Positions 1 through 64,000 of a stretch of DNA of 64,000 nucleotides are shown here, one piece after another. The notes under the pieces were generated by a model that was given only the letters and a program-made list of their open reading frames with translations, had not been told where the DNA came from and searched no databases. The DNA is taken from assembly GCA_000310025.1 (NCBI GenBank), contig FN649729.1, positions 4,651,915 to 4,715,914 on the forward strand, given 5' to 3'. The translations under genes and the position numbers were made by a program. The stretch is from Ectocarpus siliculosus (lineage: Eukaryota > Sar > Phaeophyceae > Ectocarpales > Ectocarpaceae). How positions within the stretch are numbered: position 1 is the first letter of the stretch; each line of letters opens with the position of its first letter.

Positions 1-133
1 GGCCCCCCCCCCCCCCTCCTCCCCCCCATCCCCTACCCCCCAGCACGAAAATACGTCTCTTGATCGACGCATGCCCATCTCTGCGCCGGGTTTGTTTGGC
101 TTTGTCTTGCAACTGGTGTTTTTTTGTTTGCAG

Positions 134-662
134 CGAGGAATACACCTTCCCTCCCGGGGCGTCGGGCATGGTGCCTATCCTGCACGGACCGGGTCTCAGG
201 ACGCAGGCGACGGTGAGTAGAGCGTTGCTGTCGTCGTTGTTGTCGTCGTCGTCGTTGTTGTTGTTGCTGCTGCTGCTCATATGCATACATGGACTGCTAT
301 AATAGTACACTTCTTTGGACAAGAAAAAACACAACTCTTTCCTCCCTTTTTCGTAGAACACGTACATGCATACGTACGTGGCATCTAATCTGTTTTCCGT
401 GCTTTACTGGGACTGACTCTTGACTCGTCAACTCAAGTGACGACGCGTGACTTTCATCTTCCATCTTCCATCTTCATTTCATGTATGTATTTTCCTCTGT
501 CAGGGAGTCATGGTTCGGCCGGGGGAGCGCGTCCGCGCGTCGGAGCGCTTCACTCCGCTGGACAACTCGAGCGTGGTGTTCGTCAAGCTGCAAGATGGGA
601 GGGGATGGATGCCCCTAAAGAGCCAGCACGGAGGACCCTCTACTATCCTGCAGGGGTGGTAA
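134..662 (+). CDS. C-terminal exons of an unrecognised protein (5' part outside window)
   Basis: Two exons are visible: 134-212 and 504-662, ending in TAA at 660-662. The first follows a T-rich stretch ending in CAG and finishes at a GTGAGT donor. The second follows a pyrimidine-rich CAG and opens in the matching phase. The peptide contains GASGMVPILHGPGLRT, then RPGERVRASERFTPLDN, then VFVKLQDGRGWMPLKSQ. The last piece, with its K-LxDGRGW core, looks like the end of a small SH3-like beta module, but I cannot name the family. The protein would end 50 residues after the second acceptor. No start codon is in the window, so the gene begins to the left. Function unknown. The splice model is read by eye. 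Confidence 0.55.
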
Positions 663-745
663 TATTGGATACCGCTGCACAAAGGGGCCCCGTGCTATCC
701 TCCAGGAATGGTAGTGGTGGGTACTGCTGCACAAAGCGGCCCCGT
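642..745 (+). repeat. Imperfect tandem duplication over the stop codon
   Basis: About 50 bp containing CTATCCT-CAGG...GGTA...CTGCACAAAG-GGCCCCGTG occurs twice in a row. The first copy carries the end of the left-edge coding region and its stop; the second lies in the 3' flank. Confidence 0.5.
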
Positions 746-3700
746 GATTACGAGACATCTACATTTGGTATGGGGCACTGTAAGGAAAGGGGCACCGGGG
801 TGCCGTCGTACTGTATGGAGGGGTACCGTTACGCCGAGGGCGCCGCAGGGATAAGAGCAAGGGGGCGCGTGACTTGCCGTCCCAACGATAGGGCGCCGTG
901 AGGAAAAGCAAAGGGATGTATTTGTACGTTTGTTTGAATTTTTTGGGGGTCACAGGGTGGGGGGGGTGGGGGGGGAATGTGAACACTCAACCCCGTACGG
1001 AGCCCGGACTATACCTAAAATGTCTACTTTACGAATCAAGTCCGTCCTCAAGTAATTTTGTTTGTGCGAGAACCGTCGCAGCGTGCAGTTTTTGCTCCTG
1101 CCGTCATCGCTGTTGCCGCAGTAGCGTAGCTTTCCCATCCCCTTGCGACAAGTCGGTCATGTGGAGTGTGTGCCAAATTTTAACGAAGAGAGGGGCGGCG
1201 GGTGCTGTTGAGTCGGCCAGTCCGTCGAGTGCAGCGAGCAATCTTTATAGATGTTTTTTAAAGGGTGCAAGCTAGCGCGTTTCTTCGCTCGGGCAGGTGG
1301 TCGCACCGTGTCGCGAGTATATCCCAACATATCGTAAGTCCCCGCGGCCATGTTTTTTTTGCAAGAAAAAAAGTGTGTAAAGGATTGTGTCTCCTCGGAC
1401 TCCCGTTTGTTTTGTTCTGTTGTTTTTTGTCTTTAGGGCACACTTCGGTTCGGACTCGTTATTAGAGAGGGTGGGTGGGGGTGGCTCCATCTATTGAAGG
1501 TGGACGTCACGGGAGCCAGCCTCTCGTTGCGTTTTTTCGCGGTTTGGTTTTGTGGGATGCGAGAGAGAGAGAGGTAGCCTGCCACGCCCGGCCGCGGGCT
1601 GACTGCTGCCCTGCTGCTCGGCGGCTAAGAAGGGTGTTCGACAATGCGGAGTTGTGTACCCGGGGCGTTGCTGTAGATGTCGACCGTGCCGCCTTATTGT
1701 CTCCTCGTGTGTCTCTTTATTGTATGGTTGTCACTGGTTTGTGTTGTCCTCGTGGAGGGTGTTTGGATGGTGGATGGTGTTTGGCCGCAGAGCAGCCCGG
1801 CGTGCGCTCGTGCTTAACCGTGGCCAGCGCTTCTCTTGTTCGTGTCTGCCGCACCAGCAGGCTGGCTGGCAGTCCTTTTTACGGAGCCACTTCCGCGTCG
1901 CCATCTCTGTGTCGTGTCCTGTGGTACCTACCCTGGCGAAATGTCCTTACGACCTTCGTTCATATCGATGGTAGTTCCTTCACAAGCTCTCCCGGGAGCG
2001 TAGAACCAAAGCTAGCTAGCGCAGTAGATGGAAAGGCGGGGTGTGTGCCGGGAAGGGAAGGGGGGGGGAGGATACGTGCACACCCTGGAAGCCAGACCTG
2101 GTATTTTTACAGAAGGCTGGCTGTCCGAAAACACATGTACGGCTGGCTCAGCGGATGTACGGCTGGCTCAGCGATGATTTCAGTGAGAGCGATAGCTTGG
2201 GTTGCACGACCGTCTAGTGCGTAGGAGACGAACGGAAGAAGATGCAAGAAAAAAGTGATGCGGCGGTGGATTGGGCCATGGCCCATCCATCGTCCCATGT
2301 TTCCCTGGAGAGGGGTTGCTAGATTCCGCGTGGGGGACGTGCTGTTGCTAAGAAGGTCGTTCGCCACGGCGGGGTGGATGAAGAATGTCGTCGAACGCAC
2401 CCGTCTGTCTGTTGGTAGACCTTCTTCCAAATCGGATATTTTTTCGGCTTGCAGCGGGCGGTAGGTACAATAATCAGTCTCAGACGGAAGCCGTGAGTAG
2501 GGGTAGGTGGTAAGATGGATGGATGGATGGATGGATGGATGGATTGATGGATGTACCCAACGTGTTTTTTGGCTGTATCAGGAGGGAGGAGGTGTTGTGG
2601 GTCTCGATGGTGATGATGATGGCGATGAGAGTTGAAGTTTGTGTTTTCCAACCTTGTCACCTTGGGGCTGCCATACCGTGCGCTTTTCTGGCGCGCTCGC
2701 GGTTGAGCGGGAATCAACGCAAGAAGTTTGTTGTGTGAAAATAACTACCAGGTAGATGGTAATCCCTTGCATATATTTATTTGTATTCTCGATTTTTATT
2801 TGGGACCTGTGCCGGAGTCAGAAGAAAGAGCGGAAGGGAGTTGCGCCGTTGGTGGCCTTTTTTCTGTTTAGTACTGGCCGGCTTTGCTGTTCTTGGTGTA
2901 GATAACACGCTAGAGGCGTGGCATTTCTTTGTCTCTTTTGCGCTGATGCGTCTTTTAATATGTTGGTGAGTTCTGTCAAGCAAGCACAAAAAGCGTGGAT
3001 GATTTAACTTTGCCGAAAGTGGTGGTGTTCTCATGCGTACGTACGCACGTTTTTTTTTTTTTCTTCTTGGCATGGATTGGCTTTGTCATCATTCCTGTCT
3101 CATCTTGAACCAAATGGATCGCGAGCGTTTGGTGTGTGTGGCGAGAGGGACGGGTAGCTTTGGTGGGCTGGTCGTTTCTCCGGTCTCGAGATATATACAC
3201 GTACATTACCGTATATAGTAAGCGACTGCTGCTGCTGCTGCTGGCACGTAGTTGTGGTCGTCGTTGTCGCTATCTGTTCTTCTCTTTTTTTCTCTGTGGC
3301 ATGCACGTCTATTACATGTTTAGTTATCTTCATGGCAAGAAATGAATGTCATCACGGCGTGTGTGGGGGGGGTAGCCCTTAGTTCTTCCTTCTTCGCGAC
3401 GGTTGCCATTCGGCGACCGGTGTGTGGCCGTAGGATGGGGGCCTCGCTTCATTTGGAAATGACGTGCCCCTTAGGTTAAAGTCTCTTGGTTTTTGGGTGA
3501 GCCATTGTAGCTCCATTTTGGATGACGGACCACACAGGATGAGAAACAATATAAAAACAAACAAAAGAAAGTTGTTCCTAAGCTCCTTTTTTTTTGGTGT
3601 GGCGTTGCTTTGTCTTGCTTGTTTTTTTCCTTTGCCCCCGGCGTGCGTGATGACGATTGATGATGCGAATAGGGGCGGTGATTTTGAATTGTTGGAGGGA

Positions 3701-4492
3701 GGGAAAGTGTTTCATTCAGGTTCCTTAGCCGGGGGCGACTATTCTGCCTAACTGCACTGACTGCTGCCTGTCTGTACCTACTTAGTTAATGGCAACGGGC
3801 GACGGCACAAGAGACTGTCATGAATTTCACCGACACAGAAGGAGTGAAGATCAGATTTCATTGATTGATGGGAGGACGGGGGTGGTAAGAATAATAGTGG
3901 ACCGACTAGCCGTCGTGTCGCGCTTTGTGTTTTATTCTATTCGCAAGCAAGCGTTTGGTATGTGGGTGCGTTAGAGTGTAGCCGCGTTGCACGGAAAGAA
4001 AGGAAATCTATCGCACCTGCTTACTTTTCTTTGTTGTTCCTGCTGCTGCTGCTGCCGCTACTGCTGCTGTTGTTTTTGTTGTGGTCACGGCAATCTCTGG
4101 CGGCAGCCTCCGGCGGACGGAAGGCCAAACCAAGCCGTATTTTATTGCGTTACCTCGGGACGAATAAGATGACCTTGTATGGTTCAAAATAATACTCTAT
4201 ACAGATTGGAGCTTGAGGGCGGTTGTTGGTGTGTGTGCATGTGTTCGTTCGTATGTAGCATTTCCCAACTTGCTGCTTGCCCTTCAGCCTGCCTTGTGAA
4301 ATATTTCTTTCTTTCTTCGTTGTTTTTGGGGCGTGCGATTTTTCTAGGTATGTACTTACGTGCGTAGTATGAGCGATTAACTCCAGCAAGACACGTTGGC
4401 AAGTGTTGCGATGTGTAGGTGTGGAGCAAGAACTTTACTAATACATGTGTTCACGACACAAAACTCGAGAGAGGTTTTCTGCCCGGAATTTA

Positions 4493-4642
4493 GCTGGCCC
4501 AGCAACAACAGCACTGTTTTTGTTTTCCGAGGGTCCTCCATACACACGCGCATATTATTATATTGATGCTGGCCCAGCAACAACAGCACTTTTTTTGTTT
4601 TCCGAGGGTCCTCCATACACACGCGCATATTATTATATTGAT
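4493..4642 (+). repeat. 75-bp tandem duplication, two copies
   Basis: Copies at 4493-4567 and 4568-4642 both begin GCTGGCCCAGCAAC and are identical except for one G/T difference in the poly-T tract. It is a recent duplication in non-coding DNA. Confidence 0.9.
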
Positions 4643-5681
4643 GCTTGTGCGTGCTGTGCGTGATTGGACAACTATATATTATAATACATGGAAGTCTAAG
4701 TATATTCCTCGCGGCATCGTTTCTTGCTCCTGAGCGGGAAGGTCTTCATACATACATCGACACATACATGATCACTCTCGTGCGCCCGGCGTTCAGAAGA
4801 TAACAAGACCCACGCCGTCAGCCGTAACCTCTACCACTAGGTACTAGGTCGACAGAACGGCCCGCGTTTGAGTTGAGAACCGAGGAGTTGAGAAAAATTG
4901 GGCCTAAAAAAAATCAATACTTCGAATCTAAAAAAAATAACCTGAGCAACGAGGACGCAGCAGGCTACCGTGGTCATTGAGGACCATTTTGCGATCTCGG
5001 TTAAGAACCCCGATCGATACTCTAAACCTATATAATATATAGTTGCAAATCGTAGCATGAGCCTAGGATCTACTGTAAGAACCCCCCCCTCGGCAGAAAC
5101 TATGATGGTAGAGGTCGCGTTGTGTGCTGGGACGCTGGGACCTAGAAGCAGCGAACTCGTAAATCGTCCGAATTTATCTAAAGTTTTTGATTTGTTTGTA
5201 GGAGAAAGCCGGCAATCATCATCCAGGCATGTATGTTCTGGGAGCAACAAGGTAGGCTCGTAAGTTCTTCTCACGCTGCCATCCCGCGTACTCACTATTT
5301 TTCCCGGTACAGCAGTACTCAGACAATCAATAGTGTTCGCTTGGTATATGCTGTACACACAGATATACATCGATAGAGGCAGCAGTAGATGCCCTCTTCC
5401 ATGATGTACTTCGTGGCTAGGGTGTATGTTTTGTATGTATGTTGTCGTTGTTGTTGGTTGTTTTCTTGTACGACTACTTTATGTGAGGACAAAAACAGCA
5501 AGCAGCTGTACTAATGAAAGAAGGTAGACTAAGTCTAGTCGTTGAAAACATGACTGACTTTGGAGGGGGAGCAGCAGGAAGGCGAAACAACCAACCAACG
5601 CCCGCAACAAGCTGGTATTGAAAAGAAGACCACAGGCAAGCAGGGCGGGGGGGAATCGTGCCCCACCCCCATCCCCGCGTC

Positions 5682-5689
5682 TTCTGGAA
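5682..5689 (+). promoter_or_regulatory. Possible heat-shock element core (TTCTGGAA)
   Basis: TTCTGGAA matches the inverted dimer TTCnnGAA of heat-shock factor sites and lies about 140 bp before the HSP90 start codon. Only two units are clear, whereas functional elements usually have three or more, so this is suggestive. I see no TATA box nearby. Confidence 0.25.
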
Positions 5690-5825
5690 AAAGCAAAAAC
5701 GCCTCATAATATGTTTTTGGCGATTGCTCCGCTTTGCTCTCGTGGCAGCCACACACACACAACGCGTCAAATCTACACCAAACTCTCGGTAGCACTACGC
5801 AAGCGCGCCCCTCAAGAGCAGCACG

Positions 5826-8800
5826 ATGGCCGAACCACAAACTACCCCGGCAGCCGAGGCGGAGACCTTCGCTTTCTCGGCCGACATCAACCAGCTTCTG
5901 TCGCTGATCATCAACACTTTTTACTCCAACAAGGAGGTGAGGTTTGAGCCCGGACCAAACTGGCCGTACACAGAGCTCACCAACCACTTCCAAAGCCTTA
6001 GGGGCCGTGGATAGCAGCGGTGGCGGTTACAGAAATGCAGGAGAGAAGTATCTCTCTGCGAGGAAGTGCTCCCTTGCCTCCCTGCTGGTTGATTTTTGGT
6101 GGCGGCTGAGTGTTTTTCGGCGGCGTGTGGGGGATAGTGAGGTGGGCCGCTTTTTTCGAGATCCTCTTCGCTCTCGTCCAGCGAGAGACTCGAGCAGTAT
6201 CCGCCTCGGGAATTCCGTAAAAGGTCATGGGCCTGCTTGCCTTTTGCGAAAAACAACCAGCGGGAAAGCCTTCCCATTGCAAGCCTGTCAGTCGGCCGCC
6301 GGAATCGAAGATTTTGGTAGCAGGGCGACGGCCTTAGTCCGGATCGGGCAAAAGAGCCAAGCGGGAAACAAAGAAAACCATGAGATGGTCCTGCGTGGAG
6401 TTTCTAGAACAAAGCTGGCAGCAGCGCCGGTGCTCCGCTGGTTGGCGCCGTTACCCCCTCGATTCCAATTCTTTCGCTGGACACGCACGCGTCCGGTTGC
6501 GCCTGCGGGTTGCTGTGCATGCCCCTTGCCGGGCTTCCTGCGGCAAGAGGGTTTATTTGGCGAGAGGTATCCGAGTGTTTGGATGTGCCACCCAACCAAA
6601 AAAGTATCCTTGGTTCCCGGCTGTGCAGAATTTCACCCGCTCTCCGACCGACCTTTCTCTCTCTCGTCTTCTTTTTTGAAACAGATCTTCCTCCGTGAGC
6701 TCATCTCCAACTCCAGCGATGCCCTCGACAAGATTCGATACCAGTCCCTCACGGACAAGGCAGTGTTGGACTCGGAGCCAAGCATGGAGATCCGTGTCAT
6801 CCCCGACAAGGTGTGTGTGTGTGTGTTTTGCAAGGGAAAGAAAGTGGTGTCTTCTTTTTTTATCAATCTTGTTGGCCTGTCAGCTGACAACGAGACGGCG
6901 GCGGCTGAAAAAAAAAAAATGGCGCGTAAATTTCGGTGGCTGGTGTGTGGCGGCTCTCGATTAACCCGCTCCGGTAGTGCAGACACATCATACCCAGCCT
7001 GTGATTGTATCTGCTTTCTGTCCGTGATGTAAGTTCGTCTCTGAGAAGGGACGAGAGTCAATTCAGCCGTGGCCTACTCGGACGGATATGATGGGTTGAT
7101 TGAACGAGTCTCACCCGTCGTGGACCAGACCCTTGGTTTAGAACATTTTTGACGTCATCTACGTAACCAAAACAACAATCGGATGGGTTGCATGTAGTCT
7201 TTCTGTGTGTGTATTTGCTCTCCGTAATCTACAACGGCACAGCGTGTGTCCTGCAGCAGATTGTGTGTACGTGTGTACACGCGGCCTTGCACGATTGCCA
7301 ACCTTACCCGACTTTTCTCAAAATGGATCGGAGTCGGGGTTTGTGATTCTCTCGCTGCCTCCAACCTCGCATGCATACTGCTGCTGTGTCATGTCGCGAT
7401 TTTGAACATCGAAACACCGCCTTGCGTCCACTGCTGTGTACGAATGGCTGTTTGGTGGAGGCGGTCGGTCGCTGCTCGAACCACTGCTGTCGCCGACAAC
7501 CAGTATACGTAAGAAAGTGCCACCCATTGTTTGCAAGGTCATGATCCGGTCCATCTGTACAGCACACACCGGATTACAGCAATTGATTTGTGTATGGCAT
7601 TGCGGTCTAATATTGACCGACTGCTGTGGATACGGTGCACCGCAGGCGAACAACACGTTGACCATCGAGGACTCCGGTATCGGCATGACGAAGGCTGACC
7701 TGGTGAACAACCTCGGTACCATCGCCAAGTCGGGCACCAAGGCCTTCATGGAGGCCCTCAGCGCCGGAGCCGACATCAGGTACCATTGTAGCCTGCAATG
7801 TATGGAATTTTTCTTTGCCCTGGCTATGAGATAATATTGCAATGGTAGCGACAGGAAGGCAACAGCACGACGAGTGTCGATGTGATTCCATGCTTGGCAG
7901 GTGTACCGTTAGCGTGGACACTCTGCGCGGGGCTTCCATAGTTTTTCTTGTTTCTGTTTTAAATTCAGTAACTCAAGCGAAAGCGGGGAGAAACGTGGTG
8001 TCCTCCTGTGTAGCTTGTTCCAATTGTTGGAAGAGTTCCTTCATACCGGCTTGTATTATTATAGTCGCCTCAGCCTTCCACAACCATGCCTTACACCATT
8101 GGTGCCTCTGCTTTTGTAGACACGTTTCTGACACCGTCTTCTGCGTGCACTGGTTGTCGTGCAGCATGATCGGCCAATTCGGAGTTGGTTTCTACTCGGC
8201 CTACCTGGTTGCCGACAAGGTTACGGTCACCTCCAAGAGCAACGACGATGAGCAGCACACTTGGGAGTCCTCCGCGGGCGGCTCGTTCACGGTTACCCAG
8301 GTGCGACCCGTGGACTAAAGACTCGGGCAATGGTGTTTTTGCCATTGACCACTGCTGCTTGGGATCGTTTTTGCCCGATTGGCGACCGCTGTTTGGGGTG
8401 GGATTTTGACGGACGTCGCTCTTACCGATTGACTTTCAAAGCAGATTGCCTTCTAATGTCGCCTCAGAATGTCGTTCGTTCGCTGAGCATGTATGTTGGT
8501 ACTGGTGTCTTTGCTTTTTCACTTCAACCGTGTACCTCTCTTCAAAAGCAACATCCATGAACAGTAATGGCGATGTATGAATCGAATTCCGACAAATTGA
8601 CGTAGGCGTACGTCTGTTATTGTTGCATGTGCCTTACTCATGAAACTCATGCGGTTACTCTATGCAGCAAAAGGGAAAGCGCAGCTGACCGTTGAACAAG
8701 TGTGCAGGTTCGGCTGTCCGTTGCTAGCCCTATGCCTTGTGCAAGAGAACGATATGAAAGTTCACGCTCTCTCAAAATGTACTTGCTTCCGCTTGACACA

Positions 8801-11800
8801 AAATCCCTCCCCATCGTGATGGAATACGCGAAAATCGTCGTATCGTCGCATTCCATCAAGATGATGAAGAATTGCGTGTCAAGCCGAACCTGTGACACCC
8901 TGCTTGCCGTCGTGTCGCGGAATGGAATGTCACCTACGAATACCGTACCCCATCACAACTTGTGACACCCTGCTTGCCGTCATTTCGCGGAATGGAATCT
9001 TGTCGCCGAAAAACGTACCCGTACCGTCTATCAGGACGGGCCGGACGCCAAGCCCGTCGGCCGGGGAACCCGCATCGAGCTGGTCCTGAAGGAGGACATG
9101 GCGGAGTTCCTCGAGGAGAGGAAGGTCAAGGACCTCGTCAAGAAGCACTCGGAGTTCATCGGGTTCCCGATCAAGCTTTACACGGAGAAGACCACCGAGA
9201 AGGAGGTTACCGATGACGAGGACGAGGCGGACGATGAGGACGAGGACAAGGAGCCTAAGGTATGTGGTGTGTAGGTGTTGGGTGTCTTGCGCACCGTCGA
9301 TGAAGGTTTCTGCGTTCGTTGGGATGCTTGTTGATAATTGGTTCTTCTGAGGAATTGTGCGTCTGAAGAGATCCAGAAATACTATTAAGACCCACTCGAG
9401 GTAAGACGGCCTCCGCAGTTGACAGAAAGATGGTCACCGTCGTAAGTTTCGACCTCATTTGTTTGTTCCTTCTTCTGAAATAGTCGATGGAAGAGCGGTC
9501 AGATGGATGGCACCTGATGGGGCACTCTCTCGTGTCCGCCTCTCTTTCTCTTCTTTTTGAGTCCCATGAACCCTTTAGGATTTAGATGTGCGATTGTATA
9601 TATATTTTTTTTTGCTCGAGGTGACGAGAAAGTCTTCTTTCCCCAAACATGACCGACCATGTCTTGAACCCGAAAGAGCCGGCCCCGCCAAGCCAGAGGG
9701 TGTCCGGTTAACTCTGATCGAGCAATGAACAATGACAATTAGCAGTTACTATTCTAGTGAGGAGCATTGTTTTAGCCATGTGTTGAATCATATCAGATGA
9801 CTTGGTGTATGTGGTGCTCTTCCATCGATTGGATGTCCCTCATACAGCCCGTTTGACAACTGTACATTGATGTATTCACGCGATCGATATGCGGCCACTT
9901 GTATTTCATCTTCGGTGTACGAACGTATGACGCTAGCCTGCTGTGCCTAATTACTCTTTTTTTTTGTTCCAGAAATTGAAGCCCTTGGTGTGGCTGCCCG
10001 TGTTTGCCCAAATTTAGTTCCACATCGTTTTAGAATGATCCCACGTTGGTTTTGTGCCACCCATTCTGGCAAGATCAACCCCCCTGCCCACAAATCTCTA
10101 CCTTAGCGTGTATCAGAGGCTTAACAATGGTGTCTCTCTTGTAATGGTGTTCAATACGAATTTCGCTCTGCTCTACAGGTGGAGGACGTGGACGAATCGG
10201 AGGGCAAGGAGAAGAAGACCAAGAAGATCAAGGAGGTGTCCCACGAGTGGGAGCACCTGAACCAGCAGAAGCCCATCTGGATGCGCAAGTCCGAGGAGGT
10301 CACCCACGACGACTACGCGGCGTTCTACAAGTCTCTCAGCAACGACTGGGAGGACCACGCGGCGGTGAAGCACTTCTCCGTCGAGGGGCAGCTCGAGTTC
10401 CGATCTGTCCTCTTCGTGCCCAAGCGCGCGCCGTTCGACATGTTTGAGGGCGGAACCAAGAAGAAGCACAACAACATCAAGCTGTGAGTAGTTGCTGGTT
10501 GTCGTGTGCTCGGCTATGTGGAGCATTTTTGTTGAGGTGTACGCGCTTTGTTGGGAACGGCCGGATGAGTCGGTGTCGACTTTGTACGGTATCGTTTTTT
10601 CCTTAAGGTGGGAAAGCGGCGGAATTCTTTTATTCACCTCGAGATTTGGGAGATTCGATTTCGTGTTGGGAGGAAAGAAGAGAGTTGACGATCGGCTACT
10701 GGTTCGCTGGTATTTCCTGTTCGCTTTGGAAACACATGGTTAATTTGTGCTCGTTGGACAAACATGGCACTGCAGATTTTTTTTGTAGGCCCTGTTGTAC
10801 GCCACTGCACAAGCAGTGGGCAGGGTAAACGCTGATAATGGTCTACCATACTATAATAGCCTTATTTGCCCATCTCCTTGATGGCAGTGTTGTACAAGGT
10901 GCCTAACCGCGGCTATTTGTCCCCTTTTATACCGCAGGTACGTGCGGAGGGTGTTCATCATGGACAACTGCGAGGACCTGATGCCCGAGTACCTGCAGTT
11001 CGTGAAGGGTGTCGTTGACTCGGAGGACCTGCCCCTCAACATCTCCCGCGAGAGCCTCCAGCAGAACAAGATCCTCCGCGTGATCCGAAAGAACCTTGTG
11101 AAGAAGTCGGTCGAGCTCTTCAACGAGCTCGCTGAGGACGCTGATAAGTACAAGAAGGTGTGTTGTCTTGTATGATACATTGGCGTACGTGTGCTCGTTG
11201 ATGGTTGGGTGCGTGTATTGCATCGTTTGTTTGGCCTGAAGATCCTTAACATTGACCGGCCGTACCGGCCGATGATAACATGTTGGGCGGTAACCTCAAC
11301 GATAAAACATGTATCGGGCCATAGACTTTGCTCGTCGAATAGTGCGACAACGTCTTTTTGGGGTGAAAGTCCCATTTTGGCGATTGTCGTTAACAGCAGT
11401 CGGTCGTGCCCGTATTTCGATTTGTTCCTCCCCTAAAGCTTTGCACATTTGGTGTTGGCGTATCGTCTGTGGCTGCTCAATATCCGATTGGTATGTCATA
11501 CGACTCGATCACATGTGTGGACTCTCACGTGCCACTCTTTTTTTTTTTTTTCAGTTCTACGAGGCGTTCGCGAAGAACCTCAAGCTGGGCATCCACGAGG
11601 ACGCCGCCAACCGTGCGAAGCTCGCCAAGCTCCTCCGTTACCACTCCACCAAGAGCGGCGAGGAGATGACCTCCCTCGACGACTACGTCGCAAGGTATAC
11701 ATGTACATGCGCACATTACCAAAGTAGACAACACAAAACCAAGCTTCTCATGAGCGTCGTGCACATGAAGCGGGCAGTGCTATGATTTTGAAATGATGAG

Positions 11801-14127
11801 ATCCGTGCACATTAACCAAACGTTACTAAGATTGTACGCAGTAAGATTATACACATAGAGTACTGTCGGCGTGCAAAATAAAATGATTTATACGCAACAC
11901 CGCCACGCCCGTGTGCTACGGTACTTCGGGAGGGCCGCGGCGATTTTTAACAGCTTTTCACAACCTTTTGTCTGTGCTACCGGTTCTTCCTGCGGTTGTG
12001 TTTTCCAGGATGGACGACAAGCAGGCGGGCATCTACTACGTGACCGGAGAGTCTAAGATGGCGGTGGAGAACTCCCCCTTCCTCGAGAAGCTCAAGAAGA
12101 AGGGCGTCGAGGTAAGTTAGGAAGTTGCATTGTACAGCACCTCGTTCGAAGGAGACGCTCGTTCGTTTTGTGCGAGATTCCTTTGTCTCGCCTTTGCAGA
12201 ACAACCGAATAAGCGGCTGGGAGGGAGGGATGTAGCGTATTTGGTAGAAACACACGAGACGGGCTGCTGAGGCGCACTCGTTGGACGTTGTGTTCGCCAG
12301 CGTGGAGTCGAGAGTTGAGTCTTCTGTGTACATGGAGGAGATTTTGTTCGCCCGCGTGGATTCACCTCGCGTCGTCTGTGTTCATGAAACGGTGCCTGAT
12401 AGCCTTGCATTTTTGTTTTCGTGTTTTATCCTGTCTGGGGTTGCGAAGGTCCTGTTCATGGTAGACCCGATCGACGAGTACGCGGTTCAGCAGCTCAAGG
12501 AGTTCGAGGGCAAGAAGCTCATCTGCGCGACCAAGGAGGGGATGACCATCGACGAGTCGGACGAGGACAACAAGAACTTCGAAGAGGTAAGGCGTGTGGA
12601 CTGGTGAGAAGAGAAAGGCCGAAAGCGATTGCGTTGAAGACAAGGAATGTACGACGCGGCGGTATTTCTTGTATTCCATTGTGTGGTGAGCGTTCCATGT
12701 GATACCCAACACCAGTTGTTTGAGGTGATGGCGTTGAATCCGACTCTCCTGGTGCAGCGGCCGGCAACTATTGCGAACGATATTCCAACCTTCCGACCAT
12801 GGTTGTACACGGTGCCCTTGCCGTATACACGAACACAGGCCAAGGCGGCATCGGAGGGCCTCTGCAAGCTCATGAAGGAGGTACTCGTGGACAAGGTGGA
12901 CAAGGTAGTGGTGTCGAACCGTCTCGCGGACTCCCCCTGCGTGCTCGTTACGGGGGAGTACGGTTGGTCGGCCAACATGGAGCGCATCATGAAGGCGCAG
13001 GCCCTCCGCGACTCTTCGACGTCGTCGTACATGACCTCTAAGAAGACCATGGAGGTCAACCCCACCAACTCCATCGTTGTCGCCCTGCGGGAGAAGGTGC
13101 GCTTGTGGTTACGATTGCGTCCCTAAAACTGAACATGAAAATCTGCTTTTGAAGTGAGAACTTGAAATGTGCAACGCTGAATGAGGGACAAAAAACACCC
13201 ACTTTCTGTTGTTATTGTTGAGTCACTGACGAGATTTTCGTCTTTTCCGACAAAAAAACAAGTTCGATATTTAGAGTATATCATTACGCCTACTACAGGT
13301 CAGCGCTTTGCACCGTGGCCATGGCGCTCCGCCGCAATCAGACCTCGTAGTCCTTTGCTTCTTTCAGTCGTTGGCTTTTTTTACGTCGTTCTTGTACAGT
13401 AACGATGTGGGCGCACCCAAGGCAAATCTCTGACTTTTTGTGTTGTTGGTCTCCCCTCTTGTTGTTTTGACTTCCGAAGGCGTCTGCGGACCAGAGCGAC
13501 AAGACGGTGAAGGACTTGATCTGGCTCCTCTACGACACCTCGCTCCTCACCTCGGGCTTCAGCCTCGACGAGCCAACCACCTTCGCGGGACGCATCCACA
13601 GGTGGGTACACCGGAATGTGTGTAGCTGCTTTGCCACTGTTTTTCCACGCAGGCCGTCGGCCATCACTCCCCCTATCCAAATCGGAGACCGCTGTGGTTG
13701 ATGTCCTGCACTATTTCCAGAAGCGTTGCGTTGTGGTTCGCTTCTTTGCCATGGAGCGGTAGGTGGTATAGCTGAACATGCCGAGATCCTGAATGGTGGA
13801 TGTGGGTAATTCGCCTCTCCTCTTGTCGGCACGTACGATTTATCGTACCGTGACCCTTTGTTGGGTGGCACAGCACGCGCCCATGATTTGGGCAGGTGTC
13901 TGCATATGCGCAAAGAGGTTGTGACTCGTTTTTAGGCTGTCGGGCACAATTTCTCAATCAACCGTTTCATGAAATCTGCTGTTTCTGACGTCTCGTTGCA
14001 CAGGCTTATCAAGTTGGGTCTCTCGATCGACGAGGACGACGCGGCAGGGGACGATGGCGACGATGACATCCCCGATCTCGATGACGCCGAAGGCGATGAG
14101 GAGTCGACGATGGAGCAGGTCGACTAA
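5826..14127 (+). CDS. HSP90: Cytosolic heat shock protein 90
   Basis: ATP-dependent dimeric chaperone of the cytosol. Thirteen exons join in frame to 713 aa: 5826-5936, 6685-6810, 7646-7779, 8165-8300, 9035-9259, 10179-10483, 10938-11157, 11555-11694, 12009-12111, 12449-12586, 12839-13096, 13480-13601, 14004-14127. The N-terminal ATPase shows [16 protein letters not shown] across the first junction, DSGIGMT, and [15 protein letters not shown]. An acidic linker rich in D, E and K spans exons 5-6. The middle domain has [18 protein letters not shown] and [11 protein letters not shown]; the C-terminal dimerisation region has [20 protein letters not shown]. The protein ends MEQVD, the TPR co-chaperone docking tail, with Q where MEEVD is usual. 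There is no signal peptide and no KDEL, so it is neither the ER nor an organelle form. Length fits the family. Exons 10 and 12 use acceptors ending GAAG with weak pyrimidine tracts. Confidence 0.97.
8891..9027 (+). repeat. About 70-bp tandem duplication in HSP90 intron 4
   Basis: TGTGACACCCTGCTTGCCGT starts at 8891 and again at 8961, each followed by a TCGCGGAATGGAAT stretch. The second copy ends just before the exon 5 acceptor at 9034. Confidence 0.8.
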
Positions 14128-15837
14128 GCTTCGACTAGGCTATCTATGCATCCCCGGGGTAGTCACCCGCGGGCCTTGTTCTGTTATGTTGTCTAAAGTC
14201 GAAGAACGAAAAACAACGCAGTTGGAAGATATCGATTCCACTCGCGAAGAACTAAAGCGTGGGACAATCACTCGTGGACCTTCTTTTTACGATGGTGATG
14301 AGCGAATGGCGGATGGTTGCAGGAGGGGATATGACAGCCTGGTGTAGAGTAGACGGGTTAGTGGTGGAATCGTCGGCGTAGTCGCACTTCCTCGGTCTTT
14401 TGCTATCCTACTATCTCCTTGGCGACGAGGCGAAAGAGAAGAGAAGGGAACGATGAAATCTCCTGCTGCGCATTGTTTTGGTTTGTTGTTGTGCTCTTTT
14501 GGGTGTCATGATGGTTACTTGTGTTGTGTTTTGTTCTTTTTGCTGGGTGTGGGTTTAGGCTTGGTGGGATGTTTCGCTTTCACGCGTGATGCTGACGCAA
14601 TATTGGCATGGCTCTTTGGTTCGGCTCCCCGATTCGCTGTCGGGCTCTTGGCTTTGTTTTCTGTTGACAGGATCCCTGTCCGAAAGCGTTCGACAATTTT
14701 TCTTGGAATTCTCTTGTTGTGGAGTAAGCGCGGTAGGATGGTGTATCCGTACAGGGGCTTGAACAGGGTCACTTGAGAGGGACTGTACCAGCAGTCGTTT
14801 TGTTGTAATTTTACTGCAGTGTGGCATCCTACTCTGCATTTTCTCATCTCTCTTGAAGGCATGAGTAATGAGTCATTTGAGTCAGTCCAGCTGATCCTGA
14901 CTGAAGGTTGACAGACGGACGGTTCTACATGTTTTCATTATGTGCGACCCAAGACCCTGACGGGAAGGAAATGTTGGTTTTTAAAACCATTTGAACCAGG
15001 CCTCGTTTCGAGCACGGTCTCAAAAACCTCACCGTCAACTTGCACACGTGGAGGCGTCGAATGCAGGGCAACTCCTGCTGGCCGATCAATAATAAGATAA
15101 GATTGTCGAAAGTTTGACGCTCCCAGGTGAAAAGGTTGGTGTCACCACGTCGCTCGTGCTGGAACACCATAATATACCGGAGATTTGAAACACACCTCAC
15201 CAACCAGAAGATGGTGCAATAAATCTGCCTTTGAGGCCGGCCACACTCCCGCCCGATGTTGTACGTCCTCATGGGTTGTAATTTGATGAAAGTGATGCCT
15301 GGCTTTGGCCGATCGCAGCTCCTTGTAGAGCTACACAACCGATTAAAACGCATGGAACACTTTTGACATTTGACGTCCAGTAGACCCAATCCTTAAGTCG
15401 TGCGTGCGTTTGATCGAGCAGAAACACGGTCATTCACGGGTAAACGCAACAGGATTCCCAACAGGATTTTATTTTACTCTCGCCCGTCTTGCTTTTACGT
15501 GCCATGCTCAACTATACCGCTCGTTGCGTCAACATAACCACCGGGGTGATTGAAAGTTACCAGACCCCAGTCAGACAGTCGTTCAACGCGGGTCTTGCTC
15601 TTGCTGCCTACAAACCTCAAGCGTATCAATCCTGATTAACGTTCCAGAGAGCCGACGGGCCTTGCCCTCCCTGCCTCCTAGTCATCACGAATCACGTTTG
15701 AGATCACAGAGGGGCTTGCTCTCCCTGCCCACAAGCCTCAAGCGTATCCGTCACACAACCACGCTTCCAGAGAACAGCGGGCCTTTGCTTGCTCTCTCTC
15801 TCCCTCCCTATACAAGCAGTCACGCTTCAGAGGACCT
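14128..15837 (+). other. Convergent intergenic region between HSP90 and RPF2
   Basis: This region holds the 3' ends of the converging HSP90 (+) and RPF2 (-) genes. No domain is recognised. The longest open frame, minus strand 14925-15389, has no known motif. An 11-bp tandem repeat near 15828-15850 overlaps the RPF2 stop. Confidence 0.5.
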
Positions 15838-18800
15838 TCAGAGGACCTTCCTCTCCTTGTTCTTACGCCGCGTGCCGCGCTTGGCCCGTGCGGCCGCGGT
15901 CGCACCGCCTTCCCCGTCCCCCATCCCCTCCGCCGACGTGCTGCCGGTACCACTGGTAGTGATACCATCCATCGGGTCCCCGCCACCGCCGTCTTCGGCG
16001 CCTTCCCCCTCTCCTTCTTTAGCCCCCTTGCCGACGGTGCGCAGGGCCTTGACACGACGAACCTATGTAGCGGTTGCGGCAGGCAATCGGCGGGGTGGGC
16101 GTGAGAGGGGGACGGGCCGGCCGACGCTGCTGCGGCGGCGGTGTGTAAGCGTGCGATGAAACGCTTCAACCCATCTAATCTAACTCTGTTTTGACATGCA
16201 AACATGTACATGTTATCCGGCATTCAGGGTGGGGGCGTACTGGGGGTGGGGGAAGGTGTGGCTTGAAAGCTAAGACAAATTGATATGATGCAGCAGGTAT
16301 CTGATACTGCAGGAGCTCCAATAATTCTTAGTAGATCGAATGGTCGCAAATTCAACCAGAGCCCGTTGTGATGCTTCAGCAGCGCGAACTACCACGGTGG
16401 CGTTACGGCGGTCGTACGAAAGTGTAGATAACGGAGGTGACACATATACAGCGTGTGTGTGTGGTCCCTAGACAAGGCCTCACAAACAAGGCCGATTGCC
16501 CCTGCGCAAACGGCCAGTGAAACCGGGCGAAACACATGAAACAATCAAGTTGTGTCGTGCTCTATGATCAGTGCCGGGTACCCAGTATAAGGCCGGCATA
16601 GTCCCTTGGCACCATTCGGTCTTAAAAAATTAATGCATCTTAAATCCTCTTCTTCGGCAACAAGTACTGAAACGACTGATTGCAAGGACACACACGAGCC
16701 CCTCTCAAAAAATGCCAAAACATGAAACGCTTGCGTCCACATGAACGGGCGCAGCGAGCTTCCAGGAGAATTTGTCCACCCCATTCTTGCGCGACAATGT
16801 CAAGTATCTGAGATACAGAGGTCCGGAACGCCGTGGGTGACACTTCCTCCAAGACGATGTCGCAACCCACAACATAAGCAATCCAAAATTTGGGATACGA
16901 GAGGAAGTATGGCCTAACTGGCCGCAAGACTACCACTGAACTTGTTCGCGGAGAAAGGAAGGCATGCACCATAGACTCCATACGGCACAACATGACGCAA
17001 CCCGGTGATAGTGTAAGATATGTTGGCATAGGTTGGCCTATCGACGGGGGGGTGTTGCACGTGAGTGTGTGTGGTACCTCGTGTCGCTCTATTTGCCTGA
17101 GAGTTGTTTTATTATCTTTTGAGCTCACGCTAATCGGTGAAAATACTACCATCGGGTGTTTGGCGTATGCTATACTACGTTGATGCTATGTACATTGTAC
17201 TCATGAAATAATGGGAGGGTGTTATCGTGTGTACGACCAAGGATAAGAGCTCTCGAGTTGGAAAGACGGGGTGTTGGGAAGTTGAGAAACCGCGATAGAG
17301 ACAGATAAAATAAATGGGACGAACGAAAAGTTCTAAAAACGAGCGAGGAGGGGGGGTACATGGTCACCTTCATGCTCGAAAGGTCCTGTCTCCCGAGGTG
17401 GATGCGGCCAAGCTTGTCCCCGAACTGGTTCGCCGAGACGTTCTTGGTCTTTCTCGTCTCCGCACTAGGGTCAATTGGGCCAATTGGTCAAGAAATAACA
17501 GAGCAACAATGGTGGTCAAAAAAGAACAGAGCAGGCTAGGGAGCCGTAGAAATACAAAGTTGGCCACCGCATCTACAACATTGTTAAATGCACTGCTAAT
17601 CTACCACGCACTCTTTTATCTGCACAAGAGATGGATTTCTTGTGTTCGTTGCAAGACGACAAAGACAAGAAAAAACAGAGCAACGATGAGGATGATGGGT
17701 GCAAATTAGTGCCGTGTGAGAGTTGCCAGAAATTTCCCAAGATGGTCTGATCGCGAACCGCATTCATGCCATCCATGCTTGTGGATGAGCGCCCCTTGGA
17801 TGGAATTGTGTCACCTTTCGTTTCACGCCGACCCGTCAAAGGCTGCAAGATTCATCATGTTTGCTGTAGAAGTTCCTGAACATACACGGTATTCTTGCCG
17901 TTCAGCAGGCTAGGAGCAATGTCAACAGAGTCAGAGAGTCTCCCAGAAAAAATACACACAGCCACACAGTAGCAAAGAGTGTTCGTGTTCCCAGGACTGA
18001 CATCTCTTCATTGGTCGGCCGGTATCCGCGGTTGATGCCAGTAACAGATAAAAACACGCAGTGCGTACACACAAACAAGGCGATAGATACATGAAACGAA
18101 GGCACCGCTCACACTCTGGGCTTCTTGACGGAAGCTTTCCACAAGTCCTTCGCGGCGAAGCTGGTGCGTCGAATCTGCAGGTCCAACGAGGGTCCCATCT
18201 CCTTCAGATCCACGGAAGGGATCTGCGTCAGATTCGAGAAAACATTCCACCCCAGCGTGGGCAAAAAGAGGCACAGAAAAAAAATTGGAGGGAAAGACGC
18301 AAGGCAATCATACACCTCAAAGTTGGGAGTTTCATTTCCTTCGAAACCACGCGCATACAGGTATCTGGATCTGACCGAACAACGAAAAAGGCGAGATACG
18401 GAGCAGGGACCAGCATGGGAGGCAAAGGAAGGCGATAATGCATCGGCAGTAAATCATGGTGTTTTCGAAATGCACCGGATGGTCAAGTGCCGAATCCTTG
18501 TGCCGGAGGAGTTGTTGATGCCACCGTGCGCCGGACGCAAACAAACTCATGACATTACGGCTACATTGGCACGCTCTCAGCAATCTGTAATTTCCTTCTC
18601 CTCTGTCTGCCTGTCTCTGTTCGTGTCTCCCTCTCTGAGCCTCTGCCCTCTGTCTCTCGCTGTCTCTCTTTGTACGCTTGTCTTGTCTGTCTGTCTGTGT
18701 GTGTCTCTCTCTGCGTGTTTCTCTCTCTCTCTGTCATTATCCTTGTTTCTGTGTGGATGTCTGCCTGCCTGTCTGCTGTCTTCCTTCTGCATCGCATACC

Positions 18801-21586
18801 TTAGAGCCTGACCGCTGGAACCCGATGTGATAGTGCCGCACGTAAACCTTGTCTTGTGCTGCCGTGCACACCACGCAGTGGTCCAAACCCGCCAACGCCA
18901 CCTCGTTCACCACCTGGCCCCGGAAAAAGTCTGAACAAGAAAAAAAAAAATGTCGGGGAACAAAAAAAATAGCGAAAATGTGTCAACACAAAAAACCGCA
19001 ACGAGGGTCAGTGCGGGCCTAACACGCCATATCAACAAAAGCCGCGCGTGCGCGACAGGGAGGGGGGGGTGTTCATGTGAGGGGTGGTATTGAAATGACT
19101 TGGCTGCAGCCTCATCGTCAATAAAATTAACGACAAACGGGGCCGAGAGGACATATACTATTGTTGCAGCCAGACCGCCTTCCCTCTCTCTCATAGGACA
19201 CGACACCACCAACAAGGACCCCGCAGCTCCTCCTGCCAAGACATGGCAAACTATCTCCCCCCCCTTTTTCCTAGGAAAAGAGTTAGAAATACATTTTTAG
19301 AAAGTAAACATAACCACACAGAAAGACTACCCGTTCGAGATATAACCACAGTCGAAAGGGGTGTGCTCAAGTCTTTACAGCAGTATGTGAGTGGAGGGAA
19401 ACCGGCTGGAAACTGAACCTATTTGTTGCTACGGCAGTGCACGCTCCTCACTTGTAAGAAGTTTTGCGCCAAGAAATTAGGGCCAAAATAGGTGCCCTTC
19501 AGGACTTCCACTGGAAGAACATGTGCCGAGTAAGAACCACACCAACAACCTACATCAGGATTTGATGGGTTGGGTGTGTTTCGTTTGCGTTTCGGGTACT
19601 TTTGACTTTCAGCTTTGGCGACGCAATATACCGCTGTTGGGATGCATGCCCCCGCAGATCAACAAAAGAAAAACAAGCCTCGTGATAAACAAAAGGTTCT
19701 TCGTCTGTATGTATGCATACCGCCAGAAACAAGGACCCCTTATCCCGCCACTCCTCACCCAGCAACAGGTTCTGAAGCTTCCGGTAGGCCTCCTCCCTTC
19801 CCCACTTCTCCCCCGAAAACACGAACGCCGGCTTGGAGCCAACCCGTTTCGCTAGCCCGGCCAGTTCCCCAAGCCCTCGGTATTGGACCAGGCCTAGCTC
19901 GATCATGTCTAGCATGTGCCCGTCGAATGTTCGGCCCTGCCCCAGGCCGTGCGGTAGAGAGTACGTGACGTTGCACACGTATCATCTGGGTGCGGCGTAT
20001 GCAAGGGACTGATCTAGACTGATGTACTAAATTTGTGTGGACTTGTTGAGGTGATGCGTGCAACGCGGCGGACGATGCAGCCGAGATAGGCCAGGAATCT
20101 ACGCACCGCGAACGAGCGTCGGGTAAATAAAATATGCAAACATGGGTAGTGAAGAGGCGAAAACAACAGGCTACTGTACTGTTATAAAAAGCTCATCTGT
20201 GATGACAACGGAAAACACTAGAGAAGATGAAACCCAAGGCGATAAAGTTTTGGCTTAAAAAGACAATACAGTATCACCGGGTGTGTTACATTGCGTGGGG
20301 GCGTATCATCTGATGTCGCTCTATTACAGCAGTCGGTCCGAGGGGTTAGTTTTATTGATTGGGGCTCCATGTTGACCCGACTACATATCGTCCACGAGTG
20401 TGGTGTTGTGAGTGTGTGTCATCTTGTGTTTACCGGAGTATACCATATGCGCCTCGACATCTTCACGGCCCTTCGCCTTACCAGTACAACGTTGTTGGGA
20501 CGCTTCTTGTTGTGGCTGCCGAAGCAGAAGAGCGAGCAGTCGTTCTTGGACATGAGGAACTCGGCAGAGGTCTCGTCCTCCATGGGGTTGGTGTCGTTCT
20601 TCTTGGAGAACATGACGGCATCCGGAGACTTGAGGCGATACTGGTTTTCCGGAGAATGTCAGCGCCGACAAAAAAAATGTGAACATGAGGCACACGACGT
20701 GGATAACAGGCGTTCCTAGCAACGGGTTACAGCTGTCCTTCTTCGGGGACAGCATCACTGCGCCGGGTGACCTTGGCCCTTGAGTCGTTAACGGTATACA
20801 GCCTGCATACACAAGAAATGTAGCTCGCACACACGGGATACTTGGAATCCGTCACGGCACGGCACCAATCGACCAAGTGAAGCGACGTGTTTTCTGTACT
20901 TTGCTGCTGCTGTAGCCAATCCGTCGAAAACAACATCCCGGCCTCCGCAGCACTACTTTAGCAACAGCAACAACACTCATTGCGATACGTGCAGCAGTAG
21001 CAACGGTAGATTGTATACTATAATAAGTAGTCGGCCCACAACGATGCGTACCTTTGGTAGTTTAAGTGGCGGAAAGAAATAATCGAACCACATGCCAACT
21101 TGCTCTTCCAGGGTACATGCCAACTACGACTCATATGGAGGCTTACATATTTTAGGTTTCCTGTTGCTGCTGCTATGGTGCGTAGATAGATCGTACACTA
21201 CAGCAGTAGTTGGTCTGGGGCTGTGGGCCACCCACGAGGTTGCCTGCGGTGCTAAGGAATTTGGTAGAACCTTCGACCAGACCCGGTTGGTTGCTGCAGG
21301 CTCCTACTTGCCCAGGGCGTTCGAACCACTCGGTGGAAACAAGGCTCCACTCATGGGAGCTCGTGTCATCGAAGGGCACTGCATGTCCGTCGCAGAGGCA
21401 CCCTTGTCGAAATAACACCCAACAACTCACGATGTCCTTGAGGGCGTCGGTCACATCCTGGCTGGTCTTGCGGCCCTTGATGATGATGGCTGTTTTCGCA
21501 TTCTCGTGGACCTGTGGCTCACGTTTGCGCTTCGCGCGTAGTGCCTTGGCGTTACCCTGCTTTGGGATGATATTCCTGGACGGCAT
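15838..21586 (-). CDS. RPF2: Ribosome production factor 2 (Brix domain)
   Basis: Nucleolar assembly factor that, with RRS1, brings 5S RNP into the pre-60S particle. Seven exons in gene order, all phase-matched, give 351 aa: 21586-21431, 20640-20482, 19936-19759, 18930-18800, 18222-18113, 17464-17368, 16062-15838. Exon 1 starts MPSRNIIPKQ and holds KTAIIIKGRKTSQDV. Exon 2 holds SLFCFGSHNKKRPNNVVL, exon 3 GRTFDGHMLDMIELGL, exon 4 FFRGQVVNEVALAGLDH and VYVRHYHIGF, and exon 5 LKEMGPSLDLQIRR, all typical of RPF2. Exon 6 carries KNVSANQFGDKLGRIHLGRQ and exon 7 begins VRRVKALRT, matching the basic tail. The last exon adds a Gly/Glu/Asp-rich stretch before RRKNKERKVL and a TGA. Reading on past the exon 5 donor would give an early TGA at 18109-18111, so splicing there is required. 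Introns reach 1.3 kb. Confidence 0.93.
18599..18785 (+). repeat. CT/TG-rich low-complexity tract in an RPF2 intron
   Basis: Degenerate runs of TCTG, TCTC and TGTC units on the + strand (purine-rich on the gene strand) lie in the intron between RPF2 exons 4 and 5. It is a simple-sequence tract with no coding content. Confidence 0.7.
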
Positions 21587-23598
21587 GGTAGCGGTGCCGC
21601 GCGAGGCTACACGAGAGGGGTAGCAGCTGCACCGGGACGGAGGCTGCGATGAAGCTGCTGCCGCGATGCGGCGATGCGGCGCAACCACGAAAAACAGGTG
21701 TTCCAGAAAAAGGCGTTTTTAGTACGGGGTTTACGTTCATGTTTTGCTGACCTTCGGGTCGTGCAACCGGCGCACCGGCGCTCATCCCGGCCGGGAGACG
21801 CGACGCACAAAGGGCAAGGTTCGTTTTCTATCATTGATTGTTCTCTGACGGACCTGCACCTTCGTCGGCCTCTCCTTCCGTGGCCTCTCCCTCCGTGGCC
21901 TGCTTTACGGAAGATGCTAAGAACCGCTGTTACCGCCGTCCCTGTTTTTCGTAAAAAACGCGATGTCACCCAACTCAACGTGGTCAGTAGCATGCGTACA
22001 TCTACAGTTTTGTTTGTGTGAAGTTCAACTTCCCCCTTATTGGACCAAAATGGGCTCCCCTCATTCTACAGCATATCAGTATATCGTGGTGGGAAAAAGA
22101 AAGACATGTGTAACACGACGAGACCAGCATTGTTACAAGTTATACGCGGCGATTCCATGTGCAGCACGGGGCCCTCCATGTAGAAGCTGTGGAACCCCCC
22201 CCCCCGGGCCAAGATCGACACGCAGGATAGCCACGTTTGGCGCCTCACTTGCAGCAGTCTGCCGTATAGGGTTTACATAGTGTGTCCATAGTAAAACCAC
22301 TATACTCTTCATTGTACAGGCTTTCGTACCGTATTCTAAAAGCCATAGTCCGGAGTACGATACTACGAAGTACAGCAGGCTTTATCTAGTATCGCCATTA
22401 TATCCTATACATGTACCATACAACAGACCCCACCCTCCTCGCGACCAAGAGTGACGCGCAGCTTGGGGTGTTCCATGATTCCCACTAGCTCTGTATGAGA
22501 TCCCGCGTGCGCGCGCTAACAATGTCGAGACCCCGTGGATTTGGTCAAAATGTCCACGGGACATTATACCGGTCGCCCCGGTGGTCTAGTGGGTACCCTC
22601 GCAGCCTACTAAGGACCAGGTCATGGGTTCAAGTCCCGGCTAAGTGAGTTGTTTTCTCACCAAATAAATCCTGGTCTAAGTTGGAAGCGACGCGCTGCAA
22701 AGCTCGTTGTTAGTAAACTAGTTCGACTTCATAAGTCGCGAGGGAAGGGATTGCTGTACCCTTCTCGCGATAAGAATATCTCAGGCAGGAAGCGCAGAAG
22801 GGGGCCCAACCCCCCCTCCAATGTGACCCCGGTTGGGTCGTCTAGCTAGTAGAAGTGGAGGATGGATGTCAGAGAGGCAGACGACAGAGTCCAATGATGG
22901 GAGAAAAAAAACTATATATATATTTATATCTAAGGACTTACCCCCCCCCCTCCCCCGTCGACCAAGATCGACACGTAGCTGAAGTGCTCCAAGATTTCTA
23001 CTGGAGGGCCCCTTGTGCGCAGGGTAAAATGCATACATATACCCAAAGGTGCACCGGCGCCCAAAGTAGATGAGACGAAAAACAAATTCACCTCGATGGC
23101 ACTTACTGCCTACACTACCAATGTGTAGTCCAAATCTGGGCAGCCCGAGGGCATACTGTTGTACGGCCATCCGAACAACCTGTATCGACGTCAGCGTCAT
23201 TTACGTTTGTTTACAATTTTCTCAAGCAATACATGTACCAAACGCGCCCACCTTGTTAGTTATTTTGCTCGTCGCCTCGGGGTGGTGAATCTGACAACCT
23301 AAAATAGCACTTCGACCATGACCACCCCCACATCTGTATCGATCTCCCTCATCTTCTCCTCACATGCAATGCTCCCGGCATCACACTTAGTTTCGTATCT
23401 GCTCCCCACGCTCGTGACGACTGCTTCGTTTCGAAACGCTCACGACTTTTCAATCGTGCTCCCATTGTACGAGACACGCTCTGGGTAGTCATGCCAAACG
23501 CTGTTTCACAGCGACGCGAGAGCTCTTCCCGTATCCTTTGCAAAGCGAAAACCCGATAACCCTCTGCCAGCAGCTCATTATTCGGACACGCACGGGGT
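21587..23598 (+). other. Intergenic region between RPF2 and the ROCO gene
   Basis: This region holds the RPF2 promoter side (RPF2 reads leftwards from 21586) and the 3' flank of the ROCO locus. No exon is recognised. It has poly-C runs near 22196 and 22940 and a tRNA-like Pol III promoter near 22580. Confidence 0.45.
22577..22652 (+). other. tRNA-like sequence with A and B boxes (tRNA-derived SINE or tRNA relic)
   Basis: GCCCCGGTGGTCTAGTGGG holds a good A box (TGGTCTAGTGG). About 45 bp on, GGGTTCAAGTCCC holds a good B box in a short T-arm hairpin. The 5' seven bases do not pair with the 3' end and no clean anticodon stem forms, so it is not a functional tRNA by eye. The A/B spacing fits a Pol III-transcribed SINE head or a decayed tRNA. 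Confidence 0.4.
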
Positions 23599-24423
23599 CT
23601 ATACACGGGTCTCACCCCGCCGTTCATTTCCAGCGCTCGCCGCCTCGGCCCTTGGTGTGAAGCACAAAAGCTTGTACTCTCTGGCAATTAAACCAAACTC
23701 TACTCCAACTAGCAACATGCCAAGGCCCAGAAACACCCCCCATAGACGAGGGTCGTCATCTTCCTCGTCATGGAACACCCCAAAGACAGCGAGGCATACC
23801 AGACTGGCGGCGCCTACGAACGTCTTCACGTCCTGATACCATGGCGTTCGCGAACCCTGTACATTGAAAGCAGCGTGATGACAGAAGTTTGTGATTGCTC
23901 GGTGATGTAAGGATACATATAACGGACTTTGATTGTCGCCACTGTTCGTGTTGTTTTCGACAGGAGAGTCACTTGACACGAGGTACGAGAGAAAATCAAA
24001 GTCGGGTAGAGCAGCCCGAGAGGCAACATGTCATGCACTCAAGATTCAACGAGATACTTGCGCGCGACGCGGATGACATAACGTAACCGTGGACGACAGC
24101 AGCAAATAAAGGCAGCTTGGATGTAGTGATTGAACTTCACGCAATTTGGGCCATCTTGTGCAACTCTGTGCCGCCGAACGCAACTGAACACTGCTTGTAC
24201 CCTCGTGTTTTGACAACGTTGTACATGCCTGGCTACTTGAACTGGTCTCTGCAGGTGCTTGGCTGCTCGAACTAGTCTGTGCGGATGCTTGGCCGCTCGG
24301 ACTGATGTGGACAGGGGCCGGACCAGAAACCTGTACAATTAACAGTTCGGATGTGAGATTAGCAAGAAATGATTCGCGGAGGCGAGCGCAGTCCGACATT
24401 TGCAACACACGTATGGCGTCGCG
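23599..24423 (-). pseudogene. Coding-like sequence beyond the ROCO stop: Ser-rich segment and two-pass membrane exon
   Basis: Directly after the TAG at 24426-24424 the same frame stays open and protein-like: RDAIRVLQMSDCARLRESFL, then LANLTSELLIVQ, then a Ser/Gln-rich stretch with two near-repeats of about 30 bp (QASAQTSSSS, QAPAETSSSS). A separate exon, 23856-23599, follows an acceptor ending TACAG, opens in phase 0 with GSRTPWYQDV, and ends in TAG. It holds two hydrophobic segments: FVGAASLVCLAVFGVF, and VFLGLGMLLVGVEFGLI after HDEEDDDPRLWG. It may be the original C-terminus of the ROCO protein, cut off by a nonsense change or joined by splicing out 54 nt, or part of another gene. Confidence 0.4.
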
Positions 24424-27400
24424 CTACATCACGGCCTGGGCGGAGGCCTTTGTACAAGGGAAAGTAACACCACATACTGCACTCGACCATCGCTTGAGCC
24501 TGGCACCAACTGCATGTGGCAAAGGCGCCCCCACCTCGGAGTTGCTTCCAGGCCATGACGCACAACCCTGGAGAGCCACCTTCCCGGCGAACTGCTCACG
24601 AAGCTGTTCATCGAAGAACTTCTCGTCTGAGAATTCCACAACCTGAAGAGCAACCGCCACAAGGCCTACAGCCGCCGAACGGTCCTGACATAGTTTACAA
24701 AAGTCACTCTCCCCGACCAGGCAGGATCCAGGCCGTGCCTGCCAAAAGAGAGAGCGGACGGGCGCCGTCATCAGTAAGTGCGCAGATTGCAAGTGTGGTG
24801 ATATTCTCGTGCCTGTGAGGCCAAAAAACACTCGCCTACAATCTGAATAAACCAAAGGGGAGAAGGCAAAATATTGATGAGACCTGGAGACAGCTAGTGT
24901 GCTGATTGGCCAGCACAACCGTCAGATGGATTTGTGACGCTAGCTTCGAACGCCACTTTGTTGAGGAAGAACTACTAGGACCATCGAACGAATAAAAAAT
25001 ATTTTGAGCAACAAATTCGGGCGCTTACATCTTTAGTCCTGATCTTCATGCCGTTGGTCTTGTGGAGTGGGCAGAAAAACGTTGTCCTGCAAGGTAAACC
25101 AGGGAACTCCAAGAGCATCTTGATCGTGACGGAGAGGACTTTTGACAAAGCAGCCCACGCGAACACCTCCGTATGCCCCCCGGACACCTCGACCGTCAGG
25201 ATCTTACGCGCCTCAGAGTACTCCAAACTCAGTGAAAACATCCTTTCTTCCGCGCCTTTCCCCACTATCAGAGCTCCGTATCTCCAGAACGGGTATGGGA
25301 GGCCCAAGTGGCAGCACCGCGCCAGGAGACGCTCGACAAAGCCGGGAGGCAACCCTAGACGGAACGAACATTCAACAACAAGCCTCAGGTCGAACTTGTT
25401 AGCTTGGTCTTTTTCCTTGAGCTTGATACCGTAGTCAGGTGGGGGCTTCGTGTCCATGCGCAGAAGGATAACCAAGCCCCCATTGGAGTCGTTCGATAGG
25501 GGAAATGTCAGTCCTGCACTCTTCAAAGCCAGGAGAAGATGCGGTGCGAGCACTGGGCCCCACAGGTCTTCAGCGAGTTGCGGCTCTAAAACATGTTCTT
25601 CGTCCAGCCGGTCCAAGCTGTCAACGTCCATCACCCTAATGCCACCAAGGTCGATTTTCCCGTATGAATCTCGCTTGTGACAAAACAAAGGGTCCAGAAC
25701 TGTGGCGAACCATTCGACGTCGAGGAAGACGTAGCTGCCGTATTCCACCAGTCCCCCCTCCCATTTCCTGCACACAGCAGTGAAGTTGTACGATACAACG
25801 CCGGGCCCGACAACAAATGGGAAGCAGACTTGAGGTGAAGCCTGCACTAACTCTCCGTCCGACATGACGGTCATAACCTATACCACAGCGTAAACATGTA
25901 AATCTTGCGTGACTTTCTGCACCCATGTTTCAAACATACATGAACCTAATTTCTGTTTTCGATCCACAACGCCCACGAATTTGGACAAGTGGCGTTCCAA
26001 AGGGAAAACGTCCAAACAGAGATAAAATTCACCTGATCAAGATTGCACCAGCCATGGCCGCGTCCGGGGCCGCCACCGACGTTCCGGCTCTGTTCATCTC
26101 AGCCACCTTGGCTTGCCACTTTTCCTCCAAAATCGCTCTTGTGATGCCGCGGGTTTGTTGCTCGGTCTTGCTCCTGGAACAACACCGGTGCAATGACGCA
26201 AAATTCTATCCAACCATTCGCGACGAACCATGGAAACAGAACGCGCAACCAATATCAAATCTGTCGAGCCAAGGTGTGTTTCAACGTGAGTGGACACAGC
26301 ACCGCTATCGCTCGATGTGGGAAACACACATTTTACATTGATTACGTCGGTGACGTGTGTATTGACATATTGGACTGCATGGGAAGAATATGTAACACCA
26401 AGTGGCGACATAGACATCGATATCCTCACCTACTGCATGACGCCAGCTCCTCCAGCATCTCAAGGGCGAGTCGATAGCTCTCGGGAAGACGCATGGTAAC
26501 AACCCTCGTGTCATCGGTAGAGTCGTATATGATGCGATGGAAAAGCCCCGGCGTACTCTTGTCGCAGGGCCAGCCTGACCTCCTACCGAATGACGGTGCC
26601 ACGGCGCCTACGCCAGATGCTGCACAGCTCACGAGACTAACGCCGTCTTCCAACGAAATTCCGCGTGGTTGATGTCCGCGCGCAATCTCTATCCAGGACT
26701 CCAGCCATTGGCGGCTCTCATGTTCCACGTCAACCGCTACTGCGGTACGCCTGGTCCTTACCACGCGGTCACACTTGTTTCCCACAAGTATCACACTTGC
26801 GTCCGGCACGCGGAACGTCAAGTGTCGTAGCCATGGAGCAATCGCAAGGTCTTCAAGGTTCAAGCCTTCCATCTCGCTGGCTTTCGCCGCATCCCATACC
26901 AACAGGTACACAGCACGAGGGGTGAGAAACAGCTGGAGCAATCCGTAGTAGACAACCTGTCCAATGGTCCAAGTGGGGTATCACACACAGACACTTGGAA
27001 AGGTGTAAATGGATGGGAACGTGATGTCCAACCAAGTGAACTGGGCTACGGGGTGCAGAACCAAAGGATACTCAACTAGGTTGAACACGGCCAGGGTCAA
27101 ACACCAACGTCGTCATCATCGTCGCGATGATTTTGTACAGGTGTGATCCAACGTAGGTATAGACGGTATCACCCGTCGGCTGCATGTTTCTGACCAACAA
27201 CGAGGAAAACAAAACGAAATCCGCTGACAATTCAGTTGAAACGGAATTGGGTATCATGTAAGCTGACGAAAACGACACTATAAACAAAACAGCCATAATC
27301 CATGCTGTAAACGCAGGAGAGCTCATGCGAAAGCTGGAAACAATGGTTGGATCTTCTGACGACAACATGAAATTATCTCGACCTCCAGCTTGGGTGACTG

Positions 27401-30400
27401 CCACAATAGATTTTCTTGAAAAACACGCTGACCCACAACGGAAGTGTACCGACTGGGTCAACTCAAGCGCGCGACAGAACAAACAACACGTACAAGGAAT
27501 ATAATCCATCTCACCTGACCGGCACAATCAAACATCCGAATCGGGTGACCATCGAGATCGTGGTCTTCGACATCCACGTGAACAGTGCTCTCCTCACCAC
27601 CCCCTCTTGTCATGCACGGCTTCCCGGTCTTGATGCTGCGGCGCAAACTGCGGTAATGCACACGAGCGTAATATACGTGTCGAATTGTCACCACAACGTT
27701 TATGTGAGCATGAACGCCCGCACAGCATCTGATGTCGCCCAAGTTTTCTCCTCGGCACCGAAGAAGTCCGTTAGGCCATTTTTTACGGTTTCTTTTCTTG
27801 GCTATCGTTTTCTTTTCTTAACCCCAAAACAAGACAACTGGTCAAAGCACCCCTTCTGACGATTTTTGCAAAAAAATACCGCAAAGAACAACCCTTTATG
27901 GATGGCCCATCCTGTCTTTTTTTGGGCAACTTTTGGACAGGTTGGGGCTGCAACAACATGTTGGTCCTTTATTGGTCACAACCCCATGACTCTCACGCAC
28001 AAACTTGAATATCTCGACGGTTGATCCCCGCAAACGCTATCGGTGGTCACACGAGCTGTGTCAAGTGGCTGGTACAGAGTCGGTAGCACCGGCGGTTGCC
28101 GTTGTTTTTTCATTCGGCTGGACCAGGTGGACAACCGGATGTGTGCGGCAAACAACAGGCAAACAAGCCGAGAGAGCCTGGACGCAGCAGCGGTGTTGCG
28201 AACCCAACTTCTGGGCGTCCTATCGCCTCCTGGTACCACACAAGACGAACCATACGCACAGTTCGTGGCGGATACCTTTGTCATTGCTGCTGCTTCAGTG
28301 GGTGGCGAGAGATCATTGGTGAACGAAAGTTGCGACACCGGGCAAAAGAGCAAAGGTTGTTGGCGCGGTGGGTCATTTTTCCCGCTCGTCCACGACTCTC
28401 GCGCTCACAAGTTCTGAACGCCCTTCAGCCTCCTGGTCTGTTTTGACCACCGTACAAGACGCACCATACACACAGCTCGTGGCGGATACCAGGGTCATCG
28501 CTGTTGCTTCAGTGGGTGGCGAGGGATCACCGGTTAACCAATGTTGCGACACCGGGCAAAAGACCATAACAAACTGGTTGCTGGCGCGGTGGGCATTTTC
28601 CAGCGTGCTGTTGACTCCCGCCACCTCAGATTCCGTGCTTCCTATTTCCCTATGGTCTCTATCAGCCGTCACACAAGACGGACCATACACACAGCTCGCG
28701 GGGGATGGCTTTACAGTTGCTGCTGCTTCACTCTGTGCGGAGGTATCACCGAAAAACCAAATCGGTGGGGGGGTACATGAACATATGACGCGTACTATTC
28801 CCAACGGCCGTTGCAGAGTCTCGTTCTTTGGTCAATGACTCGGATTAGAAAAAGGATCGACCAGCACCGCAAGAAGCGGGTCATCATTGTTGTTGATCAT
28901 TTTTTGGGTCGTCCTTTCGGTGGGAAAAAAAATCTCAAAAAAATGGTCCTACAACAAATGGCCTTAGGTTTCACTTACATTTTTGCGAAAATTTCAAGCG
29001 GGGTCGCAGAGCAGCGCACAATGTTGACCCACCTTGGGGACACGTGGACTCGTTCTTTCAGGGCTAGATCTTCAACCGGCCGGCGTCCGGTGGTGATCAC
29101 ACCTCTGGCTTTGATTAACCTCGCAAGTATTTTTTCTAACGCCAACTATGCATACGTTGCCCAGAGGCACAAAAAAAAACACGATCTGGCCATTCCACGG
29201 AAAGGGTGCATTGGTTGGAGGACGTTGCCTTGAAGGGCAAGGTTTTAACTGAGCATACACACGCGCAACATTGCCAAAACAACGATTTTTCGTTTCCTCC
29301 CACAGGTCAACAAATAAGACTGTGTTCACAAAACGGGCTGAAAGTCATATCCGCGTACCTGGTCTTTCCAACAGTCTCCTTTCCAACGATGACGACCTTG
29401 AGAGGTCGGGTCACAGCGGTAGTGCCGCCCATGTAGATGGCTTCGAAGTACGCTCTCACCGCCGGAATACCACCCACCACGATCGCGTCGGGAGGACTCT
29501 CCCACGGGTTTTGGGCAACGCTCAACCGGTAAATCCGTTCAAGGCTGTCCAAAAGACAGGCTAATGGCACCGGAAGAGTACCTAGAAAAACGCCAATATG
29601 GAACGCACAACATGTGGTCGGGCGGAGACATACAACGTCATGCTGTCAACGGCCAACATTGTTCATGCGTGCATCCCGCAAGACTCGCCGCTCCGATGTC
29701 CATCAGGTCACCTACCCTCCGTGTCCACAACTACTACAAGTTTCCAGTTGTAGAGATGTAACGCCTCGCCGAAAAATAAAGTCCGGACTTGCTTGGCGCC
29801 GACTGATACCTCCACCATATTTCCAAACTAGGCTGGAAGGGGTTCTTGGTTCGGTCTCTTGAAATCGGGGGACGCGATTGTATCAAACCACGTGGACAAA
29901 TACGCGCGAGAAAATACAGCGAGCTTTTGGCCTAAACAGATCAAACACAGATCGGGTCAGGCCATCTGTATGCAACATGTCAAGTGGAATCCAAAAATGT
30001 GTCCTACATGTGGATGCTTGCTGCACTCGCTGAGCACAAATGCACTGTATTAGTCTTGTCAACAGAGCATTCCCTACGCAACGATTCAACCGGGTTCTGG
30101 CGCAGTCCTTTTTCTCAACCTAGGCTCCCCAATTCCCAACTAAGTATGAGATTGCCATTCAAATCACACGATAGAGGGGGTGCGCACCACCGCCTAATGG
30201 TCACATCCGTTCCCACGACAGTCTACGTATCCCGACAAAGATAAGGGGCTTATTCTCGGTAACGTTCTTTTAGGCGAACACATTCTCGACGGTTATGGCG
30301 TAGGGCGGTAATCGTTTCGGCGCGAGGCGGTATTGAATTTTTTGGCGGTAATGACTTTGGCGGAGGCAGGAAAACCCAAACACGGCGGTAATTTCTTAGC

Positions 30401-33400
30401 GGCGGGCGGACGTTACTTGTTTCGGCGGTAACGTCTTTGGTGGAGGCGGTTCAACCAAAAAGAGGCGGAAAATCGGCGGTATGCCGGTGCCGCCTACCGG
30501 AGCGGTATGTCCCAGCGGCATTGAACGCCATATGACCGTAACATCAAGCGGTACTAAAAACGGCGGCAAACAAGGTGCCAGGTTTCGGCGCCTAAACTAC
30601 CGACAAACTTCGCCACCTGCGCACGTAATTTGAACGTTTGTTTGGCGTTTTCACTAGCTATTCTCATGTTTTTATGTTGAAAACTTCGAGGCAATAACGT
30701 AAAAACACAAAACGAACAAAAATGCAAGGACTCGGAACCCCTGATTCACACTTTGCCCGTGCAGTCGACGAGACGAGGTCTCTGCCCACTCAGCCCATCG
30801 GTCACTCTTCCGTCGGCGGTAACGTACTTGTGTGATCATAATGTACAGTCGGTATTGCAATATGGCGGTAAACATCGGGCGGTATTGGCTTGAGGCGTTG
30901 TTTTGGTGGTGGGCGGTATTGCGTTTTTCGACGAAATCGACTTTGGCGTAAAAAAACAAACTCTGCCGGTAATTGTTTGGCGGTAGGTGGCATTGGTGTT
31001 TTCCGGAAACGACTTTAGCGCAGGTTGTAAAACCAAAACACGACGGCAAACCGGCAGTGTACCGGTACCGCTCACCAGGGTGGTATTCCACGGTGGTAAA
31101 ATTACCGAGGAAACCCTTGAAAAATGTCATCGTCAAGCGACTCATTTATTTCACCTGGCCCCGCTGCCATTGAACCAGTCTCGTCCTGTCCCAGCGCGTG
31201 CCACAGTCCTGCATCGAAACGTTATGTGATCGGTGGATTTCGTGTAATTGACATCCCGTGACACCAGTACCACCTACAGTCTCCACAGGGTTAAATAGAA
31301 AAACCTCCCCGAGTGACCTGAAGGCAAATTTCGGCATCGTTAGGGCAGCTCGGCAACCGCCAACTACTCTCCTCGCATTTCAACAAGCTCAACGGTGAGT
31401 CTCCGTGACAAAAAACTAGTACCCAGTGTGCGCATCACACGAAGGGTGAGCATTCTTGAAGAAAAGCATACGATAAATAATGAATGAATAAAAACAACAC
31501 CAACCCTTTTGACACAACACTCACCGGAAAGCTGGTTGCTGTGAATATCAAGGGTCTCCAGCTTATTCAGAGCTCCAAGTTCCTTCGGGATGTTCCCTGC
31601 AAAAGCAGCAAAACATATACATCAGGCTTGATCGCAATTCAGAAGCAACTACACGGGCGCCATTTTCACGCTGTCGGCAAGCCACTATTCTATTCTAAAA
31701 AGTTTGATGATATGAATGCGATGTTACCATATAATATTTTAATGTTGTGCTTCTTTGGACAAGGCCGATACCCAAGGAGCTGGGAGCCTTGATAGAGCTG
31801 TGGGTCTACAGGCGTCCTGACAGATCATTGATTGATGACTTGCAAATGCTGGTGTTGTGGCATGCCATGGAGTTGCCGCCCTGTATCCCTCCACGCCAGG
31901 TGCTGGCAAGTCAAAAGGTAGGTGTGTCTTTATTATACGCATCGACCGCGCTACCCGGTGACCGATGAAAAGACGTTAGTGCCAGCGGGTAATATCAAGG
32001 TCCCTGGAACCGCCAAATTTCGAAAAATGCACACTGCTCTAAATGCGAATGCCACCATGAATCTCTCCCCATATCCTTTCACAGAGACACACATCAATAG
32101 CTCCACATACATGCCCTCACCCGAATCTAGGAAGCCACTAAAGCACAGGCAGGAGGCCAGCGAAGGGGGCACTTCAAGCCCAACCAGGCCAGGATATCGT
32201 GGTATGCTGCATATCCTCCAAATTTGAAAATCATACACTCCCAAGATCCAGCAGTCATCATGTCAGCAGCTATACTACACAGCAGCAGCAATATAGACGA
32301 GAGACAACATACAGCAGTACGGTAGTAACACATACAGTATCATCATAGCCCCACACATTCCCTCGCCCGAACCTAGAGAGTCACTGATGCAACGGTAGGC
32401 GTGCGCTGGTGTGCTTGCGTGATTGTGGGAAAATCACAGGAGCTGTAGTGAGCCGGCAGAGCTCACATTGGGGAGGGGACAGAGAAGTACAGAAGCAAGA
32501 ACCAGCTATGGGTCTACAAGCCCTCTCACTGATCATTCTCACTGATCATTTCAATGTACTGAAAATAGAGTAGTTTGGGCGGCTTGACGACTGATCTTTT
32601 CGAGGTCTACAAGCCTAACCTGCCCTACCGGCCGCACCGCGACCATGCATCAACCCTTCAATGACCCTGTCTGTGCCCACCGTCCTGTCGCGGGGAGCCG
32701 TCATGGCCTATGGGTGGAGATAGCTGTTGCGTCTACAGAAGTACACTCGTCTCTTTCTGCTGTACTTCTGTCTCTCTCGCGCACTCTCTCCTCCCTTTTT
32801 TTTGTTTGCCGCAAAAAAAAAGAAGAGCTACAGTAGACCCAAAGGGGCTAAGTTGGGCATAAAAAAAAGCAATATCGCACCTTTTTTTTCTCCAACACCT
32901 CTCGCTTCCAGACAACTCACTTCCTTATGGCATGGGTGAGTAAGTCCTCACCTTCTAAAAGAACAGGCAAGACGACCCCTCTTCCGCTATATTCGTTCGC
33001 TACACGGCCCATTCCACTAGAGCACGGTAACCTCGCAGCAGTGGAGGATCCTTCTTGGGTTTCGGCGGACAGCTACGACGCAAGTAGTATTGCATGCGTG
33101 GACCATAAACAGGACTCATCCTGGAACATTACACATTTCCCGCTTAGCTGGTCATGGTGCAAGCCTAAATAGGTACTTCAGTGCTGCGGGATTCCCCAGC
33201 TCCTGCGGGATGGGGCCCGCAAGCAAGTAGCACAAACGATTCTGAGCACGGATTTAGCAGTTTGCTACCCCCCCGCGTTTACAAGATAGAACCCATACTC
33301 ACCCACACGGTTGATGGGACACATGTCCAACAATACCAGGTACCATGCATTTACTGAACATAGCACATTTGGTGCTCTGCCTGCAGGGCCAATTCCCGAG

Positions 33401-36400
33401 GCGCTGGGAGCTCTCCTCACCTTGGAGACACTTGTCAGTCGTCTCATCGGCAAGATGTGGGCACTCTGGGTACCTTTCTGTTTCGTCGCTTGGTCGTGTT
33501 TAGAAAGGTGCTACGTTGGTTTCTAGAAGCCTGCTCGCCAACGCGTACGCGGGATTCATGCATGTTCCCAAAGAATGAAACAATGTGTGTTCCCCAGTAC
33601 TCACCTGAAAGCTGGTTGCTGAACAGAACAAGCTCCTGCAGCGCAGTTAGCTTCCCTAGCTCCTCCGGTATCCTTCCTGTGAGGTGAAGAACCGTATGAT
33701 GAAATACGAATGTAGTGAGGAAAAATAACAGATATCCCGCGAGTTCTGAAATTTCGTACTCACCCACTACGTGGGTGAGTAGGTAGGTGTTTTGGAAAGC
33801 GGAAAGGTTTTTTTTCCCGCTGACATCGTATTTACCCTTCTGCTCGCAGGCCCCATCCCGCCGGAGCTCGGCAACCTCGCAGCACTACAGTACCTCAATT
33901 TTCGGAGCAACCAGCTGACCGGTGAGTCGCCAAGTACAAGTGTTAAATGTTCCGCTTTTCGGGATGAGTCTTGCCAATGCGTGTGCGAGATTCATGCATG
34001 TTCCTAAAGAAGGAAACAATGTGTGTTCCCCAGTGCTCACCTGAAAGCTGGTTGTGGTTCAGAAATAGCTCCTTTAGCGCAGTTAGCTTCCCTAGCTCCT
34101 CCGGTATCTTTCCTGTGTGGTGAAGAACCGTAGGGTGAAACACGAATGAAGTGAGGAAAAATAAAAGATATCGCGTGAGTTCTGAAATTTCGTACTCGCC
34201 TAAGCGTGGGTGAGTACGAATTTTCGCAATTTCGGACGTTTGCTACGAGTTGCGTTTGAGTAGGTGTTTCTAGAAGCCGGGGCATTTAGCTTTGATTCTT
34301 CCCGCTACATTATGGGTACTGTGTTCTCGTTTTTTCTCCTTCGATTGCAGGTCCCATCCCTGTGGAGCTTGGACGGCTCGCCGTACTGGAGTACCTCAGC
34401 CTTGGGGGGAACGAGCTAACTGGTAAGTAATTTATAATTTTGTTCCAGTTTCCAAGATGAATCCCGCCGATGCGTGGGTGAGTATGAAATTTCGCAGTTT
34501 GGGAACTCGCGGGATATCTTTTGCTACGCGTGTGTTCTCGAAAGCCGGGGCATTTAAATTTGTTTTCTCCCGCTACTCCCTCTTCCGGTTGCAGGTTCCA
34601 TCCCGCCGGAGCTTGGAGAGCTCGCCGCGCTGCAGAACCTCGCCCTCTCGGATAACCAGCTAACCGGTGAGTTTGTGCAGCAGTACGTGTTTGAAGCATG
34701 AATCCCGCGCACGCGTAGGCGAGTACGAAATTTCACAATTGCACGTAGCAAAAGATGTCCCGCTGATGATTTGTACTCCCTCTTCCGATTGCAGGTTCCA
34801 TCCCGCCGGAGCTTGGAAACCTCACAGAGCTCAAGCAACTGTGGCTCCAGATCAACGAGCTCACAGGTGAGGTTTTTTTCATTTGTGGCAGAAACTTCAA
34901 TTTATTCTCATGATTCCATGGATGAATCCCGCCCATGCGTGGCTGAGTACGAAATTTCGCAATTTCGGAACTCGCGGGACATCTTTTGCTACGACTTGCG
35001 TTATTGAGTAGGTGTTTCTAGAAGCCGGGGCATTTAGCTTGGATTCTTCCCGCTTCATTGTGGGTACTGTGTTCTCGTTTTTTCTCGATTGCAGGTCCCA
35101 TCCCTGTGGAGCTTGGACGGCTCGCCGTACTGGCGTACCTCGACCTTGGGGCGAACGAGCTAACTGGTAAGTAATTCAGTTCAAAATTTCCAAGATGAAT
35201 CCCGCCGATGCCGTAGGCGAGTACGAAATTTCACAACTACGGAACTCGCTGGATATCTTTTGCTAAGCGTAGTCGGGTCCGATGTTCTAGAACTCGGGGG
35301 ATGTTTTTTTGCTTTACCTCGCTAAATTACCCTTTTGACTCGCTCCTCTACAGGCCACATTCCGCCGCAGCTGGGAGATCTTGGTGCTCTCAAGTCCCTC
35401 AGCCTCTTCAACAACAAATTAGGCGGTGAGTTGAATAGATCGAAAGTATTTTATTCTGTCGGGTTCTGAACATGCATGAATCCCGCGTACGGCGTTGGCA
35501 GGACCGTTTTTCTAGACGCCGGGGGATTAATTTTGTTTTCTCCCGCCAACTTCTTATTGTCCCTTCGTCTGGCAGGCAACATCCCGCCAGAGCTAGGAAA
35601 TCTCCGACAGCTGCAGAAGCTGTGGCTCAGCGACAACCACCTCACAGGTACCTTATTTTGATGGTCGGTTTAATTTTTTTCTAGCATTGATCTATGGATG
35701 AATCTCGCCGATGCCATACACGGGATCCATGCACGGAACAAGTTTGGTAAACATTCAACAACCCCAAAAAAGTTGCAAAAGTTGGTACCTGTCAGCTTGT
35801 TGTTGTCGAGGGCCAGCACCCGCAGCTCGCTGAGAGCTCCCAGCTCCGGCGGGATGCGCCCTGCAAGCCAAAGGGGGGATAGCGGAGATAGTAAGCGGGG
35901 GAAAACACAAAAATCCCCGACTTCTAGAACACCTACTCACCCATGCGTTGGCGTCCACTCACGTGCATCAGCGAGATTCGTACACGGGACTCGCCGCAAA
36001 ATCGGTCGTGGAACAGTCATGAAATCAAATGTTGACTCACCGCTCAGCTGGTTGTTGGAAAGGTAGAGCCTCTTCAGTGCTGAAAGGTGCCCAAGCTCCG
36101 ATGGGATGGGGCCTGCAAGCGGACGGACGGAACGGAGTAGCTCAGCGGGACAAAAGAAAACAACCCCCCGCTTTCTAGAACATTGGTCCCGTACAAAAAT
36201 TTCGTGGACGCCAACGCATACACGGGATTCATGCACGGAACAAGTTTGGTAAACATTCAACAACCCCAAAAAAGTTGCAAAAGTTGGTACCTGTCAGCTT
36301 GTTGTTGTGGAGGGCAAGCACCTGCAGCTCGCTGAGAGCTCCCAGCTCCGGCGGGATGCGCCCTGCAAGCCAAAGGGGGGATAGCGGAGATAGTAAGCGG

Positions 36401-38985
36401 GGGAAAACACAAAAATCCCCCGACTTCTAGAACACCTACTCACCCATGCGTTGGCGTCCTCTTGAAAATCGAGAGGCGGGATAATATTTCTTGTTTTTTT
36501 GTCGCGCTTGATTTGTATCGCCCTCCTGCTCGCAGGCCCCATCCCGCGGGAGCTCGGGAACCTCGCAGCGCTACAATACCTCAGCCTTGCAAAGAACGAG
36601 CTAAGCGGTGAGTTATGGGGCGCAACATGATATTTGCATGATATTTGCAAATTCGGAGGAGACGAAAGAAAAATCCCCGCGCTTTCCGTACAAAAGTTTC
36701 GTGGACGCCAACGCAGTTGGTGGGATTCATCCCGAAACTTGCAAACATCATGCTGTGCTCCTTAACTCACCGCTTAGCCCGTTGCCTTCAAGGTCGAGGC
36801 GTTGCAGCGCTGCGAGGTTCCCTAGCTCCCGCGGGATGGGGCCTGGAAGTGCGATAGAAATCAAGCGGGAAATAAAAAACATTAACACGACTCTCTAACT
36901 TCAAGACGACTGATCCCCGTAGATCTTGTCCTGCCTACGGCGGGATTCATCTTGGAAACTGGAACAAAATTACTTACCAGCTAGCTCGTTCCCCCCAAGG
37001 CTGAGGTGCTCCAGTAGGGCGAGCCGTCCAAGCTCCACAGGGATGGGACCTGCAATCGAAGGAGAAAAAACGAGAACACAGTACCCATAATGTAGCGGGA
37101 AGAATCAAAGCTAAATGCCCCGGCTTCTAGAAACACTTACATAACGCAACTCGTAGCAAAAGATGTCCCGCGAGTTCCGAAATTGCGAAATTTCGTACTC
37201 ACCCACGCGTTGGTGGGATTCAACGTGCAAATGATCACAATACCAAATTGTGCGCCATTACTCACCGCTTAGCACGTTGTTGTCAAGGCCGAGGCGTTGC
37301 AGCGCTGCGAGGTTCCCGAGCTCCGGCGGGATGTGGCCTGTAAGCAGGAGTGCGATACAAATCAAGCGGGGATAAAAAAACAAATAACTCGCCTCTCTAT
37401 TTTGAAGACAACTGATCTCCGTAGATCTTGTCCCGCGTACTGCGTAGGCGGGTACGAAATTTCACAATTGCGGAACTCGCGGGACATCTTTTGCTAAGCG
37501 TAGTCGGGTCCGACGTTCTAGAACTCGGGGGATTTTTTGTGCTTTACCTCGCTAAATTACCCTTTTGACTCGTTCATCCACAGGCTACATTCCGCCGCAG
37601 CTGGGAGATCTTGGTGCTCTCAAGTCCCTCAGCCTCTTCGACAACAAGTTAGGCGGTGAGTTGAACAGATCGAAAAGTGTTTTATTCTTTCGGGTTCTGA
37701 GCATGCATGAATCCCGCGTATATGCGTGGGTGAGTAGGTGGACGTTCTCGAAGGCCGGGAATTGTTTTTTATTTCCCGCTGATTTCGTTTTTGCTTTTCT
37801 GCTTGCAGGCCCCATCCCGCCGGAGCTCGGAAAGCTTGAAGAACCGAGTGGCTCTCCCTTTTCGCCAACCAGCTAAGCGGTGAGTAACAAAAACATAATT
37901 TGGTTCCCCTGATCGTCTTGCACAAACATCACGAGTCCTGCATAGGGCGTTGGCGAGCCTTCTAGAACATTTGCGAAAAAGTGAGCGAGCTACATGGCGG
38001 TACACCTTCTGAGAGCAACAAATTACCGTCTTGTTGCGTGCAGGTTTCATCCCCAAGGTGCTGGGAGCCCTGGGCAAGTCGCAGGCACTTCGGCTCAGCA
38101 GCAACGACCTTACTGGTGAGGATTATGAAAAAAAAAACTTCTACTAGCAGGCATTCGCAAACGCACACGGGATTCACGGAGGGTCACATGTTCTAGAAGA
38201 GGTTTATTCCAGACTCGAAAAAGCCGATCTCTACAAATCTTAGTTCCTGTCCAAGTGTACTGCTGACAATCACCACACAATTCGCGACTCTGTTGCACAC
38301 ACGGTTGCGAACAGCGACAGCGGATGGATGTTAGCGACGAAACCAACCACCAAGCCTACCGGGCCGGTGCGGCACAGGTTCGTGGTCGAGAATTCTCCAG
38401 AGTACGGAAAAAAGCGAATCCGAGCCTTGCACGACAAGCGATACCGAAGGTTCTCTGTGTACCAGAAGCACTTGGAAGCCAGGAAGAGCGATGTGGTATA
38501 CAGGTGGCGTTGTGTTCAAGGAGCAGGCTAGAAGGCGGCGTATAGAGGTGTTGATTAGCTTTGTCGAGTACAGCAGGATCGTGCGCAGCGTGCTGGTACT
38601 GCGGCCGAAACACATATTGTAGTCTACATGGGATTATCCAGGCGTAGGCCGCGTGCAGAACGCTGGCACGTACCACCAAGACAACGTGGTGGCTTCCTGC
38701 AAAACTTGCAATTTGTTGAAAGGGTCGCTTTCGGTCACCGAATTCTTGGCAAAGGTCAAAAGACATCGCAAGAGGGCAAGATGCCCTGTCTGCATGTAGG
38801 CCTTAAATACCTCGGAGGTTGTTGAAAGATAGATCTAGCCGCACGACGCGGCCCTGGTGGTTGACTGTGACACCGAACCATTGCGAGAGATCAGCATCCG
38901 TGCCCCAGTTGATGCTGTTCTGCCAATTAGCTCCCTCGGTCGCGTTATATAGGGCAACCAGTACGTCACGATCGGTCGACGCCAT
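24424..38985 (-). CDS. LRR-Roc-COR GTPase of the ROCO family
   Basis: Candidate receptor/signalling GTPase. In gene order: N-terminal exon 38985-38811 (MASTDRDVLVALYNATEG; W-W-GV cap and first LRR half); nine 72-bp LRR exons 37337-37266, 37049-36978, 36842-36771, 36362-36291, 36112-36041, 35860-35789, 34112-34041, 33676-33605, 31596-31525; Roc exons 29560-29359 (P-loop GKETVGKT), 27647-27515 (DCAGQ) and 26956-26430 (VYLLVWDAA, VGNKCDRV); COR exons 26173-26033 and 25767-25029 (GGLVEYGSYVFLDVEWF); and 24738-24424. All LRR exons are phase 1-1 with the pattern GxIPxELGxL..L..L.L..N.L. Every junction agrees in phase, giving 959 aa to TAG. No kinase domain is seen. LRRs probably bind ligand and Roc-COR signals by GTP-driven conformational change (family knowledge). 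The TAG may be a premature stop. The introns hold opposite-strand LRR cassettes. Confidence 0.85.
28232..28770 (+). repeat. Three tandem units of about 215 bp in the ROCO Roc intron
   Basis: ACAAGACG-ACCATAC-CACAG recurs at about 28240, 28454 and 28673, each followed by CGGGGGAT/GTGGCGGATAC and a GTCATTGCTGCTGCTTCA-like stretch. The first two units also share TTGCGACACCGGGCAAAAG. The array lies in the 1.7-kb intron between the P-loop exon and the DCAGQ exon. Both strands stay largely open, but I cannot assign a protein. Confidence 0.65.
30289..30560 (+). repeat. GGCGGTAAT-rich degenerate repeat block, copy 1
   Basis: GGCGGTAAT, GGCGGTATT and GGCGGTAAC recur every 30-60 bp, with AAAACCCAAACACGGCGG inside. 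The block lies in the ROCO intron between the last LRR exon and the first Roc exon. It is related to the block at 30806-31110. Non-coding. Confidence 0.6.
30806..31110 (+). repeat. GGCGGTAAT-rich degenerate repeat block, copy 2
   Basis: Diverged copy of the block at 30289-30560. GGCGGTAA/GGCGGTATT motifs and a matching stretch AAAACCAAAACACGACGG recur in the same order. Its right end holds CCGGTACCGCTCACCAGGG-like sequence comparable to the end of copy 1. Confidence 0.6.
31334..31394 (+). pseudogene. Decayed LRR cassette (3' half, + strand)
   Basis: The frame reads LGQLGNRQLLSSHFNKLN and runs to an intact GTGAGT donor at 31395. The acceptor and the GxIP start are lost. Orientation is opposite to the ROCO gene. 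Confidence 0.45.
31758..31815 (+). pseudogene. Decayed LRR cassette (5' half, + strand)
   Basis: A frame with RPIPKELGALIELWVY matches the start of an LRR unit but then degenerates, with no N-x-L end or donor. Similar GTGGGTCTACA fragments recur near 32513, so this segment itself was duplicated. Confidence 0.4.
33012..33060 (+). pseudogene. Decayed LRR cassette (+ strand)
   Basis: A frame reading RPIPLEHGNLAAVEDP corresponds to the first half of a GPIPxELGNLAAL unit. The acceptor AG is missing and the second half is unrecognisable. Confidence 0.4.
33170..33227 (-). pseudogene. Decayed LRR cassette (- strand)
   Basis: On the minus strand GPIPQELGNPAALKYL is readable. The acceptor has become GCG instead of CAG and the end of the unit is lost, so it should not be spliced into the ROCO mRNA. 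Confidence 0.45.
33387..33450 (+). pseudogene. Decayed LRR cassette with intact acceptor (+ strand)
   Basis: After CTGCCTGCAG the frame reads GPIPEALGALLTLETL in the usual phase, then loses the N-x-L consensus and the donor. Confidence 0.5.
33850..33921 (+). pseudogene. Opposite-strand LRR cassette P1 (72 bp, intact)
   Basis: Acceptor CTCGCAG, donor GTGAGT, phase 1-1. It begins GPIPPELGNLAALQYL. It lies on the + strand between ROCO exons at 33605-33676 and 34041-34112, so it is antisense to that gene and cannot enter its mRNA unless inverted. Confidence 0.8.
34351..34422 (+). pseudogene. Opposite-strand LRR cassette P2 (72 bp, intact)
   Basis: Acceptor GATTGCAG, donor GTAAGT, phase 1-1. It begins GPIPVELGRLAVLEYL. 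P5 is a near copy, and the ROCO sense exon at 36978-37049 is an inverted near copy with matching intron flanks. Confidence 0.8.
34595..34666 (+). pseudogene. Opposite-strand LRR cassette P3 (72 bp, intact)
   Basis: Acceptor GGTTGCAG, donor GTGAGT, phase 1-1. It begins GSIPPELGELAALQNL. An ATGAATCCCGC motif follows about 30 bp after the donor. Confidence 0.8.
34795..34866 (+). pseudogene. Opposite-strand LRR cassette P4 (72 bp, intact)
   Basis: Acceptor GATTGCAG, donor GTGAGG, phase 1-1. It begins GSIPPELGNLTELKQL. Its upstream flank resembles that of P3. Confidence 0.8.
35095..35166 (+). pseudogene. Opposite-strand LRR cassette P5 (72 bp, intact)
   Basis: Acceptor GATTGCAG, donor GTAAGT, phase 1-1. 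It begins GPIPVELGRLAVLAYL. Exon and flanks closely match P2. Confidence 0.8.
35354..35425 (+). pseudogene. Opposite-strand LRR cassette P6 (72 bp, intact)
   Basis: Acceptor CTACAG, donor GTGAGT, phase 1-1. It begins GHIPPQLGDLGALKSL. It is a near copy of P9: three differences in the exon, and similar introns on both sides. Confidence 0.8.
35576..35647 (+). pseudogene. Opposite-strand LRR cassette P7 (72 bp, intact)
   Basis: Acceptor CTGGCAG, donor GTACCT, phase 1-1. It begins GNIPPELGNLRQLQKL. It lies tail to tail with the ROCO sense exon at 35789-35860. Confidence 0.8.
35717..35956 (-). repeat. 240-bp LRR exon-intron unit, copy A
   Basis: This segment contains the ROCO sense exon 35789-35860 plus flanks and is repeated at 36219-36458 with an offset of 502 bp. 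The flanks differ by one substitution and one indel; the exon differs by three substitutions, two of them amino-acid changing. Confidence 0.85.
36219..36458 (-). repeat. 240-bp LRR exon-intron unit, copy B
   Basis: Direct copy of 35717-35956, containing ROCO sense exon 36291-36362. The two copies encode units starting GRIPPELGALSEL and differ at R/Q and D/H in the variable LRR positions. Confidence 0.85.
36536..36607 (+). pseudogene. Opposite-strand LRR cassette P8 (72 bp, intact)
   Basis: Acceptor CTCGCAG, donor GTGAGT, phase 1-1. It begins GPIPRELGNLAALQYL. It lies between two groups of three ROCO sense exons. Confidence 0.8.
37584..37655 (+). pseudogene. Opposite-strand LRR cassette P9 (72 bp, intact)
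   Basis: Acceptor CCACAG, donor GTGAGT, phase 1-1. It begins GYIPPQLGDLGALKSL. Near copy of P6, 2.2 kb away in the same orientation. Confidence 0.8.
37809..37879 (+). pseudogene. Opposite-strand LRR cassette P10 with 1-bp deletion (71 bp)
   Basis: Acceptor GCTTGCAG and donor GTGAGT are intact. It begins GPIPPELGKLEE, but the exon is 71 bp. One base is missing in the middle, which shifts the frame and brings up a TAA. It is broken unless the deletion is an assembly error. Confidence 0.75.
38044..38115 (+). pseudogene. Opposite-strand LRR cassette P11 (72 bp, divergent)
   Basis: Acceptor GTGCAG, donor GTGAGG, phase 1-1. It begins GFIPKVLGALGKSQAL: the usual ELG is VLG and some core leucines are replaced, so it is drifting. 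Confidence 0.7.
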
Positions 38986-40067
38986 GGTGGTAGAGGTGTT
39001 CTGCGGGGATTCAGGGAGAGAGAAAAAAGTTTGCGGGGCAAAAGCAAAAAACAAGCCACCCCAGGCAGGGATCAACACGCTGAAGCCGGGAGTAAATGCA
39101 GAAAAAACACAAGCGCTGATTCGGTCATCTTTTCGCGCTTGGGCTACCGAATGTGCAAAGAGCGCGTCGTGCTAGCCGAAAGCAGCTGGTATTTCGACGA
39201 ACTGCGCGAGAAAGCTCTCAGATGGAATAGATACTTGCGGGCTTGCTTGCGGACGCGGAACGCACGTTTGATGCTGAAATGACAGAAGAAAGAAAAAAAA
39301 AAAAAAGAAAGAGTCTGATGACGGAGTCCCCATGTAGACACACAAAAATAAAAATCGTTTCTCCGTGAAATAAACGTTGCGATCGGTCGCGACATTCTTT
39401 CGAGATGACGCGAAAACCTGAGCACTACACACATCCCACACCTCGACCAAAGTACCAGGGGTGCGATGCAAAGTGCAACAATCGGGACGCCATGAACTCA
39501 CCGACGAAATGGGTCCCACACGAACGAGGGTGATGATAAGCCTCTAGACTTGTCTGTTGTAGCAGAGTATCCGCTGCTGCTCTCGTTTCCAACGCCACCA
39601 CTCAAAGACCTTGAAGCAAGAGCTGAAGTTCCCCCTCCCCTTTGCCTGTTTGATCCCGTCTGTATCCCCTTCCTCGGAATGGCTTGCTGCTCCAGCTTGG
39701 CAACGTGCAGTTGGAAGTGAGAGCTACATGCCAGAAGTGCGGAGGAACCACACGAAAGACGAACCATGTGGCGAGATATTATCTGCGGGCTCCCTCACAC
39801 GGGGCGGGGCGTTGCCTGTTTGGTTGGTTCGTTGCACGTGTTGCTCGGCTCCTTCTGTTGTACTGCGTGGTACAATTGTATGCATGATGGGAATGGTGCT
39901 GCTGGGTGAGAGCCGATTGAGCGCGGCGTAGTCATGCAATGATGTGCGACAGAACGACAGGAATATGTGCAACAGTAATGATGTGAGTTGTAAACTTTGC
40001 ATTTATTGTTACAAGCGGTGTGCATGATTACCAACCGCTACTTGTACATAGACTACGGCAGAATACA
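38986..40067 (-). other. 5' flank of the ROCO gene
   Basis: This lies upstream of the ROCO start codon at 38985. It has a poly-A/GA run near 39284-39310 and an open minus-strand stretch around 39500-39640 (Ser/Gly-rich, ending at a GTGAGT-like donor at about 39503) that could be an upstream exon. I cannot connect it to a gene. No promoter motif is identified. Confidence 0.35.
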
Positions 40068-41228
40068 TAGTCCCAGTTGATACCTCGCATAGCGCGCAGA
40101 GGGAGTGGAGGATTCCAGAATATCTGTCGTTGATTTCTATTGACTTGCGGACCCCTCGGGACCAGTTTATTTGAGTGTACCTTTTTAGAGTAAGTTAACC
40201 TGTGACCACGGGAATCGACCGCGTCGAGTGTTGGATCAGTACTGGGTAGAGAGAGATCGGAACGGTTTTTAATGGGAAGACAACAACAACAACAACAACA
40301 TGCATATACTGCTGATGATCCGTTTGTATGTATAATGTATACGAAGTACGTACTTGCAAGGCGCTGCAAAGCAACAATCGACGTTGTGCACGTAAGGTTA
40401 ACTCCCAATAAGTGCACATGAGTTACAGGAGTTGCCGTCTGGATATATTGTAGGGCGTTGTGGACACGTTCCCTCAACCGTGCAGGACTCGAAAAATTAA
40501 GGCCGCACTGGCGATCGCGGTACTTCGTAAAAACAGGAAACGCCTGGAAACGCCTGCTAATCTTGGTTTTCCAAAGTCGAACTTCAGTACGAAACTTCCA
40601 TCGCAAATTAACCGTCCGCCGACCCCCCCTCGTGTACAATGTTAGTAACTGAGGTTGTAGCCCTTGCGATACTCTACAGACTAGCGGTCCGCGATTTTCC
40701 AAACGATCCTTTTATCATCGAGTTCGGTGAGCTACGAGCTAGATTTTTGAAGCTGCTGTGCGGTCCAAATTTGAAAGGCTTCAAGCACACGGTGAACACG
40801 AATCACCGCCTATGTGAAGTGTATGGGGCCGCGAACTTCAGCGCAGCTCTTCCCTCACATATCCAGCTGGTCGCCATTGTCGATTTGAATGCCTGGGGTC
40901 ATGTATATTGTATGTCTAGCCTTTAAGCAAAGGTGCTTGAAGCGTTTCAAAATCGGACCGCACAGCAGCTTCAAAAATCTAGCTTGTAGCTCACCGAACT
41001 CGATGATAGAAGGATCGTTTGGAAAATCGCGGACCGCTAGTCTGTAGTGTATCACAAGGGCTACAATCTCAGCTAAGTACTGACTTTGTCCACGAGGGGG
41101 GGTCAGCGGACGGTTAATTTACGATGGAAGTTTCGTACTGAAGTTAGACTTCGGAAAACCGAGATATGCAGGCGTTTCCTGGATTTTTCAGAGGAGGTAC
41201 TGCGATCCCCAGTGCGCCCTTAACCCCC

Positions 41229-41259
<31 letters not shown>

Positions 41260-41485
41260 CTTCACATTAAAAACCGTTCCGATCTCTCTACCCAGTACCT
41301 TCGTATGTCCGTACTGATCCAACACTCGACGCGGTCGATTCCCGTGGTCACAGGTTAACTTACCCTAAAAAGGTACACTCAAATAAACTGGCCCCGAGGG
41401 GTCCGCAAGTCGATAGAAATCAACGACAGATATTCTGGAGTCCTCCACTCCCTCTGCGCGCTATGCGAGGTATCAACTGAGACTA
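40068..41485. mobile_element. 1.4-kb foldback (long inverted repeat) transposable element
   Basis: The two halves are inverted copies. The left end CAGTTGATACCTCGCATAG (from 40074) matches the complement of the right end (to 41479), with similarity continuing to TAGTC at 40068 and 41485, possibly a TA target site. The arms run through CCGTTCCGATCTCTC, (CAA)n / (TTG)n, and the ACGATCCTT-TATCATCGAG region, meeting near 40800-40930. The left arm has about 195 bp (40304-40498) absent from the right. A 224-codon minus-strand frame here has no known domain, so the element is probably non-autonomous. Confidence 0.75.
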
Positions 41486-41867
41486 GGAGTCACTATCACG
41501 GGCCGGAGAGAAAGAGGTACACCCCCTTGGTCCAATCTTGGTACTTCACAACGCAAGCAGAGACAAGGCCATCTGGTACAGAAAAAGAGATAAACAAAAG
41601 AGAGAAAAAGAGAAAAAACAAAAAGGAAACAGGAAGGAAATAGAAAATAAAATGAAAATAAAATGAAAAAGAGCGAGGACAAAAAGGGACCAGGCCGAAA
41701 ATAAGAAGAAATAAGAGGCAGAAAAAGGCACACAGTGGAGAGACCACTAACGAACAGTACGCAAACATGGCCACCAACCAGCGATACATTGTAATGGTAC
41801 GTCATCACTAGTGGGGGGTTGGTGCAATGGTGCAGCGTTGGGGGGGGGGGAATTGGCTAAAAGAATT

Positions 41868-43112
41868 TCAATCCGGCACGTATCGCGCCACTCGGTCCGT
41901 CTCTTCTCGTTTGCTTTCTTCCCTTGCCGTCTCGTCCGTCTCCTGCCCCCCTCCCGCCCCATTGGTTGTTGGCTTGTGGTTTCGTTTGAGCGCTTGTTGT
42001 CGGCTGGCCTCTTCTTCCTTCTCGTGCCAGGAGGTCATAAACCTCTCTGCTCCCTGCAGCACCGCCGCATGCCAGGGTACTCCCCCCTCCAACTTCGCGG
42101 CTTCCGTCCACTTTCACTTCGGTGCCGTGTCTTTCGGTACCGGGATTCCGAGACAACATGGATCGGTTTTCGTAGATCCGTGGTCGGCCCCGAATGCCTT
42201 CAGGTCGTCGAACACACACTTCGACCAGTTCTGTTCCTGTCCCCCCTACGTGGCTTCACCCCCCCCGTCAGTTCGCCGAACATCAGTCGTTTCGGGAGTC
42301 GCTCGCCCGGCTGCCTTGCCAGTGCTCCCGCGAACAGTAGGCGTCGTTGTCGGATCGAGGCTTCAACGCTCTGGCATTCGACCCTATTCAGCGTCTGGGC
42401 GTAAGAGAGCTGCCGGTAGGTGTCTTTCTTGCGCTTGTACCCGATAACTCGAAGGAGCAGTCGGTGGTGTGTCGAACGCAGTGTCTGATAGTGGCCGCTG
42501 AGTGGTGACCATGTCATGCAGCCGTACAGCAGTGCCTCCATCGCCTCCGCCTGGAGCAGGTGGACCTTGAGTCGGAATGGCGCTTTCGGTCTGTCGAAGA
42601 GCTCCCGGCCATATCGCCTGAGGCACGCCCACGCTCCTCTGCTCCTGTAGTTGATCTCCCGGGTGAGGTCGCCATGTTCGTTGACGAGGCCACCGAGGTA
42701 CCGGAACTCGGTCGTCTGGGCGTATTTCTGTCCCGCGGCTTCGATGGTCAGCGGTGGAGGCTGGGGGGGCTGTGATGTTGTAGTCGGCTTGTCCCTTCGC
42801 GCGCATCAGGAGAGTCTCCGTCTTCTTCTCCGACACCGTTAGCCCGAACTCCCCGAACACCTTCAACGATGATCGTCATCATTCTCGCCAGTCCTTCTGC
42901 AGACCTCGATACGACGCCGGCATCATCGGCATACAGCATCCCCCATACGCCCTCCGTACTCGGTCAAGGGGTGTCTCCTCCCCCCCCCCCCCCGCTTCCG
43001 TCTTCCCCTCCTCCAAGCACACCAGGTTCCGCAGAACAACATCATCCTCGCTGAATCGGATGACGACGACCTCGAGGACCTCGGCGAAGACCCTTACCAC
43101 GCACAGAAAGTT
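41868..43112 (-). mobile_element. Decayed non-LTR retrotransposon (LINE) reverse transcriptase
   Basis: On the minus strand: VVRVFAEVLEVVVIRFSEDD, TPLDRVRRAYGG, MLYADDAGVVSRSAEGLARM with the catalytic YADD, EFGLTVSEKKTETLLMRAKG, FRYLGGLVNEHGDLTREINY, ALLYGCMTWSPLSGHYQTLR and LLFAGALARQPGERLPKRL. These follow each other as in LINE-type reverse transcriptases but lie in different frames. At least three frameshifts, several near C/G homopolymers (about 42866, 42755 and 42250), break the ORF. No endonuclease or 5' end is seen. Inactive, or frames disturbed by assembly errors. Confidence 0.85.
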
Positions 43113-45006
43113 CGGCGTTCTTGCGAAATTTCTGAAATGTAGGAAAAAGAGCGAACGACGCCTGCTGATTGGATGGTGTAGACAGTTCCATCCCTGGGTG
43201 CAAGTGCAAAGCTGCCTTCCCACTTGAGCCGTCTCTTGTCTATAATCCCTATCAAATGTCCCCTCGTAGACAGCAACTGGCGGGAGCGTGGTAAACGGGG
43301 CACGAAAAGGAGGTTTTCAAGATATTTCTCTAGAGGGAAAGCGAGGCCTTCTGACGCAAGCCCTAGGTTGCTCGGTGCCTCCTATCAACGGTGTGCTAAG
43401 TAGCGCTTTCCACCCAAGGGTAGACAGACGCGGAGCAACTTCGCTGTTGAACCCGCGGCGTAATCGCCCCGCGATTCGACCTGTTCATTACCCTCATACT
43501 CCTCCACTCTACAAAGCATCCATCCTAGACTAGAGTCGTCCCTGTGTACCCTGGCACCCCCCTGGTCAGGTAGTGTAAAGGAGGAGACAATCATGCCATT
43601 CTTCGCGAGGTAAAGCAAGATGGGGACAAAAAGTGTCCCCAAAAGGCGATCCAGCCCTAAAGGGGTTAAGTTTCAAGAGGGTTGCCCTCGACGGAGAACC
43701 GCCGTCAAGAAAAGAATGGGCTCGCGTGATCCCACCCCTCCAAGAAGTGCACATTAGCCACCGCCCGGACAAACAAGGACGTTGGACAACGTCCCTGTGC
43801 AGGGTTCTAGATCGCAGCGGGTTTGCGCGGGGCTCGAGAGAGAGGGGTTGTGCATCGTTCGAGACAATACCGTACAAGTAGCTAATTGTGCGTGTTATGG
43901 CACCCACCCATCGTTGATTTCGCACCCATCGGTGTTATGGCACCGGGGGGCGCAAAAATATCGAGACCAGCATGATTTAATTGCATTTCCGCACCGGTAT
44001 CCGTGTTAACGCACCCGGTGCGATTTCAACGATATTATAATCCTGCTTTGGACGTAATTTTGCGTGCTTTCGCAAGGTACCGGCGCCCTCCGGGCCACGT
44101 GTCGAACTCTATGTAACGAACGGCTGAAAGCGTCTGGTAGGTACCAATTGGGACGCCATTCCTCCTTTCATGTATGTGTCATAGATATACCGTCGAGGTG
44201 TGCGCGTGGAAATGATCAAGTGTTTTTCTACAATAATCCGTACATCGAATGCACTCATTCACTCAACCAAGTACACAGCACACATCCCGCACCCCCAACT
44301 AACCGAACAAGAAGCAGCTCGTAAACAGTACGACAACAAACGGTACCATGCCTTGAGGCAGACAAAGACAGAGGAAGCACCAGCCAACAAATTGGGGCTT
44401 GCGACCAACGAAGAGGTTGGCAGAAAAACGATACCTTACCGGATACCTTTCCCAGTCAGGGAACCACAGCGTCTATTGCCTTTGGCACACGCTACCCCAA
44501 ACTCGCATCAACCGCTTCATTTTTAGTACTGTATCACGCACAATGACGGTACCTTGTACCAGGAAGCCTCTGTGTTCGTTTCTTGAGTATCGCACCTATC
44601 GGTGTCATCGCACCGGGGTGCGTGTACTCAGCACCGTAAAATGGCAAGTGTGATTTCTTCCGTATCGCACCCATCGGTGTCATCGCACCGGGGGTGCGTT
44701 GGAAATCTAGAACGAAATGATTTATTTGCATTTCCGCACCGGTATCATCGGTGTTTTGGCACCCATCGGCGTTATGCCACCGGGGTAAAAAAAAAAAACA
44801 GGATAGGAAATATTTTACAAACGATCGGACCCCGGTGCCATAACACGCACAATGACGGTACTGGGGTTGTGCAACCCCCGCCCCCCCCAAAAAAGTGCAC
44901 ACTATTGACAATCACCGTCTACAGCAGTACTTGTTGTCACCGTCAGGAAAAACGAGGACGTTGGGAAAAGTTCCCGTAGCCTTCACAGGGTTTTTCGTAT
45001 TACAGT
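43113..45006 (+). other. Non-coding region with a diverged GCACCCATCGGTG repeat family
   Basis: No gene is recognised. Repeats containing CGCACC-ATCGGTGT-AT-GCACCGGGG and TTGCATTTCCGCACCGGTAT occur at about 43890-44060 and 44585-44850, with units of 60-100 bp in imperfect order. The rest is anonymous. Confidence 0.5.
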
Positions 45007-46646
45007 CAGTAGGTGTCCCGGTATAGTGCCGGTATGGGTCCAGGAGTGTAGACCGGCACAATACACCGGCCTCCGGCACTTTCCAGAACAGTGCCTGAAT
45101 AGTGCCAAGCCGGCACTATTCAGGGTCTAAAAATCCCTCAGCTTTTCACTATTTGACGACTGCTCGACTTTAGATTGCAGCGCGCTTACGCTTTGCGGGG
45201 CTGACAGAGTACCAACCGACATGTATACGGATCAATTAGTTAGGTGGGCGACATGGGCGGGCTTCTTTAGGTTTCGTGAGGCTCCTAGCCTGTCGAAACA
45301 CGGCGTTGTTCACATATTTTTAACATGACCAGATACATTTGTTGCACCACTGTTCTCTTCCCACCTCAGCGCACACCCTGTGGTATTGAACGTTGCCGCT
45401 GCCTTTCAACCGTAGACCGTGCCGACCGATCAAAAGGAACCTCGCACTTACGTGGTGTAGTGGCAAGAAGGCGGTATGTACTGTAGCACTATTCAGGCAA
45501 CCTCAAAGGCACTCTTCGACAGCGAAAGAATGACGCTCATGCACGCCCCCGATGTACATCTGGAGGTACAACATATGGATGTAGAGCTCGTTACATGAGC
45601 ACAGCAAATCAGATGCAACCCAGAGGAATGAAGAGGACCGCGAACTCCCCTCTTCCTTCGACAACAAGCTGGAGACAAGAAAACAAGCCTTCAGAAGCGA
45701 GAAAAGCGACCGCAAGAAGAAGCGCCACGCTGAACCGCTGCAGCTATACTGATCTACCCCCTGGCCCTCAGCGAGAGCTGGTAGGGTCTTCAGCAGCAGC
45801 ACGGGTACCTCTACCGGTGGTCTGAGGCGTGTGTATGGGGTCGATGTCTATGTGTATCGTTAGCATCGACCGCTGTAACCGGCTCATCAGCGAACGTCAG
45901 TCTCAGTGCGATTGAAAACAGAAAATATTGATAAGTTTCTTAAGGCCCAGATCTGGCACCCCGTCAGAGGGTATCATGCAGGAGGCCCGTGTCTACCAAG
46001 GCTACCACTTTGCACACGCGTTCGTTTCGGAGTGTTTTCATCCCTATCCTTGTATTTACCCCCACTACCACTCTCGTCACTAATATTTCCGCTATTTTTC
46101 GGGCGTACATATCTAGACTCTGCTCCCGTTTGTTGTGAGGATAGTCATCTGGCTCGAAACTCTTGTTCTCTTCTGCGCCATATTTTCCTCCTCCATCGTC
46201 ACTGCAATACTTCGCTATTCTTCCTTTTCCACATCCTTTGTCACTATCAACATCCTTCCTTTTCACCCGCCTTACTGCTATTGAAATCCCAAAAAATTGA
46301 CCGAATTGGCTTTGTGTGGTGGAATTGGTCGATCGATAAACCATGACATATTGAAGACGTCACGACTTCGTACCGACGGAATGCGAGCTAAACTTGTAGC
46401 TCGAAGGTAAACCGTCTCCGAATCCTGTTGGTGTGGAAGGCCTTGAGGCAAAAAAGAGGCTGCATGTGTGGTCTGAACCGGCACTATTGAGGGGTACCAC
46501 AGTGCCTGAACCGGCACTATAGTGGGAACCCCTCAATAGTGCCGGTTCGGCACTATATTGCGGCCTCTGGCCGTGTCAAGAAAATTTACCGGCACTATTC
46601 CGGACATTGGCACCGTTCAACCGGCACTATACCGGGACACCTACTG
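45007..46646. mobile_element. 1.64-kb TIR element with subterminal CGGCACTAT repeats
   Basis: The left end CAGTAGGTGTCCCGGTATAG continues through TGCCGG as a perfect 26-bp inverted match to the right end at 46621-46646. Similarity extends a little outside (TTACA at 45000, TGTAA at 46653). Inside both ends the motif CGGCACTAT / ATAGTGCCG is repeated several times, typical of subterminal transposase-binding repeats. Internal open frames (45906-46346 + and its antisense) have no recognised transposase, so it looks non-autonomous. No clear target-site duplication was found. Confidence 0.75.
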
Positions 46647-49035
46647 CATGTAACATGTTGTTGGACAAAGCATACAATCGGGAAAGTTGGGTTAGGCTTA
46701 GGGAATTAGGGTCTGCGTCTCCCCTCCTTGTTCAATTTCTTCATACAAGAACTTATTTATCGCGCGAAGGCGGTCCCAAAGTTCTCCCACCCAACCTTGC
46801 CCAGGCGTGAAATGATAAGGGTTGCCAAGGGCTCGGAGAACAAGTCTTCTTGCGCAACGCACTGCTGTGGTTTACCCCTAAAAGTATTGCACATTACTCA
46901 AGGTCTAGGGCAACCAGAACCTTTCCCAGCACCCTCTCTACAACCCCAGCCGCATGCGAGGTTCGAAGATTTTTTTTTCCATTGAGCGTGGAGGTTAGAA
47001 ATACAGCGAATGCCAAAAATTTAGAGATGATGCACATACAAACATACCACCTTTTCGTCCTTGAGAAACATTCCGAGATATGTTCCTGTAGTTCACAAGA
47101 CTTGGTGCAATGGTTACCGCCGGCGGAGGCGGAGGCGCAGTTCCTCTGGTGCACCGTGGTGAGGAATCGCCAAGCATTGGCTTGGCGTATTCAAGACAGG
47201 CTACAACTAGGTAGAGAGTTCGGAGCGGAGCGCGGCGTCGTGAACGCAAGTAAGTCCTCCAACTCCAAAAAACCCGACAGGCTGTTAGCACCGCTTGGCG
47301 AAAATTATCCCTGAAAGTACGTTTGACTGGAGAAAATGGATATCTATCCGCCCTCCCAAAGTTCTCTGTATGGATGGGTGTTTGCACAGCTTAATGACAC
47401 GTGTACCCTGGCCTCCATATTTATCCCCTGAGCACAAGGCTCCACTCCGTTCGTTTTCACTATTATTCTATTGTATCGCAGCTTGCCTCGGGCAACCGTG
47501 CTGGTCCTCTACGAGTTGTTTTTTTTAGGTGGTATCTCGTTTCCATCGGGCGATGCAAACAAACGCGTAATTGCAGTTGACATTAACGCCAACTAGTGAT
47601 AGTGATCACTCGTCGTTACTAGCAGGTATAACAACTCAAGAGGTGACGTAGTGAGCCCAGACGAGATGAAGATTCGCACACAACCAACAATACCTGTGTC
47701 AACCTGTGTGCAAAGTATGCGTACCTAACATCTTGTTGTGCATCCTTACGACGACGTTCTTGTCAAAAAGAAGGCGGTGGGCACAGACAGACAACCATCG
47801 GCTAATACTCAATCTAATTGGTAGAATACAGACGATAAAAGACTCACATATACTAAGCATGCATGCAACCACGTAAATCGGCGCCGCGTGCAGAATTCTA
47901 TGTAGGTCCTGTAGTTTCTTTCGCGAGTGTCGAGACCTACTCTGAGGATTATGTTCCGTCATTTGTACCTTTGGTCCGGGTTGACTTGTGACTCCAGGAT
48001 TTATTTTCTTTGCCTTGAAGATACGCGAAGATATCTACTGGCTCGAGGCCAAAATAGGATCTGATAGCACTCATGTGCACTCTACATGTCCGTGTCATGT
48101 GCGCCCCCCAGACTCTGATGACAAAGAAGTAACCGAGTTACTTCACACCAGCTGAATCGTTTCCAGTGTCCACTATGCATAGTCAGCTGCATGTGGTCAC
48201 AAAGTGCAAAGAGCGGGTTCCGAGAAAAACACGAGAAACACCGAAAAAAAATAGGGTACTGTGCTGCATCTATCTGACGAAGAAAACACGCTTGGTCAGA
48301 AGGTACAACGTGCTTGATCGTGCCAAATGTCGGAAAATATTGAACGTTGAGATGTCTTATGGTACTCCTGGTGTATGTTCGGCTGGAAGCGTCTTCGGGC
48401 AACAAAATAAAACCTCTAACCATCATATCACGGGACCGCCTCCTTATCGTAAAACATGAAATATTTTCGGATAAGGCTATTATTGTTGTCTGTTCTCCAG
48501 AGGTTGACAGGATGAGGTCTTTTTGCAGGTTTTCCGTTTCCCTTCTTGGCTTCACTGCTGCTGTAAGATGTGATTTTCTACTGCACACTTTTCAGTTCGT
48601 GCTCTTGAAGAAATAAAAACATAACTAACAGTACCAGCAATAATCAAGATCGATCACAATGGAACTATAGGTCCTACATTAGAATAGTCTACATTGATGA
48701 TTTTTGAGAACTAGATTCCGGGCCCACTAGACCAAAGACTACACGACACACGAACATTGTCGAAATCAAGCCCCTACAATGCACAGGGCTCCCGCCCCCC
48801 CAGCGGACATGTCAATCAGTCAGTTGTTTGGCGGCGAGGAGGACAGCATGATCAGGTTGTCGGTCTCGGCGGGCTCTTGCTGCTGCTGCTGGTGGCGCGG
48901 ATCCTGTTGCTCATAATGCACGTTAGACGCCGGCCGTCCGACAATAGCTGCTTGGCAGAAACGACGGTGGGGGTGGAGGTAGCCCCGGGCCGGGGGGGGG
49001 AGGGAGGGCGCGCGCGCAGGGCGGTGTACTTATGT

Positions 49036-49076
49036 TAGCGCATGCCGTAGTCGTTGGGCCATTGACCTCGCATCTC
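49036..49076 (-). other. tRNA-like Pol III element, copy 1
   Basis: The minus strand reads GCGAGGTCAATGGCCCAACG then ACTACGGCATGCGCTAACAT, closely matching the element at 49485-49532 about 450 bp away in the same orientation. The A box is weaker in this copy. Confidence 0.35.
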
Positions 49077-49484
49077 TACAAACCGGGACGGAGCGATATG
49101 CCAGGTGCGATAATAGTGTGCACTACAGACTGCGATGAGATCGATTTGTGTGTGATACAATTGGGGGCGTGATCTGCTTAGGTACTTCAGGTGGAAAAGT
49201 TCCAGATGGTGTAGGTCGTTCAGAAGAGTTTTGCTCTAATAATACAGGGCGTTCCAACATCCCGTGCTCAGCCGTTATCTTGTAGGGTGTGCACTCTACA
49301 ATGTGCTCCGGAGCCCACCAGCTCACAGGATGTTCCGCATGAATAGCCCCCATGCTCTCTTCAGCTGCATTACAGCTCCATGCCAAAAGAGCAAAAACCC
49401 TACCCCGACCAATTCACCCGCGAATCCCACAGGCGGGGGGATTATCGGTCTCAGTTTCACGGGGGAGCGCTCGGGGGGGGTGTA

Positions 49485-49532
49485 CTAAAATGTAGCGGAT
49501 GCCTTAGCCGCTAGGCCATCGACCACGCGTCC
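49485..49532 (-). other. tRNA-like Pol III element, copy 2 (SINE head candidate)
   Basis: The minus strand reads TGGCCTAGCGGCTAAGGCAT, a textbook A-box/D-arm, preceded by CGCGTGGTCGA. A weak B-box-like GGGATTCGC lies about 60 bp further along the minus strand. It is shared with 49036-49076, so this is a repeated element. Confidence 0.4.
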
Positions 49533-50667
49533 TCGAGGGCGAACTTGGGGGGGGTCATTCCGTTTACTTCCCCGGCTCGAATGGTTCGTGTAGGGAAGAA
49601 CTTTCGTGTCGAATATCGTAGGTTGCATTCCATAGCACATCCCTTGGAGCGAATACTACAGCTCGATTGACCAAGAGGATGCCGCAGTCAATCGAGGCAA
49701 TACTGGAAACCCCTCGACGAGGCCGTTTTAACGCCGCCTTTTCCGGCAGCGTCACTATTTTTGCAACACAACAGTCCGAGGTGTGTGCAATCTGCGGTAT
49801 GCTGAGATGATCAATCGATCCTTTGTCACCACAGCGCACACCATGCTACCCATGTGAAACCTGACCGATGGCTCGCAATCGTTTGGGCAAGATGCGCACG
49901 GTTCTTTGGAACCGGAGACTAGGGCGAACCTGTGTCTGAATCGGCGAAACATACGAGACTGTTGTAAACTGGAAAGTCTTGTCCAGAATGGAGAGGAGCC
50001 ACGCTTCTTGCCAGGCCAGGAGCGGGGTTGCGAACGTTGTTGCTCGAGGAAGTGGCTCATAGTTCTACATCTCTGAGAGCTACTCAGCTAAGACCGAGCA
50101 AATCTCACCGTACCCCCCCAGCATTTCTTCCTGACGCCACAGCGCGGTGGGAGCGTGTGGTTGTCGTTGCGGTTCCAGGTCGGGCCATGCGCCGTGAACG
50201 GAATCAACAGGATGCGCGTACTGCGGGCGGAATAGATGGGGTCGAGGGGGTAGAGGAGGTTGTGTGATGCAGGCGTTCTTCGGCCTGTTCATGCTGAGCG
50301 GGGAGGACAAACGGCTGCAACCTGAGTGTGACTTAGGGAGTGGTGTGAAGTAGCAATCGGACGGCTTGCGAAACCGGAGCGAGGGCACGACGAGGAAGAA
50401 ACAAATGAGGCACCCTGATAATATTCACCCCATTGGATCACATAATAATGACGTCTTTCGAGGAAAACAACACTAGCATGTGGGCTATCTGGAGAGGTTT
50501 GCCAGCACGTGCCCGAGAGATCAGGTCTAAGTATCACAAGGTCGAGATAATACTCTGTTCCATTGTGAGTGAGTATTCCCTCCTCGTCATCTACCGGAGA
50601 CATGCCTTAAATGAGACCATAGTTGAAAGTTGGAGCAATCGTTTACGTGCTCTTCGCCAACACTCAC

Positions 50668-51896
50668 CCCAGCGGGAACCCCTGTCGCCACCGCCGGCTG
50701 TCCCATCCACATTTGCGGGGGGGACGAGGAAGCACTCGCACCGCTCCTCGGCCAAGAGGTCTCTGTGGCCGTGGCCGTTGCCGCACGCGCGGATCCACTC
50801 GTGAAAGTAGACCGGGGGGGCGTGAGGGCGTTGACAGACTCTCCGCTGGTACTCGGCATGGGCATCCTGCGGCCTGCGATGGATTCGGAGGATCTTGCTG
50901 TCGAAGTTGACGAATCGCTGATTTGGGGAAGTGGGACGGGGGGGCACACCGTGCGTCGAGAGGGGCGGGCGGGAGGTCCGTAAAGTCGAGGTATTGTGTT
51001 TCGTCGGCGCCTTTGTTGCGCCTTCTGGAGTGGAGAGGGTGCATTGTGCATTAGAGTTCTTATCACTGGAGTTGTGCCTACTCACGGCGGGCGGAAACTG
51101 AATGAAGCAGGAATTGGTTTGTCAGAGGCTGGAATTTCCGAGTCTGTGGGAATGAGCGTCCTCTATGATGAACGGAAAACGGGGTCCATGCGCATGAGTA
51201 CGTACTGGTACGCCTCGCATGATACTTACGATGTTTGCACATATGGTGAGCAGGACCGTCGATGGGTCCCAATAGAGGCTACCCTCTTAGCATCTTCCGA
51301 CTATTATTCGTCTTTGGCGAAGCGGAAACGCGACAGCTCTTCTGCAGGGACCACGGAGCGACACACGCCCGTTTGTCCACCACCAATATGTCTCCTTTGT
51401 CGGTGATGGCTGTGCTGTTGTTGGTGGGCAGGATCGATGTCCTATGCGTTGTTTGGGGCTTTCTTCTTTCTCTTGAACTCCCAATCGATTGGCTTTGGGT
51501 AACCTGTTACTCTAGATAGTTTTGTTTGAGCGATCTTAGCGACAAGGTGATCGATGGTTCTGCAAACTATTCTGGCAAACAGGCAAACAAATCAAACAGC
51601 AAACCATCGCTTACTACACGGACGTAGTCGGAAGCCCCCCTCGTACCTGCTGCTGCTACTGCTGTCATCGCTGCTATCCGAGTCGCTGCTGCTGTCGTTG
51701 CGAGTGGCGGTGCTTCGACTTCCGCTGCTGCTGCTCCTGCTATTGCTGCTGCTCGAATCGCTGCTCGAATCACTGCTCGAATCGCTGCTGCTGCTCCTGT
51801 CACCACCATCTCCACGCTCTTCTTTGCCCGCCACGTCCGTGAGGGTGCTAATGTCATCCCCGCCATTTCCTGAACCGCTGCTGCTTCTGCTTCTCC
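50668..51896 (-). CDS. Ser-rich two-exon coding fragment
   Basis: Exon 51896-51647 opens after CAATTCAAG and encodes SRSSSGSGNGGDDISTLTD, then a long Ser/Asp run, ending at a GTACGA donor. Exon 50917-50668 follows CCCCAAATCAG and encodes SESIAGRRMPMPSTSGESVN and PPQMWMGQPAVATGVPAG, ending at a good GTGAGT donor. The phases match (2 nt carried over, then 1), and third positions in the second exon are GC-rich, so this is probably part of a real minus-strand gene. Its start and end were not found. The first exon is also phase-compatible with exon 6 of the ankyrin-WW gene to its right, so it could be an alternative 3' path of that gene. No domain; intrinsically disordered. Confidence 0.4.
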
Positions 51897-53222
51897 CTTG
51901 AATTGATATCGAAACATGATCGTGGGTGGTCAGCGTTTGCTAGCAATACGCAAGAGGGTAGTCGGTATTCCCTCAACACTATGGGAGGGTGCTCAGAAAA
52001 TGGCAGAGCTGCCTCGGATCGGATGGATGTCGTCGGCACTGGAAACTAGTGAAATATCGTTCCCCTGTCCCGTGTTTTGTTACATATGTTCCCTCCGTCG
52101 GAGAAGACCTCTAGTTTTGTCCCGCCGCTTCTAGGTTGCACTGAACCCTGAGCAGAGTTTTGCGTACGGCGGTGGGAATTTTGAGAACATATGTGTGTTT
52201 CAGGGTATGTATCATGAGAATAAATACATGCCAGGGTTGTTAACAGCCAAGAGCGTGCGCTCTTAGTCTAGCCCTCCAGAATGTCTTCGACAACAACTAC
52301 CCCCGAGACGTGGTTCCTTCTCCCCAAAACCCCGCCTACCCTTCTTGGCATGACAACGTCCACCCTGTATTCGAGAAACCGGGCATTATCTACGCGATCG
52401 CACACTCCCTGGTCAATCTATGGCAGAAGAAATGGACAATAGAAGGGGTTGTTGTGTCCGATCGGGAGGAAAATGCCAAACTAAAAGATCGTTGGAGCTA
52501 CATTTCGTGGGTTTCACCTGTCCCACACTCTGCAAAGTTCCGGACAATCACAACTTCAGCGCCGTGTGACACCCATCACGCGTTCTACAATGTGAGAAAG
52601 CATTGTTCAAATCCCAACACTGTGTGACGTACTGTTTTTCGACTCAATGGCTCTCCGGACATTCACCTGTGGCTCCGCTCGTCTTGGAACTAGCTTTTCC
52701 ACCGCCCTTTCCATTCAGTAAGACAATGAAGAAGACAGTAGGTCGCACACGACGCGTTACAGGGAGGCATCACTGCTGTAGTTATGGACAGAGGGATATA
52801 GCTGAAGCAACGGTTCAACAATGATAATCCCTGCCATCCTATACACCCCGAGCACAACTAGCACGAAGACTGTAACCGTGCTTGGCGTCTCGCCTATCAA
52901 AAAGACTGAAAACGTCTTGACAGGGAGAGGAGGGTACCGCGAGTTTCCATGGAAAGACAATGGAAAAGACAATATTTTGGCTTTTGCCGAGATTGGTGTT
53001 TCCACTAGACACGTACACCCGTTTCGGCATCGGGCCCATCGGACAAGCGCACGACCGCCTTCTTCTCCACGATTAACTACGCACCTCCCCCACTACCTAG
53101 AGTTTCGAGGGGTAGCAGTTGTTCGAAACCGGATGATGAAATGAATATCCTCGGAAGGAAAGTGGCATGAAGATGACATCGAGAGTTGAACGTTGTGGAA
53201 GAAACACGAGCTTCAGAAAGTA
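51897..53222 (+). other. Region without assigned gene
   Basis: A plus-strand frame at 52310-52627 reads PSWHDNVHPVFEKPGIIYAI but matches no family I know and has no clear splice context. The rest shows nothing recognisable. Confidence 0.35.
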
Positions 53223-56200
53223 CTACTGGTACTCTGCATACGCGACTGACTTAGGGTGCACCTTCGTGTCCGGCTTGTGCCGAAATTTCTTCATCCACGC
53301 ACGCTTCTTTGCGGCCTCTGAATCTCCTCCAGATGGTCCGGGCGCCTCTACCCTAGCTACGAGCGCGGACAGGACCGCAGGATGAGCACAAGACACAGGG
53401 TCGCCATCACCGTTGAGACAAGAAGGATGATTTTGGACAAACATGTCCCCCAGAAGCTTCGTCCGCGCTCTTCAAGTTGGCCCAGGAACACTACCACACG
53501 TTAGGTTTCTCATACGACGAGGAATTGGGTGTCGACCATGTATTTCTTGCGACATCCGACATAAACTGCTGTCTGTGGTCCCCTAGGTGTTTTCATCGCA
53601 CAGTACGAGGCATATTCCACTCGGCAAAGCGGTTGATTTCTACCTGCTTCGATCCTCTCAGCCCACAGCCTCCCCTTGGTCGCGGGGCTCGGCGAGTTCT
53701 CCTGGCCGTAGAAGGCCGAGTTTGCTACGGCTGTCGCCGCGCCACCTGCGAAGCATGGTAGGGGCGGGGACAGACAGCACGATAGAGTAGCACACCCGAT
53801 CTTCCAAGAACTTCACGTTTGTCTACACAACACGAGAAAACTCCAACTTAGGGGGGGTGGGGTCGGTGGAAAATGACGGTAGGTGGGTAGAGAGCCTGTG
53901 GTGAACAGTTCTATCGATGCCCTGTTATACGGAACGCGAAGAAGGGCAAGCGAGACGGAAAAAACACAACTTGGACGCACGTACAGCTTTGCCTGATTTC
54001 CACGAACGCCAGAGGAAAAGTTGAAATATTCAAGCGAGAGACTGCAGTGGCGGAGCTACTCATCTGTCATGGAGGAAATCGCACTGAATTAACGATAAAC
54101 ATGAAATACAACCCCACGCTCAATTAAACCCGTCTGAAAGATCTCGTCGTGCCTGCCAAATGAGATATCGGGAGGAAAGAACGTCATGCCCGTTTGATAT
54201 GATTCGGCGCGCGCACGATACTCGACTGTTCCGGCGGATACCCTACCCAAGGTTGCGCAATATCTAGAGTTGTCACCTGCGACGGCCTCACCACCAGCTT
54301 GTCCCTCCACCGTAGTTCCCCCTGCCGTCGTCTGGGCCACCCCCAACCAAGCCACCCCGGCAGCATCTTCCTTGACATGACTACGAAGTGGTGGTGCCGG
54401 GGGCGTCGGGGCCGGGGGTGGCGACGCAAAGGCTGCAGCGGCTGCAGTAGCAGCGGAAGCGGCATGAACGTTGGTTGGTGTAGCGGGCGACGGCACCTGC
54501 ATGAACCCGCCTCCCGCTCCTCGAGGTGAAGGCCATCCCGGACTGTGAACGGGACCGGCCGGGGTGTTGTTTTTGTGGTAAATAGCGGCGATCGCTTGTT
54601 CGTTCCAAGCCGGGTGGTCTGTGGGGGCGCCTTGGTAGACGAGGGAGGGGTCGCCGCTACCACTGCCACCCCCGCCGCCTCCGCCGCCAACGATGGGGGC
54701 CGGGGAATCCTCGAAGACGATTTCCGAAGAGCCGGAAGACTGACCGGGTGCCGCGGGAAGGTTGGCGTTGTGGTCCAGCCACCTAGCAAATCATGCGGGA
54801 AGAGTCTAGGCGCCATGAATGCCCGGCGCCACGCGTGAAGGGGGGTACAAGGTGAGGCGTGTCGTGATGCTGCTGCAACTATTCTGGTGCTGCACTTCAT
54901 GGCGAAAGTAGCTAGCACCTGGCTGGGGGACGGGCAGAGCAATTATCTCCGCTTGGCGTACGGTATTTGTTGAGCAATTGCTTTCAAAACTTTTGTGGCA
55001 GAGTAGTTGTACGACGAGGAGACAGTGCGTCAAACTGCTCGGAGGGGGCTGTTGCTCTGCAAGCGGCAAGGAGTTGTTTCCCTGCTGTGCTTCCCTGCGA
55101 ATGCCGTAGTGTTGCGCACCGCAGAAGAGTCGAGCAGCCCATGACCACGCCTGATCCGGTCTAAGATATATGACTGGAGAATCTCTACCGCAGAAGAAAA
55201 ACATCAGTATTCGAGCGGTTAGCTTTGTACAAGGCAAAGGGGCGTGATTTTGGTCTTGCCACTATGTAGTGCAAGGCACATCAGTCCACTTTTTCGTAAC
55301 TTTTGTCCCTGTCAGGGGACCGAAACACCTTCCTAACCTCGACTCCTGAAGAGTTTCGTTCCAGCAGTACGGGAACCCTTCCGTGGTCGTGTACATGATC
55401 CATCCGTTTCCGACGTCAATGCCTCCATCGGGGGTCTCGCTACTGCCGCGGTCGGTGGCGCTACCGCGTGTAAATCCTGGGCGTTTTCCTCTTCCCCTTT
55501 TGGTCTTCGCAAGGGACGAGGTACCACCTTTTTCCTTCGGGCTTGGAATTTCTGCTCCCTTCGTACCTTTTCGGCCCCAGGGCTTTCGTCGGAAGATCGA
55601 CCCACCCTTTTTTTCAGGCGATTTTGGAGCAACAGCAGCACCAGCTCCACTAGCATCTGCCGCACTAGCAGCAGCAGCAGCAGCAGCAGCAGCAGCTGTG
55701 ACCGCCCCTGGCCCTTGCGTGACCGTCGGCACCGGTGTGCTCATCATTGTTTCTTGTCCTTGGTGGACATTGTTAGTCGGTGGAGGGGCCGAGAGTGGAG
55801 GATGACAGAGGAGACAAGAAAGGGCGTCGTTGTGTCCATTCCTGCGAGAAGGAGGGGGGTGAAATCGGTTTTTGCTCGTGGTCAAAAGGAAAAGGAATTC
55901 GAAGGTTTAAAAGAAAGCTAGAGTCGAATTGCCATACGGTCTGTTGATACGCCGGGGCGGTACAGGTAACATCAATCAATGCTGTCCGACCTCGTTTGAC
56001 GGGCTTATCTAGGTCGAGAAGGCGGCGGATACTCGTGTGCTCCTATGCAGAGGGAGCTAACTCCCTTTGCGGTTTCCATCAGATAGGTTCAAACGTACAG
56101 GCGCCGCAGACATTTTCTTCCTTCGTTTAAATGGATCTCGTCGTTTCATCACCTTCCAGCTAGATCAAGCGGTGTTTCTCCCGAGGAACATCGAGCATGA

Positions 56201-57648
56201 GGGTTCGCTCCAGCTGCCAGAAGCTCGGCAATGACCGAAGTCTGTCCGGACATGGCAGCCTACGGTAGGTATCAATATACACGGTGTGAGTAAATGTGGG
56301 CCGGTGGATACATACATTCGTTTACTACATGTACTGTAGTTGACAGGATGTGCGATGTTCTGCATAATCATTGTTTTCATCGCAACTGTGAAAAGCATGC
56401 GGGCCACCCCCCGTTGGACGCCATGCAGATAACAAGTGGTTTGTTCAGCATTTTGCGCTTCCCATGGATATTGTCTAAGTCACGGTGACCTCGACACGAA
56501 CAGTGCTTGTCGCGGTTGAAGCCCTGGTCCTAGAACATGCAAGACACAAAATCAAATTAAAATTCCCGAAAATTGAGCATGTACCAAATTGACAAGTGTA
56601 GCTCCCAAAGCTGCTCCACATCGTGCGTACTGTAGAGCACCGACATTGACTACTGTACATCAGCATTGTTTGAAAAATGTCACCTTCAAGGATACGCCAA
56701 TATCCGAGATAACTCACGCAGTGAAGAAGGGTTTTTCCGTCGCTGCCTGCGTTGGTCACAGCGCCAGCTACCGACATGATGTAGCCTTGGACATACGCTG
56801 TGTCGCCTATGAGACAATGTTTCAGAAACCCGAGAGGATAACCAAAGCGAGTCAGTGCCTGGTGCGATTGTTCGTTCGTCGTTGTCCTGGTTCACAATTC
56901 ACCTGTCCCAATATCCGCCGCGCAACTTCTGAGGTTTCTACTGGGTACAGAGGCCACCACGGACGGGAATTGCAGAGCTGTGCCATAAAAACATCAAGGA
57001 TTCGCATTGCCGTGATACGTTAGTTATCATCTTTCAAGCGTTTGGTCAAACAGAAAATGACGAGATGCATTTTGTCGCAGTTGGCTACAAATACCCTTTT
57101 GGGCAATCGAGCAAAGAGGCACCGAGAGAAATGGCGATTATGTAGGCACATTCCGTTTGACAAGGAATGGAATGCCAGCAGTCAGACAGAGTGTTGTAGA
57201 CCGTCGTCTATTGTAGCAGCATGGAGATCATTTGTGCGTGTCTACCTGTGAGGAAGACGTGTTGAGATCGTTCGGCACTGAAAAAATAGCTACGTAAATC
57301 AAGGGTTAGAAGTACACGGGTTCACCATGAACCGACTGACTGCAAATTCAACAACGTCCAGCGTACGGGTTTCTTCGCGCAATACGTCACTTCTTGCCCC
57401 TTTCCTGCAACGATCCGTACTACCAGTCACACTGTGTGGGAATGGAGGGCAACATGGACGGTGATGCCCACCGCCATTCTTTCAGAAGCGTACACTAGAG
57501 TAAGTAGTCGAGGCTGTTCGGAGCCTCTGGCGAGATACATACGTGGTCTCTTACCATGTTTGACCGCTTGCCGAGCGTTCTCGAATAAAACTGTGGCTCC
57601 TCCTGCCTCCCCTCCATATATACCCGGGTTGGGACCGCTCTCCGTCAT
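53223..57648 (-). CDS. Ankyrin-repeat and WW-domain protein
   Basis: Seven phase-matched exons in gene order, 506 aa: 57648-57555, 56806-56718, 56259-56153, 55841-55338, 54782-54292, 53745-53644, 53356-53223. Residues about 20-110 form ankyrin repeats: LFENARQAVKHGDTAYVQGY, GSDGKTLLHCAAMSGQTSVI, AELLAAGANPHA, SSGETPLDLAGRNGHNDALS. A poly-Ala run and a Lys/Arg-rich stretch (KKGGSIFRRKPWGRKGTKG) follow. One WW domain, GWIMYTTTEGFPYCWNETLQ-ESRW, is split across exons 4 and 5. Then comes a Gly/Pro/Ala-rich low-complexity region and a basic end, AKKRAWMKKFRHKP, before TAG. WW domains bind proline-rich peptides and ankyrins are scaffolds, so it is probably an adaptor (inference). Reading past the exon 5 donor would end at TAA 54089; the GC-rich coding signal drops there, so splicing is preferred. 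Exon 7's start is the least certain. Confidence 0.8.
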
Positions 57649-57837
57649 CCTTAGACGTTGGGGTCCTCTGCGCGATTCTTAGATGGCCAGGGAAAGCTCG
57701 ACAGAGAAGAGAACGCGAGGTCTGGTTGTCTGATGTCTGAATGTTGATGTGTGTTCGACAAAATGCGGTGGAACTGGTGACGTTTGGTTGGTTCTGATGG
57801 CGACTTCGACATCTAACCTCACACACATGTAGAGGGG

Positions 57838-57899
<62 letters not shown>

Positions 57900-58125
57900 G
57901 AGAGAGTAGGTGAGTAGATGCATGTGCAGGCTATCAAAGAGATATTGAGTTTGGCTTGCCCAGCAAAAAAAAGGGTGGCGGGGAGGCCATTCTTTGCCTA
58001 CCCTCCGGTACACCACTGAATTAATTTCTCCGGTGCTCCTCGAGGAACACCCCGACACCCACACAAGGTCGTCGTGGTGGGCAAAGCATCGTGTGATCGC
58101 CGCCAAGCTCTTGTCTCTCGATGAG
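57649..58125. promoter_or_regulatory. Shared spacer between divergent ankyrin-WW genes
   Basis: These 477 bp separate the two start codons (57648 on -, 58126 on +). They must hold both 5' UTRs and both promoters, so a bidirectional promoter is likely. They contain a (GA)n tract at 57835-57907. No TATA box stands out. Confidence 0.5.
57835..57907 (+). repeat. (GA)n microsatellite
   Basis: About 73 bp of GA dinucleotides with a few A and T interruptions, inside the spacer between the divergent genes. Confidence 0.95.
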
Positions 58126-61100
58126 ATGGCGTCCAGTATCGACATTCATGACGCCGCACAACAAGGTACGATCAAGCCTCGGCTTAAAATGCGGCATGTC
58201 TACGGGCAAGAGGAGTGTCCGAAAGTGAAAGGGGGGATCGTATCTCTCTTTTGTGACTTCCCGCGAGACGTGACCGAGTATCGCACTGTCGCACCTCGGA
58301 GAAATCCGAGCCACCGTAGTCGCACTTATTCTCTCCCTACGGGTTAGCTATTTTGCAGTTCGAATTTGACGGTTGAGATGGCACTGGTTCTTGGCAAGGC
58401 CAAACGCATGAGCGCGTCATCTGATGTATTGAACCCCGTCTCCAAGCCGCGGTAAGTCTACAGGGTCACCGCACAAGATGCGTGCGTCTGTTCTAACGAA
58501 AGGAACGAACCTGATCTTCAGTACCAGTAAACTCTCTACCGTCGCTTGCATGTTCCCCCTCCCCTGGCCGAGGACAGGCAATGTCACCGCCATCGAAGCC
58601 TACATCCGTTCGGGGGGCAACATGTACGTGCAGGACAAACAAGGCAATCCCCCTCTGCACGTGGTAAGCCCTTTCAACTACTGTAAGTGGACTGTGCGGG
58701 TGGGACGGTGTCGTTTGGCGGGTACCAAGCACGCTCAAATCTTGCGTTGGGTCATTGATGCTTGAACAAGAACTTCGACTATGCATGTAGGCACCTTTCT
58801 TAGCACGCTTAGGTGGCCATTTCTTGGAAGGCTGTTGTATGATACAAAGTACAGAGTAGACGTTAGAAGTATATTCGAAATGGTCGCAAGCGTGTTCCTT
58901 CTTGGAAACGAGCGGGTTAGGTCTGCAAACGTTGGTCTTGCCGATATGGAGTTATCCAGTGAGTATGTGAGACTTACGTTTTCCTACTCTGACTCCTTGA
59001 AAATGGAAACAACATCGTCGGGTTATTCCTCCCGCCCCCTAAACCTCGAAGTGTTTCCGCATTTCGGGCCTCCAGGCTACTACATATATACGTGGACTTA
59101 CTGTAGACAATCATTGCGATGTTTTGGGTACTTCGGCATATACTTCTCTTGCGGCAGCGAATCTTTCTCACGCTTCCTTCTGCGAGTACATTGCCGTGCG
59201 TGTCCGAGGTTCGCAAGTCATCCGTGACATGTGTAATGGACTCCTATTGTCGCCGCGACTGGCTCTATTTCACGTTGTGGCTTTCCCAACCGGCAGCCGA
59301 AGCATTGTGCGGTGTTCCAGATCTTCGAATACGAAGCATCTAGCGTGCGTAGTAGTCCCGCGTACTGTCAACTGGAAATGACCACGATTGGGGTTGTAGC
59401 CAAAACACCCGAAGCAACAAGTTTCAATCCAAAATTGTGACGGAGAAGCTCCTTCACGCGTGCGTACGCGCGTGCATGCAGGCATCATGGCACGGGCGAG
59501 AAGCATCCGTGGCGGCTTTTCTTGACGCCGGCGTTGATCCCACGGCGTTGAACAGACTAGGACAGACGCCGCTGTATTTGGCCCAAAAAAATGGGCACGA
59601 TGGCTGCGCAATGCTGCTCAGGGGGAACACGCCACTCCCCCTCCGGAGGTTAGGCTACGGTTTGCACTGTAATTTATACCTATAGGTGAAACAACGGTTT
59701 CGTTCATTTTCGCCAGACTCGCATGAGGAATCATTAGGCGTGCCCAGGTTTGCCCGAGGGAAACGCTGTAAGTGCTTCAAACTCTTGAACCAACGTTTGT
59801 GTCATATAGGGTTCCGGCACGAAGGACCGGCATGACGTTTCGCGACTATTTGTGCCTGAGGGTGTGAAAAAAAACATCTCTCCGGAGTTTGAACCGTACA
59901 TCTCCGCGCGAAAAACAACGACACGCGAGCCCTACGCAAGTGTTGACCGGCAGTTCAGCTGTCGTGTACTATTCGTTGTCTTCGGAGGAGCCGACGCCAA
60001 AATCGATAAAGGTGTGCGATGTCTTCGTACCCTAGCCGTCTCGAACATACTCACCTCGTTGGCACCGAGAACAGCAGGAGCAGCTCACCTAGGCAGCAAC
60101 AAGAGGAGATAGGCGATGGCGATCGGGCCACAAAACTCGACGGCAGCAAGAAGGAGAAGAAAAAAGACAAAGACAAGGGCAAGGACGAAAGAAGCAAGAG
60201 TAGCACTAGCAACAGCAGCAGGGGCAAGAAAACGCCTTCGAGAATTATCGAGGGCGAGGCAGCAGCCGCAGCCCCGCCTTCGCTGCTACCCCCACCTCCC
60301 CCACCCACGGAGCCAGCAGCGCCTGCGCCTCCGGCAGCGCCAGTGTTTCCTGAGGTTCGGACTCAAAATCAATATTTGACGGCGAGCACGACTCAAGGAG
60401 GGGGGGAAGGTCTCGAAGCAGAGTGGCACCTGTGTCACGACGACGAAGGAAACGCCTACTACTACAGCGAAACTACCGGTGAGACGGGAGTGTAACTTTC
60501 CATGGGCGAGGAGGTCGGTAGAGCTTCCCCCGGTCGTAGTTACGAAGAACTACTGTAGCAACGATGTACTTGACGAACACGCGGAAACAAACGCCAACTT
60601 ATCGGCGAGGCGCAGGCATCTGGTGTTGTCGTTTTGCACACGAGACGTGAACTTGATCCAGTATCCATTCCTAGAGAAAAACACAAAAGCTTGTCACAAC
60701 TCGGCTACGAAAACCGCCCCACGATCGCAACGCCCTTTTTTGACCCGCTGTCGGATCTACAATTGGTGTTCCCCAAAACAGCATCTGGAAAATGTAACTT
60801 GGTTGCCACCTTTGTCTACCGCTCTCTACACATCAAATTCACGTTGACCCCCGATGTTTACCCCAAACCTGTACTTGCCAATAATGAGACGATTTCGCCG
60901 AGAGTCCATTTACAATGTTTCGGCGATGTCGGTTAGGCCTTATGTTTCCCACGCATACCTCCTTGTCTAGAGTGCTTGCGTATGTCGATTGCTTGAGCCC
61001 AACTCCAGGTGCACCTTTCCCCCCTGGAACCCCCCCCCCACGTTTTTCATCCTTTTACACAACCTTCCCTTGGTATGCCATGGCCCCTCGCCTTAGGCTG

Positions 61101-61446
61101 ATATGTATTTTCGTCTATTAAGCTTCGTCCAGATCCGAAGGCAATGGCTGCAGAAGAAAGATTGGGAGACCGGGGAAAAGGAATCAATCCGTCTGTAAGG
61201 TTTCCACTGTCTCGGATCACCGATCATGCAGCTCCTGGAATACACATGTTTCGATGGTACGCGCTCGCTATTACTCCAAGAGTGTCGCATGCCTGACTTT
61301 CTCTCCCAGGGGAGTCTGTGTGGGCCGAGGTAGGGGACGACGGGAAGGGCGTTGCTGAATCTCCCACCGTTCACGGCGATGAGAGCCGTTGGGAATCGGA
61401 GGATTTGGCATCGGTGGTGAGAAAGTTGGAGGTCAAGCTCGCCTAG
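58126..61446 (+). CDS. Ankyrin-repeat and WW-domain protein (paralogue of the divergent neighbour)
   Basis: Exons 58126-58165, 58578-58663, 59482-59648, 60075-60478 and 61310-61446 join in frame to 277 aa ending TAG. The start MASSIDIHDAAQQG leads into ankyrin repeats: NVTAIEAYIRSGGNMYVQDK, QGNPPLHVASWHGREASVAA, FLDAGVDPTALNRLGQTPLY, AQKNGHDGCAMLLR. A Lys-rich segment (KKEKKKDKDKGKDERSK), an Ala/Pro-rich segment and a WW domain, AEWHLCHDDEGNAYYYSETT-GESVWAE, split by the last intron, follow. Intron phases of the first three exons (1, 0, 2) equal those of the minus-strand gene, and both split the WW domain. The acceptor of exon 4 is one of several possible; a small extra exon at 59959-60011 would also fit phase. 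A GTGAGA donor in the last exon could lead on to the next WW exon. Confidence 0.72.
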
Positions 61447-62059
61447 GATTGATGCTGCTGTTGTGCGTATTCTCGATTTTTTCTCACACCCGCTTGGTCT
61501 ACAAGATCCACGAAATAAACAAGAATATTCGTGCTGGTATGGTTTGGTCGAGATTTCCCGAAGATTTAACACAATATAATCATGACAAAAAATCACGATG
61601 ACGTGTGCCGTGCAACCTACCTTACTTGCACAAATGTTGATTTCCTACCGTTTTTCCTTGCAGTTGCTCACAGGTTGTCTAGGCCTTTGTCCAGATAGAG
61701 GTGTAGTGCCTCAGAAACGTGGACTGATGTTTTTTGAAAATATTGATGGTCTGCTACGCCTGGGTCTAGCACGCCAATCTCCAATAATATCTACCCGTTT
61801 CAATGCCGAGCGACTTCCAACTCACACGATGCTTGCAAGGGATGCCAATGAGCCGTTGTGTCAAGTTCTGCAACAACCCCGTTCTGTTATCTGTTGGCTG
61901 CAACAAGAGGTTGGATATCAACTGTCGAATGCAGCACCGATACGTTGCCTATCTGGAATAACCGATGACACCGTGTGGGCAGTGTGGAGGCCGAGGTTCG
62001 GGTTGTTCCAAAACACCCACAACCAATCGAAACGTTCTACTACTTAAAATACATTGCAG
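61447..62059 (+). other. Spacer or intron between WW-encoding segments
   Basis: No domain is recognised. It is either an intron, if the WW exon at 62060 belongs to the preceding ankyrin-WW gene, or an intergenic region. Confidence 0.35.
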
Positions 62060-64000
62060 GGGCCCTAAGAATGGTATCAAAGACCGTAGCAGAACATTGC
62101 CCACCAGAAAACAGAGTGCGCACCCCCCTTCGGCTCGAAACCCGAAACACGCAGCAGGGGCAGCAGCGGCAGCAGCAGCAACTCCCTGACGGCTGGTCTC
62201 TGCACGAGGACCCAACTACTGGTCACGCCTACTATCTCCACGACGCCACTCACGAATCGGTGTGGGCCGAGGCGGACGGTTCATTCCCCAGGGTGAAGTG
62301 TAACGCCGCTGCTGAACGTGCACGACGAGAAGAGCACGATGGGGGTGGCGATGACGCGTGCGCGGAATGGGATGCCGGGATTGTTCTCGGTGTTGGCGCA
62401 GCGGGGGCGAGGCCCGCGCCCACCGCGCCCCCACCGTCGTCGTACACCCTGGAGCTCGCAGAGCATGGAGCTGAAATCCCCAATGAAGGCAAGAAAACGT
62501 GATTCTGCCGTGCATTGGAACTTCATATTCTGTTTTTCGTACGAAAAGGGTCGTTGTTGTCACATGCCTGTGTACAGTAGTTGGATCGCAAGACCCACTA
62601 TGGGTGATTCCTGTCGGCAGTCTTCGAACCGTAGACACGGATGTTCCTAAAAGCCCAGGCAGACGTAAGTCAGCTGTTCGAGGCACCAAGCTTCGGTCAC
62701 CGAGGTGCTCCGCGAGCCGCTCACCAGCCACATCCCCAGCAATGCCTCCGTTTGATTTCGCTTTTGTCGCGGCGCTCCGCACCTTGGACGACTACAGCAA
62801 CCCAATCCATCACTTTCCCCAAACACATGGGTTGGGGGTGGAGAGATAAGCCTTCTCACCAATACCCTCAGATGGGAGGAAAAGCCTTGTGTCGAAGTTT
62901 TCTGCTCCGACCTCCGTGGGATGCGAAACGTTTTTTTTTGGTGTTGCGTCGTCTCCGGGGTGCTCTCCTTGCCAAATCTTCTTGCAGAGGGACTGTCCGA
63001 GACTGCAGACGGGGGCGAGGACAAGAGCATGCTTCTGTGCACCCATGGGGTGATGTCAACGAACAACTTCTTTGCGGCGCAGCAGTTGGAGATCTTGCCG
63101 TCATCGTCCGGGGGCTCACCCATGGCCTCCGCGCCCCCAGCGGCGGAGAGCGGAGGCAGGAGGAGCTCAAACTCTCCGCTTCGTTCAGATGCCACCGGTG
63201 AAGATGACAATGTTGTCGTTGGTGTCGCTTTCTGTCGTCGTTGTTGCCTTTGTCGACGTTGTGTTCATTGCCGTTTTTGATTCTGTAGCTGAGGCTGCTG
63301 CCACGGCCATCATGTTCGAATCCATGTTTCCTCGACGCCCTCGCCAATTGTAACAACATTGCGATTGGTGTTTTGATCACCGCAGGTTTCGAAATCGCCA
63401 CGTTTTCAACGAAAACCACCGCGTCTTTTCGGACAGTTACAGTTGTTGGTGTCCCAATCTCTTCATGACAGAAACTTCAAAAGGCGCATTACCCCGAGCC
63501 ACAAACGATCGTTAGAGGTTAAGCCCTGCCCGCTAGACGAGTGCATCGTCACGTTAAGCGCTGAAATATTGTGAGGAAACGAACGGCTACGTGAACACTT
63601 CCAGTAAAAACATCATCTTATTCCAGTCATTCATGGGAAAACAAAGAATGACGAGACTTGTTCTTACAGAAACAAGTGGCCTCAAGGAACCGGCAGGCTT
63701 CAGTCGTTTTGAAACGGCTGGTTGTGAAAGTCTTTTCCCATGAGAGGCACAAGCAGAGGATAAGAAGGCCTGTGAGCCCCTCGCGCCGAAATGGGGGTTG
63801 TTTTTTGACACTGAGATATCTAATTTCCGTCCTTACGTGTTTCACGACAGCTTCGACAGTTGTAATCCTTCGCTCGCCCTCCACGCCCTCCTCACCCCGC
63901 TCCCGATAAGTCACACCACACTTGCATCTCCCCCACCCGCCCCCCCGCATCACAGCACCCACAGCCGGTGACGACAGCGAAAGTGAGTCCACCCTTGATG
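62060..64000 (+). CDS. WW-domain exon and downstream exons, gene continues off the right edge
   Basis: After ACATTGCAG at 62051-62059 a frame runs to TGA at 62502. It holds a Gln-rich stretch and a complete WW domain: LPDGWSLHEDPTTGHAYYLH then DATHESVWAEAD. Acidic and Pro-rich sequence follows. Further plausible exons with GC-rich third positions are about 62632-62850 (PKSPGRRKSAVRG, PPFDFAFVAALRTLDDYSN), 62986-63199 after CTTCTTGCAG (ETADGGEDKSMLLCTHGVMS, SSSGGSPMASAPPAAESGG) ending at GTGAAG, and 63965-64000 (GDDSESESTLD), whose phase fits the previous one. The WW resembles that of the two ankyrin-WW genes. It may be the 3' part of the gene at 58126 or a third family member. Exact junctions are uncertain. 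Confidence 0.5.

Follow-up and report, generated by a model that had tools for sequence, protein, structure and literature searches.

In the window, by which we mean the whole 64-kb stretch of Ectocarpus siliculosus DNA that was analysed, an array of LRR exons lies within a minus-strand ROCO gene. In the manner of brown algal ROCO genes, this host gene combines LRRs and a Roc GTPase domain in one gene and encodes one LRR per 72-nt symmetric exon. The assembled protein of 809 amino acids, for which some exon limits were set by eye, matched the Pfam families LRR_1, LRR_8 and Roc, the last with 47 bits (cut-off 27). Pfam at 1e-3 revealed no COR match in this protein; the same COR-region exon follows Roc in P0001, the orthologue in Ectocarpus sp. 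6, with 97.9% identity. The best public protein match of the host gene also came from Ectocarpus sp. 6. A search of Rfam over 31-39.5 kb of the window found nothing, and many GGCGGTA-like short repeats were seen by eye in the stretch that separates the LRR array from the Roc exons (30250-31080). The exons of the host gene outside the array are as follows.

38809..38985, minus strand: N-terminal cap exon of the ROCO gene (59-aa query, 100% self match)
29307..29645, minus strand: reading frame with the Roc P-loop exon (exon limits by eye)
27458..27817, minus strand: reading frame with the Roc DxAGQ exon (exon limits by eye)
26426..26980, minus strand: reading frame with the C-terminal Roc exon
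25068..25796, minus strand: COR-region exon (genome-wide search with this exon)

We scanned the 64 kb for 72-nt stretches between AG and GT whose phase-1 translation fits GxIPxxLGxLxxLxxLxLxxNxLT. The results revealed 9 intact LRR exons on the minus (sense) strand and 10 on the plus (antisense) strand with scores of 10-12 of 12, while elsewhere in the window no score exceeded 4. An earlier note on this DNA had counted nine minus-strand exons of 72 nt in the ROCO gene, all of which proved intact in the mechanical scan, and eleven plus-strand exons, ten of them intact; the scan recovered these ten, and the eleventh (37809-37879) is 71 nt long and carries a stop. The block order given there (- + - 6+ 3- 1+ 3- 3+) was reproduced as well.

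37266..37337, minus strand: sense LRR cassette, 72 nt (scan)
36978..37049, minus strand: sense LRR cassette, 72 nt (scan)
36771..36842, minus strand: sense LRR cassette, 72 nt (scan)
36291..36362, minus strand: sense LRR cassette, 72 nt (scan)
36041..36112, minus strand: sense LRR cassette, 72 nt (scan)
35789..35860, minus strand: sense LRR cassette, 72 nt (scan)
34041..34112, minus strand: sense LRR cassette, 72 nt (scan)
33605..33676, minus strand: sense LRR cassette, 72 nt (scan)
31525..31596, minus strand: Roc-proximal sense LRR cassette, outside the stretch with detected joints; the sole LRR closely kept in P0001 (21/24)
33850..33921, plus strand: antisense LRR cassette, intact (scan)
34351..34422, plus strand: antisense LRR cassette, intact; letter-identical to sense cassettes of arrays C477b and C4a
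34595..34666, plus strand: antisense LRR cassette, intact (scan)
34795..34866, plus strand: antisense LRR cassette, intact; sense copy in array C11 (2 mismatches)
35095..35166, plus strand: antisense LRR cassette, intact (scan)
35354..35425, plus strand: antisense LRR cassette, intact (scan)
35576..35647, plus strand: antisense LRR cassette, intact; sense copies in array C16 and other arrays
36536..36607, plus strand: antisense LRR cassette, intact; sense copy in array C4a (4 mismatches)
37584..37655, plus strand: antisense LRR cassette, intact (scan)
37809..37879, plus strand: antisense LRR cassette, broken (71 nt, stop; profile)
38044..38115, plus strand: antisense LRR cassette, intact (scan)
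33140..33217, minus strand: degenerate sense LRR relic
31334-31396, plus strand: partial LRR relic (by eye)
31761-31803, plus strand: partial LRR relic
33383-33453, plus strand: partial LRR relic

To place this locus among others, we searched the genome (189 Mb in 492 contigs) with the pattern AGGNNNNATHCCNNNNGARYTNGG, which gave 304 matches against 1 for the backward control. At least 294 of these matches were located; they fell into about 20 clusters with both strands and others that were one-stranded. Twenty arrays on 14 contigs, namely the window and 19 more, were picked for pattern matches on both strands, and because they were selected as mixed, mixedness alone is no evidence. Two mixed clusters (C16:2108k and C9:5270k) were left out, and those on C5, C8 and C80 were taken partly. 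A profile made from the window exons identified 283 cassettes in the 20 arrays and 276 in the 19 of known sense, the sense of an array being the strand of its nearest N-cap or COR match; array C15c was dropped wherever sense was needed. After removal of two N-masked cassettes, 153 cassettes of the 19 arrays were sense and 121 were antisense, a split with p=0.06 when tested against one half. Neighbouring cassettes are oriented as if shuffled at random: 125 adjacent pairs were head-to-tail, 70 head-to-head and 65 tail-to-tail, and within-array shuffles predicted 127+-8 same-strand neighbours. Thus the earlier note was right that the opposite-strand exons are real, mostly intact cassettes, and they have sense counterparts elsewhere, but the idea that this locus is peculiar found no support, as there are 19 further mixed arrays.

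Nearly uniform ROCO loci exist beside the mixed ones. Six LRR loci picked as uniform, with an N-cap near all six and a COR match near 5/6, contained 35 cassettes, 2 of them antisense, and in each of 12 short control loci the cassette matches were one-stranded. At C19:2042860-2043097, two LRR cassette matches lie on the strand opposite to Roc (C19:2044674) and COR (C19:2045840), 1.6-3 kb off; this is perhaps another array with antisense cassettes. In one array, L039 (C4:2033001-2039500), two cassette copies of 286 nt lie inverted to each other with 99% identity (3008-3293 and 4942-5227), so its primary transcript could form long double-stranded RNA.

Repeats assemble poorly, and an assembly artefact could in principle have produced the alternating blocks. 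This explanation is extremely improbable, for 14 contigs carry arrays of this pattern, 20 in all, whose joints are exact and whose exons are mostly open.

The condition of the antisense cassettes was then compared with that of the sense ones. In the 19 arrays, 30/121 antisense cassettes were broken against 7/153 sense cassettes (stratified permutation, 5e-5). Among cassettes of at least 40 bits the figures were 10/90 and 5/136 (p=0.05), and at 45 bits or more 5/78 and 4/120 (p=0.32), score and intactness not being independent in either comparison; the excess of antisense breakage is concentrated in low-scoring relics. The earlier note had proposed dN/dS of plus versus minus cassettes as a check, and this comparison did not separate the two sets (sense 0.98, 0.80-1.29; antisense 1.26, 0.94-1.89). 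We infer that sense cassettes are under some selection, and that antisense cassettes decay but were recently sense or are often copied. The ten intact plus-strand exons with their splice sites might also be taken for a functional plus-strand gene or antisense transcript. We regard this as very improbable: antisense cassettes are the more often broken in the 19 arrays, neighbour orientation is random, and genome-wide searches with the N-cap and COR exons of the host found no plus-strand match in the 64-kb window; the earlier note had likewise seen no N-terminal cap exon, and no Roc exon, on the plus strand.

When the introns between cassettes were read side by side, they turned out to be mosaics of modules that meet at a pseudo-palindrome of approximately TCCCGCCNA-Y(GC|TA)R-TNGGCGGGA. 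This pseudo-palindrome has A-Y(GC or TA)R-T in its middle, flanked by CC-N on one side and N-GG on the other. When the 111 introns of seven arrays were examined for CCNA-YNNR-TNGG, the central dinucleotide was GC in 60 cases, TA in 10 and another dinucleotide in 2, while shuffled sequences gave 13 in all, over 16 dinucleotides. The cores of the joints in the window are listed below, without strand.

33542..33545: joint core CGCG
33767..33771: joint core CTACG (TA end with GC end), in the inverted repeat TACTCACCCA-CTACG-TGGGTGAGTA
34471..34474: joint core TGCG
34712..34715: joint core CGCG
35209..35213: joint core TGCCG
35490..35494: joint core CGGCG
35712..35716: joint core TGCCA
35944..35947: joint core TGCG
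36215..36218: joint core CGCA
36447..36450: joint core TGCG
36712..36716: joint core CGCAG (GC end with TA end)
37206..37209: joint core CGCG
37440..37444: joint core CTGCG (TA end with GC end)

A catalogue of the 20 arrays, which admits the observed end types, contains 131 joints with four-nt cores (3.3 per shuffle) and 40 with five-nt cores (2.5 per shuffle); 12 of these 171 joints have non-standard halves and were excluded from later counts. The arrays, 94.8 kb in total, hold the remaining 159, compared with 1 in the controls, which comprise 77.2 kb from 22 uniform LRR, Roc and NB-ARC loci, some of them overlapping. None of the 159 falls inside an exon, and the same rule found no joint in the window outside the array. 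The six uniform LRR loci held 6 joints in 26.2 kb. A strict joint was present in 141 of 256 introns shorter than 450 nt and absent from 115, at similar rates in head-to-head (39/69), head-to-tail (68/123) and tail-to-tail (34/64) introns; several joint-less introns of the window show a near-miss by eye. Some mixed arrays are poor in joints (C9, 6 joints for 33 cassettes; C8, 2 for 10; C1, 1 for 6; C12, 0 for 7), which suggests that joints decay or that further processes flip cassettes too. Genome-wide, 20 of 29 strict sites with a GC or TA centre lay in LRR cassette clusters, 19 mixed (judged by eye among the 50 of 99 sites listed), and the backward control of the pattern gave 6 sites. The joint motif, which is absent from the earlier note, is the stronger evidence for rearrangement.

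A dispersed repeat with CGCCAATGAGTGGGCG accounts for 18 of the 50 listed strict-pattern sites (for example C3:4088538, C4:5054952 and C5:1271109); it is joint-like, but has a GA/TC centre and lies outside arrays. The idea that NB-ARC-TPR genes share the joint was rejected, since two NB-ARC loci (15 kb) contained 0 joints. One of them, L057 (C21:3231001-3240500), was examined for repeats: at 1891-2291 and 7953-8894 it carries 126-nt units head to tail, spaced by 126, 252 or 255 nt, and no inverted copies of 60 nt or more were found in it. This spacing indicates that there is mostly no intron between units, unlike in the ROCO arrays with one exon per LRR.

The joints obey a rule of core length. 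Where the two ends have like central dinucleotides, the core is 4 nt long in 119/125 joints, and where a GC end meets a TA end, it is 5 nt long in 30/34 (Fisher, 3e-22). Joint counts are partly non-independent through duplication, and the rule holds in de-duplicated counts, with identical contexts collapsed (8e-19) and with each pair of end types counted once (86/6 against 4/26, p=8e-17). In the longer core, the additional base continues the palindrome of one end in 36/36 cases, where half would be expected by chance; at GC-TA joints it is C in 16 and T in 14. Such mixed joints are rarer than under random pairing (34 observed, 55.7 expected). End types combine widely, though not quite freely: the 159 joints show 111 distinct pairings where random pairing gives 121+-3, and the most frequent ones were found with as many as 16 different partners. 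The proportions of the cores CGCG, CGCA and TGCA (49, 43 and 8) fit independent halves but equally CpG decay, and were therefore not used as evidence. The rule may be read as the trace of short palindromic overhangs, of which alike ones would pair and unlike ones would be joined with one mismatched position and then repaired. A stagger of 2 nt or of 4 nt, made by a nuclease or by a recombinase, would fit in every combination. On the whole, the joints look like the result of staggered cutting and end joining of exon cassettes.

To follow cassettes between loci, we compared all arrays against each other, which yielded 1204 rows of at least 70 nt and at least 88% identity with reciprocal matches counted. 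Of the homology ends, 44-45% were no more than 12 nt from a joint, compared with 6.5-7% at random places, and about 55% were not near any detected joint; only 5.6-5.8% of the ends fell inside exons, where 25% would do so at random. Matches in the same and in the opposite orientation were about equally frequent, both within arrays (70:66) and between them (528:540). Both ends lay at joints in 235 matches, 212 of which were 200-299 nt long, the length of one cassette. Between arrays, the highest identity was 100% over 252 nt and the longest match 1250 nt at 92%, all others being shorter than 750 nt. Among 40 cassette families with several members, 27 include both sense and antisense copies and 35 occur in more than one array. 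Cassettes that lie backward here stand forward elsewhere; 34351-34422, for instance, has letter-identical sense counterparts in arrays C477b and C4a.

Ordinary birth and death might account for such arrays: cassettes with similar introns would be duplicated, inverted and moved by unequal crossing over, non-allelic homologous recombination and gene conversion, and the antisense ones would be relics in the course of being lost. The shared intron sequence could drive homologous exchange, the inverted repeats of the window are strong (one of 174 nt at 98%), several mixed arrays have few detected joints, and the more frequent breakage of antisense cassettes is what relics would show. However, homologous exchange predicts neither breakpoints at one short core, nor unlike modules combined at that core, nor a core length tied to the central dinucleotides of both ends. 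We consider birth and death a rather unlikely explanation.

A 52-nt intron module with joint-type ends is present in at least 42 copies on both strands. Since inverted half-sites end both this module and the cassettes, beside a short common core that resembles a target duplication, and since copies are common to several arrays, the LRR exons could have been captured by a small transposon family, in MITE-like units with short terminal inverted repeats that insert into their own target core. The inverted ends and the short repeated target core are indeed those of MITE-like elements, but dispersal over the genome was not seen: of the 42 listed module copies, 41 are situated in mixed arrays and the remaining one no more than 0.4 kb from such an array, and the strict GC/TA sites are likewise confined mostly to LRR clusters (20/29, with about half of the 99 sites listed). 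No transposon insertion known to us obeys the core rule where unlike ends meet, and we give this origin little chance.

The evidence for rearrangement is a comparison of sequences within one assembly, and the explanation that we favour as probable is that exchangeable LRR cassettes have been cut with a stagger at the joints and re-joined by end joining in either orientation. The LRR region of a ROCO gene would then be an array of such cassettes of about 235 nt each, every one comprising one 72-nt symmetric LRR exon flanked by intron sequence with a median length of 92 nt upstream and 70 nt downstream. Both ends of a cassette would carry an inverted half-site (typically T-N-GG-C/T-G...) beside the symmetric core A-Y(GC or TA)R-T. 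At the joint, an enzyme of dimer type (a nuclease, transposase or recombinase) would make a staggered cut over the palindromic centre, and the free ends would be re-joined, ends with the same centre pairing to leave a 4-nt core and GC and TA ends pairing badly to leave a 5-nt core. Because the centre is symmetric, a cassette could re-enter either way round, be lost or go to another array. The gene would tolerate this shuffling because antisense cassettes are only intron to it and every intact sense cassette keeps the frame. The joint also offers a reason why a receptor gene with nearly equal numbers of backward and forward exons is still readable. We infer the class of enzyme, the overhang and end joining as the agent. 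Joining may simply be blind to orientation and yield antisense cassettes as a by-product, not as a maintained store.

A stronger version, in which a site-directed end-joining system continually cuts, flips and exchanges LRR cassettes among ROCO genes, perhaps somatically, with the antisense cassettes as a live store, seems unlikely to us; if true, it would represent an independently evolved receptor-diversifying machinery in brown algae. Programmed excision of the Paramecium type depends on a domesticated piggyBac transposase that acts in development. The genome contains 29 matches to the piggyBac-type transposase domain PF13843, and nothing ties these to the joint or to the arrays. Several of them are near-identical in score, perhaps pointing to a young transposon family, and the contig that holds array C234 also carries one set (C234:22524-24393).

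The orthologue P0001 provided a comparison between species, which is indirect because P0001 is a gene model, and its eight LRRs were delimited by eye. Its identity to the host gene is 98.3% for Roc, 97.9% for the COR region and 86% for the N-cap, which makes it the same gene or a copy of very recent origin. Only the Roc-proximal one of the eight LRRs is close to a window cassette (31525-31596, 21/24); the others reach at most 19/24 against window cassettes on either strand, and two of them match other arrays of the genome at 22/24 and 23/24. By this comparison of orthologue and host gene, the LRRs have turned over against a conserved Roc-COR region.

LRR exon shuffling in brown algal ROCO genes was reportedly described by Zambounis in 2012. 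The proposal, with somatic recombination as a possible basis, has stood since that year and is cited by Teng 2024 (PMC11378527). In this paper, brown algal ROCO LRR exons are 72 nt long, encode one LRR each in a uniform phase and turn over rapidly, LRR-only sequences are suggested as a reservoir for shuffling, and recombinant ROCO loci and site-specific recombinases are said not to have been reported so far. The present exons agree in size and in having one LRR each; their phase is there named phase 2. A term search of its main text found nothing on exon orientation, and random orientation, the palindromic joint and the core rule, all present in our arrays, are absent from its abstract and two of its sections. 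In the openly accessible literature on exon shuffling, palindromes, inversions and somatic recombination, we found no title announcing antisense exons or a joint motif. The 72-nt exons and the proposed shuffling were already known; with respect to these sources, the palindromic joint, the core rule and the random orientation of cassettes are new. Such a well-defined joint, with its strict rule of core length, would be the missing signal for ROCO exon shuffling. From it follow the predicted positions of new breakpoints, primers with which to detect circles and inversions, and a piece of DNA with which to fish for the enzyme. The long-standing proposal of exon shuffling in algal immune receptors can thereby be tested directly.

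Several known systems resemble parts of this scheme. In the bacterial shufflon, several segments are flipped or deleted at inverted repeats by a conservative tyrosine recombinase. Flipping and deletion of segments at inverted repeats would be common to both, but in the arrays the length of the core differs with the ends, which points to end joining. V(D)J recombination, which works through heptamer/nonamer signals and RAG proteins, leaves short palindromic (P-like) bases at joints and uses segments by inversion or deletion, whereas in the arrays the half-site stays with the joined exon unit. Lamprey VLRs are assembled by templated copying into an incomplete gene, with a cytidine deaminase as the agent. 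In this system, as far as the consulted part of its description goes (PMC3308329), the LRR content of a receptor is likewise drawn from many cassettes, but those that serve as donors lie on either side of the incomplete gene and are copied rather than rearranged, while those of the ROCO arrays are intron-and-exon units inside the gene with site-like ends. The nearest described chemistry known to us is the joining that follows IES excision by PiggyMac in Paramecium, for which the sections consulted (PMC3077386) describe 4-base 5' overhangs centred on a palindromic TA, of which the centre pairs while a mismatched outer base is trimmed and filled before Ligase IV joins the ends. The arrays have GC or TA centres, longer pseudo-palindromes and exon units instead of eliminated sequence, yet in them, too, a 4-nt core requires matching centres, whereas its outer bases are variable, and as far as their letters tell, a palindromic central dinucleotide would guide the joining in both.
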